DNA of 64,000 nt from Salinigranum rubrum (lineage in GTDB: Archaea; Halobacteriota; Halobacteria; Halobacteriales; Haloferacaceae). A program made the position numbers and the translations under genes. A model generated the notes under the pieces. It was not told the origin of the DNA. It searched no databases and worked only from the letters and a program-made list of their open reading frames with translations. Below are positions 1-64,000 of this stretch, piece by piece. Numbering within the stretch: position 1 is the first letter of the stretch; each line of letters starts with the position of its first letter. The stretch is taken from assembly GCF_002906575.1 (NCBI RefSeq), contig NZ_CP026309.1:1860001-1924000 (forward strand), in the 5' to 3' direction.

Positions 1-316
1 CCGGTTCGCCCTTGACGACGCCGTACGCGTCCGCCGCGTGCGACGCGCCCTGCTCGTGAGCCATCATCACGTGCCTGATCGACGAGTCGTACAGCGCGTC
101 GTAGACGGGCATGATGGCGCCGCCCTGCACGCCGAACGCCGCCTCGACGCCCGCGTTCTCGAGAGCGCGGACGACCGACGACGCGCCGGTCGTGACCGGT
201 CGCTCTTCGACCTCGGCTTCGGTTCGCTGTTCGTCCGTTCGTGGCTGTTCTCCCGCCTCGGCCGACTCCGACGTGGAGTCGTCCGCTTCGGGTGTCGGTG
301 TCGCACGTTCGCTCAT
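1..316 (-). CDS. ilvB: Acetolactate synthase large subunit, N-terminal part (runs off window)
   Basis: Thiamine-diphosphate enzyme making acetolactate/acetohydroxybutyrate, first common step of valine and isoleucine synthesis. About 105 N-terminal residues are visible. A 35-residue acidic Glu/Thr-rich extension, common in haloarchaea, precedes the conserved start of the Pyr domain. The segment VQGGAIMPVYDAL is followed by AHEQGASHAADAYG, which holds the catalytic Glu of the family. ATG at 316 is chosen because the acidic leader reads in frame from it. It lies downstream of leuA on the same strand, the arrangement of haloarchaeal leuA-ilvB-ilvN-ilvC operons, but is separated by a 333-base spacer. 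The C-terminus lies outside the window. Confidence 0.93.
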   Translation of the reverse strand, partial: MSERATPTPEADDSTSESAEAGEQPRTDEQRTEAEVEERPVTTGASSVVRALENAGVEAAFGVQGGAIMPVYDALYDSSIRHVMMAHEQGASHAADAYGVVKGEP

Positions 317-649
317 GTGTGTGGTAGTGGGGGTCGCTGCACTCGGTGGTCGGTTCGGGACTGGACGGTCGACGCGGAGAATGAGGGGTGAGGGGCTAGA
401 CAGCCCCTACAATCGACCGGACGGCGGCGACACTGTCCGTGCCCGACCGGGGGGCGTCGCAGCGGGTGGGACAGCGTCTCATCGTACCGGGTGAGATACG
501 CTCGTCTCATAAAACCCTTTCGTGAGCGTCCCGGCGTCCCACCCGCGACCGGGCGGTCAGGGGCTCGGTGTCGCTCTCTCGCGAGTCCGCGTCGGTCCGC
601 CGTGACGGACCTGCCGCTCGCGATGCTGCGCGAACGGGAGGCGGTCATC
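317..649 (-). other. leuA-ilvB intergenic leader
   Basis: This 333-base spacer shows no convincing gene. On the minus strand a TATA-like stretch (GGGTTTTATGAG) lies near 505-516, with a cluster of GTCTCA/TGAGAT half-sites at 476-510 just downstream. A perfect hairpin sits at 391-408. The arrangement suggests that ilvB has its own promoter and a leader of roughly 170 nt, rather than simple read-through from leuA. This is inference from motifs only. Confidence 0.4.
391..408. promoter_or_regulatory. Perfect 7-bp hairpin in the ilvB leader
   Basis: AGGGGCT and AGCCCCT form perfect 7-bp arms around a 4-base loop, about 75-90 bases upstream of the ilvB start. It could be a pause, attenuation or protein-binding element of the branched-chain amino acid operon. 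No T-run follows on the minus strand, so it is not a typical intrinsic terminator. Confidence 0.4.
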
Positions 650-1892
650 CTACGCTCTGACCTCCTCTTCTTCCTCGTCGACGTGGTCGACGCCGACTTC
701 GTCGGCGAACCGCTCCAACTCGGTCATCGTGACGCGCTGTTTCTCCGCGCCGTAGTCTTTGACGCGCCGGGTGATCTCTCTCACCTGGGCGTCCGTCGGC
801 TCGTAGCCCGCGTCCGAGAGGCGCTTGCGGACGGAGTGGGTGCCCGTGTGCTTGCCGAGGACGAACTCCCGGGAGGCGCCGACCATCTCGGGGGTCATCA
901 CGCCCGGCTCGAACGTGCTCGCGTTCTCCAGCACGCCCGCGGCGTGGATGCCGCTCTCGTGGGAGAAGGCGTTGCGTCCGACGACGGGCTTGTTCTGCGG
1001 CACCGGGATGTCGCTGGCCGCCTCGACGACTCTGGACAGTTCCGTGATGCGCTGGGTCTCGATGCCGGTGTCCACTCCATAGAGGGACTCCGCGGACATG
1101 ACGACCTCCTCGTACGCGGCGTTGCCCGCGCGCTCGCCGATGCCGTTCACCGACACCTGCGCCTGCGTCGCGCCGGCTTCGAACCCGGCCATCGCGTTCG
1201 CGGTGGCGAGGCCGAAGTCGTCGTGCGCGTGCACGTCGATGCTAGCGTCGGTGACCTCGACGATCTCGCCGATGAGGTTCGCCATCCGGGTCGGCGTACA
1301 GACCCCACAGGTGTCGGGGATGTTGATCCAGTCGACGTCTTCTTGCGACACGGCCTCGATGACCTCGAAGAGGAACGCCTTCTCCGTCCGGGTGGCGTCC
1401 ATCGGCGAGAACATGCACTCCACGCCGGCGTCTTTGACGCGTCGGACGCTCTTGACGGCGCGCTCGACGGCCTCCTCGCGGGAGGCGTGCATCGAGTCCT
1501 GCAACTGGACGTCGCTGGTGGACACGAACACGTGCACCATGTCGACACCGGAGTCCAGTGCCGCCTCGACGTCCTTGTCGACGACGCGGGCCAACCCACA
1601 CGTCGTCGTCCGCGAGGCGTCCGCGATGTCTCTGACTGCCTCGAACTCGGCGTCCGAGTTCACGGGGAAGCCCGCCTCGATGACGTGCGTCCCCATCGCG
1701 TCGAGCAGCGCCGCTATCTCGCGTTTCTCGTCGTACGAGAACGAAGTGCGTGGCGACTGCTCACCGTCGCGGAGCGTCGTGTCGAAAATCCGTACCGTCT
1801 CGATCTCAGATGTGGTTTCCAGTGTGCCCTGGAAGAACTCGACCCGCCGGGGATCCCGACGAAGTGTCCTCCACGTCCATGTTGTTGGACAT
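650..1892 (-). CDS. leuA: 2-isopropylmalate synthase (interrupted near its N-terminus by a frame change)
   Basis: Condenses acetyl-CoA with 2-oxoisovalerate, the committed step of leucine synthesis. HMGL-like barrel: RIFDTTLRDGEQSPR at the start, the metal-binding HAHDDFGLA segment, NGIGERAGNA and SHESGIHAAG further on. The protein is about 400 residues, without a full LeuA regulatory domain; citramalate synthase is the alternative, but the position before ilvB favours LeuA. The catalytic frame has no ATG upstream, and its only upstream start, GTG at 1918, lies inside the TATA box. A TATA box (1918-1926) instead points to ATG 1892. That ATG opens the haloarchaeal-looking peptide MSNNMDVEDTSSGSPAGR in another frame. 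A frame change near 1843-1855 (net one extra or two missing bases) is therefore inferred. Confidence 0.85.
1806..1892 (-). other. 28-codon open frame at the leuA start (probable true N-terminus or leader peptide)
   Basis: ATG 1892 lies about 30 bases from the TATA box at 1918-1926, the spacing of a leaderless transcript. The frame reads 28 codons and stops at TGA 1806-1808, inside leuA. Its first 18 residues are acidic and look coding. The remainder runs out of frame over the RVEFFQGTL segment of leuA. It is either the displaced N-terminus of LeuA (preferred) or a genuine overlapping leader peptide. Confidence 0.6.
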
Positions 1893-1917
1893 TGTAGTCG
1901 TGTACATATCTCGCCCA

Positions 1918-1926
1918 CATATAAAG
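1918..1926 (-). promoter_or_regulatory. TATA box of leuA
   Basis: CTTTATATG on the minus strand, centred about 30 bases upstream of ATG 1892. It rules out the GTG at 1918 as a start codon and supports a leaderless mRNA beginning near 1892-1896. Confidence 0.65.
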
Positions 1927-2235
1927 GTGTCTCTCCGGCCCTCCCGTTTCGGCGCTACCACCCCGCCGCTGTCGACCGTCGGATCCGTCGAACCACACGA
2001 CGTAAACGGCCTAGTACACGACTCAGAGCTTAATATGATACAATCTCCAGGGGGAGAGGAGACAGTCGGACGAAACCGCTGGAAGCGTAATTTTTCACTA
2101 TAATATTCTGTAATTTATTCTCGAGTGCTCGCGCGCGCCGGCCGACTGGACGTTCGTCTATTCGAGCGGGTCGGGCGGCGAGCGCCGAGCGCACGACCGG
2201 GACACGGCGACGACGGACCTCGTCAGACGCCGACA
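1927..2235. other. Intergenic region between leuA and the DUF5779 gene
   Basis: Divergent spacer without a supportable gene. It contains a strongly AT-rich patch at about 2089-2121 (ATTTTTCACTATAATATTC and neighbours), unusual for this GC-rich chromosome. The only box clearly placed for a neighbouring gene is the one at 2236-2246. Confidence 0.4.
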
Positions 2236-2246
2236 GAACGTTTTTC
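2236..2246 (+). promoter_or_regulatory. TATA-like box of the DUF5779 gene
   Basis: GAACGTTTTTC lies about 28 bases before ATG 2270, the position expected for a leaderless haloarchaeal transcript, and decides the start. Confidence 0.5.
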
Positions 2247-2269
2247 TCGTGCGGCCGCAACCGACGGAT

Positions 2270-2559
2270 ATGGCCGACTTCGACCTCGACCTCCGCGGCG
2301 CCGAGGAGTACCTCGACACGGACGACATCGAGGGGAACGTGGTTCTGGGAGTCCTCGACGGGTCGACGCCCCCGAGGAGTGGATCGCCGCCGTCGAGAGC
2401 GGGAGCGTGCTCTTTCTCGCCATCGAGGGAGACCTCAACCGCCTCGCCGCGGGGTTCGCCCGCGACATCCGGGACATGGGCGGCGAACTGATGCACTTCC
2501 GGAAGTTCCTCGTCGTCGCCCCGCCGGGTGTCCGGATCGACACCGACCGCCTCTCCTGA
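2270..2559 (+). CDS. DUF5779 family protein (frame change in the middle)
   Basis: Small haloarchaeal protein of unknown function, about 96 residues when the frame is restored. The first 30 residues (MADFDLDLRGAEEYLDTDD onward) are read from ATG 2270. After GVLDG the conserved remainder (VDAPEEWIAAVESG... to VRIDTDRLS) continues in another frame. The span is 290 bases, one short of a multiple of three. Restoring one G in the GGG at 2360-2362 gives GAC GGG GTC GAC and joins the halves. Family assignment rests on remembered similarity. Confidence 0.75.
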
Positions 2560-2799
2560 GTCCGGCGTTCCTCGACGACTTAGCCTCCCTCGCTCCCGGC
2601 GCCTCTCGACTCTCCCCCTCCTCACTCACTCACCCGCTCGCGCTCCCGGTGTCGTGTCAGCCCGAACTTCTTGTACGAGAGCGCGGCCACCGCCTCTGTG
2701 CGCTGACTCCCGCCGACGGACGGGTCGCGACGTGACGACACGCCGTCCGTCGTTCGCCTCCCGTCGTCTTTCCGCCTCTCGTGTCGTCCGTTCGCCCCT
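2560..2799. other. Intergenic spacer, no convincing gene
   Basis: Convergent spacer between the DUF5779 gene and the cupin gene. The minus strand is open across much of it and ends in a peptide-like stretch (SYKKFGLTRHRERERVSE), but it lacks an acidic haloarchaeal composition and a placed promoter. Simple CTCACTCACTCACC repeats occur near 2620-2635. Confidence 0.3.
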
Positions 2800-3282
2800 T
2801 CAGGACTCACGTCCGAACCGGTCGGTCTCGACACCACACTCGGTGCAGAAGAGCACAACCGTATCCCCGCCGTCGACCCGCTCGCCGCGGCGCTCTGTCT
2901 CCTCCCCACACGCCGGACAGTGCTCCTCGATGACGGCCTCGTCGGTTCCCTTCGGTGCGCCCACCGCGACGAGACGGACCGCCTCCTCCCCGGTGTTGTG
3001 CGCGCGGTTCGGGTGTTCGGGTGGGACGAAGAGCGCCTCGCCCGCCTCGATAGTCAACGGCTCGTCGGCCGTATCGACCGTCAGTTCCCCTTCGAGCACG
3101 TAGAACACCTCCTCGTGTCGCGGGTGGCGGTGAAACCCCCACGGGACGCGCTCGCCCGATTCGACCGTGTAGACGTTGAGGCCGAACGCCTCGACGCCGA
3201 GTGCCTCGTCGAGTTCCTTCTTCTCGCTGGCGGGGCTCGGTGCGTCGTCTAGGTCGTCGACGCGGACAGTGCGGTAAGTCAT
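2800..3282 (-). CDS. Cupin-domain protein with C-terminal zinc ribbon
   Basis: 160 residues. The single cupin barrel occupies about residues 30-110, with the metal-binding pattern HRHPRHEEVFYVLEGE in motif 1 and PPEHPNRAHN in motif 2. A C-terminal ribbon carries CPAC near residue 122 and CTEC near residue 148, probably binding zinc. Substrate unknown; such proteins are small-molecule binding or dioxygenase-like enzymes. It starts 48 bases after the stop of the upstream VOC-family gene on the same strand, so co-transcription is likely. Confidence 0.8.
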   Translation of the reverse strand: MTYRTVRVDDLDDAPSPASEKKELDEALGVEAFGLNVYTVESGERVPWGFHRHPRHEEVFYVLEGELTVDTADEPLTIEAGEALFVPPEHPNRAHNTGEEAVRLVAVGAPKGTDEAVIEEHCPACGEETERRGERVDGGDTVVLFCTECGVETDRFGRES

Positions 3283-3330
3283 ACACGCCCTACTCGCGCG
3301 ACGGAGTTACGCTTTCCTCGCGACGGGCGA

Positions 3331-4017
3331 TCAGCGTGACTCCTCGACGAACGTCAGGACGTGTCCGTCGGCCTCTCTCACTCTGACTCCGCCGTCGACC
3401 TGTTCGACCGGAGCGTCGGGAGCGACCGCCTCGGCAGCGGCGGCGGGGTCCGTCGTGGCGAATCCGGCGTCGACGTGGACGCCGCCGCGCGCGTCGGCGA
3501 TCCCCAGCTGTGGCTCCCAGAGTTCGAGGTCCATCGGCCCGCGGAGTCGCACCCGCCGCCGGTCGTCGCCGCGGTCGACGACCTCGAACCCGAGCGCCCG
3601 ATACCGAGCGACGGCGTCGCCGAGCGACTCGACTTCGAGCACGAGTTCGAAGACGCCGACGAGGTCGTCCGTGTCCGCCTCCGCGACCGTCCCGACCTCC
3701 ACGCAGTGGTCGTCGGGGTCGTCGACGTACAGCGACCGCGACCCACCGAAGTCGAACGCGACCGTCGGCAGCGACGAGAGCCGCGCCTCCCACGTCTCGT
3801 AGGCGTCAGCGCCCGTCGCGAACGCGTAGTGGACGTGGAGGCCGCCGCGCGGAACACCGTCCGGCCGTCGGAGGACGAGCGCCGTCTCGCCGACTTCGAG
3901 GACGACCTCGCGCTCTCCTTCCGCGACCGGTTCCAGGTCGAGATGCTCGGTGTAGAAGTCGCGAGCCCGGTCGAGGTACTTCACTTCGAGCGCGAGGTGC
4001 GTGAGCGCAGAGAGCAT
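3331..4017 (-). CDS. VOC (glyoxalase/bleomycin-resistance) superfamily protein, two domains
   Basis: 228 residues with two tandem VOC modules. The first runs from about residue 4 (LTHLALEVKYLDRARDFYTE) to SRSLYVDDPDDHCVEVG, the second from VFELVLEVESLGDAVARY to the end. Histidine and glutamate at module-typical places suggest one metal site. Haloarchaeal relatives are annotated as ring-cleavage dioxygenase-like or glyoxalase-like, but the substrate cannot be read from sequence. ATG 4017 is chosen because similarity to VOC domains begins immediately after it; the open frame extends upstream without coding character. Confidence 0.8.
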   Translation of the reverse strand: MLSALTHLALEVKYLDRARDFYTEHLDLEPVAEGEREVVLEVGETALVLRRPDGVPRGGLHVHYAFATGADAYETWEARLSSLPTVAFDFGGSRSLYVDDPDDHCVEVGTVAEADTDDLVGVFELVLEVESLGDAVARYRALGFEVVDRGDDRRRVRLRGPMDLELWEPQLGIADARGGVHVDAGFATTDPAAAAEAVAPDAPVEQVDGGVRVREADGHVLTFVEESR

Positions 4018-4122
4018 CGGGTGGTGTTCGTGACCCGGCGGGTTATACTGTCGGTCGTACCCGTCGCCCACCGACCGCTCCGCGTGCATCCGACCGCGGC
4101 GCCGTCCCCGACTGCGGCCGGG

Positions 4123-4132
4123 CTTTTTAAAC
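4123..4132 (+). promoter_or_regulatory. TATA box upstream of the MBL-like gene
   Basis: CTTTTTAAAC, centred about 28 bases before ATG 4156. It supports a leaderless transcript and that start codon. Confidence 0.55.
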
Positions 4133-4155
4133 GCGTCCGACCCTTGACCACGACT

Positions 4156-4881
4156 ATGCCGATGAAGGGTAGCGGAACGCCGCGACTGCAGGAGATCGAC
4201 CGGTGGGACGGTGGCGTCGGCTGGCTCGCGCACCCCGACGAGGGGATGCAGCGGGCCAGCCACGTCCTGGCGGCTGGCAGCGCGGAGCGAAGCTCCGCGG
4301 ACAACCGAACGCAGTCCGGAGACGTCGAGGCGTGGGTCGTCGACCCGGTGGACGCGCCCGGGGTCGACGACCTCATCGCGAGCGTCGGAGACGTCGCTGG
4401 CGTCGTCGTCTGTCTCGACCGGCACAAACGCGATGCGGCCGCAATCGCCCGTCGGCACGACGCCCCGGTGTACGTCCCCGACTGGATGAGCGGGGTCGCG
4501 TCGGACCTCGACGCCCCGGTCGAACGCGTCGGCCGCGAACTGGCCGACACCGGCTACCGCGTGCTGAAAGTCGTCGACCGGTCGTTTCCCTCCTGGCAGG
4601 AAGCGGCGCTCTACCACGACGACTCGGGGACGCTCGTCGTCCCGGAGGCGGTCGGCACGGCCGAGTACTTCTGTGCGCCGGGCGAGCGACTCGGCGTCCA
4701 CCCGATGCTCCGGCCGTCGCCACCGAAGCGAGCGTTCCGTGGGCTCGAACCGGAGCGGGTGCTCGTCGGCCACGGGGCCGGTGTGTTCGACGACGCCAGC
4801 ACGGCCCTCCTCGACGCGCTCGACAACGCCCGGGCACGTCTGCCGGCCGCCTACGCCAAGGCGTTCCGGAATCTCCTCTGA
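4156..4881 (+). CDS. Metallo-beta-lactamase-fold-like protein without the metal motif
   Basis: 241 residues. The layout recalls the MBL fold: an early VVCLDRHKRDAA segment where active enzymes carry HxHxDH, then LYHDDSGTLVVPEAVGT and a late VLVGHGAGVFDD strand-loop. The zinc ligands are largely missing, so catalysis is doubtful and a binding or structural role is possible. Near residues 40-55 a hydrophilic stretch (SAERSSADNRTQSG) is encoded by a palindromic DNA element at about 4279-4299 and looks like an insertion. Start fixed by the TATA box. The fold assignment is an inference from pattern, not a clear family hit. Confidence 0.6.
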   Translation: MPMKGSGTPRLQEIDRWDGGVGWLAHPDEGMQRASHVLAAGSAERSSADNRTQSGDVEAWVVDPVDAPGVDDLIASVGDVAGVVVCLDRHKRDAAAIARRHDAPVYVPDWMSGVASDLDAPVERVGRELADTGYRVLKVVDRSFPSWQEAALYHDDSGTLVVPEAVGTAEYFCAPGERLGVHPMLRPSPPKRAFRGLEPERVLVGHGAGVFDDASTALLDALDNARARLPAAYAKAFRNLL

Positions 4882-4957
4882 TTTCGGCGCGTCGACGTTC
4901 AGTCGCCGTCTCTCGGGGTTCGACACACTTTTTCGCGTCAGAGCGCCTACAGCGCAC

Positions 4958-5440
4958 GTGAACGACGTGGGTCAGCACTCGACCGAGGCCACGAGACACG
5001 GCGACGACCGCCAGCCGCTGTACGTCACGAGTGCGCTCCTCGATGTCCTCCTCGACATGAGCGCGGACGCCGAACCCGACGCGCTCAGCGTCGTCCTGGC
5101 GCCGACGCGGGCCGGCGCGTTCGACGCGGACCTCGGTCTCGACGCCGACACGCCCGTCCTGACGCACTTTTACCTCCCCGACGCGGGCCGCTCTGTCACC
5201 GCGGTGTTCGGCCTCGACCTCTCGACGCCTGCGGGGCGCGGCCGTGCACGCTTTCACGCCCACCCCCAGGGACCGCGCGAACCGACGAAACGCGACGACT
5301 TCGCGGCGGCGGTCATCGTCGCCGTCCCGCCGTGGGACCGCACGGAGGTCCGGGCCTACGACCGCTCCGGGTCCCGCCTCGCGCTCGAAGAGGTGGACGC
5401 CGAACCGCCGGAGGAGTCGCTCGGCGACGCCTCACTGTGA
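4958..5440 (+). CDS. Predicted JAMM/MPN-domain metalloprotease-like protein
   Basis: 160 residues from a GTG start placed about 28 bases after a CACTTTTTCG box. The protein contains HAHPQGPREPTKRD: His100 and His102, then exactly ten residues to Asp113. This is the H-x-H-x10-D zinc signature of JAMM enzymes, with Pro-Thr in place of the usual Pro-Ser. An upstream glutamate (Glu39) lies before a beta-strand-like LSVVLAP segment, where the JAMM Glu is expected. In Haloferax JAMM proteins remove ubiquitin-like SAMPs; the target here is unknown. No SAMP or E1 gene is adjacent. Confidence 0.6.
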   Translation: MNDVGQHSTEATRHGDDRQPLYVTSALLDVLLDMSADAEPDALSVVLAPTRAGAFDADLGLDADTPVLTHFYLPDAGRSVTAVFGLDLSTPAGRGRARFHAHPQGPREPTKRDDFAAAVIVAVPPWDRTEVRAYDRSGSRLALEEVDAEPPEESLGDASL

Positions 5441-5461
5441 GAGCGCGAGCGAGGAGAACGC

Positions 5462-5671
5462 CTACTCGAGATATCCGAGGTCGGCGAGCTGGTCGGTGAT
5501 CTCCTCGAACTCGGCCTCGGTCAGTTCCCCGGTCCGCTGGTGCTGGATGACGATGCTCCGGAGCAGGAACCGCACGAGGTCGCTCGTCGACGAGAAGCTC
5601 GTCCCCTCGATGGTCTCTTCGACGCGCTCGGCGAGGTCCTTCGGGATCGAAACCGTCGTGTAGTCCGTCAT
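5462..5671 (-). CDS. Ribbon-helix-helix (CopG/Arc-type) regulator
   Basis: 69 residues. An N-terminal TTVSIPKDLAERVEETIE strand-helix and the following SSTSDLVRFLLRSIV helix form a typical RHH DNA-binding unit. The C-terminal acidic tail (GELTEAEFEEITDQLADLGYLE) is common in haloarchaeal members. A TATA-like TGTAACTC lies about 27 bases upstream of ATG 5671. It may act on itself or on neighbours; no operator was identified. Confidence 0.85.
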   Translation of the reverse strand: MTDYTTVSIPKDLAERVEETIEGTSFSSTSDLVRFLLRSIVIQHQRTGELTEAEFEEITDQLADLGYLE

Positions 5672-5897
5672 CGTCGGGGGGACGGGTCGACGCGAGTTAC
5701 ACCTTGTGGACTTCGACGCGGCGGTCGTTCCCCGGTGCGCAGCGACAGCAGCCGAACGGCGAGCGCGGACGGGTGAGTCGCTCTGACGCTCCGTAAGCGT
5801 CCAGAAGCGGTCCGTCCCGCCGTCGAATCGTCCGGAATCCCGGACGGTTCGAGCGCCTTCGGGAGTTTTTCAACCGATGACCTCGTACTCGACGACA

Positions 5898-6221
5898 ATG
5901 GGAGTCAGGCCACCACAGCAGGACGGGTCCGACGCCGACCACATCGAGTTCGGCATCGCGGCGCTCGAACCCCACCTCGACGACCGAATCGACTACCCCG
6001 CCACCGCCGAGGAGGTCGTCCAGGCGGTCGGTGACGTGCAGGTGTCGTACGACGCTTCGGGCGGTACCGTCGCGCTGTCCGAGGTCCTCGAGAAGACCCC
6101 CAAACGACGGTTCGAGTCGAAGCGCGACCTGCTCGACGCGCTCCACCCGGTGTTCGAAGAGTACCGCGCCGCCGCGTCGAACAGCCTCGTCGGCAGACTC
6201 CGCGGCCTCCTCCCGTTCTGA
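5898..6221 (+). CDS. DUF5789-like small haloarchaeal protein
   Basis: 107 residues. The core YPATAEEVVQAVGDV ... ALSEVLEKTPKRRFES resembles the DUF5789/DUF2795 group, small proteins of unknown function with a helical 'PATKEEL'-type segment. A box GGGAGTTTTTC at about 5860-5870 sits roughly 30 bases before ATG 5898, so the upstream in-frame ATG at 5877 is less likely. The C-terminus (SLVGRLRGLLPF) is hydrophobic. No functional inference beyond family resemblance. Confidence 0.65.
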   Translation: MGVRPPQQDGSDADHIEFGIAALEPHLDDRIDYPATAEEVVQAVGDVQVSYDASGGTVALSEVLEKTPKRRFESKRDLLDALHPVFEEYRAAASNSLVGRLRGLLPF

Positions 6222-6283
6222 TCCCGCTTCGGCGGTGTGTTCGCGCGGCGTCGTGTGCGTCCCACCGGGTCGCTCGCTCACCC

Positions 6284-7216
6284 TCACTCGTTCGCGCGCT
6301 CGTCTTCGAGCCGGTCGAGCCGCCGCATCTGTTCCCTGTGAAGCGAGAAGATGAGGTCCGAGAGCACGCCGAACATCAGCAACTGGACGCCGAAGAGAAT
6401 GCCCGAGGCGGCGACGACCGCCATCACCTCGTGGGAGATACTTCGGGTGACCCACTCGACGCCGACCCAGATGGCGATGCCGAGGCCGATGGCGGTCGAG
6501 ACGAAGCCGACGCTGCCGAAGTAAAAGAGGGGGTTGTTCGTCTTCGCCCGGCGGTACAGTTCGAGGAGGATGATGCTCCCGTCGCGGAGCGGGCTGAGGT
6601 TCGTGTTCGACCCCGACGGGCGCGGGAGGTAGGTGATGGGGACGACAGCGGTGTCGATCCGGTGTTTCGCGCACTCGACGGCCATCTCCGTCTCGATGCC
6701 GAACCCCTGCGCGGCGAGCGTCATCCGCTCGAACGACGCGCGCGAGAAGGCCCGGTACCCCGAGAGGATGTCGCCGAAGTCGGTCCCGTGGATGAACGCG
6801 AAGGCGCGGTTGAACAGCCGGTTCCCGACGCGGTTGAGCCGCGTCATCGCCCCGTCGTGCATGTCGGCGAAGCGGTCGCCGATGACGTGTTCGTACCCCT
6901 CGTCGAGAGGGCGGAGCATCGCCTCGGCGTCCGACGGCAGGTACGTCCCGTCGCCGTCGACCATGAGGACGTACGGAGCCGAGATGTGTTCTGAGACGGC
7001 TTCCCGGACGGCCTGTCCTTTGCCGGTTCCCGACTGCGTGACGACGCGTGCGCCCGCCTCGGTGGCGACTTCTTCGGTCCGGTCCGTCGAGCCGCCGTCG
7101 ACGACGAGGACGGTCTCGAACCCCTCCTCGCGGTAGCCACGGACGACATCGCCGATGGTCTCTGCCTCGTCGAGCGTCGGCACGAGGACGCAGACGTCGT
7201 CACGCTGTGGCATCAT
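6284..7216 (-). CDS. aglJ: S-layer N-glycosylation glycosyltransferase AglJ (dolichol-phosphate GT2)
   Basis: 310 residues. GT2 domain with VLVPTLDEAETIGDVV near the start, VDGGSTDRT, the DxD-type VDGDGTYL and a DPM1/DPG-like GNRLFNRAF ... DILSGYRAFSR segment. Two C-terminal membrane helices lie at about residues 230-280. In Haloferax AglJ adds the first hexose to dolichol phosphate at the cytoplasmic face, beginning the N-glycan. It is divergent from glmU across a 144-base spacer. A TTATTTAAA box about 22 bases upstream supports a start at 7216, with 7213 the alternative. Its place at the edge of a locus ending in aglM-aglB supports the symbol. Confidence 0.85.
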   Translation of the reverse strand: MMPQRDDVCVLVPTLDEAETIGDVVRGYREEGFETVLVVDGGSTDRTEEVATEAGARVVTQSGTGKGQAVREAVSEHISAPYVLMVDGDGTYLPSDAEAMLRPLDEGYEHVIGDRFADMHDGAMTRLNRVGNRLFNRAFAFIHGTDFGDILSGYRAFSRASFERMTLAAQGFGIETEMAVECAKHRIDTAVVPITYLPRPSGSNTNLSPLRDGSIILLELYRRAKTNNPLFYFGSVGFVSTAIGLGIAIWVGVEWVTRSISHEVMAVVAASGILFGVQLLMFGVLSDLIFSLHREQMRRLDRLEDERANE

Positions 7217-7360
7217 CGGCGCTAACGGGGATGGTTTAAATAACACTTCCGTTCTCGCCGCTTCCGGGCCGCCGCTGTGGCCGATAAACAGTCGGTTAAC
7301 TGGTCGATGTTGTGGTAGGCGGAGAATATACAAGGACGTCAGACCCATCTGGAAGAGAGT

Positions 7361-8518
7361 ATGTATGCAGTCATTCTCGCTGCTGGGGAGGGGATGCGTC
7401 TCAGACCCCTCACCCGCACGAGACCGAAACCAATGGTCCCCATTGCCAACCGACCGCTCCTCGAGTACGTCCTCGAAGCGGTCGCCGACGCGGGGATCGA
7501 AGACGTGATCCTCGTCGTTGGATACAAACGCGAGCGGATACAGAGCCACTTCGGCGACGGCAACGACTGGGAGGTCGACATCACCTACGCCGTCCAGGAG
7601 AAACAGCTCGGTACCGGCCACGCGGTCGCCCAGGCCGAGCCGTACATCGACGGCGAGTTCATCGTTCTGAACGGCGACCGCATCATCGACAGCTCGCTCG
7701 TCTCGCACATCGCCGACGACGCGACGCCGGCACCCGCCGTCGCCATCAGGCGTTCGGAGACGCCGAGCGCGTACGGCGTCGTCAGCCTCGACGGCGACCG
7801 GGTCGTCTCGGTCGACGAAAAGCCCACGGGCCGGACACTGACGAGCGACCTCATCAACGCGGGCGTCTACAAGTTCACGCCGAGCGTCTTCGACGCCATC
7901 AGGGAGACCGATACCGTCGGCGAGTCCCCCATCACGGCCGCGCTCGACACCCTCGCCGCGGAGGGCTCGGTCCAGGCCGTCCGGTACGGCGGCCGCTGGC
8001 TCGACGTCTCGGTCCCGTGGAACCTCCTCTCGGTGAACAGCAGCGTCCTCGACGAGACGGGCAGTCACGTCGACACCGCCGCCGTCGTCCACGGCTCCGC
8101 CACCATCGCCGGACCGGTCGACATCGACGAGGACGTCCACGTTCACCCGAACGCGACGCTCCTCGCGGGGACGAGTCTCGGCGCGAACGCCGAAATCGGT
8201 GCCAACGCCGTCATCTCGAACACGGTCGTTCTCCCGGACGCAACCGTCGAGGCCGGCGCGGTGTTGCACGACTGCATCGTCGGCTCCAACAGCGTCGTCG
8301 GCGCGAACGCTACCGCCTCCGGCGGGGACGCCACCGTCGCCCTCGCCGGCGAACTGTACGAATCGGCCCGCCTGGGCGCGCTCATCGGTGACAACGTCGA
8401 CATCGGCGGCGGCGTCACCCTGGCTCCGGGTACCATCATCGGCAACGACGCGACCGTCCACGAGGGAACGACCCTCGACGGCCACGTCGAGGACGGCGCG
8501 ACCATCAGGAGGGGATAA
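7361..8518 (+). CDS. glmU: Bifunctional sugar-1-phosphate nucleotidylyltransferase/acetyltransferase (GlmU-type)
   Basis: 385 residues. The nucleotidyltransferase domain opens with LAAGEGMRLRPLTRTRPKPM, carries LNGDRIID at the metal site and ends near residue 230. A left-handed beta-helix of hexapeptide repeats follows (HVHPNATLLAGTSLGANAEIG onward), the acetyltransferase half. The predicted pathway role is acetylation of glucosamine-1-phosphate and formation of UDP-GlcNAc, which fits glmS starting only two bases downstream. A GAATATACAAG box lies about 33 bases upstream of ATG 7361. A UTP-glucose-1-phosphate uridylyltransferase (AglF-like) is the main alternative. Confidence 0.85.
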   Translation: MYAVILAAGEGMRLRPLTRTRPKPMVPIANRPLLEYVLEAVADAGIEDVILVVGYKRERIQSHFGDGNDWEVDITYAVQEKQLGTGHAVAQAEPYIDGEFIVLNGDRIIDSSLVSHIADDATPAPAVAIRRSETPSAYGVVSLDGDRVVSVDEKPTGRTLTSDLINAGVYKFTPSVFDAIRETDTVGESPITAALDTLAAEGSVQAVRYGGRWLDVSVPWNLLSVNSSVLDETGSHVDTAAVVHGSATIAGPVDIDEDVHVHPNATLLAGTSLGANAEIGANAVISNTVVLPDATVEAGAVLHDCIVGSNSVVGANATASGGDATVALAGELYESARLGALIGDNVDIGGGVTLAPGTIIGNDATVHEGTTLDGHVEDGATIRRG

Positions 8519-8520
8519 TC

Positions 8521-10323
8521 ATGTGTGGAATCATCGGATACGCGGGCGAGGACCGGGCACTGCCGGTTCTCCGGACCGGACTGGAGAACCTCGAGTACCG
8601 CGGCTACGACTCCGTCGGGGTCGCACTCCGCGGTCACGAGGGGCTCCGCCTGTTCAAGCAGGCGGGGCGCATCAAGGACCTCTCGCTCCCCGAGGACGAC
8701 GACTCGGTCGTCGGCATCGGCCACACGCGCTGGAGCACGCACGGCGAACCGACGGACGCGAACGCGCACCCACACACCGACTGTACGGGCACCGTTGCGG
8801 TCGTCCACAACGGCATCATCGAGAACTACGACAGCCTCCGCGAGGAGCTCTCTGACCACCCGTTCACCTCGGAGACGGACACGGAGGTCGTCCCGCACCT
8901 CATCGAGGAGTACCTCGCGGAGGGTGACGACCTGCCGACGGCCGTCGACCGGACCCTCGAACGACTCGAGGGGACGTTCGCGCTCGGCATCGTCAGCACC
9001 GAGTTCGACGGCATCGTCGCCGCGCGGCAGGACAGCCCGCTCGTCATCGGCCACGGGGAGCGGGGCGCGTTCATCGCCAGCGACGTCACCGCCTTCCTCG
9101 AACACACCCGCGAGGTGACGTACGTCGAAGACGGCGACGTCGCCGTCCTCTCGAACGGCGGCGTCGAAATCCGCAACGGCGGCGAGGTCGTCGAGCGCCC
9201 CCGCGAGCACGTCGAGTGGGAGGCCGAGGCCGCCGAGAAGAGCGGCTACGAACACTACATGCTCAAGGAGATCCACGAGCAGCCCACGGCCCTCCGCCAG
9301 ACCCTCTCGGGGCGGATCGACGAACTCAACGGAGAGGTCGACCTCGACATCGACCTCCCGAAGGAGTACCTCAACTCGCTGGAGGAGGTGACGTTCGTCG
9401 CCTGCGGGACCTCCTACCACGCGGGGCTGTACGCCGCACAGCTCGTCGAGTCACTGGCCGACGTCCGCGCCTCCGCCGAAATCGCCAGCGAGTACGAGTT
9501 CGACGGCGGGCGTGACCCCTGGCGGACGCTCGTCGTCCCGGTGACCCAGAGCGGCGAGACCGCCGACACCCTCTCGGCGCTCCGCCGGGCGAAACGGGCC
9601 GGCGCGCGGAGCCTCGCCGTGACGAACACGCTCGGCAGCACCGTGACCCGCGAGGCCGACGAGACGGTGTTCATCCGCGCCGGCCCCGAAATCGGCGTCG
9701 CGGCCACGAAGACGTTCGTCTCGCAGGTCGCGACGCTCGCGCTCCTCTCGGTCGCGTTCGCCCGCGCCCGCGGTGAGCTGTCGACGACGGACGCCATCGA
9801 GTTCCTCGGACACGTCCGGCAGCTTCCGGGCGCGGTCCAGAAGGTGCTCGACGAGGAGGCGGCGTTCAAGGAGGCCGCGACCGAGTACGCCGACGGCGAG
9901 GCGTTCTTCTTCATCGGTCGAAAGCTGGGCTACCCGGTCGCGCTGGAGGGCGCGCTCAAACTGAAGGAGATCGCGTACGTCCACGCCGAGGGCTTCGCCG
10001 CGGGCGAGTTGAAGCACGGCCCGCTCGCGCTCGTCACACCCAAGTCACCGGTACTCGCGGTCCTCACGCAGGGGTCGAGCCCCGAGGCGACGCTCAACAA
10101 CGTGAAGGAGGTCGAATCGCGCGGCGCGCCCGTCCTCGGATGTACCTCCCTCCGCGACGCCGAGAAGTTCCTCGACGTCACCTTCGACATGCCCGAACTG
10201 GGCGCCCTCTCGCCGCTCATCGCGAACGTCTGCTTCCAGTTGTTCGCGTACCACGTGGCGAAGCTGAAGGGACGGTCGATCGACAAGCCGCGAAACCTCG
10301 CGAAGAGCGTGACGGTGGAGTGA
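8521..10323 (+). CDS. glmS: Glutamine--fructose-6-phosphate aminotransferase (isomerizing)
   Basis: 600 residues, the usual GlmS length. After Met, Cys2 (MCGIIGYAG) is the N-terminal nucleophile of the class II glutaminase domain, followed by YRGYDSVG and HTRWSTHG. Two SIS domains follow: ACGTSYHAGLYAAQ near residue 300 and FFIGRKLGYPVALEGALKLKE near 460, then the C-terminal DKPRNLAKSVTVE. It makes glucosamine-6-phosphate, feeding UDP-GlcNAc for glycan synthesis. The ribosome-binding GGAGGGG overlaps the end of glmU, so the two genes are translationally linked. Confidence 0.96.
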   Translation: MCGIIGYAGEDRALPVLRTGLENLEYRGYDSVGVALRGHEGLRLFKQAGRIKDLSLPEDDDSVVGIGHTRWSTHGEPTDANAHPHTDCTGTVAVVHNGIIENYDSLREELSDHPFTSETDTEVVPHLIEEYLAEGDDLPTAVDRTLERLEGTFALGIVSTEFDGIVAARQDSPLVIGHGERGAFIASDVTAFLEHTREVTYVEDGDVAVLSNGGVEIRNGGEVVERPREHVEWEAEAAEKSGYEHYMLKEIHEQPTALRQTLSGRIDELNGEVDLDIDLPKEYLNSLEEVTFVACGTSYHAGLYAAQLVESLADVRASAEIASEYEFDGGRDPWRTLVVPVTQSGETADTLSALRRAKRAGARSLAVTNTLGSTVTREADETVFIRAGPEIGVAATKTFVSQVATLALLSVAFARARGELSTTDAIEFLGHVRQLPGAVQKVLDEEAAFKEAATEYADGEAFFFIGRKLGYPVALEGALKLKEIAYVHAEGFAAGELKHGPLALVTPKSPVLAVLTQGSSPEATLNNVKEVESRGAPVLGCTSLRDAEKFLDVTFDMPELGALSPLIANVCFQLFAYHVAKLKGRSIDKPRNLAKSVTVE

Positions 10324-10392
10324 GCGAACGGCTCGCAACCACACTCTCACAACCGCCAACTTCAACTGTCGTATCGGCGTAGTCGGCCCACG

Positions 10393-11421
10393 ATGCTCTC
10401 GGACAAGAACGTGTTGTTGACCGGCGGTGGCGGCTCCGTCGGTCGGGAGCTCTCCGTACGCCTGCTCGACTCTGATCTGAACGTCCTTCGGATACTCGAC
10501 AACAACGAACCCAACCTCTCTCGTCTCGCCTCGACCCTCGACGACGACCGGTGTCGGTTCCTCTCGGGAGACATCCGAGACCGCGACCGCCTCGACCGCG
10601 CCCTCGAAGACATCGACGTCGTCGTCCACACTGCAGCGATGAAACACGTCGACGTCTGCGAGTACAACCCGTTCGAGGCGATCAAGACGAACGTCCTGGG
10701 GATACAGAACGTCATCGACGCCGCCATCGACACGACAGTCGAGCGGATGGTGTTCACGAGCAGCGACAAGGCGGTCAACCCGGCCAACACGATGGGGACC
10801 ACGAAGCTCCTCGGCGAGAAGCTCATCACGGCCGGCAACAAGCACGCTGGGCGGTCCGATCTCCGCCTCGCCTCGGTGCGGTTCGGAAACGTCGTCGACT
10901 CCTCCGGCTCCGTCATCCCCCACTTCCGTGAGCAGATCCGCGAGGGAGGACCCGTGACGCTCACCGACCGCCGGATGCGGCGGTTCTTTCTCACCTTCGA
11001 CGACGTGTACGACCTCGTGACCGCCGCGATGACCCACACGGAGGGCGGCGAGATATTCATGAAGAAGATGCCAGCGATCCGTATCGAGGACCTGGCGAGG
11101 GTCCTCATCGACGAACTCGCCCCGAGGTTCGGACACGACCCCGGTGCTGTCGAAGTCGAACTCACCGGTCCGCGGCTCGGTGAGACGTTTCACGAGGAGA
11201 TGATGACCGGACGCGAGAAGCAACGAACCGTCGAGACGGAGTCGCTCTACGCCGTTCTCCCCGAAACGACGGACCAGGACGGGTACCTCGAACACGACGG
11301 GCTCGCGGGGTTCACCGAGGCCACTGACGTCGTCCAGTCGACGGAGGAGGCAGCGGTCCTCTCGCCCGGGGAGATCGCTTCGTTCCTCGAACAGACCGGC
11401 GTGCTAGAGGTGGACGAATGA
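10393..11421 (+). CDS. CapD/PseB-type UDP-GlcNAc 4,6-dehydratase
   Basis: 342-residue extended SDR. LTGGGGSVGREL binds the nucleotide, HTAAMKHVDVCEYNP and SSDKAVNPANTMGTTK follow. The MxxxK in place of YxxxK is typical of the FlaA1/CapD/PseB dehydratases. It lacks the N-terminal membrane domain of large CapD proteins. Such enzymes make the 4-keto-6-deoxy intermediate used for pseudaminic, legionaminic or bacillosamine-type sugars. It starts 69 bases after glmS and overlaps the next gene by four bases (ATGA), so the pair is translationally coupled. The exact stereochemistry and product are not readable. Confidence 0.85.
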   Translation: MLSDKNVLLTGGGGSVGRELSVRLLDSDLNVLRILDNNEPNLSRLASTLDDDRCRFLSGDIRDRDRLDRALEDIDVVVHTAAMKHVDVCEYNPFEAIKTNVLGIQNVIDAAIDTTVERMVFTSSDKAVNPANTMGTTKLLGEKLITAGNKHAGRSDLRLASVRFGNVVDSSGSVIPHFREQIREGGPVTLTDRRMRRFFLTFDDVYDLVTAAMTHTEGGEIFMKKMPAIRIEDLARVLIDELAPRFGHDPGAVEVELTGPRLGETFHEEMMTGREKQRTVETESLYAVLPETTDQDGYLEHDGLAGFTEATDVVQSTEEAAVLSPGEIASFLEQTGVLEVDE

Positions 11422-12359
11422 GCGATCCGAAGACGGTCGCCGTGACCGGCGCCGGGGGCTTCATCGGGCGTTGGGTCGTCGCTGAACTCCTCGACCGAGG
11501 CCACGTGGTACGAGGACTGGACGACCTCTCCAACGGGTCACGGGAGAACGTCGCCGCCTTCGTCGACGACCCGGACTTCGAACTGCTCGTGGGGAGCGTC
11601 CGGGAGCGGGGGGACGTCGACGCGCTCTTCGACGCCGACGTCGACGCCTGTATCCACCTCGCGGCCGAAATCGACGTTCAAGAGAGCCTCGACGACCCAC
11701 AGTCGCACTTCGAAACGAACGTCAGGGGGACACAGGTGGTGCTCGAAGCGTGCCGTGCTGACGACGTCCGCCTCGGCCTCGTGGGCACCTGCATGGTGTA
11801 CGACATGGCGGATACGAGCGAGGGAATCGACGAAGAGCACCCGGTGAAGCCGGCCTCGCCGTACGCAGGCTCGAAGCTCGCCGCGGAGAACCTCGCCGAG
11901 TCGTACTATCACGGGTACGACCTCCCCGTGACGATCCTTCGCCCGTTCAACACGTACGGCCCCTTCCAGAAGACGGGAATGGCCGGCGGGGTCGTCTCCA
12001 TCTTCACGAGCCGCGACCTCGCCGGCGAGGATCTGAAGGTGTTCGGCGACGGCACGCAGACCCGCGACTTGCTGTACGTGACCGACTGTGCCCGGTTCAT
12101 CGTCGAGGCGACCTTCTCGGACGCGGCAGTCGGTGAGGTCATCAACGCGGGAACGGGCCGCGATATCAGCATCAACGACCTGGCCCGGGTCGTCGCCTCG
12201 CCGGGGACCGAGATCCGGAACGTCGAGCACCACCACCCCCAAAGCGAGGTCCAGAAACTCCTGTGTGACCCGACGAAAGCGGAGGAACTCCTCGGGTGGA
12301 CCCCCGAGGTGTCGCTCGAAGAGGGTATCGGGGAACTCCGCGAGTGGCTGCAGTCGTGA
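11418..12359 (+). CDS. NAD-dependent epimerase/dehydratase (extended SDR)
   Basis: 313 residues. TGAGGFIGRWVVAELLDRGH is the Rossmann NAD site, HLAAEIDVQESLDDP and the catalytic PYAGSKLAAENLAESYY (Y-x-x-x-K) are present, as are RPFNTYGPFQ and the C-terminal AEELLGWTPEVSLEEGI. It resembles sugar-nucleotide 4-epimerases/dehydratases, with substrate unknown. The four-base overlap with the dehydratase upstream suggests that it acts on the product of that enzyme. The last gene of the glmU-glmS-dehydratase-SDR run, it converges on the NeuB-type gene. Confidence 0.85.
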   Translation: MSDPKTVAVTGAGGFIGRWVVAELLDRGHVVRGLDDLSNGSRENVAAFVDDPDFELLVGSVRERGDVDALFDADVDACIHLAAEIDVQESLDDPQSHFETNVRGTQVVLEACRADDVRLGLVGTCMVYDMADTSEGIDEEHPVKPASPYAGSKLAAENLAESYYHGYDLPVTILRPFNTYGPFQKTGMAGGVVSIFTSRDLAGEDLKVFGDGTQTRDLLYVTDCARFIVEATFSDAAVGEVINAGTGRDISINDLARVVASPGTEIRNVEHHHPQSEVQKLLCDPTKAEELLGWTPEVSLEEGIGELREWLQS

Positions 12360-12517
12360 TCGACGCCACCGCGACGCACCCCGGACGGCAGGGTGGCCGT
12401 CGCAGTGGACACGTCACCTTCGAGCGAGAACTCGCGTGCGCCCTGGCCTGGCCGTCTTCGTGTCGGCTCCGAGCGACCGGTGTGACTACTCGTAGGGCTC
12501 TCACGGGGACGTCCGTC

Positions 12518-13575
12518 TCAGACGTCTTCCCACGTGATCGCGTGGCCCCGTTCGATATCGCGTCTCGCTTCCCGGCCGACGACCACGTCCTTGTAACGCG
12601 GTGTCAGCGCGTCCTCGGGGCGGGGCGGAGGGCGGTCAGTTTTCGTTCCGTGATCTCCTCGCCGGCCTCGATATCCGCGGCGGCCCTGAGTGACCGACGC
12701 TGAAGCACTGCGGGCGTCTCTTCCTCTTCGTACACCCGCTTCGTCGTCTCGCCCAACGCGTCGTTGATCCGTCTGACCTCGGTGACCAGGGTGCCGAACT
12801 CGTCGGGAGTGAGTGAGTGCGGATGGTCCGGTCCGTCCCTGGTGCTGTCGTCAGTGAAGTGTTTCTCGATGACGCACCCCCCACGGCTGACCGCGCCCAG
12901 AGAGACACCCAGTCCCGGCGTGTGATCCGAGTATCCCACGGGGACGCCGAACGAGTCTCTCAGCCCTTCCATCGCACGGATGTGCGACGACTCGGCTTTC
13001 GAGGGGTAGTTGGTCACACACTGTAGGATGATGATCTCGGAGTTTCCCGTCGACCGAACGGCTCTGACGGCCTCTTCGATCTCTCCGAGCGTGCTCGCGC
13101 CCGTCGAGAGGATGATCGGCTTGCCCTTCTCGGCCGTGTATTCGAGGTAGTCGAGCCAGGTTATGTCGCCGGAGCCGATCTTGTACACGGAGACGAACTC
13201 GTCGAGAACGTCGACGGCTTCCTTGTCGTATGGGGTGCAGAGAAAATCGATGTCGGCGTTCTCACAGTGGTCCGCCAGTTCGGGTATCCACTCCCGGGGG
13301 AGTTCGGCGTCCCGGTACACCTCGTACACCGGTTTGTCCCACTCCTGTTGAAATCCCTCCTTCAGCCCGTCGAACCCCTGTTTGGAGAGGATCTTGTCCG
13401 CTTTGAACGCCTGGAACTTGGCCGCGTCGGCGCCGCACTCGGCGGCCAGTTCGATGAGTTTCTTCGCCCGTCGCTTCGAGCCATCGAAGTTCGCTCCGAT
13501 CTCGGCGATCACGTACGTATCGTCCCGATGGCCGAGTTCCCGGTCGCCGATACGGACTGATTCTCGTTCGTCCAT
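12518..13575 (-). CDS. NeuB/SpsE-type nonulosonic acid synthase (frame change before the SAF domain)
   Basis: Phosphoenolpyruvate-dependent synthase of sialic-acid-like sugars. The barrel shows VIAEIGANFDG, AAKFQAFKADKI, FLCTPYD, KIGSGDITW, LQCVTNYP, GYSDHTPG and VIEKHFTDD, the family landmarks. In the first frame it stops at 12604 just after LRPAP. One more C in the run at 12617-12620 continues as LRPAPEDALTPRYKDVVVGR and onward to a stop at 12518, which completes the antifreeze-like SAF domain. The span is one base short of a multiple of three. ATG 13575 follows a GGTTTTATCG box by about 30 bases. The product (legionaminic, pseudaminic, neuraminic or other) cannot be told. Confidence 0.85.
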
Positions 13576-13768
13576 ACGTGTTGCTGTACTGCTCAACTCG
13601 ATAAAACCACCGAGTAGAACCCCGCGAACGAGGGGCCCACCCGGCGTATGTCGACGGTTCCTCGCGCGTGACGAGTGCGGACGCTCACCCCGCCCGACCG
13701 CAGTACGGGCCCGTCCCTCGACGAGACGACTTCTCGGCGAAGACCGATTCACAGCAGGCTGAGCCGGT

Positions 13769-14514
13769 CTACTTCACGTTCTTCTGTTTGACGTGGGCGT
13801 TGAGTCGCTGGAGGTCTTCGTCGTCTATCAGTTTGATCGCCGCGTCAACCGGAAGGATGTCGTCGTACTCGACCTGTGCGTATATCCGCCGAAAGAGTTC
13901 GTAGTCGTCCGCTTCGTCGAGGGTGATCCGGAGCTCTCCCCGGTCTCGCATGTACGGCTCGTCGAAGACCTGGTCTGCCGTCAGGGAGACGGTCTCGAAC
14001 TCCTGTGGGTTCTCCCGATAGTACGGTGTCACGTGCTCTCGGTGATGTGGTTCGGTCGATTCCTGATACACCCGCTCGAAGCTCTCCATGGTGAACACCT
14101 CGACGTCGAAGCCACGCGGAAACGTTCGCTCGAACTTGTTCGCACAGTAGTCTCCACCGCTCTCGACGAGCCGAGCCACCGCCGAATCGATTACCTCCGG
14201 GGGATGAGCGGGCAGTCCGCCGTGATGCGCACGACGACATCGGCTTCGGCACCCTTCGCTGCGTGGTACATCCTGTCGAGTACGTCCGTCTCGCTCCCCC
14301 GGAACACAGTCGCGCCAGCCCGCTCGGCGTACCGCGCGATGATGTCGTCGGCGCCGTTCTCCGACGTCGCGACGACGACTTCGTCGATAGACGTAGCCGC
14401 GGCGGTCCGTCGGACGACGTGTTCCAGGACGTGTCGTCCATCCAGCGGTAACATCACTTTACCGGGAAGCCGGCTCGAACCCATCCGGGCCTGAATTACT
14501 GCGACGACGTTCAT
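13769..14514 (-). CDS. SpsF-type cytidylyltransferase (frame change at two fifths)
   Basis: CMP-sugar synthetase/SpsF family, expected to activate the nonulosonate made by the adjacent NeuB-type enzyme. The N-terminus VAVIQARMGSSRLPGKVM carries the CTP loop, followed by RITADCPLIP. A stop then appears at 14191. With one more C in the run at 14199-14203 the frame reads CPLIPPEVIDSAVARLVESG and continues to 13769 (DYCANKFERTFPRGFDVE, HREHVTPYY, LRITLDEADDY). Restored length 248 residues, usual for the family. The order on this strand is SpsF then NeuB with 193 bases between them, so they may have separate promoters. Confidence 0.85.
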
Positions 14515-14668
14515 ACAGCGACATTACCGTTCGACTGCTCCTAACGGTTGTCGTTCACGGTTTCGAGTGGGTCGTGGGCGCGCCCGTCGTTTCCCCCGGC
14601 TTCGCTCACAGCAAACGAAGCGAATCCGGTGGTGTTTCGTGGACGGACCGCTCACCCACGAGACCGAC

Positions 14669-14678
14669 ATTTATATTG
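14669..14678 (+). promoter_or_regulatory. TATA box of the methyltransferase gene
   Basis: CATTTATATT lies about 27 bases upstream of ATG 14701, in the spacer divergent from the SpsF-type gene. Confidence 0.6.
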
Positions 14679-14700
14679 TGCACGCCTTAGCTGATGACCT

Positions 14701-15351
14701 ATGGAACGCGACCCAGAGGACCTGTGGGACGGTGAGTTCGGGGAGGAGTACACCGAGCGAAACGACCTCTCCGTCCAAGAGGCCAACGAGATATCCGAAC
14801 AGCGGTTCGGCGTGAGTCGAACGGAGCGGATGGAGCGTTTTCTCGGCAGCGTCGACCGAGACGCCAGGATCCTGGAGGTGGGCACGAACATCGGAACGCA
14901 GCTCAAATGTCTCGAATCGATCGGATTCGAGAACCTGTACGGGATAGACATACAGAAGAACGCCGTTCAGAAGGCTCATCGAACCAGGCCCGAACTGAAC
15001 ATCATCGAGGGGAGTGCCGACGACATTCCGTTCAAAGACGACTTCTTCGATCTGGTGTTTACCTCTGTCGTCCTCATACACATCCCGCCCGAACGAATCG
15101 AGACCGTACTCGACGAGGTCGTCCGTTGTACGTCGGAGTGGGTGTACGGGTACGAGTACTTCGCCGAGGAGTACACCGAGGTCCAGTACCGCGGTCACGA
15201 CGAACTGCTCTGGAAGACGGATTTCCCCTCCCTGTATCTGGAACGGTTCGACCTCGAACTGGTCGAGAAGGAGTTCTTCGAGTATCAGACCGACGAGTAC
15301 GACAACGACACCGTCGACGTCGAGTTCCTCCTCAGAACGCCAGAGGCGTGA
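14701..15351 (+). CDS. Nonulosonate-associated SAM-dependent methyltransferase
   Basis: 216 residues. Class I methyltransferase core: ILEVGTNIGTQLKCL (motif I), LYGIDIQKNAVQKA, GSADDIPFKDDFFDLVF and VLIHIPPE. The N-terminus EDLWDGEFGEEYTERND closely recalls the 'pseudaminic acid biosynthesis-associated methylase' group, whose members sit beside NeuB-type genes. It probably methylates a sugar of the surface glycan. Position beside NeuB/SpsF supports this; the methyl acceptor is unknown. It stands alone on the plus strand within a mostly minus-strand cluster. Confidence 0.8.
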   Translation: MERDPEDLWDGEFGEEYTERNDLSVQEANEISEQRFGVSRTERMERFLGSVDRDARILEVGTNIGTQLKCLESIGFENLYGIDIQKNAVQKAHRTRPELNIIEGSADDIPFKDDFFDLVFTSVVLIHIPPERIETVLDEVVRCTSEWVYGYEYFAEEYTEVQYRGHDELLWKTDFPSLYLERFDLELVEKEFFEYQTDEYDNDTVDVEFLLRTPEA

Positions 15352-15512
15352 CGTCGGGCGAGAAGTCCGGAACTATTCACACGCTAGTTCGACCGCGACG
15401 AAGTCGCCCTGCGAGTGAGCGGTCCGTGCGCTCGGTAAGACCGTGACTCGGCGTCGCAGGTACCGAGCGAGCAGCGACGTCGTCCTCACGACGGAGCCAA
15501 GTCGTCCGTGAG

Positions 15513-16349
15513 TTATCGGGGGTTGCTCGCGTCGATTTTTTCGAATACGTCGGTCAGGCTCGGCTGTTTGTCCCCCAGGTTGCCGTCGAGGTACTCGTCG
15601 ACGATGTCGTTGTCGTACAGGTCGTAGATCACACGGAGGTGGTGTGGCTCGAAGTCGCTGGACAGGAAGAGTTTTCCAGTTCTCGTTTGCTCCTCGACCG
15701 GGAGCGTCCCCTGTTCGGCCAAGTACTCCAGAATCGTCACCGTCTCTTCGGCGAACCGGACAACGACATCCGCCGCCGTCTCGTGGACACCTCGGCCCCG
15801 TTTCAGTTCCGGCACCGAGTGATGGATGATCCCCCCGGCATCCGGTTCCGGGATGATCTGATGGAGCGTTCCGCCCGCGAACTGTGGCTGGAGATTGTAG
15901 AACGGCCAGAACAGCGTCGCCGAGCCCTTGTACCACGGCGACAGTCCGAGGTGGAAGTTGAGGCGCCAGTCCGGAAGTTCGGATAGGACGGGCTCTAAGA
16001 CGAGTCCGGTGCCGAAGATGAGGCAGGCGTCAGCATCGACGTCCCGCACGAACTCCGCAACGCGCTCCGAGTTGAGTTCGTCCCTGTCGACGAACAGCGT
16101 CGGGGCAACGTCCTCGTACGCCGTCGGGGACCTGTCGCCGTACGTGGCCCGTTCGACCGTCTCGCGTCGCTCGAAGTGGTGAGTGAACAGTTCCCTGTCG
16201 TGCTCCGGCCATCCGGAGGGTGGGTCCGGGAGGGTGTCCTCTCGTCGCATCGAGACGACACCTCCGACCTCCAGTACGTCGGAGTCGATAACCTGCTGAT
16301 GTACGTAGACGTGGCGCGCGTGGCTTCCCGAGAACAGAATCAGTTTCAT
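15513..16349 (-). CDS. Formyltransferase-family protein (probable sugar N-formyltransferase)
   Basis: 278 residues. The formyl-transfer fold is marked by RLNFHLGLSPWYKG, giving Asn131 and His133 of the N-x-H catalytic pair. Asp170 in EPDAGGIIHH is the third catalytic residue of the family. It is not a tRNA formyltransferase: archaea do not formylate initiator tRNA, and it lies among glycan genes. By analogy with enzymes that formylate amino-sugars of surface glycans, it probably uses N10-formyl-tetrahydrofolate. Its ATG overlaps the stop of the DUF4910 hydrolase by four bases, so the two are translated together and likely act on the same substrate. Confidence 0.8.
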   Translation of the reverse strand: MKLILFSGSHARHVYVHQQVIDSDVLEVGGVVSMRREDTLPDPPSGWPEHDRELFTHHFERRETVERATYGDRSPTAYEDVAPTLFVDRDELNSERVAEFVRDVDADACLIFGTGLVLEPVLSELPDWRLNFHLGLSPWYKGSATLFWPFYNLQPQFAGGTLHQIIPEPDAGGIIHHSVPELKRGRGVHETAADVVVRFAEETVTILEYLAEQGTLPVEEQTRTGKLFLSSDFEPHHLRVIYDLYDNDIVDEYLDGNLGDKQPSLTDVFEKIDASNPR

Positions 16350-17698
16350 GCAGAAGCCTCCAGCAGTTCTGCGTCGACGAGTTCGCTCGCTGCGCGGTGG
16401 AGCGTTCGAACCGACACGCCGGACCGTTTCGCGATTCGAAACAGCGAGGTGCTGCCGTCACACGAGAACATCAACCAGTTGATCGCGTCGAACACGTCAC
16501 CGGATTTCGCCCCCTCGTCAGCCAACTGGTACTCGAACTCCTTGTGGTCCGTCTCGTCGAGATACCCGGGTTGTTGCTGTTTTCCGCCCGTCGTCGGATA
16601 CAGGTCGTGTCTGTCGAGTTTGAACTCGCAGTGTGGGTCGACCCGCTCGTACACGCGGTTCATCTCCAGGAGGCCGATGGCCCACAGGTACCGTTGCAGG
16701 GTTTCGAGGAGCGCTTCAGCGGAGATAAACGAGAGGTCGTCCTTCGAGGTGTGATACTCCTTGTACTCGTAGTATTTGTCCTTCGCGATGGTCCCCGTGG
16801 GGATGCGAAACCCGGGTGAACTGTACTGTCGCTCGTCGCTGCCGGTCGGGACGAACTCGTACTCGTCGTACTCGTCGTCGGAGAGTGCCCAGCGAGCGGC
16901 TTGGTCGACTGGGTGGTCGTGCTCGAAAGACGCCTTGTAGTCGAACGTTCCCGGCCCCGCAACGGTCGTTATCACGTACCCCCCGTTCACGTTCTTCATC
17001 GGCGCTTCGTGCGTACTGAGGTAACTGATGGAGCCGATAGTTTCCGGGACGATGATCAACCGGTACGAGTGGTAGGTGTCGCGTTGTCGGAGTTGCTCGA
17101 ACAGCAGCGTTGCCAGGACGACGCCGGAGAGGTTGTCGTTTGCGAGCGATGGATGGCAACAGTACGTCGAGAGGATGTACTCCTCGTCGCTTTCCCCCTC
17201 GATTCTCGCGTCGGCGTAGGTGAGTTCTCCCTCGGGGTCCAGAGTACTGTCGATGAACACCTCGTACGTGTCGTCTTCGTCCATCGATTCGAGCGTGTCG
17301 TGGCGCATGCAGAACCCCCAATCTCGATCGTAGTAGGTCGTTCTGTAGGGGATTGCGTCGGGCATGCTCGGTAGCGTGTGCAGATGGTCTTTCAACTCGT
17401 CGAACGTGAGCGTCGTCTCGACCGGCACACTGTAGCTGACGACGTGTAAGTTGTTCTCTGCGATGTCGACGATCCGCTCCCCGTCGCTGTTTTCGATGTA
17501 CGCGTCCTCGATGTTCCACTCCGGCGGGACTTCCCAGTCGTAGACCTGAGTGCCGGACGGAACGGACTGGACGTCTAGCGGCGTGATCTCCGAAAGCCGC
17601 TCGAGCGTTCTCCGGACGCCGTTGCCGGTCACGCTCCGTGTTATCGGATACAACTCTCGCAAGAGTGAATTCACAGAGTCCTCATTCAAATAAGTCAT
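16346..17698 (-). CDS. DUF4910/DUF2172 M28-like zinc hydrolase with C-terminal winged helix
   Basis: 450 residues. An inserted DUF2172-like N-terminal region (about 45-150) is followed by a zinc-peptidase-like core. CCHPSLANDNLSG gives His182 and Asp188, PETIGS gives Glu219, TGSDERQYSSPG gives Asp288 and YHTSKDD gives His316. These fit the ligand set of M28 enzymes, so it is predicted to be active. The last 65 residues (AKSGDVFDAINWL ... SLFRIAKRSGVSVRTLHRAA) form a helix-turn-helix-like tail. Usually called aminopeptidase-like, it recurs in polysaccharide loci. Overlap with a formyltransferase suggests amide hydrolysis on an amino-sugar. ATG 17698 is preferred over GTG 17707. Confidence 0.8.
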   Translation of the reverse strand: MTYLNEDSVNSLLRELYPITRSVTGNGVRRTLERLSEITPLDVQSVPSGTQVYDWEVPPEWNIEDAYIENSDGERIVDIAENNLHVVSYSVPVETTLTFDELKDHLHTLPSMPDAIPYRTTYYDRDWGFCMRHDTLESMDEDDTYEVFIDSTLDPEGELTYADARIEGESDEEYILSTYCCHPSLANDNLSGVVLATLLFEQLRQRDTYHSYRLIIVPETIGSISYLSTHEAPMKNVNGGYVITTVAGPGTFDYKASFEHDHPVDQAARWALSDDEYDEYEFVPTGSDERQYSSPGFRIPTGTIAKDKYYEYKEYHTSKDDLSFISAEALLETLQRYLWAIGLLEMNRVYERVDPHCEFKLDRHDLYPTTGGKQQQPGYLDETDHKEFEYQLADEGAKSGDVFDAINWLMFSCDGSTSLFRIAKRSGVSVRTLHRAASELVDAELLEASA

Positions 17699-17860
17699 GC
17701 GCGCCACTTACTATACCTGATACAAGTATCTTCCGTCGGTGGTGGGGTGGACCCGAACGTAAACCGGCAGATATCGGCCGTCTCACGACCGAACGAAGCG
17801 GTCGGCGTCTGGGGCGACAGCCGGTTCGGTGCCGGCTGATCGGGACTCGCCACGTGCGCC

Positions 17861-18550
17861 TCACTCGCGGAGACGTTCGAACGTCGACCTGATGTCGAAG
17901 AGGATCGTGCGCCAGAGTGCCCGGAGAATCACGAGATTCCCTCGTAAGCTACCGAACCGGGAGTCGTCTTCGCGTTGCTCGATTGTGATTCCGAGTTGCT
18001 CGACGGCGTATCCACGTCGCTCGGCGACCAACAGGAGATACGTTCCGACCGAATTGTACGTGTCGAAGGACCCGATGTCGTCGTACACGGCAACGTCGTA
18101 CGCCTTGAATCCCGACAGCGGGTCTGTCACCCCCAGCCGCCACTTCGCGTACAGCGCGAACAACCGCTCCGCCACTCGTGCGTACTCCGGACGGCACCCG
18201 ACGACGATGGCCGCCCTGCCGGCCAGCACCGGCTCGACTATCCGTTCGATATCCGCCGGGTCGTGCTGTCCGTCGCCGTCGAAGGTCACGATGACGTCCG
18301 CACCGTGTTCCGCTGCGTAGGCGACCCCGTCGCTCAGCGATCGGTCGTACCCCTTGTTCACCTCGTGAACGAGCACCGTCGCCCCGGCGGCGCTGGCTAG
18401 CTCACCGGTGTCGTCCGCCGAACCGTCGTCGACCACGACCACCTCGTCGGCGACCGCCGCCACGTCGGAGACGACTCCTCCGATCGTGTTCGCCTCGTTG
18501 TACGCCGGGATGACTACTGATACCGTCCGATCGCTCGGTGTCTCCGACAT
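17861..18550 (-). CDS. GT2 glycosyltransferase, dolichol-phosphate sugar synthase type
   Basis: 229 residues without obvious C-terminal membrane helices. VSVVIPAYNEANTIGGVVSDV opens the GT-A fold, VVDDGSADDT and TFDGDGQHDPADI (D-x-D) follow, then the DPMS-like DPLSGFKAYD. It resembles enzymes that load a sugar from a nucleotide onto dolichol phosphate. In this locus it may make the lipid-linked donor for a terminal sugar added outside the cell. Start ATG 18550 overlaps the stop of the RmlD-like gene (TGATG), so the two are coupled. Confidence 0.82.
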   Translation of the reverse strand: MSETPSDRTVSVVIPAYNEANTIGGVVSDVAAVADEVVVVDDGSADDTGELASAAGATVLVHEVNKGYDRSLSDGVAYAAEHGADVIVTFDGDGQHDPADIERIVEPVLAGRAAIVVGCRPEYARVAERLFALYAKWRLGVTDPLSGFKAYDVAVYDDIGSFDTYNSVGTYLLLVAERRGYAVEQLGITIEQREDDSRFGSLRGNLVILRALWRTILFDIRSTFERLRE

Positions 18551-19425
18551 CACTGGCGTTCCCGTCTCATTCGTTCGAGTCCGGTTCGGATGTCCGGCAT
18601 TCGTCTCCCGAGGACGGTCTCCGCTCGTGCCGTGTCGAGCGAGAGGTCGTTTCCTCGGGGGGCATCGAGGTCGACTGACGACATCTCGACCGGAGCGACC
18701 GACGACGAATCGAGTTCGAACACCTCGGCGACCTCTCGGGCGAACTCGTACTTGCTCATCCGGTCGCGGCTGCCGAGATGCACGACCCCGGTGTCGTCCC
18801 GTACGAGCAGGGCTTCCAGAGAGGTAGCCAGATCACCTGCAAACAGCGGCGTGAAGAACGCGTCCTCGAAGCCCGGTAGCCGGTCACCGGATGCTAACGT
18901 CTCGATCATCCACTCCGCCAGACTGCCCCGACCCGCCCCGTTCCACCCGAAGAAGTTCGTTCTGGCGACCACCGTGTCGTCGTTGAGGCGGGCCGCGGTC
19001 CGCTCCCCGTCGAGCTTCGTCTCCCCGTACACGTTGACAGGGTCGGGAGAGTCCGTCTCGGCCCACCAACCCCTGCTCCCGTCGAAGACCGAATCGGTCG
19101 AGACGTACAGCAGACGAGCGCCGGTCTCTGCTGCCAGCGACGCGACGTGCTCGGTCGCGTCGACGTTCAGCCGGACGGCGCGGCCCGGATTCCGCTCACA
19201 CTCGTCGACGTCTGTGAGTGCCGCACAGTGAACGAGGGCGTCCGGGTCGTACTCGAGGAGGCGGGGAAAGGGCGGATTCAGGAGGTCAACCTTGACCGTC
19301 TCGAAGTCGAGCGATGAGACGTCCGCAGTGAGGTACGTTCCGAGTACGTCGTAGGTGTCGGCCAGACGTGTGCCGACGTAGCGCCCGAGAAACCCACTGC
19401 ACCCGGTGAGGAGAATCCTGTTCAC
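18550..19425 (-). CDS. RmlD-like dTDP-4-dehydrorhamnose reductase family SDR
   Basis: 291 residues. LLTGCSGFLGRYVGTRLADTY is the cofactor loop, VHCAALTDVDECERNP and VNVYGETKLDGER (Y-x-x-x-K) are typical of RmlD, as are STDSVFDG and DLATSLEALL. RmlA, B and C partners are absent nearby, so rhamnose synthesis cannot be claimed. It may reduce another 4-keto sugar nucleotide. GTG 19425 is chosen because a GATTATAAC box lies about 30 bases upstream and the Rossmann motif begins right after it. Confidence 0.8.
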   Translation of the reverse strand: MNRILLTGCSGFLGRYVGTRLADTYDVLGTYLTADVSSLDFETVKVDLLNPPFPRLLEYDPDALVHCAALTDVDECERNPGRAVRLNVDATEHVASLAAETGARLLYVSTDSVFDGSRGWWAETDSPDPVNVYGETKLDGERTAARLNDDTVVARTNFFGWNGAGRGSLAEWMIETLASGDRLPGFEDAFFTPLFAGDLATSLEALLVRDDTGVVHLGSRDRMSKYEFAREVAEVFELDSSSVAPVEMSSVDLDAPRGNDLSLDTARAETVLGRRMPDIRTGLERMRRERQ

Positions 19426-19449
19426 GAGTGGTGTGTGAGTCCGGAGGGC

Positions 19450-19458
19450 GTTATAATC
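19450..19458 (-). promoter_or_regulatory. TATA box of the RmlD-like gene
   Basis: GATTATAAC on the minus strand, about 30 bases before GTG 19425; it decides the non-ATG start. Confidence 0.55.
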
Positions 19459-19505
19459 CTTTCCAGGCACGTCTCGTGCGACTCGCGGCGAGGAGTCACG
19501 AGTCG

Positions 19506-20489
19506 TTACGAGCGTCTCACGAGCGGTTCGTACCACTCGCGGTTCGCGCGGTACCAGTCGATGAACTTCGCGACACCCTCCCGGATCGACGTCGAGGGCT
19601 CGTAGCCGATGAGTTCGTTCGCCTTGGAGACGTCCGAGTGGGTGTGTCTCGCGTCGGCCTCCAGCGCCTCCTCGTAGACGATTTCCACGTCGGCGCCGGT
19701 CTCGTCGACGACGTACTGTGCGAGGTCGGTGATGGTGATGTTGCCCGTCGATCCGATGTTCATCGTCTCGCCGTCCGCGGCGTCGGTGTCCAAGAGCCGC
19801 AGGTTCGCCTCGACGATGTCGTCGACGTAGGTGAAGTCCCGCGTCTGTTTCCCGTCGCCGTAGATGACCGGCGGTTCGCCGTTCAGACACCGCGAGACGA
19901 AGTTCGAGATGGCCATGTTCGGTCGCATTCTCGGTCCGTACACGGTGAAGTACCGGAGGTTCACACACGGGAGGTCGAAGAGGTCGGTCCAGACGTTGCA
20001 GTAGTGTTCCGCCGTGAGCTTCGTGACGCCGTAGGGGGAGCGCGGCTTGTTCGGGTGGTCCTCGTCGTACGGGAGGTACTCGTCTCGTCCGTACACGGAG
20101 GAAGACGAGGCGTGGACGAACCGCTCGACCCCCGAGTCGGCCGCCGCTTCGAGGAGGTTCAAGAGACCGGTGGTGTTGACCGCGTGGACCCGCTTGGGCT
20201 CCTCGACGCTCGCGCGGACGCCCGCCTGTGCCGCCTGGTGGTAGACGAACTCGACGTCGTACTCCTCGAACAGCGATTCGACCCGCTCCTCGTCGAGGAT
20301 GGTGCCGTCGACGAAGGTGTAGTCGTCGCCGCCGAGTTCGCGGCAAGTCTCGACGTTGTGCTGCTTGATGCCGACGTCGTAGTACGGTTCGAGGTTGTCG
20401 AAGACGACGACGTCGTGGCCTTCCTCGAGGAGGCCTTCCGTGATGTGCGAGCCGATGAAGCCGGCGCCGCCGGTTACGAGGACGCTCAT
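19506..20489 (-). CDS. UDP-sugar 4-epimerase-like SDR
   Basis: 327 residues. VTGGAGFIGSHITEGLLEEG is the NAD loop; YHQAAQAGVRASVEEP, SSSSVYG and SPYGVTKLTAEHY (catalytic Y-x-x-x-K) follow, then RYFTVYGPRMRPNMAI. The pattern is that of UDP-glucuronate or UDP-GlcNAc 4-epimerases. UDP-glucuronate 4-epimerase activity would fit the nearby UDP-glucose dehydrogenase, but this is inference. Its own TATA-like GATTAAAAC lies near 20517-20526, about 30 bases upstream of ATG 20489. Confidence 0.85.
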   Translation of the reverse strand: MSVLVTGGAGFIGSHITEGLLEEGHDVVVFDNLEPYYDVGIKQHNVETCRELGGDDYTFVDGTILDEERVESLFEEYDVEFVYHQAAQAGVRASVEEPKRVHAVNTTGLLNLLEAAADSGVERFVHASSSSVYGRDEYLPYDEDHPNKPRSPYGVTKLTAEHYCNVWTDLFDLPCVNLRYFTVYGPRMRPNMAISNFVSRCLNGEPPVIYGDGKQTRDFTYVDDIVEANLRLLDTDAADGETMNIGSTGNITITDLAQYVVDETGADVEIVYEEALEADARHTHSDVSKANELIGYEPSTSIREGVAKFIDWYRANREWYEPLVRRS

Positions 20490-20570
20490 TAGTACGACCG
20501 TCTTTCGACTAACGACCGTTTTAATCTGTTCGTATCAAATCCCCAGCGAGTTGAGACGACCACCGGCCGG

Positions 20571-21986
20571 TCAGAGTCCGACCGGGATGACGACGCGCAT
20601 CTTGTCCCGAACGCGGGTCGACAACAGGAGTACCACCGCCGAGTAGACGGCCGCCCCGACGAAGACGAGCGCGGCGGTCGCGTAATGGCTGTACGGCGGG
20701 ACAACGGACCGGACCGCGAAGACGGTCACCGCCATGACACCGCTCGCGACGAGCTGTCTCCCGAACTCCCCGTAGGGGAGCTGAACCCTCCCGACGAGGT
20801 CGGTCAGGTAGTAGTATCCGAGGACCAGCGTGGTCGCGGCCGCGACTGCAGTTCCGATCGCCGCACCGAACCAGCCGATGAGCGGGATGAGGAGTGCGTT
20901 CAGCCCGATGTTCGAGACGATGAGGACGAGGTTGATACGGAAGGCGACGTCCGGTCGGTCGACTCCGTTGATGACGCCCACGAACTGCGACCCGAACGAC
21001 GAGATTACCCGAGCGACGATGAGGATGAGGAGGATTCCCACCCCCGTGTCGAACTCGCCGCCGTAGATCCGAAGCACCCGCTCTCCGATCAGCGCGGCAC
21101 CGAGCAGCCCGGGAAACGCGAACAGCCCGGAGAACACGAGGCCGTCTTCGAGCATCTCTCTGACCTGGTCGAACTCCCCGCGCTCGGCGAGTTGGCTCAC
21201 CTCGGGGAAGATGGCGGCCTGAATCGATCCCGCGACCATCACCAGGATGCCGGCGAGGTTCCAGGAGACCTGATAAATCGCGATGAGCGACGTGCCGACG
21301 AAGAACTTGAGCAGGATGACGTCGACCGCCGAGCCAGCGACCTGTGCCTTGATGCTCCCGAGCCACGAGTAGCGCACGTAGTCGACGATGTTCCGAATCT
21401 CCGCCCTCGTGGGCATCCGTGGGACAACGTCGTACAGGGCGAACCCGAGGACGACGACGAGAACCGACGCGGCACCGTAGCCGAACAACGCACCCGCCAG
21501 CCCCCATCCGAGGGTCAAGAGCACGACCTGCAGTCCGACGCGGAGCGCGTGTTCGACGAAGACGAGCAGTCCGGCGTAGCTGACCTTGAACTGCCCGCTG
21601 AGTCCCCCCGTCACGGCGGGAACCGCCAGATGCACCACGGCCACGAAGACGATGAGCGTCAGTTCGGACACCCCCGTGTACCGAACGATCTGTTCGTGAA
21701 ACAGGGCGAGACCAACCGTCACGACGGCGATGGCACCACCGGTCAGCAACAGTCCCGCCCCGAGGTACGACCCCTTCTGGTCGGACTCGCTGAGACGCTT
21801 CGTGATCCCTCCCGAGATCGCGTTCGACGGAATCGACAGCCAGTACACCAGCGACAGGACGACGATGTACGTGCCGTATTGCTCCGCTCCGAGCGTCCGG
21901 GTCAGATAGAGCGTCCCGAAGAACCCGACCACAGAGACGCCGACGCGGGAGAGAAAGTGGACGACGCTGGACTTCGCCGGCCTCAT
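20571..21986 (-). CDS. Polysaccharide/lipid-linked oligosaccharide flippase (MATE/MOP family)
   Basis: 471 residues, strongly hydrophobic, with about 12-14 predicted membrane helices. The N-terminus SSVVHFLSRVGVSVVGFFG and LTRTLGAEQYGTYIVVLSLV matches the Wzx/RfbX-like flippases. It is expected to move a lipid-linked glycan or dolichol-phosphate sugar across the membrane, the role proposed for AglR in Haloferax. It is divergent from a GT2 gene across 176 bases. Substrate specificity cannot be read from sequence. Confidence 0.88.
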   Translation of the reverse strand: MRPAKSSVVHFLSRVGVSVVGFFGTLYLTRTLGAEQYGTYIVVLSLVYWLSIPSNAISGGITKRLSESDQKGSYLGAGLLLTGGAIAVVTVGLALFHEQIVRYTGVSELTLIVFVAVVHLAVPAVTGGLSGQFKVSYAGLLVFVEHALRVGLQVVLLTLGWGLAGALFGYGAASVLVVVLGFALYDVVPRMPTRAEIRNIVDYVRYSWLGSIKAQVAGSAVDVILLKFFVGTSLIAIYQVSWNLAGILVMVAGSIQAAIFPEVSQLAERGEFDQVREMLEDGLVFSGLFAFPGLLGAALIGERVLRIYGGEFDTGVGILLILIVARVISSFGSQFVGVINGVDRPDVAFRINLVLIVSNIGLNALLIPLIGWFGAAIGTAVAAATTLVLGYYYLTDLVGRVQLPYGEFGRQLVASGVMAVTVFAVRSVVPPYSHYATAALVFVGAAVYSAVVLLLSTRVRDKMRVVIPVGL

Positions 21987-22162
21987 TCGACGACGGGTTG
22001 GTCGGGGACGTTATTAGTGTCTACTGGAACCGAGACCGTCCCGGAGAACGTCTCTCGGCATGTCGCTCGAAGAGAGCCACTGTTCGGATACGACGTCGGC
22101 CGGTTCACATCACACAACCGTCGGCGACTGCACAACACTCTTCATATTGAGCGCCGGAGTCG

Positions 22163-23179
22163 ATGCCGATGGCAGACCAGGGGACCACTCGACCGTTGCG
22201 TATCTCTGTCGGAATCCCAACGATGAACAACGAGGATTCCATCGAGCGGATGCTGCGACAACTCGACGAGCAGACGCGTCCCCCCGACCGGGTCATCGTC
22301 GTCGACAACAGCACCGATGCGACGCCCGACATCGTCACCGAGGTCGGAGACGACGTCGAGTTCGAGGTCGACCTCTACGAGCAGTCAGACAGGGGCCGAG
22401 GGGTCGGTGCCGCGCGTGCTGACATCTACGACCGCTTCGACGAGGACGTCCTCGCGTGTCTCGACACCGAACACGCCGTCGACGCCGACTGGCTGGAGAT
22501 TCACGAGGAGTTCCATCAGTCCAACCCGGGGTACGGAATCCTCTCGAACTCCGGCCACCCCGGGTTCGACGGGCCGGTCGACGACCCGCTTCAGTCGCAC
22601 TTCTTCGGACAGAGTAACTGCTCGCTGAAGCGAGAGGCGCTCGACGCGACCGGCGGGTGGGACCCGTGGATGCAGCGGGGCGAGGACTGGGACCTCCGGA
22701 TCAGGCTGTGGACCGCGGGCGTGAAGTCGTGGGCGAAACACGAGATCGCCGCCACGCCGTTCGGGCAGGACCTCGCCTCGAACACGATGACGTGGTTCCG
22801 AAAGAAGGTGTACCACGACCCCAGTTCGGTCACCTACCTTCGCAAGTACGGGCCGTGGTACCTGCGGTTCTATCCGCTCCACGTCGCCGCGGACCTCCTG
22901 TCACTGGTCGCCGTCGTCTCACTCGCCGTCGTACCGTTCGGTCTCCTGGTCGCACCCCTCTCGCTCGTGTTCCTGCTCGGACTCCCGCTCGCGTCCGCCG
23001 CCGCGTTCACGTACTACAAGGGCCCACGGAAGCGGTCGTCGCTCCTGCCGCGGCGGGGTGAGCTCTCGTCGTTCCTCGTGTTCTTCGCCCTGGGGTTGAG
23101 CGTGCTCCAGAACCTGAAACGCGTCGGCGGGGACGAGACGTGGAACTACCAGGGGTTCGACGAGGCCGTCCGACGATAA
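22163..23179 (+). CDS. GT2 glycosyltransferase with C-terminal membrane helices
   Basis: 338 residues. ISVGIPTMNNEDSIERMLRQL starts the GT-A domain, VIVVDNSTDATPD follows, and CLDTEHAVDADWL holds the acidic metal site. GRGVGAARADIYDRF and a later QRGEDWDLRIRLW (ED-type acceptor motif) complete it. Two or three membrane helices lie at about residues 240-320, so the enzyme is membrane attached. A CTTCATATTGAG box at about 22140-22151 is placed for a start at 22163 or 22169, both in frame. It probably adds an inner sugar of the lipid-linked glycan. Confidence 0.82.
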   Translation: MPMADQGTTRPLRISVGIPTMNNEDSIERMLRQLDEQTRPPDRVIVVDNSTDATPDIVTEVGDDVEFEVDLYEQSDRGRGVGAARADIYDRFDEDVLACLDTEHAVDADWLEIHEEFHQSNPGYGILSNSGHPGFDGPVDDPLQSHFFGQSNCSLKREALDATGGWDPWMQRGEDWDLRIRLWTAGVKSWAKHEIAATPFGQDLASNTMTWFRKKVYHDPSSVTYLRKYGPWYLRFYPLHVAADLLSLVAVVSLAVVPFGLLVAPLSLVFLLGLPLASAAAFTYYKGPRKRSSLLPRRGELSSFLVFFALGLSVLQNLKRVGGDETWNYQGFDEAVRR

Positions 23180-23237
23180 CCGGTCGAACGCCGACCGGGG
23201 CGGGTGTCGGCGCTTCCCGTGGCCGCCCCGGTCCGGT

Positions 23238-24215
23238 TCACATGTATCCCAGGTCTTCTAACTGCTCGCGGACGCGGTCGGACTGTTCTCCGTCGGTGGT
23301 CGTGTCCGCTGTGGACTCGACGACGTCGTGTGCTCCCGTTTCGAGTTCGCGCTCGATGGCCGCTCGAACGTCGAGTACGCTCTCGATGTCGTCGATCAAC
23401 TCCTCGCTGGTCGCAGCCACCATCGCCTCCTCGGTGTGTAAGCCGTCCTGCAACCCGTGGTCGCTGACGAGGAGCAGTTCGTCGTCGTCGCCGAGGTCGT
23501 CGACGAGTTCGCCGACGAACTCGTCGAGTTCCGCGTACGCCCGCTGTCGGAGTTCGGGTCGGTCGTAGCTCACGTGGCCGATGAGGTCGAGGCCGCTCGT
23601 GTAGCCGAAGACGAGTTCGTTCCGCCGGCCCCGAAGGGCACGGCGGACCCGGGCGATTCGGATCATCGACATCTCCAGACAGCGCTCGTAGAACTCGACC
23701 GGGTCCGACGAGGAGTGTCCGCCGGGTTCGCTCGCGTCTCGTTCGAAGAGCGAACCCATGTGTTTTCGGAGTTGGTGCTCCCGGTCGGGAATCTCCTCGT
23801 CGACGACGTAGTTCGGGATACCGATCGCAGCCGCCTTCCTCCCGTCGAACACCGTCGAAATCCCGTTCGCGGCGTAGTACGATGCCGGTTTTCGGAAGGC
23901 GTCGGCGTCCGTGTTCGTCAGGAGCCACGCCCCGAGTCGCGTCCGAACCGTCTCGGGGAGGACGACGTTCGCGATTCGGCTCCCGACGCTGAGCAACGGG
24001 TTCTCCCACGCGACACCGTCGTCGAGGACGATTCCGTGTTCTTCCGGTCTGAGCCCCGTGATGATCGTGGGCCAGAGCTCGTGTGTGCTTGGCTCACCGC
24101 TCGAACTCACGATAGTCTCGATAGCGCGATGCGACGAGAGGGTGAGTGAGGGGTGTGTGGACACGTCGACGAGGTCGGGGTCGAGCGCGTCTATACCGAG
24201 GACCACGAGCGTCAT
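23238..24215 (-). CDS. Alkaline-phosphatase superfamily (phosphodiesterase/sulfatase-like) protein
   Basis: 325 residues. VVLGIDALDPDLVD provides the first metal aspartate, HELWPTIITG the threonine nucleophile position, FGYTSGLDLIGHVSYD the second metal site and LLVSDHGLQDG the final Asp-His. This is the type I phosphodiesterase/nucleotide pyrophosphatase pattern. In a glycan locus it may cleave or transfer a phosphate-linked group; the substrate is unknown. The C-terminal 60 residues are very acidic and end in REQLEDLGYM. ATG 24215 begins the conserved beta-strand directly. Confidence 0.78.
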   Translation of the reverse strand: MTLVVLGIDALDPDLVDVSTHPSLTLSSHRAIETIVSSSGEPSTHELWPTIITGLRPEEHGIVLDDGVAWENPLLSVGSRIANVVLPETVRTRLGAWLLTNTDADAFRKPASYYAANGISTVFDGRKAAAIGIPNYVVDEEIPDREHQLRKHMGSLFERDASEPGGHSSSDPVEFYERCLEMSMIRIARVRRALRGRRNELVFGYTSGLDLIGHVSYDRPELRQRAYAELDEFVGELVDDLGDDDELLLVSDHGLQDGLHTEEAMVAATSEELIDDIESVLDVRAAIERELETGAHDVVESTADTTTDGEQSDRVREQLEDLGYM

Positions 24216-24292
24216 GATGCTGAGGATGCCATCCGCTCGGATAAACAGTTCTGTTCGTGGAGGGGCCATCCACCGAAACGGCGCCCCTCGGG

Positions 24293-24838
24293 CTACTGCC
24301 GCGACCCGACCTGCCGTGCGGGGTTCCCGGCGACGACGCTGTAGGGGTCGACGTCCTCCACGACGACTGCCCCTGCGCCGACGACCGCACCCTCCCCGAT
24401 CTCGACGTCCTTGAGGATCGATACGTCACAGCCGATCCAGACGTCGTCGTGGATGACGATCTCGCCGTGGTCGAGTTCCTGTGAACGTATCGGTCGGCTC
24501 GGATCGGTTCGGTGGTTGAACGAGTGCATACTCACCTTCTGCGCGATTCGAACACCGTCCCCGATGGTGATGTTACCGGCGAGGAAACCGAACTCGTGGA
24601 GCGTGCAGTGGCTGCCGAACTGGATACCGTGTGGCTCCATCGCCTTCAGCACGGTGTGGGGGGAGATGCGAGTGTGCGCTCCGAACACCGTCCGCTCGGG
24701 CTCTGTGACCTTCGAGCGTGGCGAGACGCGTCCGTCGACGCCGAACTCGTATCTCGCCCGTGCACGCCCGAGAGACGAGTCGAACAGGAGGCCGACGAGG
24801 GACGGATACCGTATCGCCCGCTGAATTTTCGACCACAT
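24293..24838 (-). CDS. Hexapeptide-repeat O/N-acyltransferase
   Basis: 181 residues. The left-handed beta-helix is evident from ITIGDGVRIAQKVSMHSF, GEIVIHDDVWIGCDVSIL, VEIGEGAVVGAGAVVVEDV and the family-typical end PYSVVAGNPARQV. The catalytic His is probably in MHSFNHRTD. It resembles maltose/galactoside O-acetyltransferases and WbbJ-type surface acetyltransferases. It could acetylate the terminal sugar, or supply the acetyl step of nonulosonate synthesis, which lacks an obvious candidate here. ATG 24838 is chosen because upstream in-frame codons lack coding character. Confidence 0.8.
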   Translation of the reverse strand: MWSKIQRAIRYPSLVGLLFDSSLGRARARYEFGVDGRVSPRSKVTEPERTVFGAHTRISPHTVLKAMEPHGIQFGSHCTLHEFGFLAGNITIGDGVRIAQKVSMHSFNHRTDPSRPIRSQELDHGEIVIHDDVWIGCDVSILKDVEIGEGAVVGAGAVVVEDVDPYSVVAGNPARQVGSRQ

Positions 24839-25025
24839 CTCCGTCCCCGACTCGCGCGTAGCAGTTGACTGTGTCGGTGGTACGGAGTTACGACGGCGTA
24901 ACGGTCGCACCGGTCTTAGCCGTGTGTTCACTCGGACGGTAACGTCCGTCTCTCGTACCAGTGGAGCGTCGTCGACCGGGCGACTCGCAGTCGACGACGG
25001 TTCGCTGCGATCGATTCGACCGCGA

Positions 25026-26417
25026 CTACGCGAACTTCATCCGACGATCCGATACGTCCCGGTCGCGGACGTACTCTACGATACGCTCCGTCGATCCGCC
25101 GAGGTCGACCAGACCGTCGATGTGTGCGCGAGGAGAGTCCGTCTCCATCGCCGTCCGGAGGTCCGCGGGGATATCTTCCAGTGCGGAAACGTGGAGTCCG
25201 GATCGGTCCTGCAAGTGACCCAGTCCGACGCCGAACAGGTCGGTGACGACGACCGGTCGCCCGAGGGCACAGCTCTCGATGAACGCGGACGACCCGTTCG
25301 TCACCGTTAGCTTGCTCGCCAGGATGCCGTCGGTGATGTCTTCGAAGGGAACGACGAACGAACCCCACCCCCGCGAATCGTACCACTCGGTCGCTTCGTC
25401 CGGGTGGAGCTTCACCGCGAGGGACCACCCGTTGGCCTCGCACGTTTCGACGACGTGGCGCACGAACCGCTCGTACAGGTCGTGGTCTTCGGGAGTTGCG
25501 CACCGACGCGCGTTGCTGACCAGCAACACGTCGTACTCCGGTTCGGCGCTGTCGGCCGACCGCTCTGCTAGGTGATCCAGCCACGGGCTGCCGACCGCTT
25601 CGATCGGCGCCTCGGGGTGTGCGTACGCTTCGTAGGACGTCTTCCACGCGGGCCCCCAGACGAGGTACGTCAGCGGTCGAAAGAACGGGATGGCCCACGC
25701 CAACTCCCACTGGTCCGGGAGGAGCATTCCGTGCTGGTAGACGAGCACGCGCTCTTCGGCTCTCGTGTTGGTGAGGTACGGCATCGGCGAGTACGTGTGG
25801 ACGGTGCAGTGCTCGTCGGCGACTCGCCCGAGGTACGTCGTCTTCACCGCCTCGGTGAGCAGAACGTTCCGTGCGACCGTCGACTGGGGTCGAGAGACCT
25901 CGAACGAGCCGGATAGCTCTGTCTCCAGTGTCTTCATCCGCGCTCTGGTCCGCAGAAAGAGCCGCGGAAGCGCCCCGAGCGGCACGAGTCCGAACAGTTC
26001 CCGATGCGAGACGACACGGAAGCCGTCCGCGGACAGTTCCGCCCCGACGTCGCTCACCGAGGGGGACGTGAGATAGACGATGTCGGTTCCCTGCTCTCGT
26101 AGCTGCTGGCCCACCTGCCTGAAAGAGTACGTCCTGTAGCCCTGATCGGTCGACAGGGTGAAGAGGTGACTGTCGGCGGGAAACGGTTCGATCGCCGACC
26201 CGAGTCGACTCTGGACGAGATACCATATCCGCCGCAACGCGAGATACGAGAGCAAGAAGACCGGGAACAAGCGGCTGTCGTAGAACGGAATCTCATCCCG
26301 CTCGGCACCGGACACGGGCCTGTCCTCGTTGGCGTTGTAGATTATTCGAAAGCCTACGTACAGTATCTCGTCTCTCTCGAACAACTCCGAAAGCCGCTCG
26401 TACTCGGCGGAATCCAT
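25026..26417 (-). CDS. Unassigned GT-B-like surface-carbohydrate protein
   Basis: 463 residues without a recognised family name. The C-terminal half looks like a GT-B glycosyltransferase of the CDP-glycerol transferase or surface-polysaccharide type. It shows LVYQHGMLLPDQWELAW, WGPAWKTSYEAYAHPE with VGSPWLDHL, VKLHPDEATEWYDS, then TVTNGSSAFIESCALGRPVV near residue 395. The N-terminal half has LFTLSTDQGYRTYSFRQVGQQLREQGTD, a Rossmann-like start, and one short hydrophobic segment near residue 50-60. It lies between an acyltransferase and a GT4 gene. Possibly it transfers the CMP-activated sugar or a phosphate-linked group; this is speculation. Confidence 0.65.
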   Translation of the reverse strand: MDSAEYERLSELFERDEILYVGFRIIYNANEDRPVSGAERDEIPFYDSRLFPVFLLSYLALRRIWYLVQSRLGSAIEPFPADSHLFTLSTDQGYRTYSFRQVGQQLREQGTDIVYLTSPSVSDVGAELSADGFRVVSHRELFGLVPLGALPRLFLRTRARMKTLETELSGSFEVSRPQSTVARNVLLTEAVKTTYLGRVADEHCTVHTYSPMPYLTNTRAEERVLVYQHGMLLPDQWELAWAIPFFRPLTYLVWGPAWKTSYEAYAHPEAPIEAVGSPWLDHLAERSADSAEPEYDVLLVSNARRCATPEDHDLYERFVRHVVETCEANGWSLAVKLHPDEATEWYDSRGWGSFVVPFEDITDGILASKLTVTNGSSAFIESCALGRPVVVTDLFGVGLGHLQDRSGLHVSALEDIPADLRTAMETDSPRAHIDGLVDLGGSTERIVEYVRDRDVSDRRMKFA

Positions 26418-26483
26418 CGGGGTACGTGAGGAGACAGGACCTCCGTACTAATATCTTGTTGACGTGGGGGTGGTGCCCGAGAA

Positions 26484-27614
26484 CTACGCCCGGAGGATCT
26501 CACGATATCGTTCGACCGCCGCCTCCCTCGTGTACTCCGCTAGTATCAGCTCACGTGCCTGTTCGGCGGACGCCGCGAGGTCGTCCCGACCCAGTAATCG
26601 GACGACGTCCTCGGTCACGGACCCGGCGCTCATCTCCTGCATCAAGAACCCTGTCTCCCCCTCCCGAACCACGTCCGGAACCCCCGACACCGGCGTCGCG
26701 TACACCGGCGTCCCACACGCCATCGCCTCCAGAATCGTCGTCGGCAGCCCCTCGGTCGGTTGCGAGGGCATCACGAGGAGGCGAAGCTCGTTCAGCTCGC
26801 GAGGCACGTCGCCGTGGTCGACCCACCCCGTCAGTTCGACCCGTCCCGCCCGGACCTCGTCCGCCAACTCGCGTTCGAGCCAGTCGAACAGGTCGCCGTC
26901 GCCGATAAAGCGGAACGTCACGTCGTCGGGTAGGCGTTTCGCCACCTCGGCGAGCGTCCGAATCCCCTTCTCCTCGTCCAGTCGTCCGAGGAACCCCACC
27001 ACCATCTCGCGTTCGTCGTACGGTATCTCGACCGAGAACCGCTCGGTGTCGACGTACCGGGCACCGTCCGGATAGACGTCGGGCGCGTCGGGGTCGAGTC
27101 CCAGTTGTCGGGCCATGTTCGGGGTGTAGGTGACGACGCCGTCGGCGAGAGCGAAGCAGGTGCGTTCGAGCAGCCACACGGTGCCGGCGAGCGCCCGCGC
27201 CAGCGAGGCGGGCACGCGTTGTTCCCAGTGGAGTCGGAGCGTGAGCGGGACGTCGCCGCGCGGTTCGACGAGCACCCTCTTCCCGAGCAGTCGGGCGAAG
27301 CACACGGGGAGGAGATACGAGGTCGCGCCGAAGAAGAGCACCACCTCCTCGTCCCGCTCGGCGAGCACTCGACACATCCGGAGTTGGTTTATGACGAACC
27401 TGACCGCGGCGACGAGGATGCTCGCCCCCGCCCCTTTGTCGGTGAGTTCGACGACCTCGTGGTCGTCACGGACCGTCGAGTCCGCGGGGAGGTCCGCGGT
27501 GACGAGACAGACCGGTGCAATCGCAGAGAGGATGTCGAGGAGCGTCCGCGTCGCGTTCTCACCCGCGCCCGCGAGCGGGTGCGTGACGACACAGATCCCG
27601 TCCGCCGTGTCCAT
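26484..27614 (-). CDS. GT4-family glycosyltransferase
   Basis: 376 residues, GT-B fold. The N-terminal acceptor domain includes THPLAGAGENATRTLLDIL. The donor domain has MVVGFLGRLDEEKGIRTLAE and the conserved SQPTEGLPTTILEAMACGTPV (with the E-x7-E nucleotide-sugar signature) near residues 275-300. It is cytoplasmic or peripheral and probably adds a hexose to the growing lipid-linked glycan. It precedes the AglG-like gene's stop by 50 bases in reverse order, so the two may be co-transcribed from 28588. Confidence 0.85.
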   Translation of the reverse strand: MDTADGICVVTHPLAGAGENATRTLLDILSAIAPVCLVTADLPADSTVRDDHEVVELTDKGAGASILVAAVRFVINQLRMCRVLAERDEEVVLFFGATSYLLPVCFARLLGKRVLVEPRGDVPLTLRLHWEQRVPASLARALAGTVWLLERTCFALADGVVTYTPNMARQLGLDPDAPDVYPDGARYVDTERFSVEIPYDEREMVVGFLGRLDEEKGIRTLAEVAKRLPDDVTFRFIGDGDLFDWLERELADEVRAGRVELTGWVDHGDVPRELNELRLLVMPSQPTEGLPTTILEAMACGTPVYATPVSGVPDVVREGETGFLMQEMSAGSVTEDVVRLLGRDDLAASAEQARELILAEYTREAAVERYREILRA

Positions 27615-27664
27615 ACGCCGAGTTCAGGTGGCCCGGATTTCAGCCTGTCCGTTCGCCTCGTCGC

Positions 27665-28588
27665 TCACAACCGTCGAGTGACGACCCCGTACACGTAGCC
27701 GAGGCCGACGACTGCGGTGAGCAGGCCCAGGGACAGCAGTTGTACGGCGTCCGTCGAGCGACGTTCACGGACCACGTCCCCGACTCGGTCGGGGACGAAC
27801 TCGACCAGCAACTGCTTCAGGAAGTCCCCTTCCTCGCCCCCGTCCTCCTCAGGCAACACGTCCGCCATCACCCGCTTCGAGTACCCCTGCCAGAACGCGC
27901 GTTTTACCAACCACCCTGGTTTCGTCCGGTAGTCGAACACCTTGTGCTCGACCACCGCGTCGGGGTCGTACCACACGCCCTCGCCGTAGCGCTGGCGCAC
28001 CCGCGCGGCGAACTCCGTCTCCTCGCCCTGGAGGTGCTTCTCGCCGAAGCGACCCAGGTTCGGCTCGAACCCGCCCAGTTCCTCGAACACCTCTCTTCGA
28101 AAGGAGATGTTCGACCCGAACGTGTTTCGGACCTCGCACTCCTCGGTCGGGAACCCTCTGTGCGTGACGCCCACCAGCCAGTAGAACTCCTCGGGGAGGA
28201 ACGTGGGCTTCCCCGCGACCCACCGTCCGGTCATCCGGCCGCCGGCGGCGACAGCGTCGTGTCGTCGATAGAGAGAGACGAGCCGTTCGACCCACTCGGG
28301 ATGGGCGACGGCGTCGTCGTCGAGGAAGGCGACGACGTCGCCGGCGGCGCGCTCTATCCCCTCGTTTCGGCTCGCCGACAGTCCCAGGTTCTCGTCGTTG
28401 CAGTGGAGCACGACGTCGTCGTGGCTCTCGTAGCGGTCGCGGATCCGCTCGCAGAGCGACTCGTCGCCGTCGACGACGACGACGACCTCGACGTCGTCGT
28501 ACGTCCCCGCGAGGACGCTGTTGACGGCGTCGACGAGGTGGTCGAAGACGTCGGGCGAGTACGCGCAGATGACGACGCTTACCTTCAC
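27665..28588 (-). CDS. AglG/AglE-like GT2 glycosyltransferase with C-terminal membrane segment
   Basis: 307 residues. VSVVICAYSPDVFDHLVDAVN, VVVVVDGDESLCERI and AFLDDDAVAHPEWV (metal site) mark the GT-A fold. FGSNISFRREVFEELGGFEPNLG and LQGEETEFAARV are typical of the halophile AglG/AglE group, which transfers hexuronic acids in N-glycan assembly. A hydrophobic C-terminus (LLSLGLLTAVVGLGYVYGVV) anchors it. It is divergent from aglM, which makes UDP-glucuronate, supporting glucuronosyl transfer. GTG 28588 is chosen because a CCTATTTCC box lies about 27 bases upstream; ATG 28663 lies beyond that box. Confidence 0.8.
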   Translation of the reverse strand: MKVSVVICAYSPDVFDHLVDAVNSVLAGTYDDVEVVVVVDGDESLCERIRDRYESHDDVVLHCNDENLGLSASRNEGIERAAGDVVAFLDDDAVAHPEWVERLVSLYRRHDAVAAGGRMTGRWVAGKPTFLPEEFYWLVGVTHRGFPTEECEVRNTFGSNISFRREVFEELGGFEPNLGRFGEKHLQGEETEFAARVRQRYGEGVWYDPDAVVEHKVFDYRTKPGWLVKRAFWQGYSKRVMADVLPEEDGGEEGDFLKQLLVEFVPDRVGDVVRERRSTDAVQLLSLGLLTAVVGLGYVYGVVTRRL

Positions 28589-28672
28589 CGGCGGGGGTAT
28601 TCGACCCGGGGAAATAGGTCTTCTCGTCTCGGAGTCGTCGAGCGGGACAGACCGTGGTGGCATTCCTCACAC

Positions 28673-28681
28673 CGTCTTTTT
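28673..28681 (+). promoter_or_regulatory. TATA-like box of aglM
   Basis: CGTCTTTTTG lies about 28-30 bases before ATG 28707, consistent with a leaderless transcript. Confidence 0.5.
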
Positions 28682-28706
28682 GCCGCCGCCCGACATTCAG
28701 ACAGTC

Positions 28707-30011
28707 ATGGATATCAGCGTCATCGGGAGCGGCTACGTCGGTACGACGCTCGCGGCCTGTCTCGCGGAGTTGGGACACGACGTGGTGAACGTCGACATCA
28801 ACGAGGAGATCGTCGCGACGCTCAATCGGGGCGAGCCCCCCATTCACGAGGAACGCCTCCCGGACCTCGTCTCGCGACACGTCCTGGAGACGGAGCGCCT
28901 GCGCGCGACGACGGACTACGCCGCCGTCTTGGAGACCGAGGCGACGTTCGTCGCGCTGCCGACCCCCTCCCGCGACGACGGGAGCATCGACCTCTCTATC
29001 ATGGAGGCCGGCGCGGAGCAACTGGGCGAGACCCTGGCCGAGAAAGACGAGTGGCACACCGTCGTCGTCAAGAGTACGGTCGTCCCCGGTACGACCGCGG
29101 ACCTCATCGCGCCCCTCGTCGCGGAGACGAGCGGGAAGGCCCTCGGCGACGAGGTCGGCGTCGGGATGAACCCCGAGTTCCTCCGCGAAGGGACTGCCGT
29201 ACAGGACTTCCTCGAACCGGACAAGGTGGTGTTGGGCGCGGACGACGACCGGACGCTGGCCGTCCAGCGTCGCATCTACGACCCCCTGACCGAGCGATAC
29301 GACACGAACGTCGTCGAAACCGGCACGAGGGAGGCGGAGATGATGAAGTACGCGAACAACGCCTTTCTCGCCGCGAAGGTGTCGCTCGTCAACGACCTCG
29401 GGAACATCTGCAAGGAGTTGGGAGTCGACACCTACGAAATCGCCGACGCGATGGGGCTCGACGACCGCATCCAGCGGTCGTTCCTCGACTCCGGGTTGGG
29501 GTGGGGCGGGTCGTGCTTCCCGAAGGACGTCGCCGCCATCATCGCCGCCGCCCGCGAGCACGGGTACGAACCGCCGATGCTGACCGCGGCCGTCGAGGTG
29601 AACGACATGATGCCCGAGCGCCTCCTCTCGCTCCTGGACGAGCACGTCGACGTCGGCGGCAAGCGCGTGGCTCTCCTGGGGTTGGCGTTCAAGCCCGGCA
29701 CCGACGACGTCCGGGAGACGCGCTCGGCACCGCTCCTGCGCGGCCTCGCCGAGCGCGGTGCGGAGGTCGTCGCCCACGACCCCGCGGCCGTCGAGACGAT
29801 GCGGAAGGCGTTCCCCGACCTCTCCTTTGCGGTCGCCGACTCGCCCGAAGAAGCGCTCGACGGCGCGCACGCGTGTCTCGTCGCGACCGACTGGCCCGAG
29901 TACTCGGACCTGGACGAGGAGTTCGACGCGATGGCGAACCCGCTCGTCCTCGACGGGAGACACTGCATCGAGCCGCGCGAGGGCATCGTCTACGAGGGGC
30001 TGACCTGGTAG
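28707..30011 (+). CDS. aglM: UDP-glucose 6-dehydrogenase
   Basis: 434 residues. VIGSGYVGTTLAACLAELGH is the NAD site, FVALPTPSRDDGSID and VVKSTVVPGTT are conserved, and GLGWGGSCFPKD holds the catalytic cysteine, Cys270. The C-terminal domain has LGLAFKPGTDDVRETRS and ACLVATDWPEY. The enzyme makes UDP-glucuronic acid, as AglM does in Haloferax N-glycosylation. Its position between an AglG-like transferase and aglB supports that role. A strong hairpin follows the gene at 30084-30107. Confidence 0.92.
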   Translation: MDISVIGSGYVGTTLAACLAELGHDVVNVDINEEIVATLNRGEPPIHEERLPDLVSRHVLETERLRATTDYAAVLETEATFVALPTPSRDDGSIDLSIMEAGAEQLGETLAEKDEWHTVVVKSTVVPGTTADLIAPLVAETSGKALGDEVGVGMNPEFLREGTAVQDFLEPDKVVLGADDDRTLAVQRRIYDPLTERYDTNVVETGTREAEMMKYANNAFLAAKVSLVNDLGNICKELGVDTYEIADAMGLDDRIQRSFLDSGLGWGGSCFPKDVAAIIAAAREHGYEPPMLTAAVEVNDMMPERLLSLLDEHVDVGGKRVALLGLAFKPGTDDVRETRSAPLLRGLAERGAEVVAHDPAAVETMRKAFPDLSFAVADSPEEALDGAHACLVATDWPEYSDLDEEFDAMANPLVLDGRHCIEPREGIVYEGLTW

Positions 30012-30083
30012 GCGAGCCTCCGCGGCCGGGACTGGGGGCCGAGGCGAGCGGGGGAGGCGGTGACCCGGCTCGTCGGACGGCAC

Positions 30084-30107
30084 GGGGTGTGAGGCTTCTC
30101 ACACCCC
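30084..30107 (+). terminator. Perfect 10-bp stem-loop between aglM and aglB
   Basis: GGGGTGTGAG and CTCACACCCC pair perfectly around a GCTT loop, 72 bases after the aglM stop. No long T-run follows, only CGTTT some ten bases on, so it is either a terminator of aglM or a barrier/processing hairpin upstream of the aglB promoter. aglB's TATA-like AAGGCTTATGC begins near 30123. Confidence 0.55.
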
Positions 30108-30158
30108 TCGGGCTTCGTTTCACAAGGCTTATGCGCGCCATGGCGGTCCACACGAACA

Positions 30159-33100
30159 ATGAGTCAGCGTAGCGAGCGTGCCGAGGACGACGGGCAGTCC
30201 GTCCTCGACATCTTCGAAGACTGGTTCCACGTCCCCGCGCTCCTGGTGGTGATGGTTCTCATGGTGGCGATTCGCCTCCAGGAACTCGACTCGTTCACAC
30301 GCGATGGAACGGTCTACTTCTCCGGTAACGACGCATGGTATCACCTCCGCGAGGTGAACTACACGGTCCGTCACTGGCCGACGACGATGCCGTTCGACCC
30401 CTGGACGAACTTCCCGTACGGGACGAGCGTCGGGCAGTTCGGGACGCTGTACGACCAACTCGTCGCGACGGCCGCGCTCGTCGTCGGCCTCGGCGCGCCG
30501 AGCGAGTCGGTCGTCTCGATGACCCTCCTCGTCGCGCCGGCGGTGTTCGGCGCCCTCGCGGTCGTCCCCACCTACTATCTCGGCGAGCGCCTCGGCGGCC
30601 GCATCGGCGGGCTCTTCGGCGTGGTTGTCCTCGCGCTCCTCCCCGGGACGTTCCTCCAGCGGACGCTCGTCGGCTTCGCCGACCACAACGGTGCCGAGCC
30701 GTTCTTCCAGGCGCTCGCGGTGCTCGGCATCGTCGTCGCCCTCGCGGTCGCCGAGCGCGAGATGCCCGTCTGGGAACTCGTGACGACCCGCGACTGGGAC
30801 GCGCTCCGACGCCCGACGCTGTACGCCGCCCTGGGTGGCGTCGCGCTCGCCGTCTACATGTGGGTGTGGCCGCCGGGCGTCCTGCTCGTCGGGGTCCTCG
30901 GCCTGTTCACGCTGGTCAAACTGACGAGCACCGTCGTCGCGGGGAAGACGCCCGACCCGGTCGCGTTCGCGGTGGCCGTCGTCGGCGCCGTGGCGGGCGT
31001 GTTGATGCTTCTTCAGCTCGACACCGGTGGACTGGCGACCACGCAGTTCTCGCTGCTCCAGCCGCTCGCGGCGTTCAGCGTCGCTCTCGCCGCCGTGTTC
31101 CTCGCGTTCTTGGCCCGACAGTGGGAGCACCGTGACCTCGACCTGTCGCTGTACCCCGTCGCCGTCCTCGGCATCGTCGTCGTCGGCGTCGGTGTCGCCG
31201 CGGTGGTGGCTCCGTCCGTGCTCGGCTTCGTCCAGACGCAACTCCTCCGTATCGTCGGGTTCTCACAGGGTGCGACGGCCCGAACCATCGGCGAGGCACA
31301 GCCGTTCTTGAGCCCGAACCTCCTCCAGCAACAGGGCGTCGACGCGACCGGCCGCATCCTCATCGAGTACGGCTTCACCCTCTTTACGGCCGTCGTGGCC
31401 ACGGTCTGGCTGCTCGCGAAACCGCTGGTCGACGAGGGCGAGACGCGCGAACTCGCGTTCCTCGGCGGGTCGCTCGTCGTCGTCGCGCTGGTCTTCCTCG
31501 TTCCGAACCTCTTCGGCGCCATCGGCGGCGTCGTCGGGCTGAACGAACAGGTCACGAGCCTCCTCGTCGTGTCGGCGCTCATCGTCGGCGCGGCGCTGCT
31601 GGCCGACTACGACTCCGAACGCACGTTCATCGTCATCTGGGCCGCGTTCATCACGGCCGCCGCGTTCACCCAGATTCGCTTCAACTACTACCTCGCCGTT
31701 GTCGTCGCGGTGATGAACGCCTTCCTGGTCGGGGAACTCCTGCGGTACATCGACCTTCGGTCGGTTCCCGACTCGTTGTCGGACGTCAAGTCGTGGCAGG
31801 TCCTCACCGTCATCGTCGTCGTCATGCTGGTGCTCGCACCGGTGCTCGTCGTCCCGCTGAACGTGCGAAACACGGGGAACCCGTCGTTCGACAGCAGCGA
31901 TACGGCCTGGCAGGCCGCGCAGTCGAACGGCCCCGGAAACGTCGTCCAGTGGGACGGCAGCCTCCAGTGGATGGAGCGCGAGACGCCCGCCGAAGGGACG
32001 TTCGGCGGCGCGTCCAACGAGATGGACTACTACGGGACGTACGAGCGAACCGACGACTTCTCCTACCCCGAGGGGAGCTACGGGGTCCAGTCGTGGTGGG
32101 ACTACGGCCACTGGATCACGCTCCGCTCCGAGCGCATCCCGAACGCCAACCCGTTCCAGGAGGGCGCCACGGAGGCGGCGAACTACCTGCTCGCGCCGAG
32201 CGAGGAGCAGGCCGAGGAAGTGCTCGCCCGACAGAGCGAGGAGGGCAACGAGACGCGGTTCGTGATGGTCGACTGGCAGATGGCCTCGCCGAACTCGAAG
32301 TTCGGTGCGCCGATCGTCTTCTACGACGACAGCAACGTCTCCCGCGGGGACTTCTTCGAGCCGATGTACACGAGCAACTTCCAGGCGAGCGTCACCGTCC
32401 GTGACCAGCGGTACTACGAGAGTCAGATGGTCCGGCTGTACCACTATCACGGGAGCGCCGTCGAACCGCGGCCGGTCGTCGTCGACTGGGAGAACCGGCA
32501 GGCACAGACCACGGGCGGCGAGACGGTCAGCGTCCGAACGTTCCCGAGCAACCGGACGAACGCGGTCCGTGAGTTCCAGAACATGAGTACGGCGCGGGCG
32601 TACGTCGAGCAGGACGGCTCCGCACAGATCGGTGGCGTCGGCGCCATCCCCGAGGAACGGGTGCCCGCCCTCGAACATTACCGGCTGGTGCGGACGAGTA
32701 GTAGCTCGGCGTTCAGCGTTTCGTCGTACCAGCGCGAGTTCCTCATCGCCCAGCAGTTGACGGGCTTCCCGGCGACCCAGATGTTCGTCACGAACCCCTC
32801 GTGGCTGAAGACGTTCGAGCGGGTCCCCGGTGCGCGCGTCGAGGGCAGCGGCGCCCCGCCGAACACGACGGTGACCGCCGAGGTGGACATGCGCGCCCCG
32901 AACGGGAACTACACGTTCACCTACCGCCAGCAGGCACGGACGAACGCCGACGGCGAGTTCACGATGACCCTGCCGTACTCGACGACCGGTTACGACCAGT
33001 ACGGTCCCGAGAACGGCTACACGAACGTGAGCGTCCGCGCGATGGGGCCGTACAACATCTCGACCGGCGGGACGCTCGTCGAGATAAACGGCTCGGCGGG

Positions 33101-33404
33101 CGTCGAGGAGTACCGCACGACCGCCGACGTCTCCGAGGGACGGGTCAACGGCGACCAGTCGGGTCCCATCGAGGTCACGCTCGAACGGCAGACCTCCGAG
33201 CTAACGTTCAGCGACACCGACAGCGAGGACGCGCCGACGGATGCCTCCGCGTCGGGCGACTCGGCGTCGGCGTCCTCGTCGGCAGACGACTCGGCGTCGG
33301 ACGACACCGCCTCGACGGACGGGTCGGCCGACGTCGCGGTCCGGTCGTCCCGCCTCGACTCGACAGCGGCGGACAATGGCGTCGCCCGCGTGGGCGTGAG
33401 CTGA
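30159..33404 (+). CDS. aglB: Dolichyl-phosphooligosaccharide-protein glycotransferase (archaeal OST, AglB)
   Basis: 1081 residues. Transfers the lipid-linked glycan to Asn in N-x-S/T sequons of S-layer and other exported proteins on the outer face. About 12-13 membrane helices fill residues 25-560. SGNDAWYHLREV near residue 58 is the first acidic catalytic loop, FADHNGAEP the second, and WWDYG at 646-650 is the signature of the soluble domain. The C-terminal about 60 residues are an Asp/Ser/Ala low-complexity stretch, unusual for AglB, ending in VGVS. The gene is followed after four bases by a DUF368 transporter gene, so the two form one operon. Confidence 0.95.
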   Translation: MSQRSERAEDDGQSVLDIFEDWFHVPALLVVMVLMVAIRLQELDSFTRDGTVYFSGNDAWYHLREVNYTVRHWPTTMPFDPWTNFPYGTSVGQFGTLYDQLVATAALVVGLGAPSESVVSMTLLVAPAVFGALAVVPTYYLGERLGGRIGGLFGVVVLALLPGTFLQRTLVGFADHNGAEPFFQALAVLGIVVALAVAEREMPVWELVTTRDWDALRRPTLYAALGGVALAVYMWVWPPGVLLVGVLGLFTLVKLTSTVVAGKTPDPVAFAVAVVGAVAGVLMLLQLDTGGLATTQFSLLQPLAAFSVALAAVFLAFLARQWEHRDLDLSLYPVAVLGIVVVGVGVAAVVAPSVLGFVQTQLLRIVGFSQGATARTIGEAQPFLSPNLLQQQGVDATGRILIEYGFTLFTAVVATVWLLAKPLVDEGETRELAFLGGSLVVVALVFLVPNLFGAIGGVVGLNEQVTSLLVVSALIVGAALLADYDSERTFIVIWAAFITAAAFTQIRFNYYLAVVVAVMNAFLVGELLRYIDLRSVPDSLSDVKSWQVLTVIVVVMLVLAPVLVVPLNVRNTGNPSFDSSDTAWQAAQSNGPGNVVQWDGSLQWMERETPAEGTFGGASNEMDYYGTYERTDDFSYPEGSYGVQSWWDYGHWITLRSERIPNANPFQEGATEAANYLLAPSEEQAEEVLARQSEEGNETRFVMVDWQMASPNSKFGAPIVFYDDSNVSRGDFFEPMYTSNFQASVTVRDQRYYESQMVRLYHYHGSAVEPRPVVVDWENRQAQTTGGETVSVRTFPSNRTNAVREFQNMSTARAYVEQDGSAQIGGVGAIPEERVPALEHYRLVRTSSSSAFSVSSYQREFLIAQQLTGFPATQMFVTNPSWLKTFERVPGARVEGSGAPPNTTVTAEVDMRAPNGNYTFTYRQQARTNADGEFTMTLPYSTTGYDQYGPENGYTNVSVRAMGPYNISTGGTLVEINGSAGVEEYRTTADVSEGRVNGDQSGPIEVTLERQTSELTFSDTDSEDAPTDASASGDSASASSSADDSASDDTASTDGSADVAVRSSRLDSTAADNGVARVGVS

Positions 33405-33408
33405 CCAG

Positions 33409-34386
33409 ATGGATCGACGAACCGCCGCGGTGGGCTGGCTCATCATCTACGCGAAAGGCGTCTGTATGGGAACCGCCGACGCGGTCCCCGGCGTCTCCGG
33501 CGGCACTATCGCGCTCATCACCGGCATCTACGAGCGGCTCATCGGCGCGATCACGGCGGTCTCGCCGGGTCGGCTCCGGTCGCTCCTGGGCTTCGTCGTC
33601 CCCGGTGAGGACCGTCACGAGGCCTGGCGGGTGGCCGCCGAGATGGACCTCGCGTTCCTCGTGGTACTGGGCACGGGCGTCGTGACCGCCATCATCACCG
33701 TGACGCGACTCGTCGACACGGCCATCGAAGTCGTGCCGGTCCTCACGTTCGGGTTCTTCTTCGGGCTCATCGCCGCCTCCGCGGTGGTGCTGTGGGACGA
33801 CGTCCACCTCGACACCCGGGGGCGCGTGGCCGCGGCCATCGCGGGGTTCGTCTTCGCGTTCGTCGTCTCCGGACAGGCCGGGGCGGCGCTCGGCCACCAG
33901 ACCGTCGTCGTCTTCTTCGCCGGGCTCATCGCCGTCAGCGCGCTCGTCCTCCCGGGCATCTCCGGCTCGCTCATCCTCATCCTCCTCGGACAGTACGAGT
34001 TCATGATCGGGACGCTCAGGGAGACGGTCGACGACCTCCTCGCCGCCGTACTCGGGGGAAGCGTTCCCGGTCTCACCCCCTCGGTCGTGACCGTCGTGAC
34101 GTTCGTCTCCGGCGCGGTCGTGGGGCTGTTTACGACCTCACACGTCGTCCAGTGGGCGCTCAGCCGGCGTCGGGAGGCGACGCTCGCGTTCCTCGTCAGC
34201 CTCATCGTCGGCGCGCTCCGCGCGCCCGTCGCCGACGTCAGCCGTCGCCTCGCCGAGGCGAATCAGGGCTGGACGCCGGAGGTCGTCGGAAGCTTCCTCG
34301 CGGCGGCGGTCGTCGGCGGCGCAGTCGTCCTCGTCCTCGAACGGGGGTCGTCGCTGGGGGACGTCGGCAGCACCGGGTCGGTTTGA
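33409..34386 (+). CDS. DUF368 polyprenyl-phosphate transporter-like protein
   Basis: 325 residues, about eight or nine membrane helices. Two related motifs, ADAVPGVSGGTIALITGIYE near residue 25 and ALVLPGISGSLILILLGQYE near residue 185, mark the inverted repeats of DUF368 proteins. Bacterial DUF368 proteins have been shown to return undecaprenyl phosphate to the cytoplasmic face. The four-base gap to aglB suggests recycling of dolichol phosphate released by AglB. That function in archaea is inference; family membership is clear. Confidence 0.88.
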   Translation: MDRRTAAVGWLIIYAKGVCMGTADAVPGVSGGTIALITGIYERLIGAITAVSPGRLRSLLGFVVPGEDRHEAWRVAAEMDLAFLVVLGTGVVTAIITVTRLVDTAIEVVPVLTFGFFFGLIAASAVVLWDDVHLDTRGRVAAAIAGFVFAFVVSGQAGAALGHQTVVVFFAGLIAVSALVLPGISGSLILILLGQYEFMIGTLRETVDDLLAAVLGGSVPGLTPSVVTVVTFVSGAVVGLFTTSHVVQWALSRRREATLAFLVSLIVGALRAPVADVSRRLAEANQGWTPEVVGSFLAAAVVGGAVVLVLERGSSLGDVGSTGSV

Positions 34387-34502
34387 GATCGGTCGAGACG
34401 CGGTCACGCTGGACGGGGGTCGACGCGGACGGCGCGCTCCGCGGCGGCGAACGGTCGAGCGGATAGAACGGTTCAGTTCGCCGGTTCGCCGGCGTACCCT
34501 GC

Positions 34503-34658
34503 TCACTCGCGGGCGATGCTGATGTTGCGGACGTCGCCGCCGCAGTCGGCACAGCAACCGAGGCGGTCCTCGCTCGTCGCCCGGGCGCCGCACGAGAGAC
34601 ACTCGTAGTAGCCGTGTTCGCTTCGGTGTGGGTCGATAGCGGCGTTGTGTACAACCAT
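34503..34658 (-). CDS. Rubrerythrin-like small zinc-ribbon protein
   Basis: 51 residues, translated here from ATG 34658. GYYECLSCGARATS provides C-x2-C and LGCCADCGGDVRN a second cysteine pair, forming a rubredoxin-like knuckle. Haloarchaea encode many such short proteins, annotated as rubrerythrin-like domain proteins; function is unknown. A CGTTAAACGCG box lies about 25 bases upstream, so the mRNA is probably leaderless. Codon use matches the host. Confidence 0.75.
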   Translation of the reverse strand: MVVHNAAIDPHRSEHGYYECLSCGARATSEDRLGCCADCGGDVRNISIARE

Positions 34659-34684
34659 GTGTCACCGTCGCACAACGCCGCGTT

Positions 34685-34821
34685 TAACGGTTCTCCTCAT
34701 ACATCATTTAACCATATAATCCCCTAGTCCACCTCAATATTCTCGGAACTGTGGATTAACAGTGGAGAAAATAGCGTTTATTGGAGCATTTAATTCTTTG
34801 ATTGTCCATTTCTCTCGTAGG
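34685..34821. other. AT-rich intergenic patch
   Basis: About 135 bases unusually rich in A and T for this chromosome, between two minus-strand genes. It contains several TATA-like stretches (CCATATAATCCCC, GAGAAAATAGCG, CATTTAATTC). No open frame of quality was seen. It may hold the end of the methyltransferase transcript, a small RNA or a remnant of an insertion. Confidence 0.4.
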
Positions 34822-35382
34822 TCAGGGGTCACGCCGGACGACGGAGACGAACGTCTCCCGGCGCTCCGCGGCGTGGACGGTGGCGAAGCCGGCGTCGGCG
34901 AACGCCGTGACCGCCTCGCCCAGGTCGTAGCGCTCGTCCACTGGTGGCCCGTCCGCCGCGTCGCCGCGCGCCGACCAGTCGACGGTGACGACGTGGCCGC
35001 CGGGGCGGACCACGCGGGCGAGTTCCGCCAGCGACTCGGGCGTCGCGAACTCGTGGTAGGTCATCGTCGAGAACGCGGCGTCGAGCGCGTCGTCGTCGAA
35101 GGGGAGGTCGCCGACCTCGGCGGTCACGGGTTCGACGTTCGGGGGGAGGCCCTTCTCTCGATACAGGTCGTGCATCTCGCTCTGGACGTCGACGGCGTAC
35201 AGCGTGTCGACGAACGGGGCCACCTCGTCGGTGTAGAAGCCGGTCCCGCTGCCGAGGTCGGCGACGACGTCACCGGGAGAGGGGTCGAGCAGGTCGAGGA
35301 GTTCCTCGCGCGACAGGAAGCGGTACCGGTCCGGCTTCTCCAGTTCGTCGGCGCGGTCGACGTCGAACGTGTGGAAGGCCAT
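34822..35382 (-). CDS. Class I SAM-dependent methyltransferase
   Basis: 186 residues. VVADLGSGTGFYTDEVAPF is the SAM-binding motif I; LYAVDVQSEM, GDLPFDDDALDAAFSTMTYHE and ELARVVRPGGHVVTVDW follow in the normal order. It resembles UbiE/arsenite-methyltransferase-like small methyltransferases; acceptor unknown. It sits apart from the glycan cluster and next to HEWD/CutA genes transcribed the other way, so a link with glycosylation is not supported. Confidence 0.85.
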   Translation of the reverse strand: MAFHTFDVDRADELEKPDRYRFLSREELLDLLDPSPGDVVADLGSGTGFYTDEVAPFVDTLYAVDVQSEMHDLYREKGLPPNVEPVTAEVGDLPFDDDALDAAFSTMTYHEFATPESLAELARVVRPGGHVVTVDWSARGDAADGPPVDERYDLGEAVTAFADAGFATVHAAERRETFVSVVRRDP

Positions 35383-35433
35383 GCGGAGAGGAGGGACGTG
35401 GAGAACCTAACCCCACCGGAACGGGCAGGGAAG

Positions 35434-35443
35434 GGTTAAATCC
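35434..35443 (+). promoter_or_regulatory. TATA box of the HEWD-cutA operon
   Basis: GGTTAAATCC, about 27 bases before ATG 35465. Confidence 0.6.
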
Positions 35444-35464
35444 CTCGCCGTCGCCACTGCACGT

Positions 35465-35650
35465 ATGACTAGCGGCGAACTTCGACGGCCGACCGAGCGG
35501 ACGTGCGAGCGATGCAGCCGAGAGGAGACGTGGGACGTGGACGTCGAGAGCTGGCGCATCGTCGTCGTCGACGGCGAGCGCCGGGTCGGGAACCCCTACT
35601 GCGTCCACGAATGGGACATCAACGGTCGGTTCGCCCCCTTCGACTCGTAA
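35465..35650 (+). CDS. HEWD family small protein
   Basis: 61 residues. ERTCERCSREETWDV provides a C-x2-C pair, and the C-terminus CVHEWDINGRFAPFDS carries the His-Glu-Trp-Asp sequence that names this haloarchaeal family, with a further cysteine before it. A zinc-binding role is likely; function unknown. The stop codon overlaps the cutA start (TAATG), so translation is coupled. Confidence 0.85.
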   Translation: MTSGELRRPTERTCERCSREETWDVDVESWRIVVVDGERRVGNPYCVHEWDINGRFAPFDS

Positions 35651-35982
35651 TGCCGACGCTGTACGTCACTGCACCACCTGAGGTGGCCGAGGACCTCGCC
35701 CGGACCCTCGTCGAGGAACGCCTCGCGGCCTGCGTCAACCGGGTCCCCTGCACCTCGACCTACCGCTGGGAGGGAGAGGTGGTCGAGGACAGCGAGGAGA
35801 TACTGCTCGTCAAGACGACCGAGGAACGGTGCGACGCCGCCGTGGCACGACTCGTCGAGGAGCACCCGTACGACGTGCCGTGCATCGAACGATTCGACGT
35901 CGAGTACGAGGACGAGTTCGGCGCGTGGGTCGCCGAGTCGACGGACGCCGACGACGGGCCGACGGACGCCGACGCCGACTGA
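35650..35982 (+). CDS. cutA: Divalent-cation tolerance protein CutA
   Basis: 110 residues, usual for the trimeric CutA fold. LYVTAPPEVAEDLARTLVEERLAACVN, STYRWEGEVVEDSEEILLVKT and EEHPYDVPCIERFDVE are the family landmarks. The C-terminal 20 residues are an acidic Asp-rich extension. Bacterial homologues affect copper tolerance; the role in archaea is not settled. Confidence 0.92.
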   Translation: MPTLYVTAPPEVAEDLARTLVEERLAACVNRVPCTSTYRWEGEVVEDSEEILLVKTTEERCDAAVARLVEEHPYDVPCIERFDVEYEDEFGAWVAESTDADDGPTDADAD

Positions 35983-35990
35983 CGAGACGA

Positions 35991-36659
35991 TCAGTCCCGC
36001 ACCGCGTCGAGCGCCGCGAGCGTTCCGTCCATGTACCCCTCCGCCAGGACGACGTCGGCCGCGGCCTTCGCGATGTCGTCGGCGTTGGCCACGGCGAACG
36101 ATCGGCCGGCGACGGCGAACGTGGAGGCGTCGTTCTCGCTGTCGCCGACGGCGACGAACTCGTCGGGGTCGTACCCGAGTTCTTCGGCGACGAGTTCCAG
36201 CCCCTCGCCCTTCTCGACGCCCGGCGTCTTCACGTGGTACGCGTAACCGGTGTCGACCACCTCCATGTCGAACTCGGCGGCGACTTCTCTGAGGAGCGTC
36301 TCGTTCGCGTCCATCGAGACGGCGAGTTCGGTCTCCCGCCAGCGGTTCACGAGGTCGGCGTCGCTCCAGCCGACGTTGCCGCCCCTCGATTCGAACGTCT
36401 CGATCACCCGCGTGGCGCGCTCGCGGTCGCCGGCGAACCGGACGGTGTCGGGGGTGCAGACGACGCCGCCGTTCTCCGCGACGACACGTTCGGGGAGGCC
36501 GGCGAAGTGACAGAGCGCGACCGGATACGGGAACGACTTGCCCGTGGCGACGACGACCGGCGCGTCCCACGCGGCGAGCGCGTCGAACAGTCGCGGGTCG
36601 AGACTACCGTCCGGCGTGGTCAGCGTACCGTCGATGTCGAGCGCGAGCGGAGGGGACAT
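35991..36659 (-). CDS. Phosphoglycolate phosphatase, archaeal HAD type
   Basis: 222 residues. LDIDGTLTTPDGS carries the nucleophile Asp of the DxD motif, VVATGKSFPY the motif II Thr/Ser region, VEKGEGLELVAEELG the motif III lysine and VAVGDSENDAST motif IV. The cap type matches the archaeal phosphoglycolate phosphatase group (TA0175-like). It removes phosphate from 2-phosphoglycolate or related phosphates. A CTCTTTGTTC box lies about 25 bases upstream of ATG 36659. Confidence 0.85.
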   Translation of the reverse strand: MSPPLALDIDGTLTTPDGSLDPRLFDALAAWDAPVVVATGKSFPYPVALCHFAGLPERVVAENGGVVCTPDTVRFAGDRERATRVIETFESRGGNVGWSDADLVNRWRETELAVSMDANETLLREVAAEFDMEVVDTGYAYHVKTPGVEKGEGLELVAEELGYDPDEFVAVGDSENDASTFAVAGRSFAVANADDIAKAAADVVLAEGYMDGTLAALDAVRD

Positions 36660-36787
36660 GGAGGGAGTCGAAGGAGGGCGAACAAAGAGCCGTCGTTTCC
36701 GCGGTTCCGCTCGGCGGGCGTTATCCGACCACTCAGGCGGTGACCGGTTTCAGGCATCGTGCGTGGCGAACACGTGTGTATTAGCGT

Positions 36788-37456
36788 TCATTCGTCTGTA
36801 CTCTCATCGCCTTCCATCATGGACGAGACGATGAGTCGCTTGATTCCCCGTCGAAGGAGACCGCTGGCTGCAGGCTGAGAGATACCCAAATCGGCGGCGA
36901 CTTCGCTGAGCGTTGCGTTCCGTGGTTCCTCGAAGTATCCCGTCTCGAACGCGACGAGGAGCGCTTCTCGTTGACTGTCCGTCAACCCGGCGTCCGTACT
37001 ACCCAGGCTAGCGTATTCGTTCACGCGCAGTAACTCGATATCGATGCCGTTCTGTTCTGCATAGTCCCAGAGATGGGCCAGATCCGTTCGCTCGGGCATC
37101 CAGACCGTGATGATCCAAGCGCTTCCTTCGTTCTCCATGTCGAGTATGACACCGTTCGCGGTCGAAATGACGGGAGAGAGGATTTTCGCTTGGTCCGTGT
37201 ACTCAAAGCTGTAGATCGCCTTCTCGTCTCTGGTTTCGATGACTCGCTCGAATTCGCCAACGGTGTTGTCCTTCCGTAACCCGTCTTCGAACCGGGAGAA
37301 ATCGGACGACTCGATGTGATAGAAGAACTTCCCCGACGTCGGGTCGGTTCCCGCTTCCGACACCGATTTGACTCTCGAACCCCGGTCGTGAGCGACCGTC
37401 TTTGTGAGCACGATGTCGGGATGTTTGACTCGGACGACCGCTTTGATGTCGGCCAT
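36788..37456 (-). CDS. Bat-type HTH-10 transcriptional regulator
   Basis: 222 residues. The C-terminal HTH-10 domain (LTDSQREALLVAFETGYFEEP then ATLSEVAADLGISQPAASGLLRRGIKR) is that of bacterio-opsin-activator-like haloarchaeal regulators. The N-terminal 150 residues form the usual sensor region of unknown ligand. The gene and its surroundings (about 36.75-37.85 kb) are visibly less GC-rich than neighbours, suggesting more recent acquisition. An inverted repeat abuts the start codon and may be an autoregulatory operator. Confidence 0.85.
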   Translation of the reverse strand: MADIKAVVRVKHPDIVLTKTVAHDRGSRVKSVSEAGTDPTSGKFFYHIESSDFSRFEDGLRKDNTVGEFERVIETRDEKAIYSFEYTDQAKILSPVISTANGVILDMENEGSAWIITVWMPERTDLAHLWDYAEQNGIDIELLRVNEYASLGSTDAGLTDSQREALLVAFETGYFEEPRNATLSEVAADLGISQPAASGLLRRGIKRLIVSSMMEGDESTDE

Positions 37457-37470
37457 TACTCTGTAGAGTA
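37457..37470. promoter_or_regulatory. Inverted repeat at the HTH-10 gene start
   Basis: TACTCT and AGAGTA form a perfect 6-bp inverted repeat separated by two bases, directly upstream of ATG 37456. It is placed where a repressor would block a near-leaderless transcript. Confidence 0.45.
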
Positions 37471-37598
37471 GTAGTTTTCAGTGTTCAAACTTTGCAATCA
37501 ACTGCCGTTCGAGATACGTGGTGCTGGACCGGGGCGGTCCGATCAGATATCGATACGGTCTCCCGACGGGTAGACCGTTTCAACGCGTTGGTTCGCGG

Positions 37599-37805
37599 CT
37601 ATCTCGTCGTCTCGATGCCGTGGTTGAACAGCGTCTTCCAGACGCGCTCCAACCGACCGGCTACGAGCGACGTCGTGGCCCCGGCGGGAAGGTAGAACTT
37701 CGATTCGGTGGCTCTGACTCGGTCGTCGGCACGGATTCGCTGTGGCATACGGTCGAACAGAAGACCCGTGACCGCATTGGTTTGTAGCTTAACGGTATAA
37801 TCCAT
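37599..37805 (-). CDS. Doubtful small hypothetical protein
   Basis: 68 residues (MDYTVKLQTNAVTGLLFDRM ... NHGIETTR), not recognised. It is not acidic, unlike most haloarchaeal proteins. Its ATG lies within the spacer of a palindromic TATA element, too close to serve as its promoter. It may be a remnant or a non-coding frame; kept because the region is otherwise empty. Confidence 0.25.
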   Translation of the reverse strand: MDYTVKLQTNAVTGLLFDRMPQRIRADDRVRATESKFYLPAGATTSLVAGRLERVWKTLFNHGIETTR

Positions 37806-37814
37806 TTATACCGT
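37792..37814. promoter_or_regulatory. Symmetrical TATA-containing inverted repeat
   Basis: ACGGTATAA and TTATACCGT are perfect 9-bp arms around TCCAT. Each arm contains a TATA-like core facing opposite ways, so it could be a bidirectional promoter or an operator overlapping a TATA box. Confidence 0.45.
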
Positions 37815-37882
37815 ACTCTCTCAGCCACAGCGGTTTCGACAGAGGCGTTTGTCGCTGTCTCCGTGCCTCGGTGCTTCGGCGG

Positions 37883-39073
37883 CTAGTCGTCGATGTCGAC
37901 CAGCCGCCGGAACACGCGGGTCGGAAACTGCGGTTCGAGTCGGCTCGGCGGCCGGCCTAGCCCCCGGTCGTCGTCGTCGTCGGTTTCGATGCGCTTGACC
38001 ACGCCCGCCTCGGCGAGTTCGTAGAGCACGCGCTTGATGGTGGTCGCCGAGAGGTCGATGTGCGGGTCGGCGGTGAGCGCGTCGGTGGCGGCGGTCACCG
38101 ACGAGACGGCGCTCGCGTCGAGTTCGAGGAGTCGCCGGAGGATGCGCCGGCGGTTCTCCGGGAGCGCGAGGACCCGCCCGAGCGACACGGAGGGCCACGG
38201 GACCGCGTCCATCCCGACCTCGATGTCGTCGGTCGTGATCCGGTCATCGCCGCGTTCGAGCGCGTGGTCGGCGGCGCCGAAGACAACCGCGAGCGCGTCG
38301 TGAGCGTCGCCGTCGGCCCACGATGCCACCTCGCGGATGTCTGTGTGGGAGACCGCGTTGCGCGCGAGGCCGAGCGACGCCCGCTGGGTGAGGATGTCGA
38401 CCAGCGCGTGGCGCTCGTAGTGCGGGACCTCGATGGTCTCGTCGACCCGCGCCGCGACCGACTCGTCGCTCCCGGGCACGTCGGCGTCCGGCGGATCGCG
38501 GCCGACGACGAGGTACGCCATCGAGGGCATGTCGAGCAGCGAGTCGATCTGTGGTGTGGTGAGGGCGTTCGACTCGTTGACGTGGTCGACGGCGACGACC
38601 GCCTGGGTCGTACCGCTCAGTTCCTCGCCGAGACGGTCCCGAAGGTCGTCGGTCCCGACGCCGCCTTCGGGAACGGATTCGTCGACGACGCTGTCGAGGA
38701 TGTCGTGATACAGCGCGAACTCGCTGGAGGCGTCCCGCGCGTCCACGTAGACGAACAGCGTCGCCGGCGGCGCGACCGCACGCGTCGTCGTGAGGATGGT
38801 CGACTGCCGCCGGGCGTTTCGCTCGGAGAGGTGGCCGAACAGCGCGCTGACGACGGCGGATTTTCCGGTTCCTTTCGGCCCCCAGACGTACGCGTCGTCC
38901 GGGAGGTCACCGCCGAACGTCGGGTCGAGCACGTCGAGCAGGCGTTCGAGGACGGGCCCTCGTCCGTTTGGCTCGGTCAGATGTGTCACGGGGCTCAGCA
39001 CGTCGAAGTCGCGGACGAGTGCGCGTTCGCTCTCGCCGCGCCGACGTCGTTCGATTCGTTCGTCGAGGTCCAT
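37883..39073 (-). CDS. Orc1/Cdc6-like AAA+ ATPase with altered Walker B
   Basis: 396 residues. YVWGPKGTGKSAVVSALF carries Walker A (residues 65-72). The Walker B strand reads QAVVAVDHVNES, so Asp163 is followed by His164 instead of the usual Glu. A C-terminal winged helix (RRILRRLLELDASAVSSVT ... VVKRIETDDDDDRGLGRP) follows. Architecture matches archaeal Orc1/Cdc6 initiators, but it is somewhat short and its Walker B change questions ATP hydrolysis. No origin repeats were recognised on either side, so it may be an auxiliary paralogue. ATG 39073 is chosen as the start of the acidic MDLDERIERR region. Confidence 0.75.
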   Translation of the reverse strand: MDLDERIERRRRGESERALVRDFDVLSPVTHLTEPNGRGPVLERLLDVLDPTFGGDLPDDAYVWGPKGTGKSAVVSALFGHLSERNARRQSTILTTTRAVAPPATLFVYVDARDASSEFALYHDILDSVVDESVPEGGVGTDDLRDRLGEELSGTTQAVVAVDHVNESNALTTPQIDSLLDMPSMAYLVVGRDPPDADVPGSDESVAARVDETIEVPHYERHALVDILTQRASLGLARNAVSHTDIREVASWADGDAHDALAVVFGAADHALERGDDRITTDDIEVGMDAVPWPSVSLGRVLALPENRRRILRRLLELDASAVSSVTAATDALTADPHIDLSATTIKRVLYELAEAGVVKRIETDDDDDRGLGRPPSRLEPQFPTRVFRRLVDIDD

Positions 39074-39203
39074 GCTGGGTCTGGCGTGAGGAGTCACGTG
39101 ACGGTTCTCTGTCTCGTGTCGGTGGTGTGGGCGACACGTGTTGCTCGGGACGTCACGTCGAGTGGACGACCGGAGAACGGTGCCACGAGGGAGGTGGTCC
39201 CGA

Positions 39204-40295
39204 CTACGGGAGCGGGATCCAGACGCTCGTGCTGAAGACGCCGACGATGGCGAGCACCGCGATGAAGAACGTGTTCACCACGATGGCCGATGCCGGCGGG
39301 TCCCAGTGCGTGTCGGCGTGCGCGTAGAAGACACGCTGGACGACCTCACCGGTGAGCGCACCGCTGACGCCGAAGACGCCCGCGACGACCATCGCCACGG
39401 TGGTGACCTCCGCGCTCCCACCGGTGACGGCCAGTGCGGCCGTCGACGCGGGGAGGGTCATGTGGTGGGTCACCGGGATGCGCTCGACGCCGAGGTTGAG
39501 GAACGTCAGCGACGCGGCGCTGATACCGAACGCCAGGAAGGCGCTTCCGGTCGTCAGCGCGGTGACGCCGCCGATGAGCCCCGCCACGAGACCGATCATC
39601 GCAACGTTGCCCCACTCGTACTGGTGGGGGAGCCACGGCTCGGTCGCGAGGCGCTGCTTGGTCTCGCCGCCGTCGGTCATCGCCCCGGCGTCGCTCTGTG
39701 CGGGGCGCATCTCCTCGCGCTCGAACGGCGTCATGTCGAGGATGCCGCCGCCACGGATGTCGCCGATGACGTCGTAGCCGAACACGAGTCGGTGCGCCAG
39801 TGCCGAGAGCACGACCGCGATGGCGATGGGGTCCCACGGCGCACCCAGGTTCGCGGAGATGGCCGTGATGATGAAGCCGAGGATGCCGAAGAGACCCCCG
39901 ACGACGAGGACGTCAGGCTGCGTTCCCAACGCCGCCGGAATGTTCTTCGCCTCGTGGTAATCGAAGCCGAAGTCCATGTACCCCTTCTTCGCGGCGTAGG
40001 CCGCGGCGGCCGCACCGCCCGCGAAGGAGACGTGCGGACCGAAGACGGTTCCGAACGCGATGGAGCCGGTGATGCCGGGAGCGCCGAGAGCGGCCGCCTC
40101 GACCGCCTCGGCGACGCCGACGGAGTTGACCGCGAGGTTCGCCGCCTCGCCTGCGATGACCATGAAGCCGGTGAAACAGAACGCCGGCAGCGCCCCGAGC
40201 GCGGCGCCGAACGCCCCGCCCGCGAACGCCGCGAGCAGTAGCCCGGGGTTCGCGATGGCGTCGATGATCGCCGACACTTGCAGGAGGACGCTCAT
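39204..40295 (-). CDS. Polytopic membrane protein of the glpK operon (candidate glycerol uptake factor)
   Basis: 363 residues with about nine or ten membrane segments and many Gly/Ala-rich helices (LLLAAFAGGAFGAALGALPA, VALTTGSAFLAFGISAASL-like stretches). A soluble loop near residues 205-225 (EREEMRPAQSDAGAMTDGGE) is hydrophilic. It starts three bases after the glpK stop, so it is co-transcribed. In Haloferax a membrane protein in the same place after glpK has been proposed as a glycerol facilitator. It is not related to the aquaporin GlpF by visible NPA motifs. Confidence 0.75.
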   Translation of the reverse strand: MSVLLQVSAIIDAIANPGLLLAAFAGGAFGAALGALPAFCFTGFMVIAGEAANLAVNSVGVAEAVEAAALGAPGITGSIAFGTVFGPHVSFAGGAAAAAYAAKKGYMDFGFDYHEAKNIPAALGTQPDVLVVGGLFGILGFIITAISANLGAPWDPIAIAVVLSALAHRLVFGYDVIGDIRGGGILDMTPFEREEMRPAQSDAGAMTDGGETKQRLATEPWLPHQYEWGNVAMIGLVAGLIGGVTALTTGSAFLAFGISAASLTFLNLGVERIPVTHHMTLPASTAALAVTGGSAEVTTVAMVVAGVFGVSGALTGEVVQRVFYAHADTHWDPPASAIVVNTFFIAVLAIVGVFSTSVWIPLP

Positions 40296-40298
40296 CGG

Positions 40299-41837
40299 TC
40301 AGTCACCACCGTCGCGAGCCCAGTCTTCGGCGCGGGCGACCGCCTCCTTCCAGCGACCGTAGTTGGATTCGTAGTCCGCGTCGGGGTCGACCTCGAACTC
40401 GCGGTCGACCTGCCAGTTGTCGCGGAGTTCGTCGAGCGTCTCCCAGTAACCGACGGCGAGGCCCGCCGCGTAGGCCGAACCGAGCGCGGTGGTCTCGTCG
40501 ACGACCGGGCGGACGATGTCGGTGTCTATGATGTCTGCCTGCAGTTGGCAGAGGAAGTTGTTCTTCACGGCCCCGCCGTCGACACGGAGCGCGCCCATGT
40601 CGATGCCGGAGTCGGCCTCCATCGCCTCGGCGACGTCACGCGTCTGGTACGCGATGGATTCGAGCGTCGCGCGGACGACGTGTTCGCGCCGCGTGCCGCG
40701 CGTCATGCCGACGATGGTGCCGCGGGCGCGGCCGTCCCAGTGGGGGGCGCCCAGCCCGGTAAAGGCCGGGACGACGTAGACGTCGTCGGTGGAGTCGACC
40801 GACCGAGCCAGTTCCTCGGTCTCCGCGGCGTTCTCGATGAGCGTCATGTCTTCGAGCCACTCGATCGCCGCGCCGGTGATGAAGATGGCCCCTTCGAGGG
40901 CGTACTGGACCGGTTCGCCCGAGCGCTGGAAGCCGATGGTGGTCAGGAGACCGTGCTCGGAGGCGACGGCCTCTTCGCCGGTGTTCATCAGCATGAACGA
41001 GCCGGTGCCGTAGGTGTTCTTCGCGTCGCCCTCGTCGAAACAGGTCTGCCCGAACAGCGCGGCCTGCTGGTCGCCGAGCGCGCCGGCGACGGGGATGTCG
41101 GCGTCGAGGAAGCCGACGTCGGAGGTGGTCCCGTAGAACTCGTCGTCCGAGGAGGGTCGGACCTCCGGCAGCATCGCGGCCGGAACGTTGAACTCCTCTA
41201 AGAGTTCGTCGTCCCACTCGTTGTCGTGGATGTTGTACAGCATCGTCCGCGACGCGTTGGTGACGTCCGTGATGTGGTTGCCCGTGAGCTTGTAGATGAG
41301 CCACGAGTCGATGGTGCCCATCATCAGTTCGCCGCTCTCGGCGCGGTCACGGACGTCCTCGGGCCGCGACCGGGAGAGCTTGATGGGGTCCGCGTTGTCG
41401 AGTATCCACTCGGCCTTCGTCGCGGAGAAGTACGCGTCACACTCCAGCCCGGTCTTCTCGCGGATCCACTCGACCTTGTCCTCGGCCTGAATCTCCTCGA
41501 CTCGATCGGTCGTGCGACGGTCCTGCCAGACGAGCGCGTTGTGGATGGGCTTGCCGGTCTCGGCGTCCCACACGACGGTCGTCTCGCGCTGGTTCGTGAT
41601 GCCGATGGCCTCCAACTGGTCGGAACTCAGTCCGGCCTCGTCGAGCGCCGTGTTGATGACGTGCTTCGTGTTCCGCCAGATTTCGTTCGCGTCGTGTTCT
41701 ACCCACCCCGGCTCCGGGTAGATCTGTTCGTGCTTCTCGTAGGCGTTCGCGACCACTTCGCCCGCGTGGTCGAACACCATGAAGCGCGTTCCTGTCGTCC
41801 CCTGGTCGATCGCACCGACGAATGTGTCCTGACTCAT
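40299..41837 (-). CDS. glpK: Glycerol kinase
   Basis: 512 residues. VGAIDQGTTGTRFMVFD is the phosphate-binding loop, QRETTVVWDAETGKP and NALVWQDRRT follow, and the C-terminal VDGGAVKNNFLCQLQADI is the adenosine motif. It phosphorylates glycerol to glycerol-3-phosphate in the cytoplasm. A GGAG Shine-Dalgarno lies about ten bases before ATG 41837, and a GATAAAGAAC box lies about 45 bases upstream, so this transcript has a short leader. It is divergent from glpABC. Confidence 0.96.
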   Translation of the reverse strand: MSQDTFVGAIDQGTTGTRFMVFDHAGEVVANAYEKHEQIYPEPGWVEHDANEIWRNTKHVINTALDEAGLSSDQLEAIGITNQRETTVVWDAETGKPIHNALVWQDRRTTDRVEEIQAEDKVEWIREKTGLECDAYFSATKAEWILDNADPIKLSRSRPEDVRDRAESGELMMGTIDSWLIYKLTGNHITDVTNASRTMLYNIHDNEWDDELLEEFNVPAAMLPEVRPSSDDEFYGTTSDVGFLDADIPVAGALGDQQAALFGQTCFDEGDAKNTYGTGSFMLMNTGEEAVASEHGLLTTIGFQRSGEPVQYALEGAIFITGAAIEWLEDMTLIENAAETEELARSVDSTDDVYVVPAFTGLGAPHWDGRARGTIVGMTRGTRREHVVRATLESIAYQTRDVAEAMEADSGIDMGALRVDGGAVKNNFLCQLQADIIDTDIVRPVVDETTALGSAYAAGLAVGYWETLDELRDNWQVDREFEVDPDADYESNYGRWKEAVARAEDWARDGGD

Positions 41838-42218
41838 GTGTGTAGCTCCTTTGTGGGCCAGCCGCTGCCGGACGTCCGTTCTTTATCGTCGGTCCGGCGG
41901 TACCAGTAAACAGTGTGAAAGAGCGTGATAAACTTTGCTAATCCGTTGAGAGGTAGACACGTCTCCGATGGTTCTTCATGGTCTTTGCACACGCACACGC
42001 GTACAGTCCCACGACTGGTGCGTCTCCCCGACAATCACCCGCACGAGTGCGTTTCACGGCGATTTTACGGGGTGAAAAGTCCGGACACCGCTCACGCGCG
42101 GTCCCGACGCAGACACCGTCAGTGAGGGCGAACGCGATACGGTACCGAGTGACGTATCTAACGAGTCCCGAGGAGGGGTAAAGTAAAGTGGATACGGTCC
42201 TCAGCGTTACAAAGATTA
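41838..42218. promoter_or_regulatory. Divergent glpK / glpABC control region
   Basis: 381 bases without a gene. On the minus side, GATAAAGAAC at about 41878-41887 and GTTTATCACG at about 41920-41930 are candidate TATA boxes for glpK. On the plus side, GGGTAAAGTAAAGTGG at about 42176-42191 sits about 30 bases before glpA ATG 42219. An imperfect inverted repeat GATTTTACGGGGTGAAAAGTC at about 42061-42081 is a candidate regulator site for glycerol control. Confidence 0.5.
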
Positions 42219-43952
42219 ATGACAGACACACCAGAGATCCTGGTCATCGGTGGGGGATCGACCGGGACAGGGATCGTGCGGGACCTGGCGATGCGTGGGA
42301 TGGACGCCACGCTGGTCGAACAGGGGAACCTGACGCACGGGACGACGGGCCGGATGCACGGTCTGCTCCACAGCGGCGGGCGGTACGCGGTCACGGACCA
42401 GCCGAGCGCCAAGGAGTGTATCGAGGAGAACCGGGTGCTGCGAGAGATTGCGAGCCACTGCGTCGAGATGACCGGCGGACTGTTCGTCAAACGGCCCGAG
42501 GACACCGAGGAGTACTTCGAGAAGAAGCTCAAGGGCTGTAAGGAGTGTGACATCCCGACGGAGGTGCTGTCGAACGAGGAGGCCCGGCAACTAGAGCCGT
42601 ACCTCGCGAAGGACATCGACAAGGCGATCCGGGTACCCGACGGGGCCATCGACCCGTTCCGACTCTGCGTCGCCAACGCCGCCAGCGCCGAGGAACACGG
42701 CGCGCGCATCGAGACGCACTCGAAGGTCGTCGACGTCCTCGTCGAGGCGGGCGAGGTCGTCGGCGTCGAGGTCGAACACGCCTCGGGCGAGGGGAAACGC
42801 GTCCACGGACGGGCCGGCGGTCGCGAGAAGATCTACGCGGACTACGTGGTGAATGCGACGGGCGCGTGGGCCGGTCGGGTGGGAGACATGGCCGGCGTCG
42901 ACATCGAGGTCCGTCCCTCGAAGGGCGTCATGACCATCATGAACGTCCGGCAGGTCGACACGGTCATCAACCGCTGCCAGCCCAAAGGGAACGCCGACAT
43001 CATCGTCCCGCACGAGACGACGGCCATTCTCGGCACCACCGACGAGGAGGTCGAAGACCCCGAGGACTACCCCGAGGAGCAGTGGGAGGTCGACCTGATG
43101 ATCTCCGAGCTCTCGAAGCTCGTTCCCATGCTGAAGGAGGCGCGGACCATCCGCTCGTTCTGGGGCGTTCGCCCGCTGTACGAACCGCCGGGGACCGGGA
43201 CGACGGACCCGACGGACATCACGCGCGACTTCTTCTTGCTCGATCACGGCGACCGCGACGACCTCCCGGGGATGACGAGCATCGTCGGCGGGAAGTTCAC
43301 CACCTACCGCATGATGGCGGAGAAGATATCCGACCACGTCTGCGAGAAGTTCGGCGACCGGACCGACTGTCGGACCGCCGACGTGCCGCTCCCGGGCAGC
43401 GAGGACTTCTCGGTCCTGCGCGACTACATGGACGAGTTCGGCCTCCGCTCGCCCATCGGCCGCCGCTCCGTCCAGCGACTGGGCTCCCGCGCGGACGAGG
43501 TGCTGAAGACGGACGGACCGAACCCCACGGTCTGTGAGTGTGAGGGCGTCACCCGCGCCGAGGTCAGAGACGCCATCGACAAGGCGGGCTCCGACCTCAA
43601 CGCCGTCCGACTTCGCACCAGGGCCTCGATGGGGAACTGTCAGGGCGCCTTCTGCTGTCACCGGATGGCGAACGCGCTCGCCGTGGAGTACCCCGAACCC
43701 GTCGCCCGCGAGGCGCTCGACGAACTGTACCAGGAGCGCTGGAAGGGTGAGAAGCACGCGCTGTGGGGCGAACAGCTCTCACAGGCGATGCTGAAGCACC
43801 TGCTGCACGCGACGACGATGAACCGCGACCGCGACCCCGTTCGTCGCGGGAACGAGATCGACTTCGGCGCGTTCGACGGCGGTCCGGCGGTCGGTGACGA
43901 CTCGGGGGCCACGCGCGCCGCGGCGGACGGAGGACGGCGGGATGCCGATTAG
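42219..43952 (+). CDS. glpA: Anaerobic-type glycerol-3-phosphate dehydrogenase subunit A
   Basis: 577 residues. [19 protein letters not shown] binds [19 protein letters not shown] and [10 protein letters not shown] are typical of the GlpA/GlpD family. The C-terminal part has the BFD-like 2Fe-2S cysteines ([11 protein letters not shown] and GNCQGAFCC). It oxidises glycerol-3-phosphate to dihydroxyacetone phosphate together with GlpB and GlpC, passing electrons to the membrane quinone pool. Its last 11 bases overlap glpB. The C-terminal 40 residues are an acidic, poorly conserved tail. Confidence 0.95.
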
Positions 43953-45207
43953 CGAGGACGTCGTCGTCGTCGGCGGCGGAATCGCCGGCTCCGTGGCCGC
44001 GCTCTCCGCCGCCGAGACGGGCGCGAGCGTCCGCCTCGTCACCCACAAGAAGAGCACGCTCCGGCACGCGAGCGGTCTCGTCGACGTGCTCGGGTACACG
44101 TCCGACGGCGACGGGCCGCTCGTCGACCCGTTCGAGGGACTCGGCGACCTGCCCGAGGGCCACCCCTATCGCGTCGTCGGCGAGGAGGCCATCCGCGAGG
44201 GGCTCGCGACGTTCGACGAGGTCGTCGGCGACGAGTACCTCGGCGGGCACACGGACGCGAACGCGCTCGTCCCGACCCACGGCGGCGCGGTGAAGCCGAC
44301 GGCGCGGTATCCGAGGGCGGCCGCCGCGGGAATCGCCTCGGACGACCGCGACATGCTGCTGGTGGGGTTCGAGTCGATGACCGACTTCGAGGCGTCGCTG
44401 GCGGCCGCTCACCTCGACGCGGCCGGCGTCCCCTTCGAGGCGTCGGGCGTCACGGTCGCGTTCCCGCGGAACTTCCGGGCGGACGCGAAGGTCACCCGGT
44501 TCGCGAAGGCGCTCGACACCGACGAGGACGTCGGCGGACGGGGGACGAGAGAGGCGCTCGCGGCGACGGTCGAGCCCCACCTGGACGGTGCGGAGCGCGT
44601 CGGGTTTCCCTCTCTCCTCGGCGACGACCGCCGCCACGAGGTGCGCGCCGACCTCGAAGCGTACCTGGACGCGGAGGTGTTCGAGGTCCCGATGGGACCG
44701 CCCTCGCTGCCCGGCCTCCGCCTCGAAGACCTCCTCTTCGCCGCGCTCGACGCGGCCGGGGTTCGCATCTCCTCGGGGAACAAGGCGGTCGGCTACGAGA
44801 CCGACGACGGCGAGGTGTCGGCCGTCGTGGTCGACCGAAAGGGCCGAGAGATTCCCTACCACGCCAGCGCGGTCGTCCTCGCGACGGGGGGCCTCGTGGG
44901 GAAGGGAATCGCCTCCTCCCGGGAGGGCGTCCGCGAACCGCTGTTCGACTGTTACGTCCCCCACCCCGACGACCGCTACGACTGGTTCGTCGACGACGCC
45001 TTCGGCGACCACCCCTTTACTTCGTTCGGCGTGGTGCCCGACGACCGACTCCGTCCCACCCGTGCGGACGGACACGCAGAGTTCGAGAACCTCTTCGCCG
45101 CCGGCGGTGTCGTCGGCGGCGCGAACGTCGCGGCCGAGAAATCGGCCAGCGGCGTCTCCCTCGCGACCGGTGTGGTCGCGGGCCGCGAGGCTGGTGAATC
45201 CGCATGA
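43942..45207 (+). CDS. glpB: Anaerobic glycerol-3-phosphate dehydrogenase subunit B
   Basis: 421 residues. [24 protein letters not shown] is shortened here to its core [10 protein letters not shown], the FAD/FMN-binding start. The segments [14 protein letters not shown] and [13 protein letters not shown] near the C-terminus are characteristic. ATG 43942 is preceded by a GGAGGACGG ribosome-binding sequence and overlaps glpA by 11 bases; the upstream GTG reads out of coding character. It overlaps glpC by four bases. GlpB couples flavin oxidation in GlpA to the Fe-S subunit GlpC. Confidence 0.93.
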
Positions 45208-46499
45208 GTGACGCACAATCCCCCGCAGACTTCGACTTCGAACCCGTTGACGAGTACGAACCCGTCGAGGTGTTCGACGACGGTATGGACCTCCGCCCCG
45301 GCGCGGACAACTGCTACAAGTGCACGGCGTGTGATACGTCGTGTCCGGTCGCCGAGGTCGACGACGAGTTCCCGGGACCGAAGTTCCAGGGGCCCGAGCA
45401 GTGGCGGCTCAAGCGCAAGGAGGACGTCGAAATCGACGACTCCATCATGTCCTGTTCGAACTGCATGCGCTGTGACAACGCCTGTCCCTCCAGCGTGCCC
45501 CTGAGCCAGATGCACAACGAAGCGAGGGGAGAGTACGTCGAGAACCAGATGGACCACCGCTCGCGAGAGTACATCAGAAACAGGATCCTCTCGAACTACC
45601 GGACGCTCGCCGAACTGGGGAGCAAGGTTCCGCGGCTCACCAACTTCGTGATGGGTAACTCTCTCGTCCAGAAGATCAACGAGAAGACGCTCGGCATCAC
45701 GTCCGAGCGAGAGTTCCCCGAGTTCGCCTCCCAGACGTTCCGCGAGTGGTGGGCCGAGCGCGGCGGCGCGCAGATAGAGAGCGACGAGAAGCGCATCGCG
45801 TACTTCCACGGGTGTTACTCGAACTACAACACGCCGGAGGTCGGGAAGGCGCTCGTTCGCGTGTTCGAGGAGTTCGGCTACGAGGTCGCGGTCCCCCGCC
45901 AGCGCTGTTCGGGCACGCCGATGTTCGCCAACGGGATGCTGGACGACGCCGAGCGCGCCGCGAAGGTGAACGTCCCCGAGTTCAAGGACCTCATCGACGA
46001 GGGGTACGACGTCATCGCCTCCTGTACCTCCTGTTCGATGTCGCTGAAGCAGGAGTACCCCGAACTGTTCCAGATATCGGGGATAGACGAGGTGTCGAAC
46101 CACACGTACGAGGCGCTGGAGTACCTCCGCATCTACGAGGACGTCGAGGGTGCCCTGGAGGGCAGGACGGTCGACTACCCGGACCTGGCGTACCACGCGC
46201 CGTGTCACGCCCGTAACCAGGGGCTCGACCGACAGGCGGTGGAACTCTTTCGGGAAGTCGACGGCTTCGAGATAGAGGACGTCGGTTCCTCCTGCTCCGG
46301 CATCTCGGGGACCTACGGCTGGAAGTCCGAGAAGTACGAGAAGTCGATGAAGATCGGCGAGGACATGTTCGACCACATGCGCCACGCCAAGGGCACCGTC
46401 GGGATGACGGAGTGTCCCACCTGCTCGATGCAGATGGCCCACGGCAGCGGCTACGAGATCCGTCACCCCCTCCAGTTGCTCGAAGAAGCGGTCGTCTGA
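45204..46499 (+). CDS. glpC: Anaerobic glycerol-3-phosphate dehydrogenase subunit C
   Basis: 431 residues. Two 4Fe-4S clusters are shown by CYKCTACDTSCPV and CSNCMRCDNACP near residues 37 and 84. Two CCG domains follow (YFHGCYSNYNTPEVGK with RCSGTPM, and YHAPCHARNQG with SCSGISGTYG), as in heterodisulfide-reductase-like electron carriers. It anchors the complex at the membrane and hands electrons to quinone. Start overlaps glpB (ATGA), completing the translationally coupled operon. Confidence 0.95.
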   Translation: MSDAQSPADFDFEPVDEYEPVEVFDDGMDLRPGADNCYKCTACDTSCPVAEVDDEFPGPKFQGPEQWRLKRKEDVEIDDSIMSCSNCMRCDNACPSSVPLSQMHNEARGEYVENQMDHRSREYIRNRILSNYRTLAELGSKVPRLTNFVMGNSLVQKINEKTLGITSEREFPEFASQTFREWWAERGGAQIESDEKRIAYFHGCYSNYNTPEVGKALVRVFEEFGYEVAVPRQRCSGTPMFANGMLDDAERAAKVNVPEFKDLIDEGYDVIASCTSCSMSLKQEYPELFQISGIDEVSNHTYEALEYLRIYEDVEGALEGRTVDYPDLAYHAPCHARNQGLDRQAVELFREVDGFEIEDVGSSCSGISGTYGWKSEKYEKSMKIGEDMFDHMRHAKGTVGMTECPTCSMQMAHGSGYEIRHPLQLLEEAVV

Positions 46500-46533
46500 G
46501 CGGGGTGAGCGGGGCGAGTCGCGAATCCGACGC

Positions 46534-46761
46534 TCACCACACGCGCACGCCGTCGTCGGAGTCGATTTCGACGTGAAGCCCGTCGTGCGACCACTCGATG
46601 CGGATCCGCTCGGTGCTGTTCGCGACCAGCGTGTCGACGGACTCCAGATCGACGAACGCCGTGAGCGGGTCGAGGTCGGTCGGGTCGACGCCCTTGGCGG
46701 CGGCGACTTCGTTCGCGACGCGAACGCTGAGGTCGGTCTCGTTCGAACCGGCGTCACTCAT
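46534..46761 (-). CDS. HalOD1 output-domain protein
   Basis: 75 residues. LSVRVANEVAAAKGVDPTDL, PLTAFVDLESVDTLV and RIEWSHDGLHVEID follow the pattern of the haloarchaeal output domain HalOD1, a small effector domain proposed from comparative genomics with no known biochemical role. ATG 46761 is preferred over GTG 46764. It lies 90 bases downstream of the glpA-like paralogue on the same strand and may share its transcript. Confidence 0.8.
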   Translation of the reverse strand: MSDAGSNETDLSVRVANEVAAAKGVDPTDLDPLTAFVDLESVDTLVANSTERIRIEWSHDGLHVEIDSDDGVRVW

Positions 46762-46851
46762 CACCGCACGATAGTCGCGGAATCGAATAATTCCCCGTCA
46801 GACTCACGGCAGACGTCGACGAGTCGTCGACGACTCGTCGGCGTCTGAAGC

Positions 46852-48096
46852 TCAGTCGTCCGCGACGACGTCCTCGTCGGTCGGGGAACGCGCGTCGTAC
46901 GCCGAGACGAACTCGTTCAGCGTCGTGGGGTCGTCCGCGCCGGGGAGGGGCTCTTCGGCGGTTCGACACGGCTCGTCGACGTCGAGACGGTCGGCGACGA
47001 GGTCCGCCGTCTGCTCGGCCATCAGCCGGTAGGAGGTCAGCTTCCCGCCGACGACGCTCGCGAAGTTCTCTACCTCCTCGGCGTGGTCGAGGACGAAGAA
47101 CCCGCGGGAGATACCGCGGTTCGCCCCCCGCCCGCCGCTTTGGCTCCTCCGGGAGTCCTCGTCGGGCGCGTACAGCGGCCGGACGCCCCACCACGCCCGG
47201 AGGGTCTCACAGTCGCGGACGGCGGGGAGCATGTCGCCGCACTCGTCGAACATCTTCTGGATTTCCCCCTCGTCCTGGGGGTAGTCGTCGGGGTCGTCGA
47301 CGACGTTGCTCGTCGTCCCCAGGACGACCTGGTCGTCGTGCGGGATGACGATGTCGCCGTCGTCCGGTTCGCGACACCGGTTGAGGACCGGTCCCAGGTC
47401 GGCGTAGTCGACCGAGACCATCACGCCGCTCGTGGGGCGCATCTCGACGTCGACGCCGGCCTTCTCGGCGACCTGCCCCGCCCACGCGCCCGTCGAGTTC
47501 ACCACGTACGTCGCCGCGACGTCGACGTTCGCGCTCCCCCCGAGTCGCGTCCCCACGATGCGGCCGTCTTCGACGGTAAACGACTCCAGCGGGGCGTCCC
47601 GCAGGACGGTTCCGCCGCGTTGCTCGACGTCGGCCGCGTTGGCCGCGACGAGCCGCGAGGGGTAGACGACGGCGTCAGGGACGATCATCGCCCGTTCGAC
47701 CTCGGGGGCGAGGTCCGGGACGCGCTCGCGTGCCTCCTCGTCCGAGATAACCTCGGCGTCGATGCCGTACTCGCGACAGGCCGCGAGCTTCGCGTCGAAG
47801 TAGTCGGGGTCGTCCGCCGCGAGTTGGAGGAAGAGCCCGCCGGTGTCGCCGACGCAGTGCCCGGCGATGTCGCGGAGGATGCGGTTCTCCGCGATGCACT
47901 CGCGGGCGCCGACCTCGTCGGCCTCGGCGTACCGGGCGCCGCTGTGGAGGAGGCCGTGTGACCGCCCCGTCGTCCCCGAGGAGAGTCCCCCCCTCTCTGC
48001 GAGCGTCACGTCGACCCCGCGGAGGGCGAGGTCGCGGGCGACACCCGCACCGGTTGCGCCACCGCCGACCACCAGCACGTCCGTTCGGTGTGTCAT
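46852..48096 (-). CDS. GlpA paralogue lacking the 2Fe-2S domain
   Basis: 414 residues. VVGGGATGAGVARDLALRG, TGRSHGLLHSGARYA and WWGVRPLYAP match GlpA, but the protein ends after AYDARSPTDED without the cysteine-rich BFD region present in the GlpA at 42219. It also carries a basic insert (SRRSQSGGRGANRG) in the middle, odd for this organism. No glpB or glpC accompanies it. It may be a stand-alone FAD-dependent glycerol-3-phosphate or other hydroxyacid oxidase. Start ATG 48096, preferred over the preceding TTG. Confidence 0.8.
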   Translation of the reverse strand: MTHRTDVLVVGGGATGAGVARDLALRGVDVTLAERGGLSSGTTGRSHGLLHSGARYAEADEVGARECIAENRILRDIAGHCVGDTGGLFLQLAADDPDYFDAKLAACREYGIDAEVISDEEARERVPDLAPEVERAMIVPDAVVYPSRLVAANAADVEQRGGTVLRDAPLESFTVEDGRIVGTRLGGSANVDVAATYVVNSTGAWAGQVAEKAGVDVEMRPTSGVMVSVDYADLGPVLNRCREPDDGDIVIPHDDQVVLGTTSNVVDDPDDYPQDEGEIQKMFDECGDMLPAVRDCETLRAWWGVRPLYAPDEDSRRSQSGGRGANRGISRGFFVLDHAEEVENFASVVGGKLTSYRLMAEQTADLVADRLDVDEPCRTAEEPLPGADDPTTLNEFVSAYDARSPTDEDVVADD

Positions 48097-48308
48097 CAAA
48101 CGTCATTGGTCTGTGAAGACTTGACTCTTCGCCCGGTCCGCCCTCGGGGACGTGCGCGACGAGACAGAGCGGCACTGGAAGGACGGCGTTCGTCGTCGGC
48201 TTCACCCGCAGGACGGCGGGGACTCGACCCGGCGAGTGTGAGGACCGGCGACCGGGGCCGGAGGCGGGACCGAAGCGGCTAACACCCTCGGTCCGAACAG
48301 AGGAGGGT

Positions 48309-48575
48309 ATGGAACGACTCGTCACCGTCGTCCCGGAGGCTGGCCTGCACGCCCGTCCCGCGTCGAAGTTCGTCGAGACCGCGAACGAGTACGACTGCGA
48401 CATCCAGATCGGCCCCAAGGACGGCGACCTCGCCCCCGCTCGGAGCATGCTCGCCGTGACGGGTCTCGGCGTGAAGTCGGGCGAGACGGTGCGACTCGTC
48501 GCCGAAGGCGAAGACAGCGAGGCCGCGCTGGACGCGCTGGAAGCGGTGCTCTCGACCGAAGAGGTCGAAGGGTAG
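48309..48575 (+). CDS. ptsH: Phosphocarrier protein HPr
   Basis: 88 residues. PEAGLHARPASKFVETAN contains the phosphorylatable His14, and ARSMLAVTGLGV the Ser region of HPr. It passes phosphate from enzyme I to DhaM and, in other haloarchaea, to fructose-specific components. GAGGAGGGT just before ATG 48309 is a strong ribosome-binding site. It converges on dhaM with 20 bases between stops. Enzyme I is not in this window. Confidence 0.9.
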   Translation: MERLVTVVPEAGLHARPASKFVETANEYDCDIQIGPKDGDLAPARSMLAVTGLGVKSGETVRLVAEGEDSEAALDALEAVLSTEEVEG

Positions 48576-48595
48576 TTCAGCTCCGTTCGTTCGGG

Positions 48596-48979
48596 TCAGT
48601 TCAGCTTCCGGTAGTCGCGGGCTTCCTCGGCCGACGCCAGGACGGATTCGAGCGTCGCCTTCTTGCTCGTCGCCTCGACGGCGGCGTTGACGGCCGCTTC
48701 GAGGACGGGCGCGTCGGCGATGCGAACCTCGCTCTCCGACATCTCCACCGCGAGTTCGGCGTTCATCACCGCGCTCCCGAGGTCGACGAGGAGGACGACG
48801 CCGTCGCCGTCGTCGGCCGCTTCGATGGCCTCCTGAATGCGGTCGACGGACGTGCCGAGACTGCCGTCTTTCCCGCCGCCCGCCGGTTCGATACTCGCGC
48901 CCGACGCCATCTGTGCCGCCACCTCACAGATTCCCTCGGCCGCCTTCGCCGAGTGTGAGACGACGACGAGGCCGACCAT
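48596..48979 (-). CDS. dhaM: PTS-dependent dihydroxyacetone kinase, phosphotransferase subunit DhaM
   Basis: 127 residues, EIIA-mannose-like domain only. LVVVSHSAKAAEGI gives the active His9; VVLLVDLGSAVMNAELAVEM is characteristic. It takes phosphate from HPr and rephosphorylates the ADP bound to DhaL. ATG 48979 is immediately after the dhaL stop, so the genes are coupled. Confidence 0.92.
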   Translation of the reverse strand: MVGLVVVSHSAKAAEGICEVAAQMASGASIEPAGGGKDGSLGTSVDRIQEAIEAADDGDGVVLLVDLGSAVMNAELAVEMSESEVRIADAPVLEAAVNAAVEATSKKATLESVLASAEEARDYRKLN

Positions 48980-49695
48980 CTACGACGCCTCCTCGCCCTC
49001 GCCGGCACCGTCGTCCGGAACCGTCGGCGACGTGGCGTCCTGTTCGACGTCGCCGTCGAGGTACTCCGTCGCCGTTTCGAGCAACTCTTCGAGGATGAAC
49101 AGCGTCGACGTCGCGCCGGGGTCCTGGTGACCGACGGAGCGCCACCCCAGATACGAGGCCCGACCCTTCGTCGCCCGCAGCGGGACGGTGTAGTTCACCC
49201 CGCGCTCGGCGGCGTCGACGGCCTTCGCCAGCGCTTCGAGGGGCGAGAGGCCGTCCTCCTCGATGGACTTCTTGTACGTGTGGACGGCGGGCGTGACGGC
49301 GTCGACCATCGTCTTCTGACCCAACTGGGCGCCGCCGCGGTCCTGAAGTTTTTCGAGGTAGGCCTCGGCGAAGGCGACGCTCGTCTCCGCGGTGATTCCC
49401 CCTCCAGTTCCTGGCTCGCGGTCATGATGGAACCGCCGTAGAGAGGACCGGCGGCACCGCCGACTTCGCTCACGATGGCCATCCCGACGGTTTTGACGAC
49501 CTCCGCGGGCTCGCCGTCCATCCCCTCGGTCTTCTCTAAGACCGTCTGGAACCCGCGGTTCATGTTCGCCCCGTGGTCGGCGTCGCCGATGGCCGAGTCG
49601 AGGTCCGTGAGGTACTTCTTCTCCTCGGCGAGTCGCTCGGCGATGTTCTCGAGTGCCGCGTGCAACGCCGCCACCTGGACGTCCGTGTCTGCCAT
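48980..49695 (-). CDS. dhaL: Dihydroxyacetone kinase subunit DhaL (frame change in the middle)
   Basis: ADP-binding subunit that phosphorylates DHA held on DhaK. The first frame reads from ATG 49695 through YLTDLDSAIGDADHGANMNRGF (the Mg/ADP-binding aspartates) and GGAAGPLYG to TASQELEG. The second continues with GITAETSVAFAEAYLEKL, LGQKTMVDAVTPA and YLGWRSVGHQDPGATS to a stop at 48980. One added base in the run at 49398-49402 joins them; the span is one short of a multiple of three. Restored length 238 residues, about 25 beyond typical DhaL because of an acidic tail. It has its own TATA box. Confidence 0.88.
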
Positions 49696-49714
49696 GCCAC
49701 CGAATCAGCCGGCA

Positions 49715-49724
49715 GGAAAATAAG
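49715..49724 (-). promoter_or_regulatory. Internal TATA box before dhaL
   Basis: CTTATTTTCC about 25 bases upstream of ATG 49695, between dhaK and dhaL. It suggests that dhaLM can be transcribed apart from dhaK. Confidence 0.5.
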
Positions 49725-49739
49725 GATACGGGCCGCGAC

Positions 49740-50741
49740 CTACTCTCGAACGGTCAGGGCCGGCGTGTCACACGGTGCTCCGATGAGTTCTTTTAACTCG
49801 TCGTCGACGGCACAGACCGTAATCGAGCAGCCCATCATGTCGAGCGACGTCATGTAGTCGCCGACCCACGCGTCCCACGTCTCCAGGCCGTGCTCGCCGA
49901 GAACCTCCTGCAGCTTGCGGTTGACGATGAACAGTTCCGACAGCGGCGTCCCGCCCATCCCGTTGACGATGGTGACGACCTCCTGTCCCTCGTCGAGAGC
50001 GAGGTCCTCCAGCACGCGCTCGGTGAGGTGTTCGGTGACCTCGTCGGCGCTCATCACGTCCGTGCGCTCGGTTCCGGGTTCGCCGTGGATGCCGATACCG
50101 AGTTCGATCTCGTCCTCGCCCAGGTCGAACGTCGGTTCGCCCTTCTCGGGGGTGACACAGGAGGTGAGCGCCATCCCCATCGTCCCGACGTTGTCGATGA
50201 CCTTCTCGGCGACCGCCTGTACTTCCTCCAGGCTCCCGCCCTGTGCCGCCTTCGCGCCGGCGGCCTTGTGGACGAGGATGGTCCCGCAGACGCCGCGCCG
50301 ACCGGAGGTGTACAGCGAGTCCTCGACGGCGACGTCGTCGTTCACGACGACCTGTGCGACGTCGACGCCTTCCATCTCCGCGAGTTCGGCGGCGGTGTCG
50401 AAGTTCATCACGTCGCCCTCGTAGTTCTTCACCACGCAGAGGACGCCCTCGCCGCCGTCACACGCCTGGATCATCTCCTGGAGCTGGTCCGCCGTCGGGG
50501 AGGTGAACACCTCGCCCGCCGCGGCCCCATCGAGCATCCCCTCGCCGAGGTAGCCCGCGTGTGTCGGCTCGTGTCCCGACCCCCCGCCCGAGACGATGCC
50601 CACCTTCCCGTCGACGGGGGCGTCCTCTCTCACGAGGACTTCGATTCCGTCGAGCCGCCGTACCTGGTCGGGGTACGCCGCGACCATCCCGTCGAGCATC
50701 TCGTCCACCACGTCCGCCGGTTCGTTGATGAGTTTCTTCAT
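49740..50741 (-). CDS. dhaK: Dihydroxyacetone kinase subunit DhaK
   Basis: 333 residues. IVSGGGSGHEPTHAGYLGEG forms the substrate pocket, VVKNYEGDVMNF is conserved, and GIGIHGEPG carries His219, which binds dihydroxyacetone covalently. It presents DHA to DhaL for phosphorylation. A CACTTTTCACC box lies about 30 bases upstream of ATG 50741. With dhaL, dhaM and ptsH it forms a phosphoenolpyruvate-dependent DHA pathway beside the glycerol genes. Confidence 0.95.
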   Translation of the reverse strand: MKKLINEPADVVDEMLDGMVAAYPDQVRRLDGIEVLVREDAPVDGKVGIVSGGGSGHEPTHAGYLGEGMLDGAAAGEVFTSPTADQLQEMIQACDGGEGVLCVVKNYEGDVMNFDTAAELAEMEGVDVAQVVVNDDVAVEDSLYTSGRRGVCGTILVHKAAGAKAAQGGSLEEVQAVAEKVIDNVGTMGMALTSCVTPEKGEPTFDLGEDEIELGIGIHGEPGTERTDVMSADEVTEHLTERVLEDLALDEGQEVVTIVNGMGGTPLSELFIVNRKLQEVLGEHGLETWDAWVGDYMTSLDMMGCSITVCAVDDELKELIGAPCDTPALTVRE

Positions 50742-50837
50742 GGCGCGTGCTACCAGACGGAGAACGAGGTGAAAAGTGTTTGTCGTGAATAATGAGTCGG
50801 GACGACCCTCTCGACGAACGACAGGTACGGCTCCGGC

Positions 50838-53800
50838 TTACGCGGCCGTCTCGGTCGCTTCGAGTCGGTCGATTCCGATGGTGACGGCGACGCCCTCGAC
50901 GTCCCACTCCTCGACGAGGTCCATCCCTTCGGCCGAGTCGACGAACGTTTCGGTCCGCGTCTCCTCGGCGATGAGGTCGCGGTGGCGGTCGACGAGGTCG
51001 GCGACGCGGTCGTCCGCGACATCCACTGCCGTGTGAATCTCCTCTTCGACGGCCAGGTCGAGGCGCTTTCGCATCTCCTGGATCCGCCGAACGACGTCGC
51101 GGGCGTACCCCTCGGCCTCGATTTCCTCGGTGAGGCTGGTGTCGACGTACACCGTGCCCGACTCGAAGTCGGCTCCCGAGACGTGTTCGGGGGATCCGCG
51201 CGCCACTCGACCATCTCCGCGGTGAGTTCGTACTCGTCGCCGTCGACCATCACCGAGAGGGTGTCGCCGGCGAGTTCGTCGCGGCTGGCACCCTCGACGG
51301 CGTTCATCACCTTCTGGGCGTCGGCACCGAACTCGGGGCCGATGAGACCCATCTGCGGTTCGGCGTACTCGACGAGTTCGTCGAACGTCTCACACACCTC
51401 GATGGTGCGGGCGTTCACCCGTTCGGAGAGGAGGTCAGAGAGCGACTCGACCGCCGCGCGAACCTCCTCGTCCTCGGATTCGACGACGACCCGCGGGACG
51501 GGCCACCGGAGCTTTCGTCCCCCTTGCTGGCGGGCGTTCGCCGCCGCCTCCTCGACTCGCCTGAGGACGGCCATCTCCGCCTCCAGTTCCGGCCGGTGGA
51601 GCGTCTCGTCGACCTCGGGCGCGGCGAGGGCGTGGACGCTCGTCTCGGAGCCGTCGAGTCGCTGGTACATCCGCTCGGTGATGTACGGCGTAAAGGGCGC
51701 GAGGAGCCTGACCACCTCGTCGAGGACGACCGAGAGCGTGGCGTACGCTCCACGTTTGGAATCGGAGTCCTCGTCCTCCCACATGCGCTCGCGGATGGCC
51801 TTCACGTAAAAACGCGAGACGTCCGCGGTGACGAACTCCAACACCGAATTGAGCGCGTCGTGGACGCGGTACTCGGCCCAGGCGTCCTCCACGTCCGCTT
51901 TCACGCTCTGGAGCCGCGAGAGCACCCACTCGTCGACGACGGTGAGTTCGCCGTCAGCGAGGCTCGCTTCGGCGGGGTCGTAGCCGTCGAGTTCCATGTA
52001 CGACAGCGGGAAGCGGAAGACGTTCCAGAAGATGTTGAGCTTCGACTGCATCTCCCCGAGGCCGTCCCACTCGAACGCGAGGTCCTCGCCGTGCTGGTTG
52101 TGCGAGAGCAGGTACGCGCGGAGCGGGTCGCGGCCGAACCGCTCGATGGCCTCCTCGGGTGTGACGATGTTGCCGAGCGACTTCGACATCTTGCGACCCT
52201 CGCTGTCGTTGGCGAAGCCGTGCATCAACACCTGCTCGTACGGAACCTCGCCGACGGCGGCCGTTCCCATCCCTAACTGGGACCAGAACCACCCGCGCGT
52301 CTGGTCGTGGGCCTCGATGATGAGGTCGGCGGGCCAGAGGTCGTCGAACTCTTCGGTCGAGGAGGGGTACCCGAGGGTTCCCCACGTCGCCACCGAGGAG
52401 TCGATCCAGACGTCGAAGACGTCCGGGACGCGCTCGTACGTCGTGCCCTCTTCGGTGATGGTCAGCGGGTCGACCGAGGGGCGGTGGAGGTCGATGTCGT
52501 CGGGGTCGACCTCCTGGTCGACTCGTTTCGCCAGTTCTTCGCGCGTCCCGACGACGAGGATGTCCTCCGTCGAGTACTCCTGGTCCTTCGGGACCCAGAT
52601 GGGGAGGGGAATCCCCCAGTAGCGCTGCCGGGAGACGTTCCAGTCGGGGGCGTCGGCGACGAAGTTCCGGAAGCGGTTGTCGCGGGCCCAGTCGGGGAAC
52701 CACTCCGACGCTTCGATGTTCTCCAGTAACTCCTCTTTGACGTCGGTGACCGTGATGAACCACTGGTCGGTCGCGAGGAAGATGATGTCCGTGTCACACC
52801 GCCAGCACTGGCCGTAGCGGTGGTGGTGCGTCCCCGAGTGGAGGAGGAGCGAGTGAGCGTCGAGGTCCGCGATGATGTCGTCGTTGGCGTCGCGGACGAA
52901 CGTCCCCGCGTACGCCCCGCCGGCGTCGGTGAACGTACCGTTCCCTCGGACGGGCGAGAATATCTCCAAGCCGAGTTCGCGTCCGCGTTCGAAGTCCTCC
53001 TGACCGTGTCCGGGCGCCGAGTGAACCAGTCCAGTTCTGTCGGCCTCGACGTACTCGGCCGTGTACACCTCCCCTGCGCCCTCGAAGGTCGCGTGGTCCG
53101 GCACCTCCTCCGCGAGCGGGTGGTCGTACGCCCAGCCGACCATCTCCTCGCCGGTGAGTTCCTCGACGACTTCGTACTCCTCGTAGCGGCCCTTCTTCAG
53201 CACCTCCTCGACGCAGGGTTCGGCGAGATACAGCACCTCGCTTTCTCCGCCTTTCTCGGCGCGCACTGCTTGATACGTCATCTCCGCGTCCACGGCCACG
53301 AACGTGTTCGCGGGGATGGTCCACGGCGTCGTCGTCCAGATGACGAGGCTACCCTCTCTCCCCTTCAGCGGGAACTTCACGTAGATAGAGGGGGATTCGA
53401 TCTCGTGGTACTCGACCTCGTTGTCGGCGATGGCCGTCTCACACCGGGGGCACTGGTTGATGGCGCGCTTGCCCCGCTCGACGAGGCCGTTCTCGTGGAC
53501 GTTCGAGAACGCCCACCACGCCGCCTCCATGTACTCCGGCGAGATGGTTTTGTACGGGTCCGACCAGTCCATCCACGTCCCGATGGACTGGAAGTCCTCG
53601 TCCATGTTCTCCCGGTTGCGCTCGGCGAAGGACTTGCACTCCTCGATGAACGCCTCCATCCCGTACTCTTCGATGTCCTTCTTCGACTCGAAGCCGAGTT
53701 CCTCCTCGACCTTCACCTCGATGGGCAGGCCGTGCATGTCGTAGCCCGGCCGGTCGGTGACAGCGAAACCCTCCATGCGCTTGCGGCGGATGACGGCGTC

Positions 53801-54004
53801 CTTGAGGGTCTTGTTCCACGCCGTCCCGAGGTGCATCTGCCCGGAGGTGTACGGCGGGCCGTCGACGAAGAAGAAGGCCGGGTCGTCGGCGTGTGCCTCC
53901 TTCGTCGCCTCGTACGCGTCGTTGGCGTCCCAGTACGCCTCGACTCCGCTCTCGACGTCGGCGGGCGTGTACTGGTCGGAGACCTCGTCCGTGTCCATAC
54001 TCAT
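50838..54004 (-). CDS. ileS: Isoleucyl-tRNA synthetase (frame change near the C-terminus)
   Basis: Class I synthetase, about 1055 residues when restored. PYTSGQMHLGTAWNK carries the HIGH-type sequence, WSDPYKTISPEYME and GYDMHGLPIE are typical of archaeal/eukaryal type IleRS, and GRKMSKSLGN is the KMSKS loop near residue 605. The editing domain and anticodon-binding region follow. The frame fails after EMVEWRADPP; one extra C in the run at 51189-51193 gives ADPPEHVSGADFESGTVYVD and restores the C-terminus to 50838. A TTTTGATATACG box lies about 28 bases upstream of ATG 54004. The gene is probably essential, so true inactivation is unlikely. Confidence 0.93.
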
Positions 54005-54058
54005 ACTCGTTCCTACCCGTGGACGTATATCAAAACGGTGGTGTTCTCACGTGGGGGC

Positions 54059-55294
54059 TCAGGCGAGTTCGCGGCGGTCGTCGCGGTCGACACCGTCCGC
54101 GGTATCAGGTCCCTCTCCGTCCGGCGCGCCCGGGCGGTTCGCCGGCGACGACCCACCCCCCGACATCGGCTCTTCGCTCGACGAGGCCCGCCCCGCCGCT
54201 CCGTCGCCGCCGACGGTCGGGTCGTCTCCCACTGACGCCTCACCGGCGTCCTCGCGTGCGTGGCCCCCGAACCCCGCCGCCAACACGGCGTCGATACCTC
54301 CGGTGAACGCCCGGTACTCCGCAGTCGAGGGCGCTCCCACCCCGTCGACTTCCGTCGCCGCTCCGCGACGGTCGTGCGCGAACTTCCGGGCCCGCTTCGA
54401 GCCTTCCCACGCGCCCGCGGCGGCCGCGCCGGTGAAGACGACGCTCTCGACGACGCCGAACAGCGCTCTGCCCGCCCCCTCGAAGTCGCCCGCGCGCCAC
54501 GCCGCGAGTGCGGCGGGAAGGCCGTTTCGGAGCCCCGACGTCGGGTCGATGCCGGAGAGGGTGTAGCCGGCGACGCCCAGCGCCTTCCCCAACACGCCAT
54601 CGCCCGCGGCCCACGCGGCGCCCGCCCCCACAGCGGCGTCGCGGGCGAACTCCAGGGTGACGACGCTCACGACGCCGCGGGTGACGGAACCGACGAACTC
54701 CCGGCCGAACCCCCGTACCGCGTCGGTCAATTTCCCGCCACCGGAACCCGCAGAGCCGACGGCCGCGCCGCCCGCTTCGCGTCCGTCCGCTCCTCTCCCG
54801 TCTCCCGCGCCGTCGCTCTCGCTCCCGCCCTTGCTCGCCCCGGCGACGACTGCCGTGCCGACGAGACAGTGGACGGTCGTCGCGTCGCCCGTGACGACCA
54901 CCCACGCGCGCTTCGGACCGGGCGCTGTGGGGGCGAACGAGACTCGGAGCGTCTCGTCCTCGCCCGTGGCCGTCTCGGTCGCCGTACGCGCACGGAACTG
55001 TCCGGCGTCCGGGCCGCCGACGGTGACGACCGAGTCCGCGTTCGAGCCACCGGCGTTCACGCCGCCCGCGGCCACCGTTTTCGTCCCCGTGCGGCCGACG
55101 ACGACTTCGCCGAAGTCGTGGCGGTGGGTCGTGACGGTCGGGTCCGACCCCCCGTCGGCGAAACCGCACTGAGCGGCCGGTTGGACGGCCGATTCCGCCC
55201 CGGGCGCGGCACTGGACAGGCCGCTGACGAGCAGCGCCGCTACGAGAACGAGTGTCAATGCGCGAACCGCACGGGACGCGACACCACGCGACAC
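54059..55294 (-). CDS. Secreted protein with an ASH/HYDIN-like domain
   Basis: 411 residues. An N-terminal hydrophobic signal (ALTLVLVAALLVSGLSSAA) is followed by a beta-rich domain at about residues 55-145. HDFGEVVVGRTGTKTV and LRVSFAPTAPGPKRAWVVV resemble 'choice-of-anchor'/ASH immunoglobulin-like repeats. The rest is Gly/Ala-rich with possible amphipathic helices and an acidic, disordered C-terminus (GDDPTVGGDGAAG ... DRDDRRELA). Exact function unknown; an extracellular binding role is likely. GTG 55294 lies about 26 bases after a GGTTAAGTCC box. Confidence 0.7.
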   Translation of the reverse strand: MSRGVASRAVRALTLVLVAALLVSGLSSAAPGAESAVQPAAQCGFADGGSDPTVTTHRHDFGEVVVGRTGTKTVAAGGVNAGGSNADSVVTVGGPDAGQFRARTATETATGEDETLRVSFAPTAPGPKRAWVVVTGDATTVHCLVGTAVVAGASKGGSESDGAGDGRGADGREAGGAAVGSAGSGGGKLTDAVRGFGREFVGSVTRGVVSVVTLEFARDAAVGAGAAWAAGDGVLGKALGVAGYTLSGIDPTSGLRNGLPAALAAWRAGDFEGAGRALFGVVESVVFTGAAAAGAWEGSKRARKFAHDRRGAATEVDGVGAPSTAEYRAFTGGIDAVLAAGFGGHAREDAGEASVGDDPTVGGDGAAGRASSSEEPMSGGGSSPANRPGAPDGEGPDTADGVDRDDRRELA

Positions 55295-55341
55295 GCCCTA
55301 TGAAGGCGTGCAGAGGACTTAACCCTGCACCGCAGTCGCCG

Positions 55342-55674
55342 TCAGCCCTCGGCGCCGTCGCCGTCACCGGTCGCCTCGACGACGTCCCAGTGCTGTCGCA
55401 GCCGCGGCGTCAGGAGGTACACGGCCCCGTAGCGGTCCCCGCCTTTGGTCACCGCATCCGCCTCTTTCAGGACCGAGAGGTGGTGTCGGACGGTCTTGTA
55501 GTCGAGGCTCAGGTCGCCGGCGAGGCGGTTCGCGTTCCGCGGCCGTTCGGCGAGCGCGCGGACGATTCGCCGACGGTTGTCTCCACCACGCGCCCCCGCG
55601 AGAGCGGTTCGAAGTCGCTCTCTCGCCTGATCAGGGGTGGCTCGAACGCGGACCGCGTGTGTCGGTTGTGACAT
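55342..55674 (-). CDS. Winged-helix (ArsR-like) transcriptional regulator
   Basis: 110 residues. NRRRIVRALAERPRNANRLAGDLSLDYKT, split over helices, with VRHHLSVLKEADAV as the recognition helix-wing region, is a winged-helix DNA-binding domain of the ArsR/MarR type. No metal-binding cysteines are present. It is seven bases from the stop of the DUF4397 lipoprotein gene upstream on the same strand, so the two form an operon. It may respond to the envelope. Confidence 0.85.
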   Translation of the reverse strand: MSQPTHAVRVRATPDQARERLRTALAGARGGDNRRRIVRALAERPRNANRLAGDLSLDYKTVRHHLSVLKEADAVTKGGDRYGAVYLLTPRLRQHWDVVEATGDGDGAEG

Positions 55675-55681
55675 GGTCAGG

Positions 55682-57148
55682 TCAGTTGTTGGCGACGACG
55701 CCCAGGTCGAAGCTCGCGGACGTGGGCTCGTCGTCGGGCGTGAGGTAGCCCTGGGCGAACGCGGTGTACGCCGTCCCGCCCTCGACGGTCACGTCGAACG
55801 TCGTGACCACGTCGCCGTCGTTCGACTCCGTGTCGCCGCGCACTTCGAGCGTGTACGACCCCGCGGGCACCTCGACCGTCGCGGCGTCGCCGAACGCCGC
55901 CCCGTCGACGAGAACGTCGCCGGAGGACTCGACCGTGACGTCGACCGCGGGCGCGTCCGGCGAGGCGTGGACCAGCGTGATGCGGGACATGTCCGACCCG
56001 GGCGCGGAGGTGCCGTCGGAGAACAGCTGGACCATGAAGCCGTTCTCCGCGTCCGCTTCCAGTTCTCCGAGCGCTGCGGCGGTGTACGCTCCCGGTTCGA
56101 GGTCGAGCGACTGGTCGAACACGACGGTGCTCGAATCGCCCGCGGCCTGAATCGTCACCTGGTACGACCCCGCCGAGAGCGACAGATAGTCGCTGACGGC
56201 TCCGAAGGGGACGTCCTCCAAGACGGCCGAGCCGTCGACGAGAACGTCGACGTTCGGCGCGTCGGGCGAGAGGTGCGCCACGCGCAGCGAGACGTCGCTG
56301 CTCATGCCGCCGTCACCCATTCCCTGGACGATGCCGCCGCCGCCCGCCCCGGCGTCGACCGTCGCGATGGGCTGGAAGGCCGTGTCGGCGGGTTCGTCGT
56401 CCGGCGAGAGGTAGCCGGCGGCGAAGACGGTGTACACCGTCCCCCCGTTGAGTTCGACGTCGAACGACGCCACCGCGTCGCCGTCGTTCGACTCCGTGTC
56501 GCCGCGGACGTTCAGCGTGTACGTCCCCGCGGGGACTTCGGTGTAGCCCGACCCCTGGAAGGAGACGCCGTCGAACAGGGCGTTCCCGCCGGCCGTGATG
56601 TCGACCGCGGGCGCGTCCGGCGAGGCGTGGACGACGCGGACGCGCGCGGTGTCGTCGGCCGGGACCGTGTTCTCGTCCGAGAGGACGAGCGGCTGGAACG
56701 TCTCTTCGGTGAGTTCGCCGACGGCGGCGACCGTGAACGCCCCCTCCGTGACGTCGAGGTCGCCCTCGAACGCGACGGTCGAGGGGTCGCCCGCCGCGGT
56801 GATGGTTACCGTCCGGGTGCCGACGGGTACGTCGAGATAGCTACTGACGGCACCGAACGCGACGTCCTCTAGGACGACGGAGCCGTCCACGGAGACGTCG
56901 ACGTTCGGCGCGTCGGGCGAGAGGTGCGCCACGCGGAGCATCGCCGTCGCCGACTCCTCCGTCGCGGTTTCCGTCTCGGCCTCGGTGTCCATCTCGGTCG
57001 CCGTCGACATCGGTGTCCCGGTCGCCGTCGACTCCCCGCCCGCTGAGCCTCCGGAACCACTCTGATTCGACGAGCATCCCGCGAGCCCGCCGACGACTGC
57101 AACTCCCCCGAGCGTGCGAAGCACGTCTCTGCGTGACTTGTCTGTCAT
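55682..57148 (-). CDS. Tat lipoprotein with duplicated DUF4397 domains
   Basis: 488 residues. SRRDVLRTLGG with VGGLAGC is a Tat signal (Arg6-Arg7) and lipobox (Cys25). After a Thr/Glu-rich linker, four related beta-sandwich segments follow in A-B-A'-B' order. The A units begin RVAHLSPDAPNVDV, the B units RVVHASPDAPAVDI or LVHASPDAPAVDV; each B unit ends YLSPDDEP or YLTPDDEP. The gene arose by internal duplication of a pair. A surface-anchored role is probable, ligand unknown. ATG 57148 follows a CTTTATTAC box by about 29 bases. Confidence 0.85.
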   Translation of the reverse strand: MTDKSRRDVLRTLGGVAVVGGLAGCSSNQSGSGGSAGGESTATGTPMSTATEMDTEAETETATEESATAMLRVAHLSPDAPNVDVSVDGSVVLEDVAFGAVSSYLDVPVGTRTVTITAAGDPSTVAFEGDLDVTEGAFTVAAVGELTEETFQPLVLSDENTVPADDTARVRVVHASPDAPAVDITAGGNALFDGVSFQGSGYTEVPAGTYTLNVRGDTESNDGDAVASFDVELNGGTVYTVFAAGYLSPDDEPADTAFQPIATVDAGAGGGGIVQGMGDGGMSSDVSLRVAHLSPDAPNVDVLVDGSAVLEDVPFGAVSDYLSLSAGSYQVTIQAAGDSSTVVFDQSLDLEPGAYTAAALGELEADAENGFMVQLFSDGTSAPGSDMSRITLVHASPDAPAVDVTVESSGDVLVDGAAFGDAATVEVPAGSYTLEVRGDTESNDGDVVTTFDVTVEGGTAYTAFAQGYLTPDDEPTSASFDLGVVANN

Positions 57149-57301
57149 AACCACATCCGCGTCGGAGGATGATGTAATAAAGAGGCTTTTCCCAAATTCC
57201 ACCCACCTCTGACCACCATTGCAGCCCGCTGACGTCACGTGGTTCTCTGTGCACTACAGTCGCTCTTCAAAGAGTGTCCCGAACTCCGAGGTTCGGAGCC
57301 G

Positions 57302-57907
57302 CTACGGTGGATGCCACCGGCGCGTCTCGACCTCCTCGATGAGCGTGCCCATCCCCACCCCGTCGACCTCTTCGTGGACGGCGACGGTCCCCGTCGTGGG
57401 AGTGGTCCCGGCGGTGAAGTAGCCGAGGTAGGTGCTCACGACCCGGTCGGCGTCGGGCACGATGTCGGGGTCGAGGTCCCGCGTCACGAACTCGAACGGG
57501 AACTGTGCTCGACGCCAGCCAGTCCACGCCGGGTCGTCCGGGAAGGTCGGCTCGGCCTGGTGTGGGTTCGCGCGGGGGCTCCGCGACTGCATGAGGAGGG
57601 TAAAGCCCGCGTCGTAGTTCTCGCTGTGGACCTCGTCGTCCCACTCGCGCTGTTCTTCGGCCCCGCGGGCGTCGGTGAAGACGGTCTGGTCGTCGGGCGG
57701 TGCTTCGGGGAACAGCCACGCGCGGAACCGGTCGTCGGAGCCGGCGGTGAGCCCACCGCGGACGAAGCGTGTGCTGGCCGGGTGGACGGTGAGGCGGGCG
57801 TGTTCGTGGCGGATGTCCCCCGAGACGGTGTGACGGACGTCTCCGAGACAGCCGGTAGTCGCGGCGAGACCGAGGGCGGCGCTGGAGAGGAGGGCACGGC
57901 GGCGCAT
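57302..57907 (-). CDS. Small lipoprotein, function unknown
   Basis: 201 residues. MRRRALLSSAALGLAATTGC is a Tat-type signal with lipobox Cys20. The mature part is not recognised; it contains WTGWRRAQFPFEFVTRDLDP and an acidic central part, and is probably a membrane-anchored extracellular beta-rich protein. It is separated by 150 bases from the DUF4397 gene, on the same strand. Confidence 0.7.
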   Translation of the reverse strand: MRRRALLSSAALGLAATTGCLGDVRHTVSGDIRHEHARLTVHPASTRFVRGGLTAGSDDRFRAWLFPEAPPDDQTVFTDARGAEEQREWDDEVHSENYDAGFTLLMQSRSPRANPHQAEPTFPDDPAWTGWRRAQFPFEFVTRDLDPDIVPDADRVVSTYLGYFTAGTTPTTGTVAVHEEVDGVGMGTLIEEVETRRWHPP

Positions 57908-57968
57908 CGACCCGAGGTTCGACGAACCGAGGGAAAACGCTGGCGGTGGACGGCCTCGCGCCGGGCGA

Positions 57969-58229
57969 CTATCCCCGCATCGGCCGCCCGAGCGCGGTGA
58001 CGATGTCGTCGACGAGGTCGTCCGCGGCCTCGTAGGGGAACTGGAGGTATTCGCCGACGGTGAGCGCGAGTTCGAGCGCGGCGAACTCGCGGTCGTCGGC
58101 CACGAACACGTCCCGTCCGTCCACCATAACGGGGAGGAGTTCCACCGGTCGTTGCACGGGGAACGTCGCGGGGTCGAAGGTCTCGAAGAGTTGCGCTCGG
58201 AGGGGGGTTGTCGAGGCTGTGTCGGTCAT
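57969..58229 (-). CDS. MTH865-like small protein
   Basis: 86 residues. The order PVQRPVELLPVMVDGRDVF then FAALELALTVGEYLQFPYEA and LVDDIVTAL resembles the MTH865-like family, small archaeal helical proteins of unknown function. The resemblance is from memory and moderate. No operon partner is evident. Confidence 0.55.
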   Translation of the reverse strand: MTDTASTTPLRAQLFETFDPATFPVQRPVELLPVMVDGRDVFVADDREFAALELALTVGEYLQFPYEAADDLVDDIVTALGRPMRG

Positions 58230-58315
58230 CACCCGTCGGTGCAGCGAACGAGCGGATAAACACGACGCTCGAATTGTCAGGCTCGATATCCGTCTTGCGC
58301 CCGTCAGACGACTCG

Positions 58316-58768
58316 TTACGAGAAGTCGGGGAGGTCGTCGGGCGCCTCGTACTCGGACTCCCAATCGACGTACTCGTCTTTCAGGACGTCGCAGACGACC
58401 TGTCCCAGTTCGGTCAGGCCGGCGTTGATACCCGACACCTGGCCCCACGATGTCAGTTCGGGGTGGAGTTCCCGCTCCTTCCAGTCCTCTGGGAGACCGG
58501 GCGCGTGGTACCCCACCCTGTCCGCGAACGAGTCCCAGAAGAAGTCGAATCGGGAGACCAGATCGAGGTCCTCGGCGATGGCCCACTCGTCTTCCGACAG
58601 ATCAGCGGTGGCGGCCCACTCCTCGAACGCCTCCTCCCACGCGCCCTCGTGGAGGAACCGTTCGAGGTCGTCGCGGTGGTAGTCGTCGCCGCCGACCTCG
58701 GCGTCCTCGTACTCGTTCGGGTCGACCTGTCTGAGCGTCGGTGGCTCCGGCGTGGGTACGTCGAGCAT
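58316..58768 (-). CDS. Hypothetical haloarchaeal protein
   Basis: 150 residues, very acidic and Trp-rich (EEAFEEWAATADLSEDEWAI, FFWDSFADRVGYHA). No domain recognised; no signal peptide or membrane helix. Composition and strong use of C/G-ending codons support a real, cytoplasmic protein. ATG 58768 is preferred over the upstream in-frame start because the upstream residues are basic and atypical. Confidence 0.6.
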   Translation of the reverse strand: MLDVPTPEPPTLRQVDPNEYEDAEVGGDDYHRDDLERFLHEGAWEEAFEEWAATADLSEDEWAIAEDLDLVSRFDFFWDSFADRVGYHAPGLPEDWKERELHPELTSWGQVSGINAGLTELGQVVCDVLKDEYVDWESEYEAPDDLPDFS

Positions 58769-59152
58769 GGCTGGACGTGAGTGGTGGCGGGAGTAAAGGG
58801 TGTCTCTCGTGGGAGAGGACAACGTGGGGATGAGCGATTCACGAACTGTGGATCCCTGTGTGGTCGTGACGAGTGACGTCTACAGCACGAAGGCTCGGAG
58901 CGACTGTTCGCTCCGGTGGCCGCGGCCGGTCTCCGTCCCGGCCGCACCGGTTGGGGGGGCAAGAGGCTGTGGTCCGCCGCGTCCGCGTGTCGTGCGGTCG
59001 TCTCTGTTCTCACCGCACCCGTACCGACGACTCCACTCATCGCGATACCGACGACTCCGCTCGTAGCTCCCGAGGTGGATACTCACTGCACGACCCACCA
59101 GCCGCATCACAACCCAAGGCTCATCGCCGACGACCCCTTCCCCTCGAAGGAG
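58769..59152. other. Intergenic region upstream of the protease gene
   Basis: About 384 bases. Open frames cross it on the plus strand but are basic and unlike host proteins. It contains a perfect 8-bp hairpin at 58896-58915 and an 18-base sequence repeated at 62114-62131. Confidence 0.35.
58896..58921. repeat. Hairpin with an 18-bp sequence repeated near 62.1 kb
   Basis: CGGAGCGA-CTGT-TCGCTCCG forms perfect 8-bp arms. From its loop onward CTGTTCGCTCCGGTGGCC is identical to 62114-62131, in another intergenic region. The two could be copies of a small dispersed element. Confidence 0.4.
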
Positions 59153-60298
59153 ATGGCCTCCGACCCGCCCGGTCCCTCTGCCTCCCGCCGAGAACTGCTC
59201 GCACTCGTCGCCGCCGGGGGCGCGAGCCTCGCGGGCTGCTCGGCACCGAGTCGAACGACCGAGACCACGACGCCCGGGGGGTCCGAGACCGACGCGCCCG
59301 GTACGCCCGCGCCGTCCCCGACCCCCGCGAGCGCCGCCCAGCGCGCACCGGTCGCCGAGGACACCTACACCGCCGTCTACGAGGAGACCATCCCCTCCGT
59401 GGTGCTCGTCCGCGTCTACGGCCCCGGTGGTCCGCTGGGACAGGGCTCGGGCTTCGTTTTTCCCGACGGCTCTCACGTCGTCACGAACCAGCACGTCGTC
59501 GACGGGGGCCGGACCGTTCGCGTGCGGTTTCACGACGGCACCTGGGCCGAAGCCGAACTCAGGGGCACGGACGTCTACAGCGACCTCGCGGTCCTCCGCG
59601 TCGACGCGCCGGAGACGGCTCCGCCGCTCGCGCTCGTCGACGAGGAGCCACCCATCGGGACGCAGGTGGTCGCGCTCGGCGCGCCCTTCAGCCTCGGCGG
59701 GTCGGTGTCGGCGGGGGTCGTAAGCGGCGTCGACCGCTCGCTTCCGAGCCAGAGCGGCTTCAGCATCCCCGACGCCGTCCAGACCGACGCGGCGGTGAAC
59801 CCCGGCAACTCCGGCGGGCCGCTCGTCTCGCTGGGCGGGGAGGTCGTCGCCGTCATCAACTCCGGCCAGGGAGAGAACGTCAACTTCGGCGTCAGCGCGG
59901 CGCTGACCCGGCGGGTGGTCCCCGCGCTGATCGAGCGCGGCGCGTACGAACACGCGTACATGGGCGTCCGCCTGCTCGACGTCGTTCCGTCGGTCGCGCA
60001 GGCGAACGACCTCGACCGGGTTCAGGGCGTCCTCGTCGCGAGCGTGCTCCCCGACGGACCCGCTGCCGGAGTCCTGCAGGGAAGCCAGCGGGAGGCGACC
60101 GCGCTCGGCCAGCGCGTCCCCGTCGGCGGCGACGTGGTCCTCGCGCTCGACGGTCGCCCGACGCCGAGTCAGGGCGCGCTGGCCACTCACCTCGCTATTC
60201 GGACCGAGCCAGGTGACACGCTCGACGTCCGAGTTCTGCGCGATGGGGAAGAGCGGACGGTCTCGTTCGAACTCGGCGCGCGTCCGGCCCCCGAGTAA
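59153..60298 (+). CDS. DegP/HtrA-like trypsin-family serine protease, lipoprotein
   Basis: 381 residues. SRRELLALVAAGGASLAGC is a Tat signal with lipobox Cys29. A Thr/Pro linker leads to the protease domain with the complete triad: His114 in TNQHVVDGG, Asp144 in YSDLAVLRV and Ser220 in NPGNSGGPL. A C-terminal PDZ-like domain (about 280-375; YMGVRLLDVVPSVAQ ... GGDVVLALDGRPTPSQG) follows. It probably performs quality control outside the membrane. ATG 59153 is preceded by GAAGGAG and places the Arg pair correctly. Confidence 0.9.
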   Translation: MASDPPGPSASRRELLALVAAGGASLAGCSAPSRTTETTTPGGSETDAPGTPAPSPTPASAAQRAPVAEDTYTAVYEETIPSVVLVRVYGPGGPLGQGSGFVFPDGSHVVTNQHVVDGGRTVRVRFHDGTWAEAELRGTDVYSDLAVLRVDAPETAPPLALVDEEPPIGTQVVALGAPFSLGGSVSAGVVSGVDRSLPSQSGFSIPDAVQTDAAVNPGNSGGPLVSLGGEVVAVINSGQGENVNFGVSAALTRRVVPALIERGAYEHAYMGVRLLDVVPSVAQANDLDRVQGVLVASVLPDGPAAGVLQGSQREATALGQRVPVGGDVVLALDGRPTPSQGALATHLAIRTEPGDTLDVRVLRDGEERTVSFELGARPAPE

Positions 60299-60784
60299 TC
60301 ACTCCTCCATCCGCTCGATGACGGCCTCCAGTTGTGCCCGCCGTTCGGAACGCGCGTCCTCGCGGAGTTCCGTCTCGGCCTCCGTCGGGCAGTCGAGACG
60401 GGGGACCTGGGTCGGCGTCCCCTCCTCGTCGAGAGCGACGAACGTGAAAAACGAGGTTGTCGTCTTCCGGGTGTCGTCGCTGCGGGGGTTCTCCGCGCGG
60501 ACGTCGACCTTCACGTCGATGCTCGTCCGGCCGACGTCGAACACGTAGCCCTCGATGACGGCCACCTCGCCGAGGTCGATGGGCGAGATGAAGTCGACGT
60601 GGTCCATCGACGCCGTCACCACCTGTCTGTTCGAGAAACGCATCGCTGCGATGGCGCCGCAGATGTCCATCCAGTGGAGGACCGCCCCGCCCAGCGCCCG
60701 ACCGAGGTCGTTCGTGTCGTTCGGGAGGAGGTACTCGGTCATCTCGGTGTGAGACTCCGCCAGCGTCGCGGTCTCGTCGCTCAT
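60299..60784 (-). CDS. Acyl-CoA thioesterase (hotdog fold, YciA/BACH-like)
   Basis: 161 residues. TEYLLPNDTNDLGRALGGAVLHWMD carries the conserved Asn/Asp-Asn and helix of hotdog thioesterases, split at LGGAVLHWMD; HVDFISPIDLGEVAVIEG and TTTSFFTFVALDEEG complete the fold. It hydrolyses acyl-CoA. The stop abuts that of the protease gene (tail to tail). ATG 60784 starts the conserved acidic N-terminus. Confidence 0.88.
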   Translation of the reverse strand: MSDETATLAESHTEMTEYLLPNDTNDLGRALGGAVLHWMDICGAIAAMRFSNRQVVTASMDHVDFISPIDLGEVAVIEGYVFDVGRTSIDVKVDVRAENPRSDDTRKTTTSFFTFVALDEEGTPTQVPRLDCPTEAETELREDARSERRAQLEAVIERMEE

Positions 60785-60809
60785 GGATGGGGCGTTGGGC
60801 GGCCGGTAC

Positions 60810-61364
60810 TCAAACGTGACCTTCGGGGCAGGATACGGCGTCCATCGCCCCTCGGACGCGCTCGCGGTCGAACGCTCGGAGCGTCTCCCCGGCCGTGGCG
60901 AGGGCGTCGAGCGTCCAGAACCGGGCATCGCGCGCGTCGCTGCCGGCGACCGGGTCGCCGGTCGTCCCGTCTCGGGAGACGGCGTAGGCGATGCTCACGA
61001 GGTGGCGGTCGCTCGGGTGGACGAGGTCGTCGACGTCGAACAGCGCGAGCGTGCCGGGGTCGACTCGGAGGCCCGTCTCCTCGCGGAGTTCGCGCGCGGC
61101 GGCATCGCGCGGGTGTTCGCCGTGCTCGACGAAGCCGGCCGGGAGACCCCACTCGCCCGCGTCGGGCGGCTGTGCTCGACGAACGAGAAGCACCGCCGGT
61201 GGGTTCTGACTCTCGTCGACGACGGCCGCGGCGGCGGTGGGGACGGGGTTTCGCCAGACGACCTCCGCACAGGTCGGACAGTACGCTCGGTCGCGTCCCT
61301 CGACCGGACGCGTTTCGAGGGTGATTCCACAGGCCGGGCAGAAGGAGGGGTCGACGGCGGTCAC
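60810..61364 (-). CDS. Nudix hydrolase with N-terminal zinc ribbon
   Basis: 184 residues. CPACG at residue 9 and CPTC at residue 29 form a zinc ribbon as in NudC-like proteins. The Nudix box GFVEHGEHPRDAAARELREE with TGL is complete. Substrate (NADH, ADP-ribose or another nucleoside diphosphate derivative) unknown. GTG 61364 overlaps an in-frame TGA that follows an Glu-Pro repeat reading from the DUF151 gene upstream, suggesting translational linkage. Confidence 0.85.
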   Translation of the reverse strand: MTAVDPSFCPACGITLETRPVEGRDRAYCPTCAEVVWRNPVPTAAAAVVDESQNPPAVLLVRRAQPPDAGEWGLPAGFVEHGEHPRDAAARELREETGLRVDPGTLALFDVDDLVHPSDRHLVSIAYAVSRDGTTGDPVAGSDARDARFWTLDALATAGETLRAFDRERVRGAMDAVSCPEGHV

Positions 61365-61400
61365 GGTTCGGGTTCGGGTTCGGGTTCGGGTTCGGGTTCG
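61365..61400 (-). repeat. CGAACC hexanucleotide repeat upstream of the Nudix gene
   Basis: Six tandem copies of CGAACC on the minus strand, between the DUF151 stop and the Nudix GTG. In the DUF151 frame it reads GAA CCC, that is Glu-Pro repeats, after the TGA at 61415. Confidence 0.7.
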
Positions 61401-61414
61401 GTCTCGACGGGAGT

Positions 61415-61873
61415 TCAGCGGGCGAAGTCGTCCTCGTCGTCCTCGATGTCGAACTGCGAGGGGGGCTGGCCGGCCGCGTCGAGGACGCTGTCGGAGACCA
61501 TGATGGGGCAGTCGACTCGCACCGAGAGCGCGATGGCGTCGGAGGGGCGGGCGTCGAAGACGAACTTGCGTGGCTCGCCGTCCTCGTACCGCTCGGCGTC
61601 GACCTTCGCGTAGAACGTGCCGTCCGCGAGGTCGTCGATGCGGACGGAGTCGATGGCGCCGCCGAACTCGGTGATCATGTCGACCAGCAGGTCGTGTGTG
61701 AGCGGTCGCTCGAACGGTTCGCCCGAGAGCGCGAGCTGGATTGCCTGTGCCTGGTCCGCCGTGATGACGATCGGAAGGAACTCGTCGCGCGCCGAGAGGA
61801 TAACCGCGGGCACGTTCGACCCGTCGTCGCTCATGCCGACGCCGATACCCTTGACCTCGGCCTCGTGATTCAT
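61415..61873 (-). CDS. DUF151 / bifunctional nuclease family protein
   Basis: 152 residues. VKGIGVGMSDDGSNVPAVIL, LPIVITADQAQAIQLAL and DARPSDAIALSVRVDCPI are the DUF151 signature; plant and bacterial members have DNase/RNase activity. It ends DDEDDFAR then TGA. Reading on in frame gives TPVETEPEPEPEPEPEP and a second TGA that overlaps the Nudix GTG. The natural protein may therefore have had a longer acidic tail. A GCTATTCATAC box lies about 26 bases upstream of ATG 61873. Confidence 0.88.
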   Translation of the reverse strand: MNHEAEVKGIGVGMSDDGSNVPAVILSARDEFLPIVITADQAQAIQLALSGEPFERPLTHDLLVDMITEFGGAIDSVRIDDLADGTFYAKVDAERYEDGEPRKFVFDARPSDAIALSVRVDCPIMVSDSVLDAAGQPPSQFDIEDDEDDFAR

Positions 61874-62188
61874 AGCGGTCCCTTTGGCGTGTAGGTATGA
61901 ATAGCTACTCCCGCGCCCGATGTGGGTCGTTCGACGGGCGGACGTCGCAGTCGTGATCGTGGCGGACGAGAGGAGTTGTGAGGGTCCGGGACGACAGTAC
62001 GGGACACGGGCGCGGTGACGAAGCCTCACTCCCCACCCGACTCGCTCACTCGTTTCGTCTGCGGCGCGGCCACGCCCGCGGCACATGGACAGCGAGACGC
62101 GACGCGTCCCGCGCTGTTCGCTCCGGTGGCCCCGGCAGTGCTTCGACCACGACGCAACGAGTCGTTCGCTCGGCGCGCGGATACCCTC
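61874..62188. other. Intergenic region without a supportable gene
   Basis: About 315 bases between two minus-strand genes. It contains the promoter of the DUF151 gene (61893-61903) and the second copy of the 18-base sequence shared with 58904-58921 at 62114-62131. Confidence 0.35.
62114..62131. repeat. Second copy of the 18-bp intergenic repeat
   Basis: CTGTTCGCTCCGGTGGCC, identical to 58904-58921. The hairpin arm of the first copy is not preserved here. Confidence 0.4.
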
Positions 62189-62800
62189 TCACCGTCGCGT
62201 TCGGATCCACCAGACGACGAACGTCCCGAGGATGACGACCAGTCCGCCGAGGAAGAAGAGCAGCCCCGGCGGGAGGCCGGTCGCGGCGGCCGCGGTGGTG
62301 GTCTCGGCCGCGATTCGGGCGCCCTCGGCGCTGTCGGCGCTCATCGCCGCGCCCCCTGCGGATTCCCTCCCGAGGAGGAACTGGACGAGCAGGCTGACGA
62401 GGCCGAGCACCCCGACCGCGCCCAGAAGGCGCGTCAGGGCGTCGCGGAGGCCGCTGGTCTCCGATTCGCGCGCCGCCACGACGACGAGCGGCTTGTCGCT
62501 CGGCGTGTACACCTTCATCTCCCGGCCCTTCTCGGAGTACACCGTTTCGAGGACCTCGACGAGGCCGGCCTCTTCCATCCGGCCGAGGTGGTACTGGACG
62601 TTCTGGAGCGAACTGTCGACCTGGGCGGCGATTTCGGAGGCGGACGCGGGTTCCTCGTGGAGCGCGGCGAGGATTCGACGGGCGGTCCGCGAGGAGAGCG
62701 CACCGATGAGGTCGTCGGCGTCGGCCGAGTCGAGGCCGATGACGCGCGGCGAGGCGTCGTCGGATGCCGACGAGGAGAGGGAGGGCAGGAGGCGGGCCAT
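62189..62800 (-). CDS. ArsR-like regulator fused to two membrane helices
   Basis: 203 residues. A winged-helix domain at about 30-95 (SSRTARRILAALHEEPASAS, SSLQNVQYHLGRMEEAGLVEV) is followed by a basic-acidic linker and hydrophobic segments at about 126-147 and 175-198 (GLLFFLGGLVVILGTFVVWW). The DNA-binding domain therefore faces the cytoplasm from the membrane. This design recurs in haloarchaea; the signal is unknown. Confidence 0.82.
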   Translation of the reverse strand: MARLLPSLSSSASDDASPRVIGLDSADADDLIGALSSRTARRILAALHEEPASASEIAAQVDSSLQNVQYHLGRMEEAGLVEVLETVYSEKGREMKVYTPSDKPLVVVAARESETSGLRDALTRLLGAVGVLGLVSLLVQFLLGRESAGGAAMSADSAEGARIAAETTTAAAATGLPPGLLFFLGGLVVILGTFVVWWIRTRR

Positions 62801-62860
62801 ACCCCCCGTACTACCGCGGAGGACACAATCTTGTTGGTCAGCGCGCCCGTCGTGGTCGGG

Positions 62861-64000
62861 TCACTCCCGTTCGAGGACGAGCACCCGCAGGTCGTTGACG
62901 TTCGTCCCCGTCGGTCCCGTCCGGATGACGCAGTCGCGGTCGTCGAGCGCCGGCAGGGCGTCGTTCCGGCCGAGCGCGTCGCGGGCCGCCTCTCTGTCCG
63001 CTCTCGCTTCGAGGGTCCGTTCGTCGACGATGGCGCCCGCAACCTCCGTCCCGCCGTCCTTGCCGTCGGTGTCGACAGCCGCGAGGACGGCGTGTCCCAG
63101 GTCACTCTCGGAGAGTTCCACCGCCGCCGAGAGGGCGTACTCCAGGTTCGGGCCCCCCTCGCCGTCGCCCCGAACCGTCACGGTGGTCTCGCCACCGGAG
63201 AGGACGACGGCGGGCGGGTCGAGCGGTTCTCCGGTCGCCAGCACCTCCTCGCCGACGGCGACGTGGGTCTTCGCCGCCTCCCGGGCCTCGCCGCGAACCC
63301 GCGAGGAGAGGACGAGCGACTCGAACCCCTGGGTCTCGGCCTCCTCGCGGGCGGCGGAGAGCGCCGTGAAGCCGTCGGCCAGGACGTGGTCGTCGACGCG
63401 GTCGAAGACCGGGTCGCCCGGCTTCGGCGTCTCCGCTATCTCTCCGTTTCTCCCCCGTTCGAGTCGTTCCCGCACCGACTCGGGGGCCGAAATGTCGTAG
63501 CGCTCGAGCACGGCGAGCGCGTCGTCGTACGTCGTCCCGTCGGGGACCGTCGGGCCGGAGGCGATGACGCTCAGGTCGTTACCGACCACGTCGGAGAAGA
63601 CGAGCGACACCACGGCGGCGGGGGCGGCGAGGCGGGCCAGCCCACCCCCTTTGAGCGTCGAGAGGTGCTTGCGGACGGCGTTCATCTCGCCGATGTCGGC
63701 GCCGCTCTCCAGCAGTCGCTCGGTCGTCTCCTGCAGGGCCGAGAGCGTGATTCCCTCCGCCGGCGCGGGTAAGAGCGCGCTCGCGCCGCCGGTGACGACG
63801 CAGAGCACGAGCGTCTCCTCGTCGGCGTCTTCGAGCAGGTCGACGACCCGCCGGGTGCTCTCGACGCCCCGTTGGGAGGGGACCGGGTGGTCGCCGGGGA
63901 GGTGTTCGATTCTCTTCCCCGCCCCGGGGTCGTAGGTGACGACCGCCCCGCGTCGATGCGGTCGCCGAGGACCCGTTCGAGGGCCTCGGCGACGCCCGCG
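62861..64000 (-). CDS. Glycerate 2-kinase, MOFRL family (partial; frame change near the window edge)
   Basis: Phosphorylates D-glycerate at C2. HLPGDHPVPSQRGVESTRRV, CVVTGGASALLPAPAEGI and SVRERL are in the N-terminal glycerate kinase domain. The MOFRL C-terminus has LSGGETTVTVRGDGEGGPN and AVDTDGKDGGTEVAGA. Near the window edge the frame changes: AGVAEALERVLGDRID precedes, and AVVTYDPGAGKRIEH follows, joined by one extra G in the run at 63946-63949. The N-terminus lies outside the window. Confidence 0.88.
   Translation of the reverse strand, partial: RGRRRGPRTGPRRPHRRGAVVTYDPGAGKRIEHLPGDHPVPSQRGVESTRRVVDLLEDADEETLVLCVVTGGASALLPAPAEGITLSALQETTERLLESGADIGEMNAVRKHLSTLKGGGLARLAAPAAVVSLVFSDVVGNDLSVIASGPTVPDGTTYDDALAVLERYDISAPESVRERLERGRNGEIAETPKPGDPVFDRVDDHVLADGFTALSAAREEAETQGFESLVLSSRVRGEAREAAKTHVAVGEEVLATGEPLDPPAVVLSGGETTVTVRGDGEGGPNLEYALSAAVELSESDLGHAVLAAVDTDGKDGGTEVAGAIVDERTLEARADREAARDALGRNDALPALDDRDCVIRTGPTGTNVNDLRVLVLERE

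Follow-up and report, generated by a model that had tools for sequence, protein, structure and literature searches.

A DUF4910 protein gene overlapping a formyltransferase gene in the N-glycosylation locus of Salinigranum rubrum: a candidate acyl-exchange unit for a nonulosonic acid

We analyzed a stretch of 64,000 nucleotides (the window) from the genome of Salinigranum rubrum (G000), an assembly of 4.97 Mb that is 98% complete. The following features of the window were annotated, with positions counted from its first letter.

7361-8518, plus strand: archaeal GlmU-type nucleotidyl/acetyltransferase, UDP-GlcNAc supply (TIGR03992, 310 bits, cutoff 292)
8521-10323, plus strand: GlmS, glucosamine-6-phosphate synthase (TIGR01135, 751 bits)
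10393-11421, plus strand: sugar-nucleotide dehydratase (PF02719), with a PseB-like match that is below cutoff
11418-12359, plus strand: SDR-type sugar-nucleotide dehydratase/epimerase
12604-13752, minus strand: NeuB-family nonulosonate synthase (PF03102, 5e-84; homologous part from about 13518)
13769-14514, minus strand: SpsF/NeuA-like cytidylyltransferase, a CMP-sugar synthetase (PF02348 on 14191-14514)
14701-15351, plus strand: methyltransferase, pseudaminic-acid-biosynthesis-associated methylase (TIGR03587, 175 bits, cutoff 112)
15513-16349, minus strand: formyltransferase (FMT), 278 aa, with N131/H133/D170
16346-16349, minus strand: stop/start overlap from the DUF4910 gene to the FMT gene, bases ATGA, read from the sequence
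16346-17698, minus strand: DUF4910/DUF2172/HTH_47 protein, 450 aa from the ATG, a proposed N-acyl-sugar deacylase
17861-18553, minus strand: family 2 glycosyltransferase (PF00535)
20571-21986, minus strand: polysaccharide flippase-like protein (PF01943)
28521-30011, plus strand: UDP-glucose/GDP-mannose dehydrogenase, AglM-like (PF03721/PF00984/PF03720)
30159-33404, plus strand: AglB oligosaccharyltransferase (PF02516, PF22627, PF18079)

Since GlmU, GlmS, the dehydratases, NeuB, SpsF, the methylase, glycosyltransferases, flippase, dehydrogenase, and AglB are all present, the locus is, by its gene content, a haloarchaeal N-glycosylation (aglB) locus with a branch for nonulosonic acid (NulO, a sialic-acid-like sugar). 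The genome has only 1 NeuB. Both NeuB and the CMP-sugar synthetase were identified by family match, and each is frameshifted as sequenced, with a single-base shift in a C-rich run near 12610 affecting the C-terminal SAF end of NeuB and another in a C-rich run near 14185 splitting the synthetase, the second half of which lies in another frame. With these 2 genes frameshifted in the assembly, the pathway may be off in S. rubrum. A module that does not work in S. rubrum, within a decaying locus, is an unlikely reading, and one compatible with the function proposed below: the frameshifts in C-rich runs point toward it, as does a DUF4910 gene that is frameshifted too in the haloarchaeon G349, but the DUF4910 and FMT genes of S. 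rubrum are intact and conserved, relatives carry intact copies, and mistakes in the assembly or contingency switching could account for the frameshifts.

No convincing PLP sugar aminotransferase of the legionaminic/pseudaminic acid (5,7-diamino NulO) pathway was found when the DegT family was searched in this 98% complete genome. The best match to PF01041 (PseC/LegC) was a partial one of 42.8 bits over about 100 residues, against more than 380 bits for the matches in 6 comparison genomes.

The first-pass annotation had reported that the stop of the DUF4910 gene overlaps the start of the FMT gene, and the 4 shared bases, ATGA, were confirmed in the sequence. Overlaps of 4 bases are common in compact operons, and we rejected this one as proof by itself; its conservation across loci, described below, is needed for the argument. 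The FMT protein scored 21.9 bits against PF00551, below the gathering cutoff of 26.1, while 2 haloarchaeal relatives passed it (L289, 68.2 bits; L290, 63.7 bits). ArnA and PurN were among its phmmer matches, and its AlphaFold2 model, superposed on the ArnA transformylase domain (Z 18.4, rmsd 2.7, 195 residues), has a clear formyltransferase fold. The triad N131/H133/D170 was invariant in the S. rubrum FMT and 10 relatives, and this held in 2 alignments.

The DUF4910 open reading frame stays open as far as a GTG at 17707. Its protein matched 3 Pfam families above their gathering cutoffs, namely PF16254 (2e-82, 276 bits, cutoff 26.6), PF09940 DUF2172 (1e-38, 132 bits, cutoff 27), and PF16221 HTH_47 (4e-9, 36 bits, cutoff 27.1). 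A phmmer search matched it to PDB entry 3k9t (E 4.5e-110), and its AlphaFold model (mean pLDDT 82.9) aligned with this structure over its full length (Z 42.9, rmsd 2.9, 405 residues). The model also aligned with the M28 aminopeptidase BSAP (Z 26.2, rmsd 3.6, 320 residues), and glutaminyl cyclases were among its further fold relatives. As modeled, DUF4910 is an M28-fold protein.

The metal site is conserved. In an alignment of 78 relatives, the metal-binding histidines H182 and H316 were kept in 78 and 77 sequences, respectively, E219 in 70, and both E289 and D320 in 77; position 188 was D in 30 and N in 48, the N form being accompanied by E at 189. The M28 catalytic pair is replaced. Following the residue correspondence of Das et al. 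2014 (PMC4000134), the catalytic Asp of the HxD motif corresponds to S184 (S in 63 of 78 relatives) and the general-base Glu to P218 (P in 77 of 78), and the same authors described this loss across the DUF4910 family and a single Zn in 3k9t, compared with the two co-catalytic zinc ions expected of an M28 peptidase. Thus, H182, D188, E219, and H316 of DUF4910 and N131, H133, and D170 of FMT all lie where the first-pass annotation had placed them, and its description of both active sites as intact stands for the invariant FMT triad; for DUF4910 it was overstated, given the substitutions at S184 and P218. By sequence, the textbook peptidase mechanism is unavailable to this protein, and a hydrolase of this family must use other residues. 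The M28 fold is what speaks for a peptidase acting on the glycoprotein. This reading was rejected as very improbable: the catalytic residues are lost, the genomic context of DUF4910 is sugar synthesis, and the published mutant of a relative, Cj1295, is altered in its glycan and not in a polypeptide.

Hitchen et al. 2010 knocked out and restored Cj1295 in Campylobacter jejuni (PMC3068675). Flagellin carried Pse5(dimethylglyceroyl)7Ac with Cj1295 and Pse5Ac7Ac without it, and the authors proposed cleavage of the C5 acetamido group by Cj1295, which would make room for a different acyl group (PMC3068675). Cj1295 has been described as a DUF2172/putative M28 protein (PMC6321876). It resembles the S. 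rubrum DUF4910 in its family by this published annotation, in its NulO locus, and in a C5 N-acyl swap, there of pseudaminic acid (PMC3068675). It differs in its acyltransferase neighbor, which is AAC(3)-like, in the group added, which is 2,3-di-O-methylglyceroyl and not formyl, and in the sugar, which belongs to a flagellin O-glycan and not to an archaeal N-glycan. Among the Campylobacterota, we found PseB-DegT-DUF4910 loci consistent with that of Cj1295, with DUF4910 proteins 36-39% identical to the S. rubrum protein, tracts of 9 G near the 5' end of the DUF4910 gene, and, in most of them, an AAC(3)-like gene next.

The protein of 3k9t, CA_C2195 of Clostridium acetobutylicum, is about 42-44% identical to the S. 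rubrum protein by structural alignment (Z 42.9) and shares with it a NulO-type gene neighborhood, which as published is without a formyltransferase (PMC4000134). Das et al. 2014 inferred a sugar role for the family, favoring transacylation over deacylation (PMC4000134). The claim that the DUF4910 family was otherwise unexplained therefore fell, given the C5 de-acetylation proposed in PMC3068675 and the deacylation and transacylation discussed in PMC4000134. None of the papers that we found gives a measured activity for any DUF4910 protein.

We searched for DUF4910 in about 1,500 genomes and counted matches over the Pfam cutoff by group. The protein was identified in 6 of 391 genomes of Halobacteria and 52 of 200 of Campylobacterota, and in 6 of 245, 13 of 247, and 28 of 349 genomes of the groups around G416, G411, and G415, respectively, with weak matches contributing to some of the numbers for the G416 and G411 groups. 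We then examined 83 cellular DUF4910 loci, mostly of 10-20 kb. Within 9 kb of DUF4910, an AAC(3)-like acyltransferase was identified in 34 loci, NeuB in 26, DegT in 22, and an AMP-ligase in 22, and no acyltransferase was recognized in 31 loci, some of which are cut by contig ends. An adjacent acyltransferase on the same strand (AAC3, FemAB-like, GNAT, or FMT) was found for 29 of 83 DUF4910 genes, including the doubtful locus L206, versus 9 of 166 other genes, pooled from 8 other pathway gene classes. This corresponds to an odds ratio of 9.4 with p 4e-9, a value that overstates independence because the loci are related to one another.

FMT is a minority partner in this set, with a close FMT in 5 of the 83 cellular loci compared with 34 for the AAC(3)-like gene. 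FMT-fold calls amounted to 15 of 83. The profile behind them drifted as its rounds went on, and the calls in L153, L163, L173, L189, and L206, which come from the later rounds, are doubtful. FMT as the general partner of DUF4910 was accordingly rejected, the AAC(3)-like gene being commoner even against the FMT-fold count. Another conserved arrangement, NeuB-DUF4910-FemAB/GNAT-like protein-radical SAM (SPASM) protein, was observed in L161, L002, L201, L162, L177, and L178 and suggests that the NulO bears an acyl or aminoacyl group of an unusual kind. DUF4910 also occurs outside NulO loci: L154, L160, L183, L185, and L188 combine it with a PIG-L-like deacetylase and with a nucleotidyltransferase, SDR, C-methyltransferase, and/or RmlC-like genes, and they lack NeuB.

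The DUF4910-FMT association recurs in other glycan loci, and neither of the contrary outcomes named in the first-pass annotation, a lack of this association or a hydrolase confined to peptides, was encountered. All direct DUF4910-FMT junctions read NTGA. They were identified in 3 haloarchaea (S. rubrum, G387 in L028, and G349 in L031), 2 Pseudomonadota (G1236 in L205 and G1438 in L207), and 2 phage types (contigs L250 and L258), mostly beside NeuB/NeuA-type genes, and a recurrence in archaea, bacteria, and phages is more than chance. A close FMT (E <1e-150) was found in exactly 3 of the 391 Halobacteria genomes, all of them among the 6 with DUF4910 (p about 2e-6), and all 3 of these close FMT genes overlap DUF4910. 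In G349, the DUF4910 gene (L031:9139-10490) is frameshifted and the FMT intact. In L207, the pair stands alone between unrelated genes. The L250 contig encodes GT-DUF4910-FMT-NeuB-NeuA-FkbM methyltransferase (L250:5251-10758) amid tailed-phage genes (tail tube, helicase, and SbcC/D), a NulO cassette that is carried by a phage and predicted to include a formyl step. Viral contigs L258-L260 have the order DUF4910-FMT-NeuA, and L262 has FMT-NeuA-DUF4910-NeuB in one operon. A quick tree did not support the idea that FMT coupling arose just once within DUF4910, as it required at least 2 changes and placed L207 away from the S. rubrum clade; L258 and L262 are long branches on that tree. A search of the literature that left subscription journals mostly outside found no link between DUF4910 and a formyltransferase.

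A different hydrolase takes the place of DUF4910 in related operons. Haloarchaeal relatives of the FMT (E about 1e-37) were identified in genomes G117 and G072 (loci L289 and L290), in neither of which a DUF4910 match was found. In both loci, a polysaccharide deacetylase gene (PF01522, 60.2 bits each) overlaps the FMT gene by 4 bases, and its product carries the TFDDG and HSxTH motifs. Two viral contigs, L263 and L264, encode NeuB, FMT, a CE4-profile match overlapping FMT, and then NeuA. The TFDDG motif was found in both of these and the second CE4 motif (HSxTH) in L264 only, where a PseB-like call falls on the CE4 gene stretch. NulO genes lie near the CE4-FMT pair in 3 of these 4 loci, none being seen near L290. 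These pairs share with S. rubrum the broad FMT family and the kind of overlap and differ in the hydrolase, which has the CE4 (NodB) fold; in a quick FMT tree, the CE4-coupled proteins branch next to the DUF4910-coupled group and not within it. Of the comparative evidence, this substitution of DUF4910 by a family of known amide hydrolases argues most strongly for removal of an N-acyl group by DUF4910.

The CE4 loci also bear on what is removed. Das et al. discussed transacylation (PMC4000134), the peptidase catalytic pair is missing, and glutaminyl cyclases are among the fold relatives, all of which would suit a DUF4910 that works by transacylation or takes off some other group, such as an amino-acyl or other protecting amide, with FMT acting on the exposed amine and no free acetate released. 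We regard this as improbable, because CE4 deacetylases replacing DUF4910 beside FMT and a Cj1295 mutant that loses the C5 acetyl-to-acyl switch both favor plain N-acetyl removal.

The coupling rule is not absolute, as several viral FMT genes have neither partner. Viral contigs L251-L257 and L261 encode an FMT without any recognized deacylase. Among these, L252, L253, L255, L254, and L261 (about 3600-9000) have an FMT without DUF4910 or CE4, some with a PseB-like dehydratase overlapping FMT. To our knowledge, the known sugar N-formyltransferases (PseJ, ArnA, and others) formylate amines made by aminotransferases. The S. rubrum FMT shares their formyltransferase fold and N/H/D triad and differs in being coupled to a deacylase candidate. 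It might nonetheless act like PseJ on an aminotransferase-made amine, with DUF4910 serving a structural purpose, exerting regulation by way of its winged-helix domain, or taking part in another sugar step. For this reading there are solved structures of PseJ-type formyltransferases, the viral contigs with FMT and neither DUF4910 nor CE4, and an FMT-fold gene between PseG and NeuB in L163 (a call by the drifted profile). It leaves the strict overlap and the CE4 replacement unexplained, and without a convincing DegT aminotransferase in the S. rubrum genome we disfavor it there as quite improbable.

We consider it probable that DUF4910 removes the C5 N-acetyl group of a NulO and that FMT then formylates the resulting amine. 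The C5 nitrogen of NulO comes from GlcNAc/ManNAc and arrives N-acetylated, so formylation there requires that the acetyl group be removed first. With 1 NeuB and no convincing DegT aminotransferase, this GlcNAc-derived nitrogen is the likely site of formylation. DUF4910 and FMT would thus work together as two enzymes that exchange the acyl group of a sialic-acid-like NulO destined for the N-glycan. DUF4910, as a single-metal M28-fold enzyme, would cleave the N-acetyl at C5, and FMT would attach to the amine so exposed a formyl group taken from N10-formyl-tetrahydrofolate, yielding a 5-N-formyl NulO. The exchange would most likely follow the NeuB step, with the free or CMP-activated sugar as substrate, given that NeuB-type synthases normally need an N-acetyl substrate and that the Campylobacter sugar with its exchanged group was found in CMP-activated form.

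The conversion of an N-acetyl into an N-formyl sugar had been suggested in the first-pass annotation, and it is the direction best supported by the conserved coupling, the CE4 replacement of DUF4910 in other FMT operons, and the Cj1295 genetics; as a reaction, it would need residues other than those of M28. The haloarchaeal co-occurrence of the two genes, the acyltransferases adjoining DUF4910 in 29 of 83 loci, and an aglB setting like that of Halorubrum sp. PV6 also speak for it. Counting against it are the loss of the M28 pair, the 31 of 83 loci in which no acyltransferase was recognized, the viral FMT genes without a deacylase, the frameshifts in NeuB and the CMP-sugar synthetase, and a related cluster without DUF4910. 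The last is that of Halorubrum sp. PV6, in which the N-glycan ends in 5-N-formyl-legionaminic acid (PMC6137143). Its cluster resembles that of S. rubrum as a haloarchaeal aglB locus with NeuB, a CMP-sugar synthetase, and a formyltransferase, and differs in having a LegC aminotransferase and NeuC, with no DUF4910 listed and the formyltransferase being putative (PMC6137143). For the DUF4910 family, acyl exchange is a rediscovery of the proposal of Hitchen et al. 2010 for Cj1295, extended here to formyl. New here are the recurring NTGA overlap, the haloarchaeal co-occurrence, the CE4 replacement, and C5 as the likely site; compared with the known kind, the group is formyl and the genes are archaeal and phage-borne.

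More broadly, at a little under an even chance, DUF4910 may be a sugar N-de-acylase of a novel structural type, with an M28 fold lacking the peptidase pair and with one metal, that provides an interchangeable opening step exposing the C5 amine of NulO. A locus-dependent partner (formyltransferase, AAC(3)-like, or FemAB-like) would then add the new group, and the step would be replaceable by CE4 and carried by phages. If the proposed acyl exchange is right, a widespread family whose function is unknown, and which includes the phase-variable flagellar gene Cj1295, would gain a reaction, it would be explained how sugars come to bear a group other than acetyl on the nitrogen derived from GlcNAc, and the loss of textbook M28 catalytic residues would mark a change of substrate and not a loss of activity. 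The minimal two-gene cassette of L207 and the four-gene phage cassette of L250 are both directly assayable.

Among mobile elements, 42 relatives of DUF4910 and none of FMT were found in plasmid records, and no relatives of either in named phage records. Two unusual gene arrangements were also observed. In L030 (17265-18452), an acyl-carrier-protein domain is fused to a formyltransferase-like domain in a gene that overlaps an AAC(3)-like gene, which in turn adjoins a DUF4910 fragment, and viral contig L283 (7359-9182) has an apparent AAC(3)-DUF4910 fusion, judged by its N-terminal sequence only.
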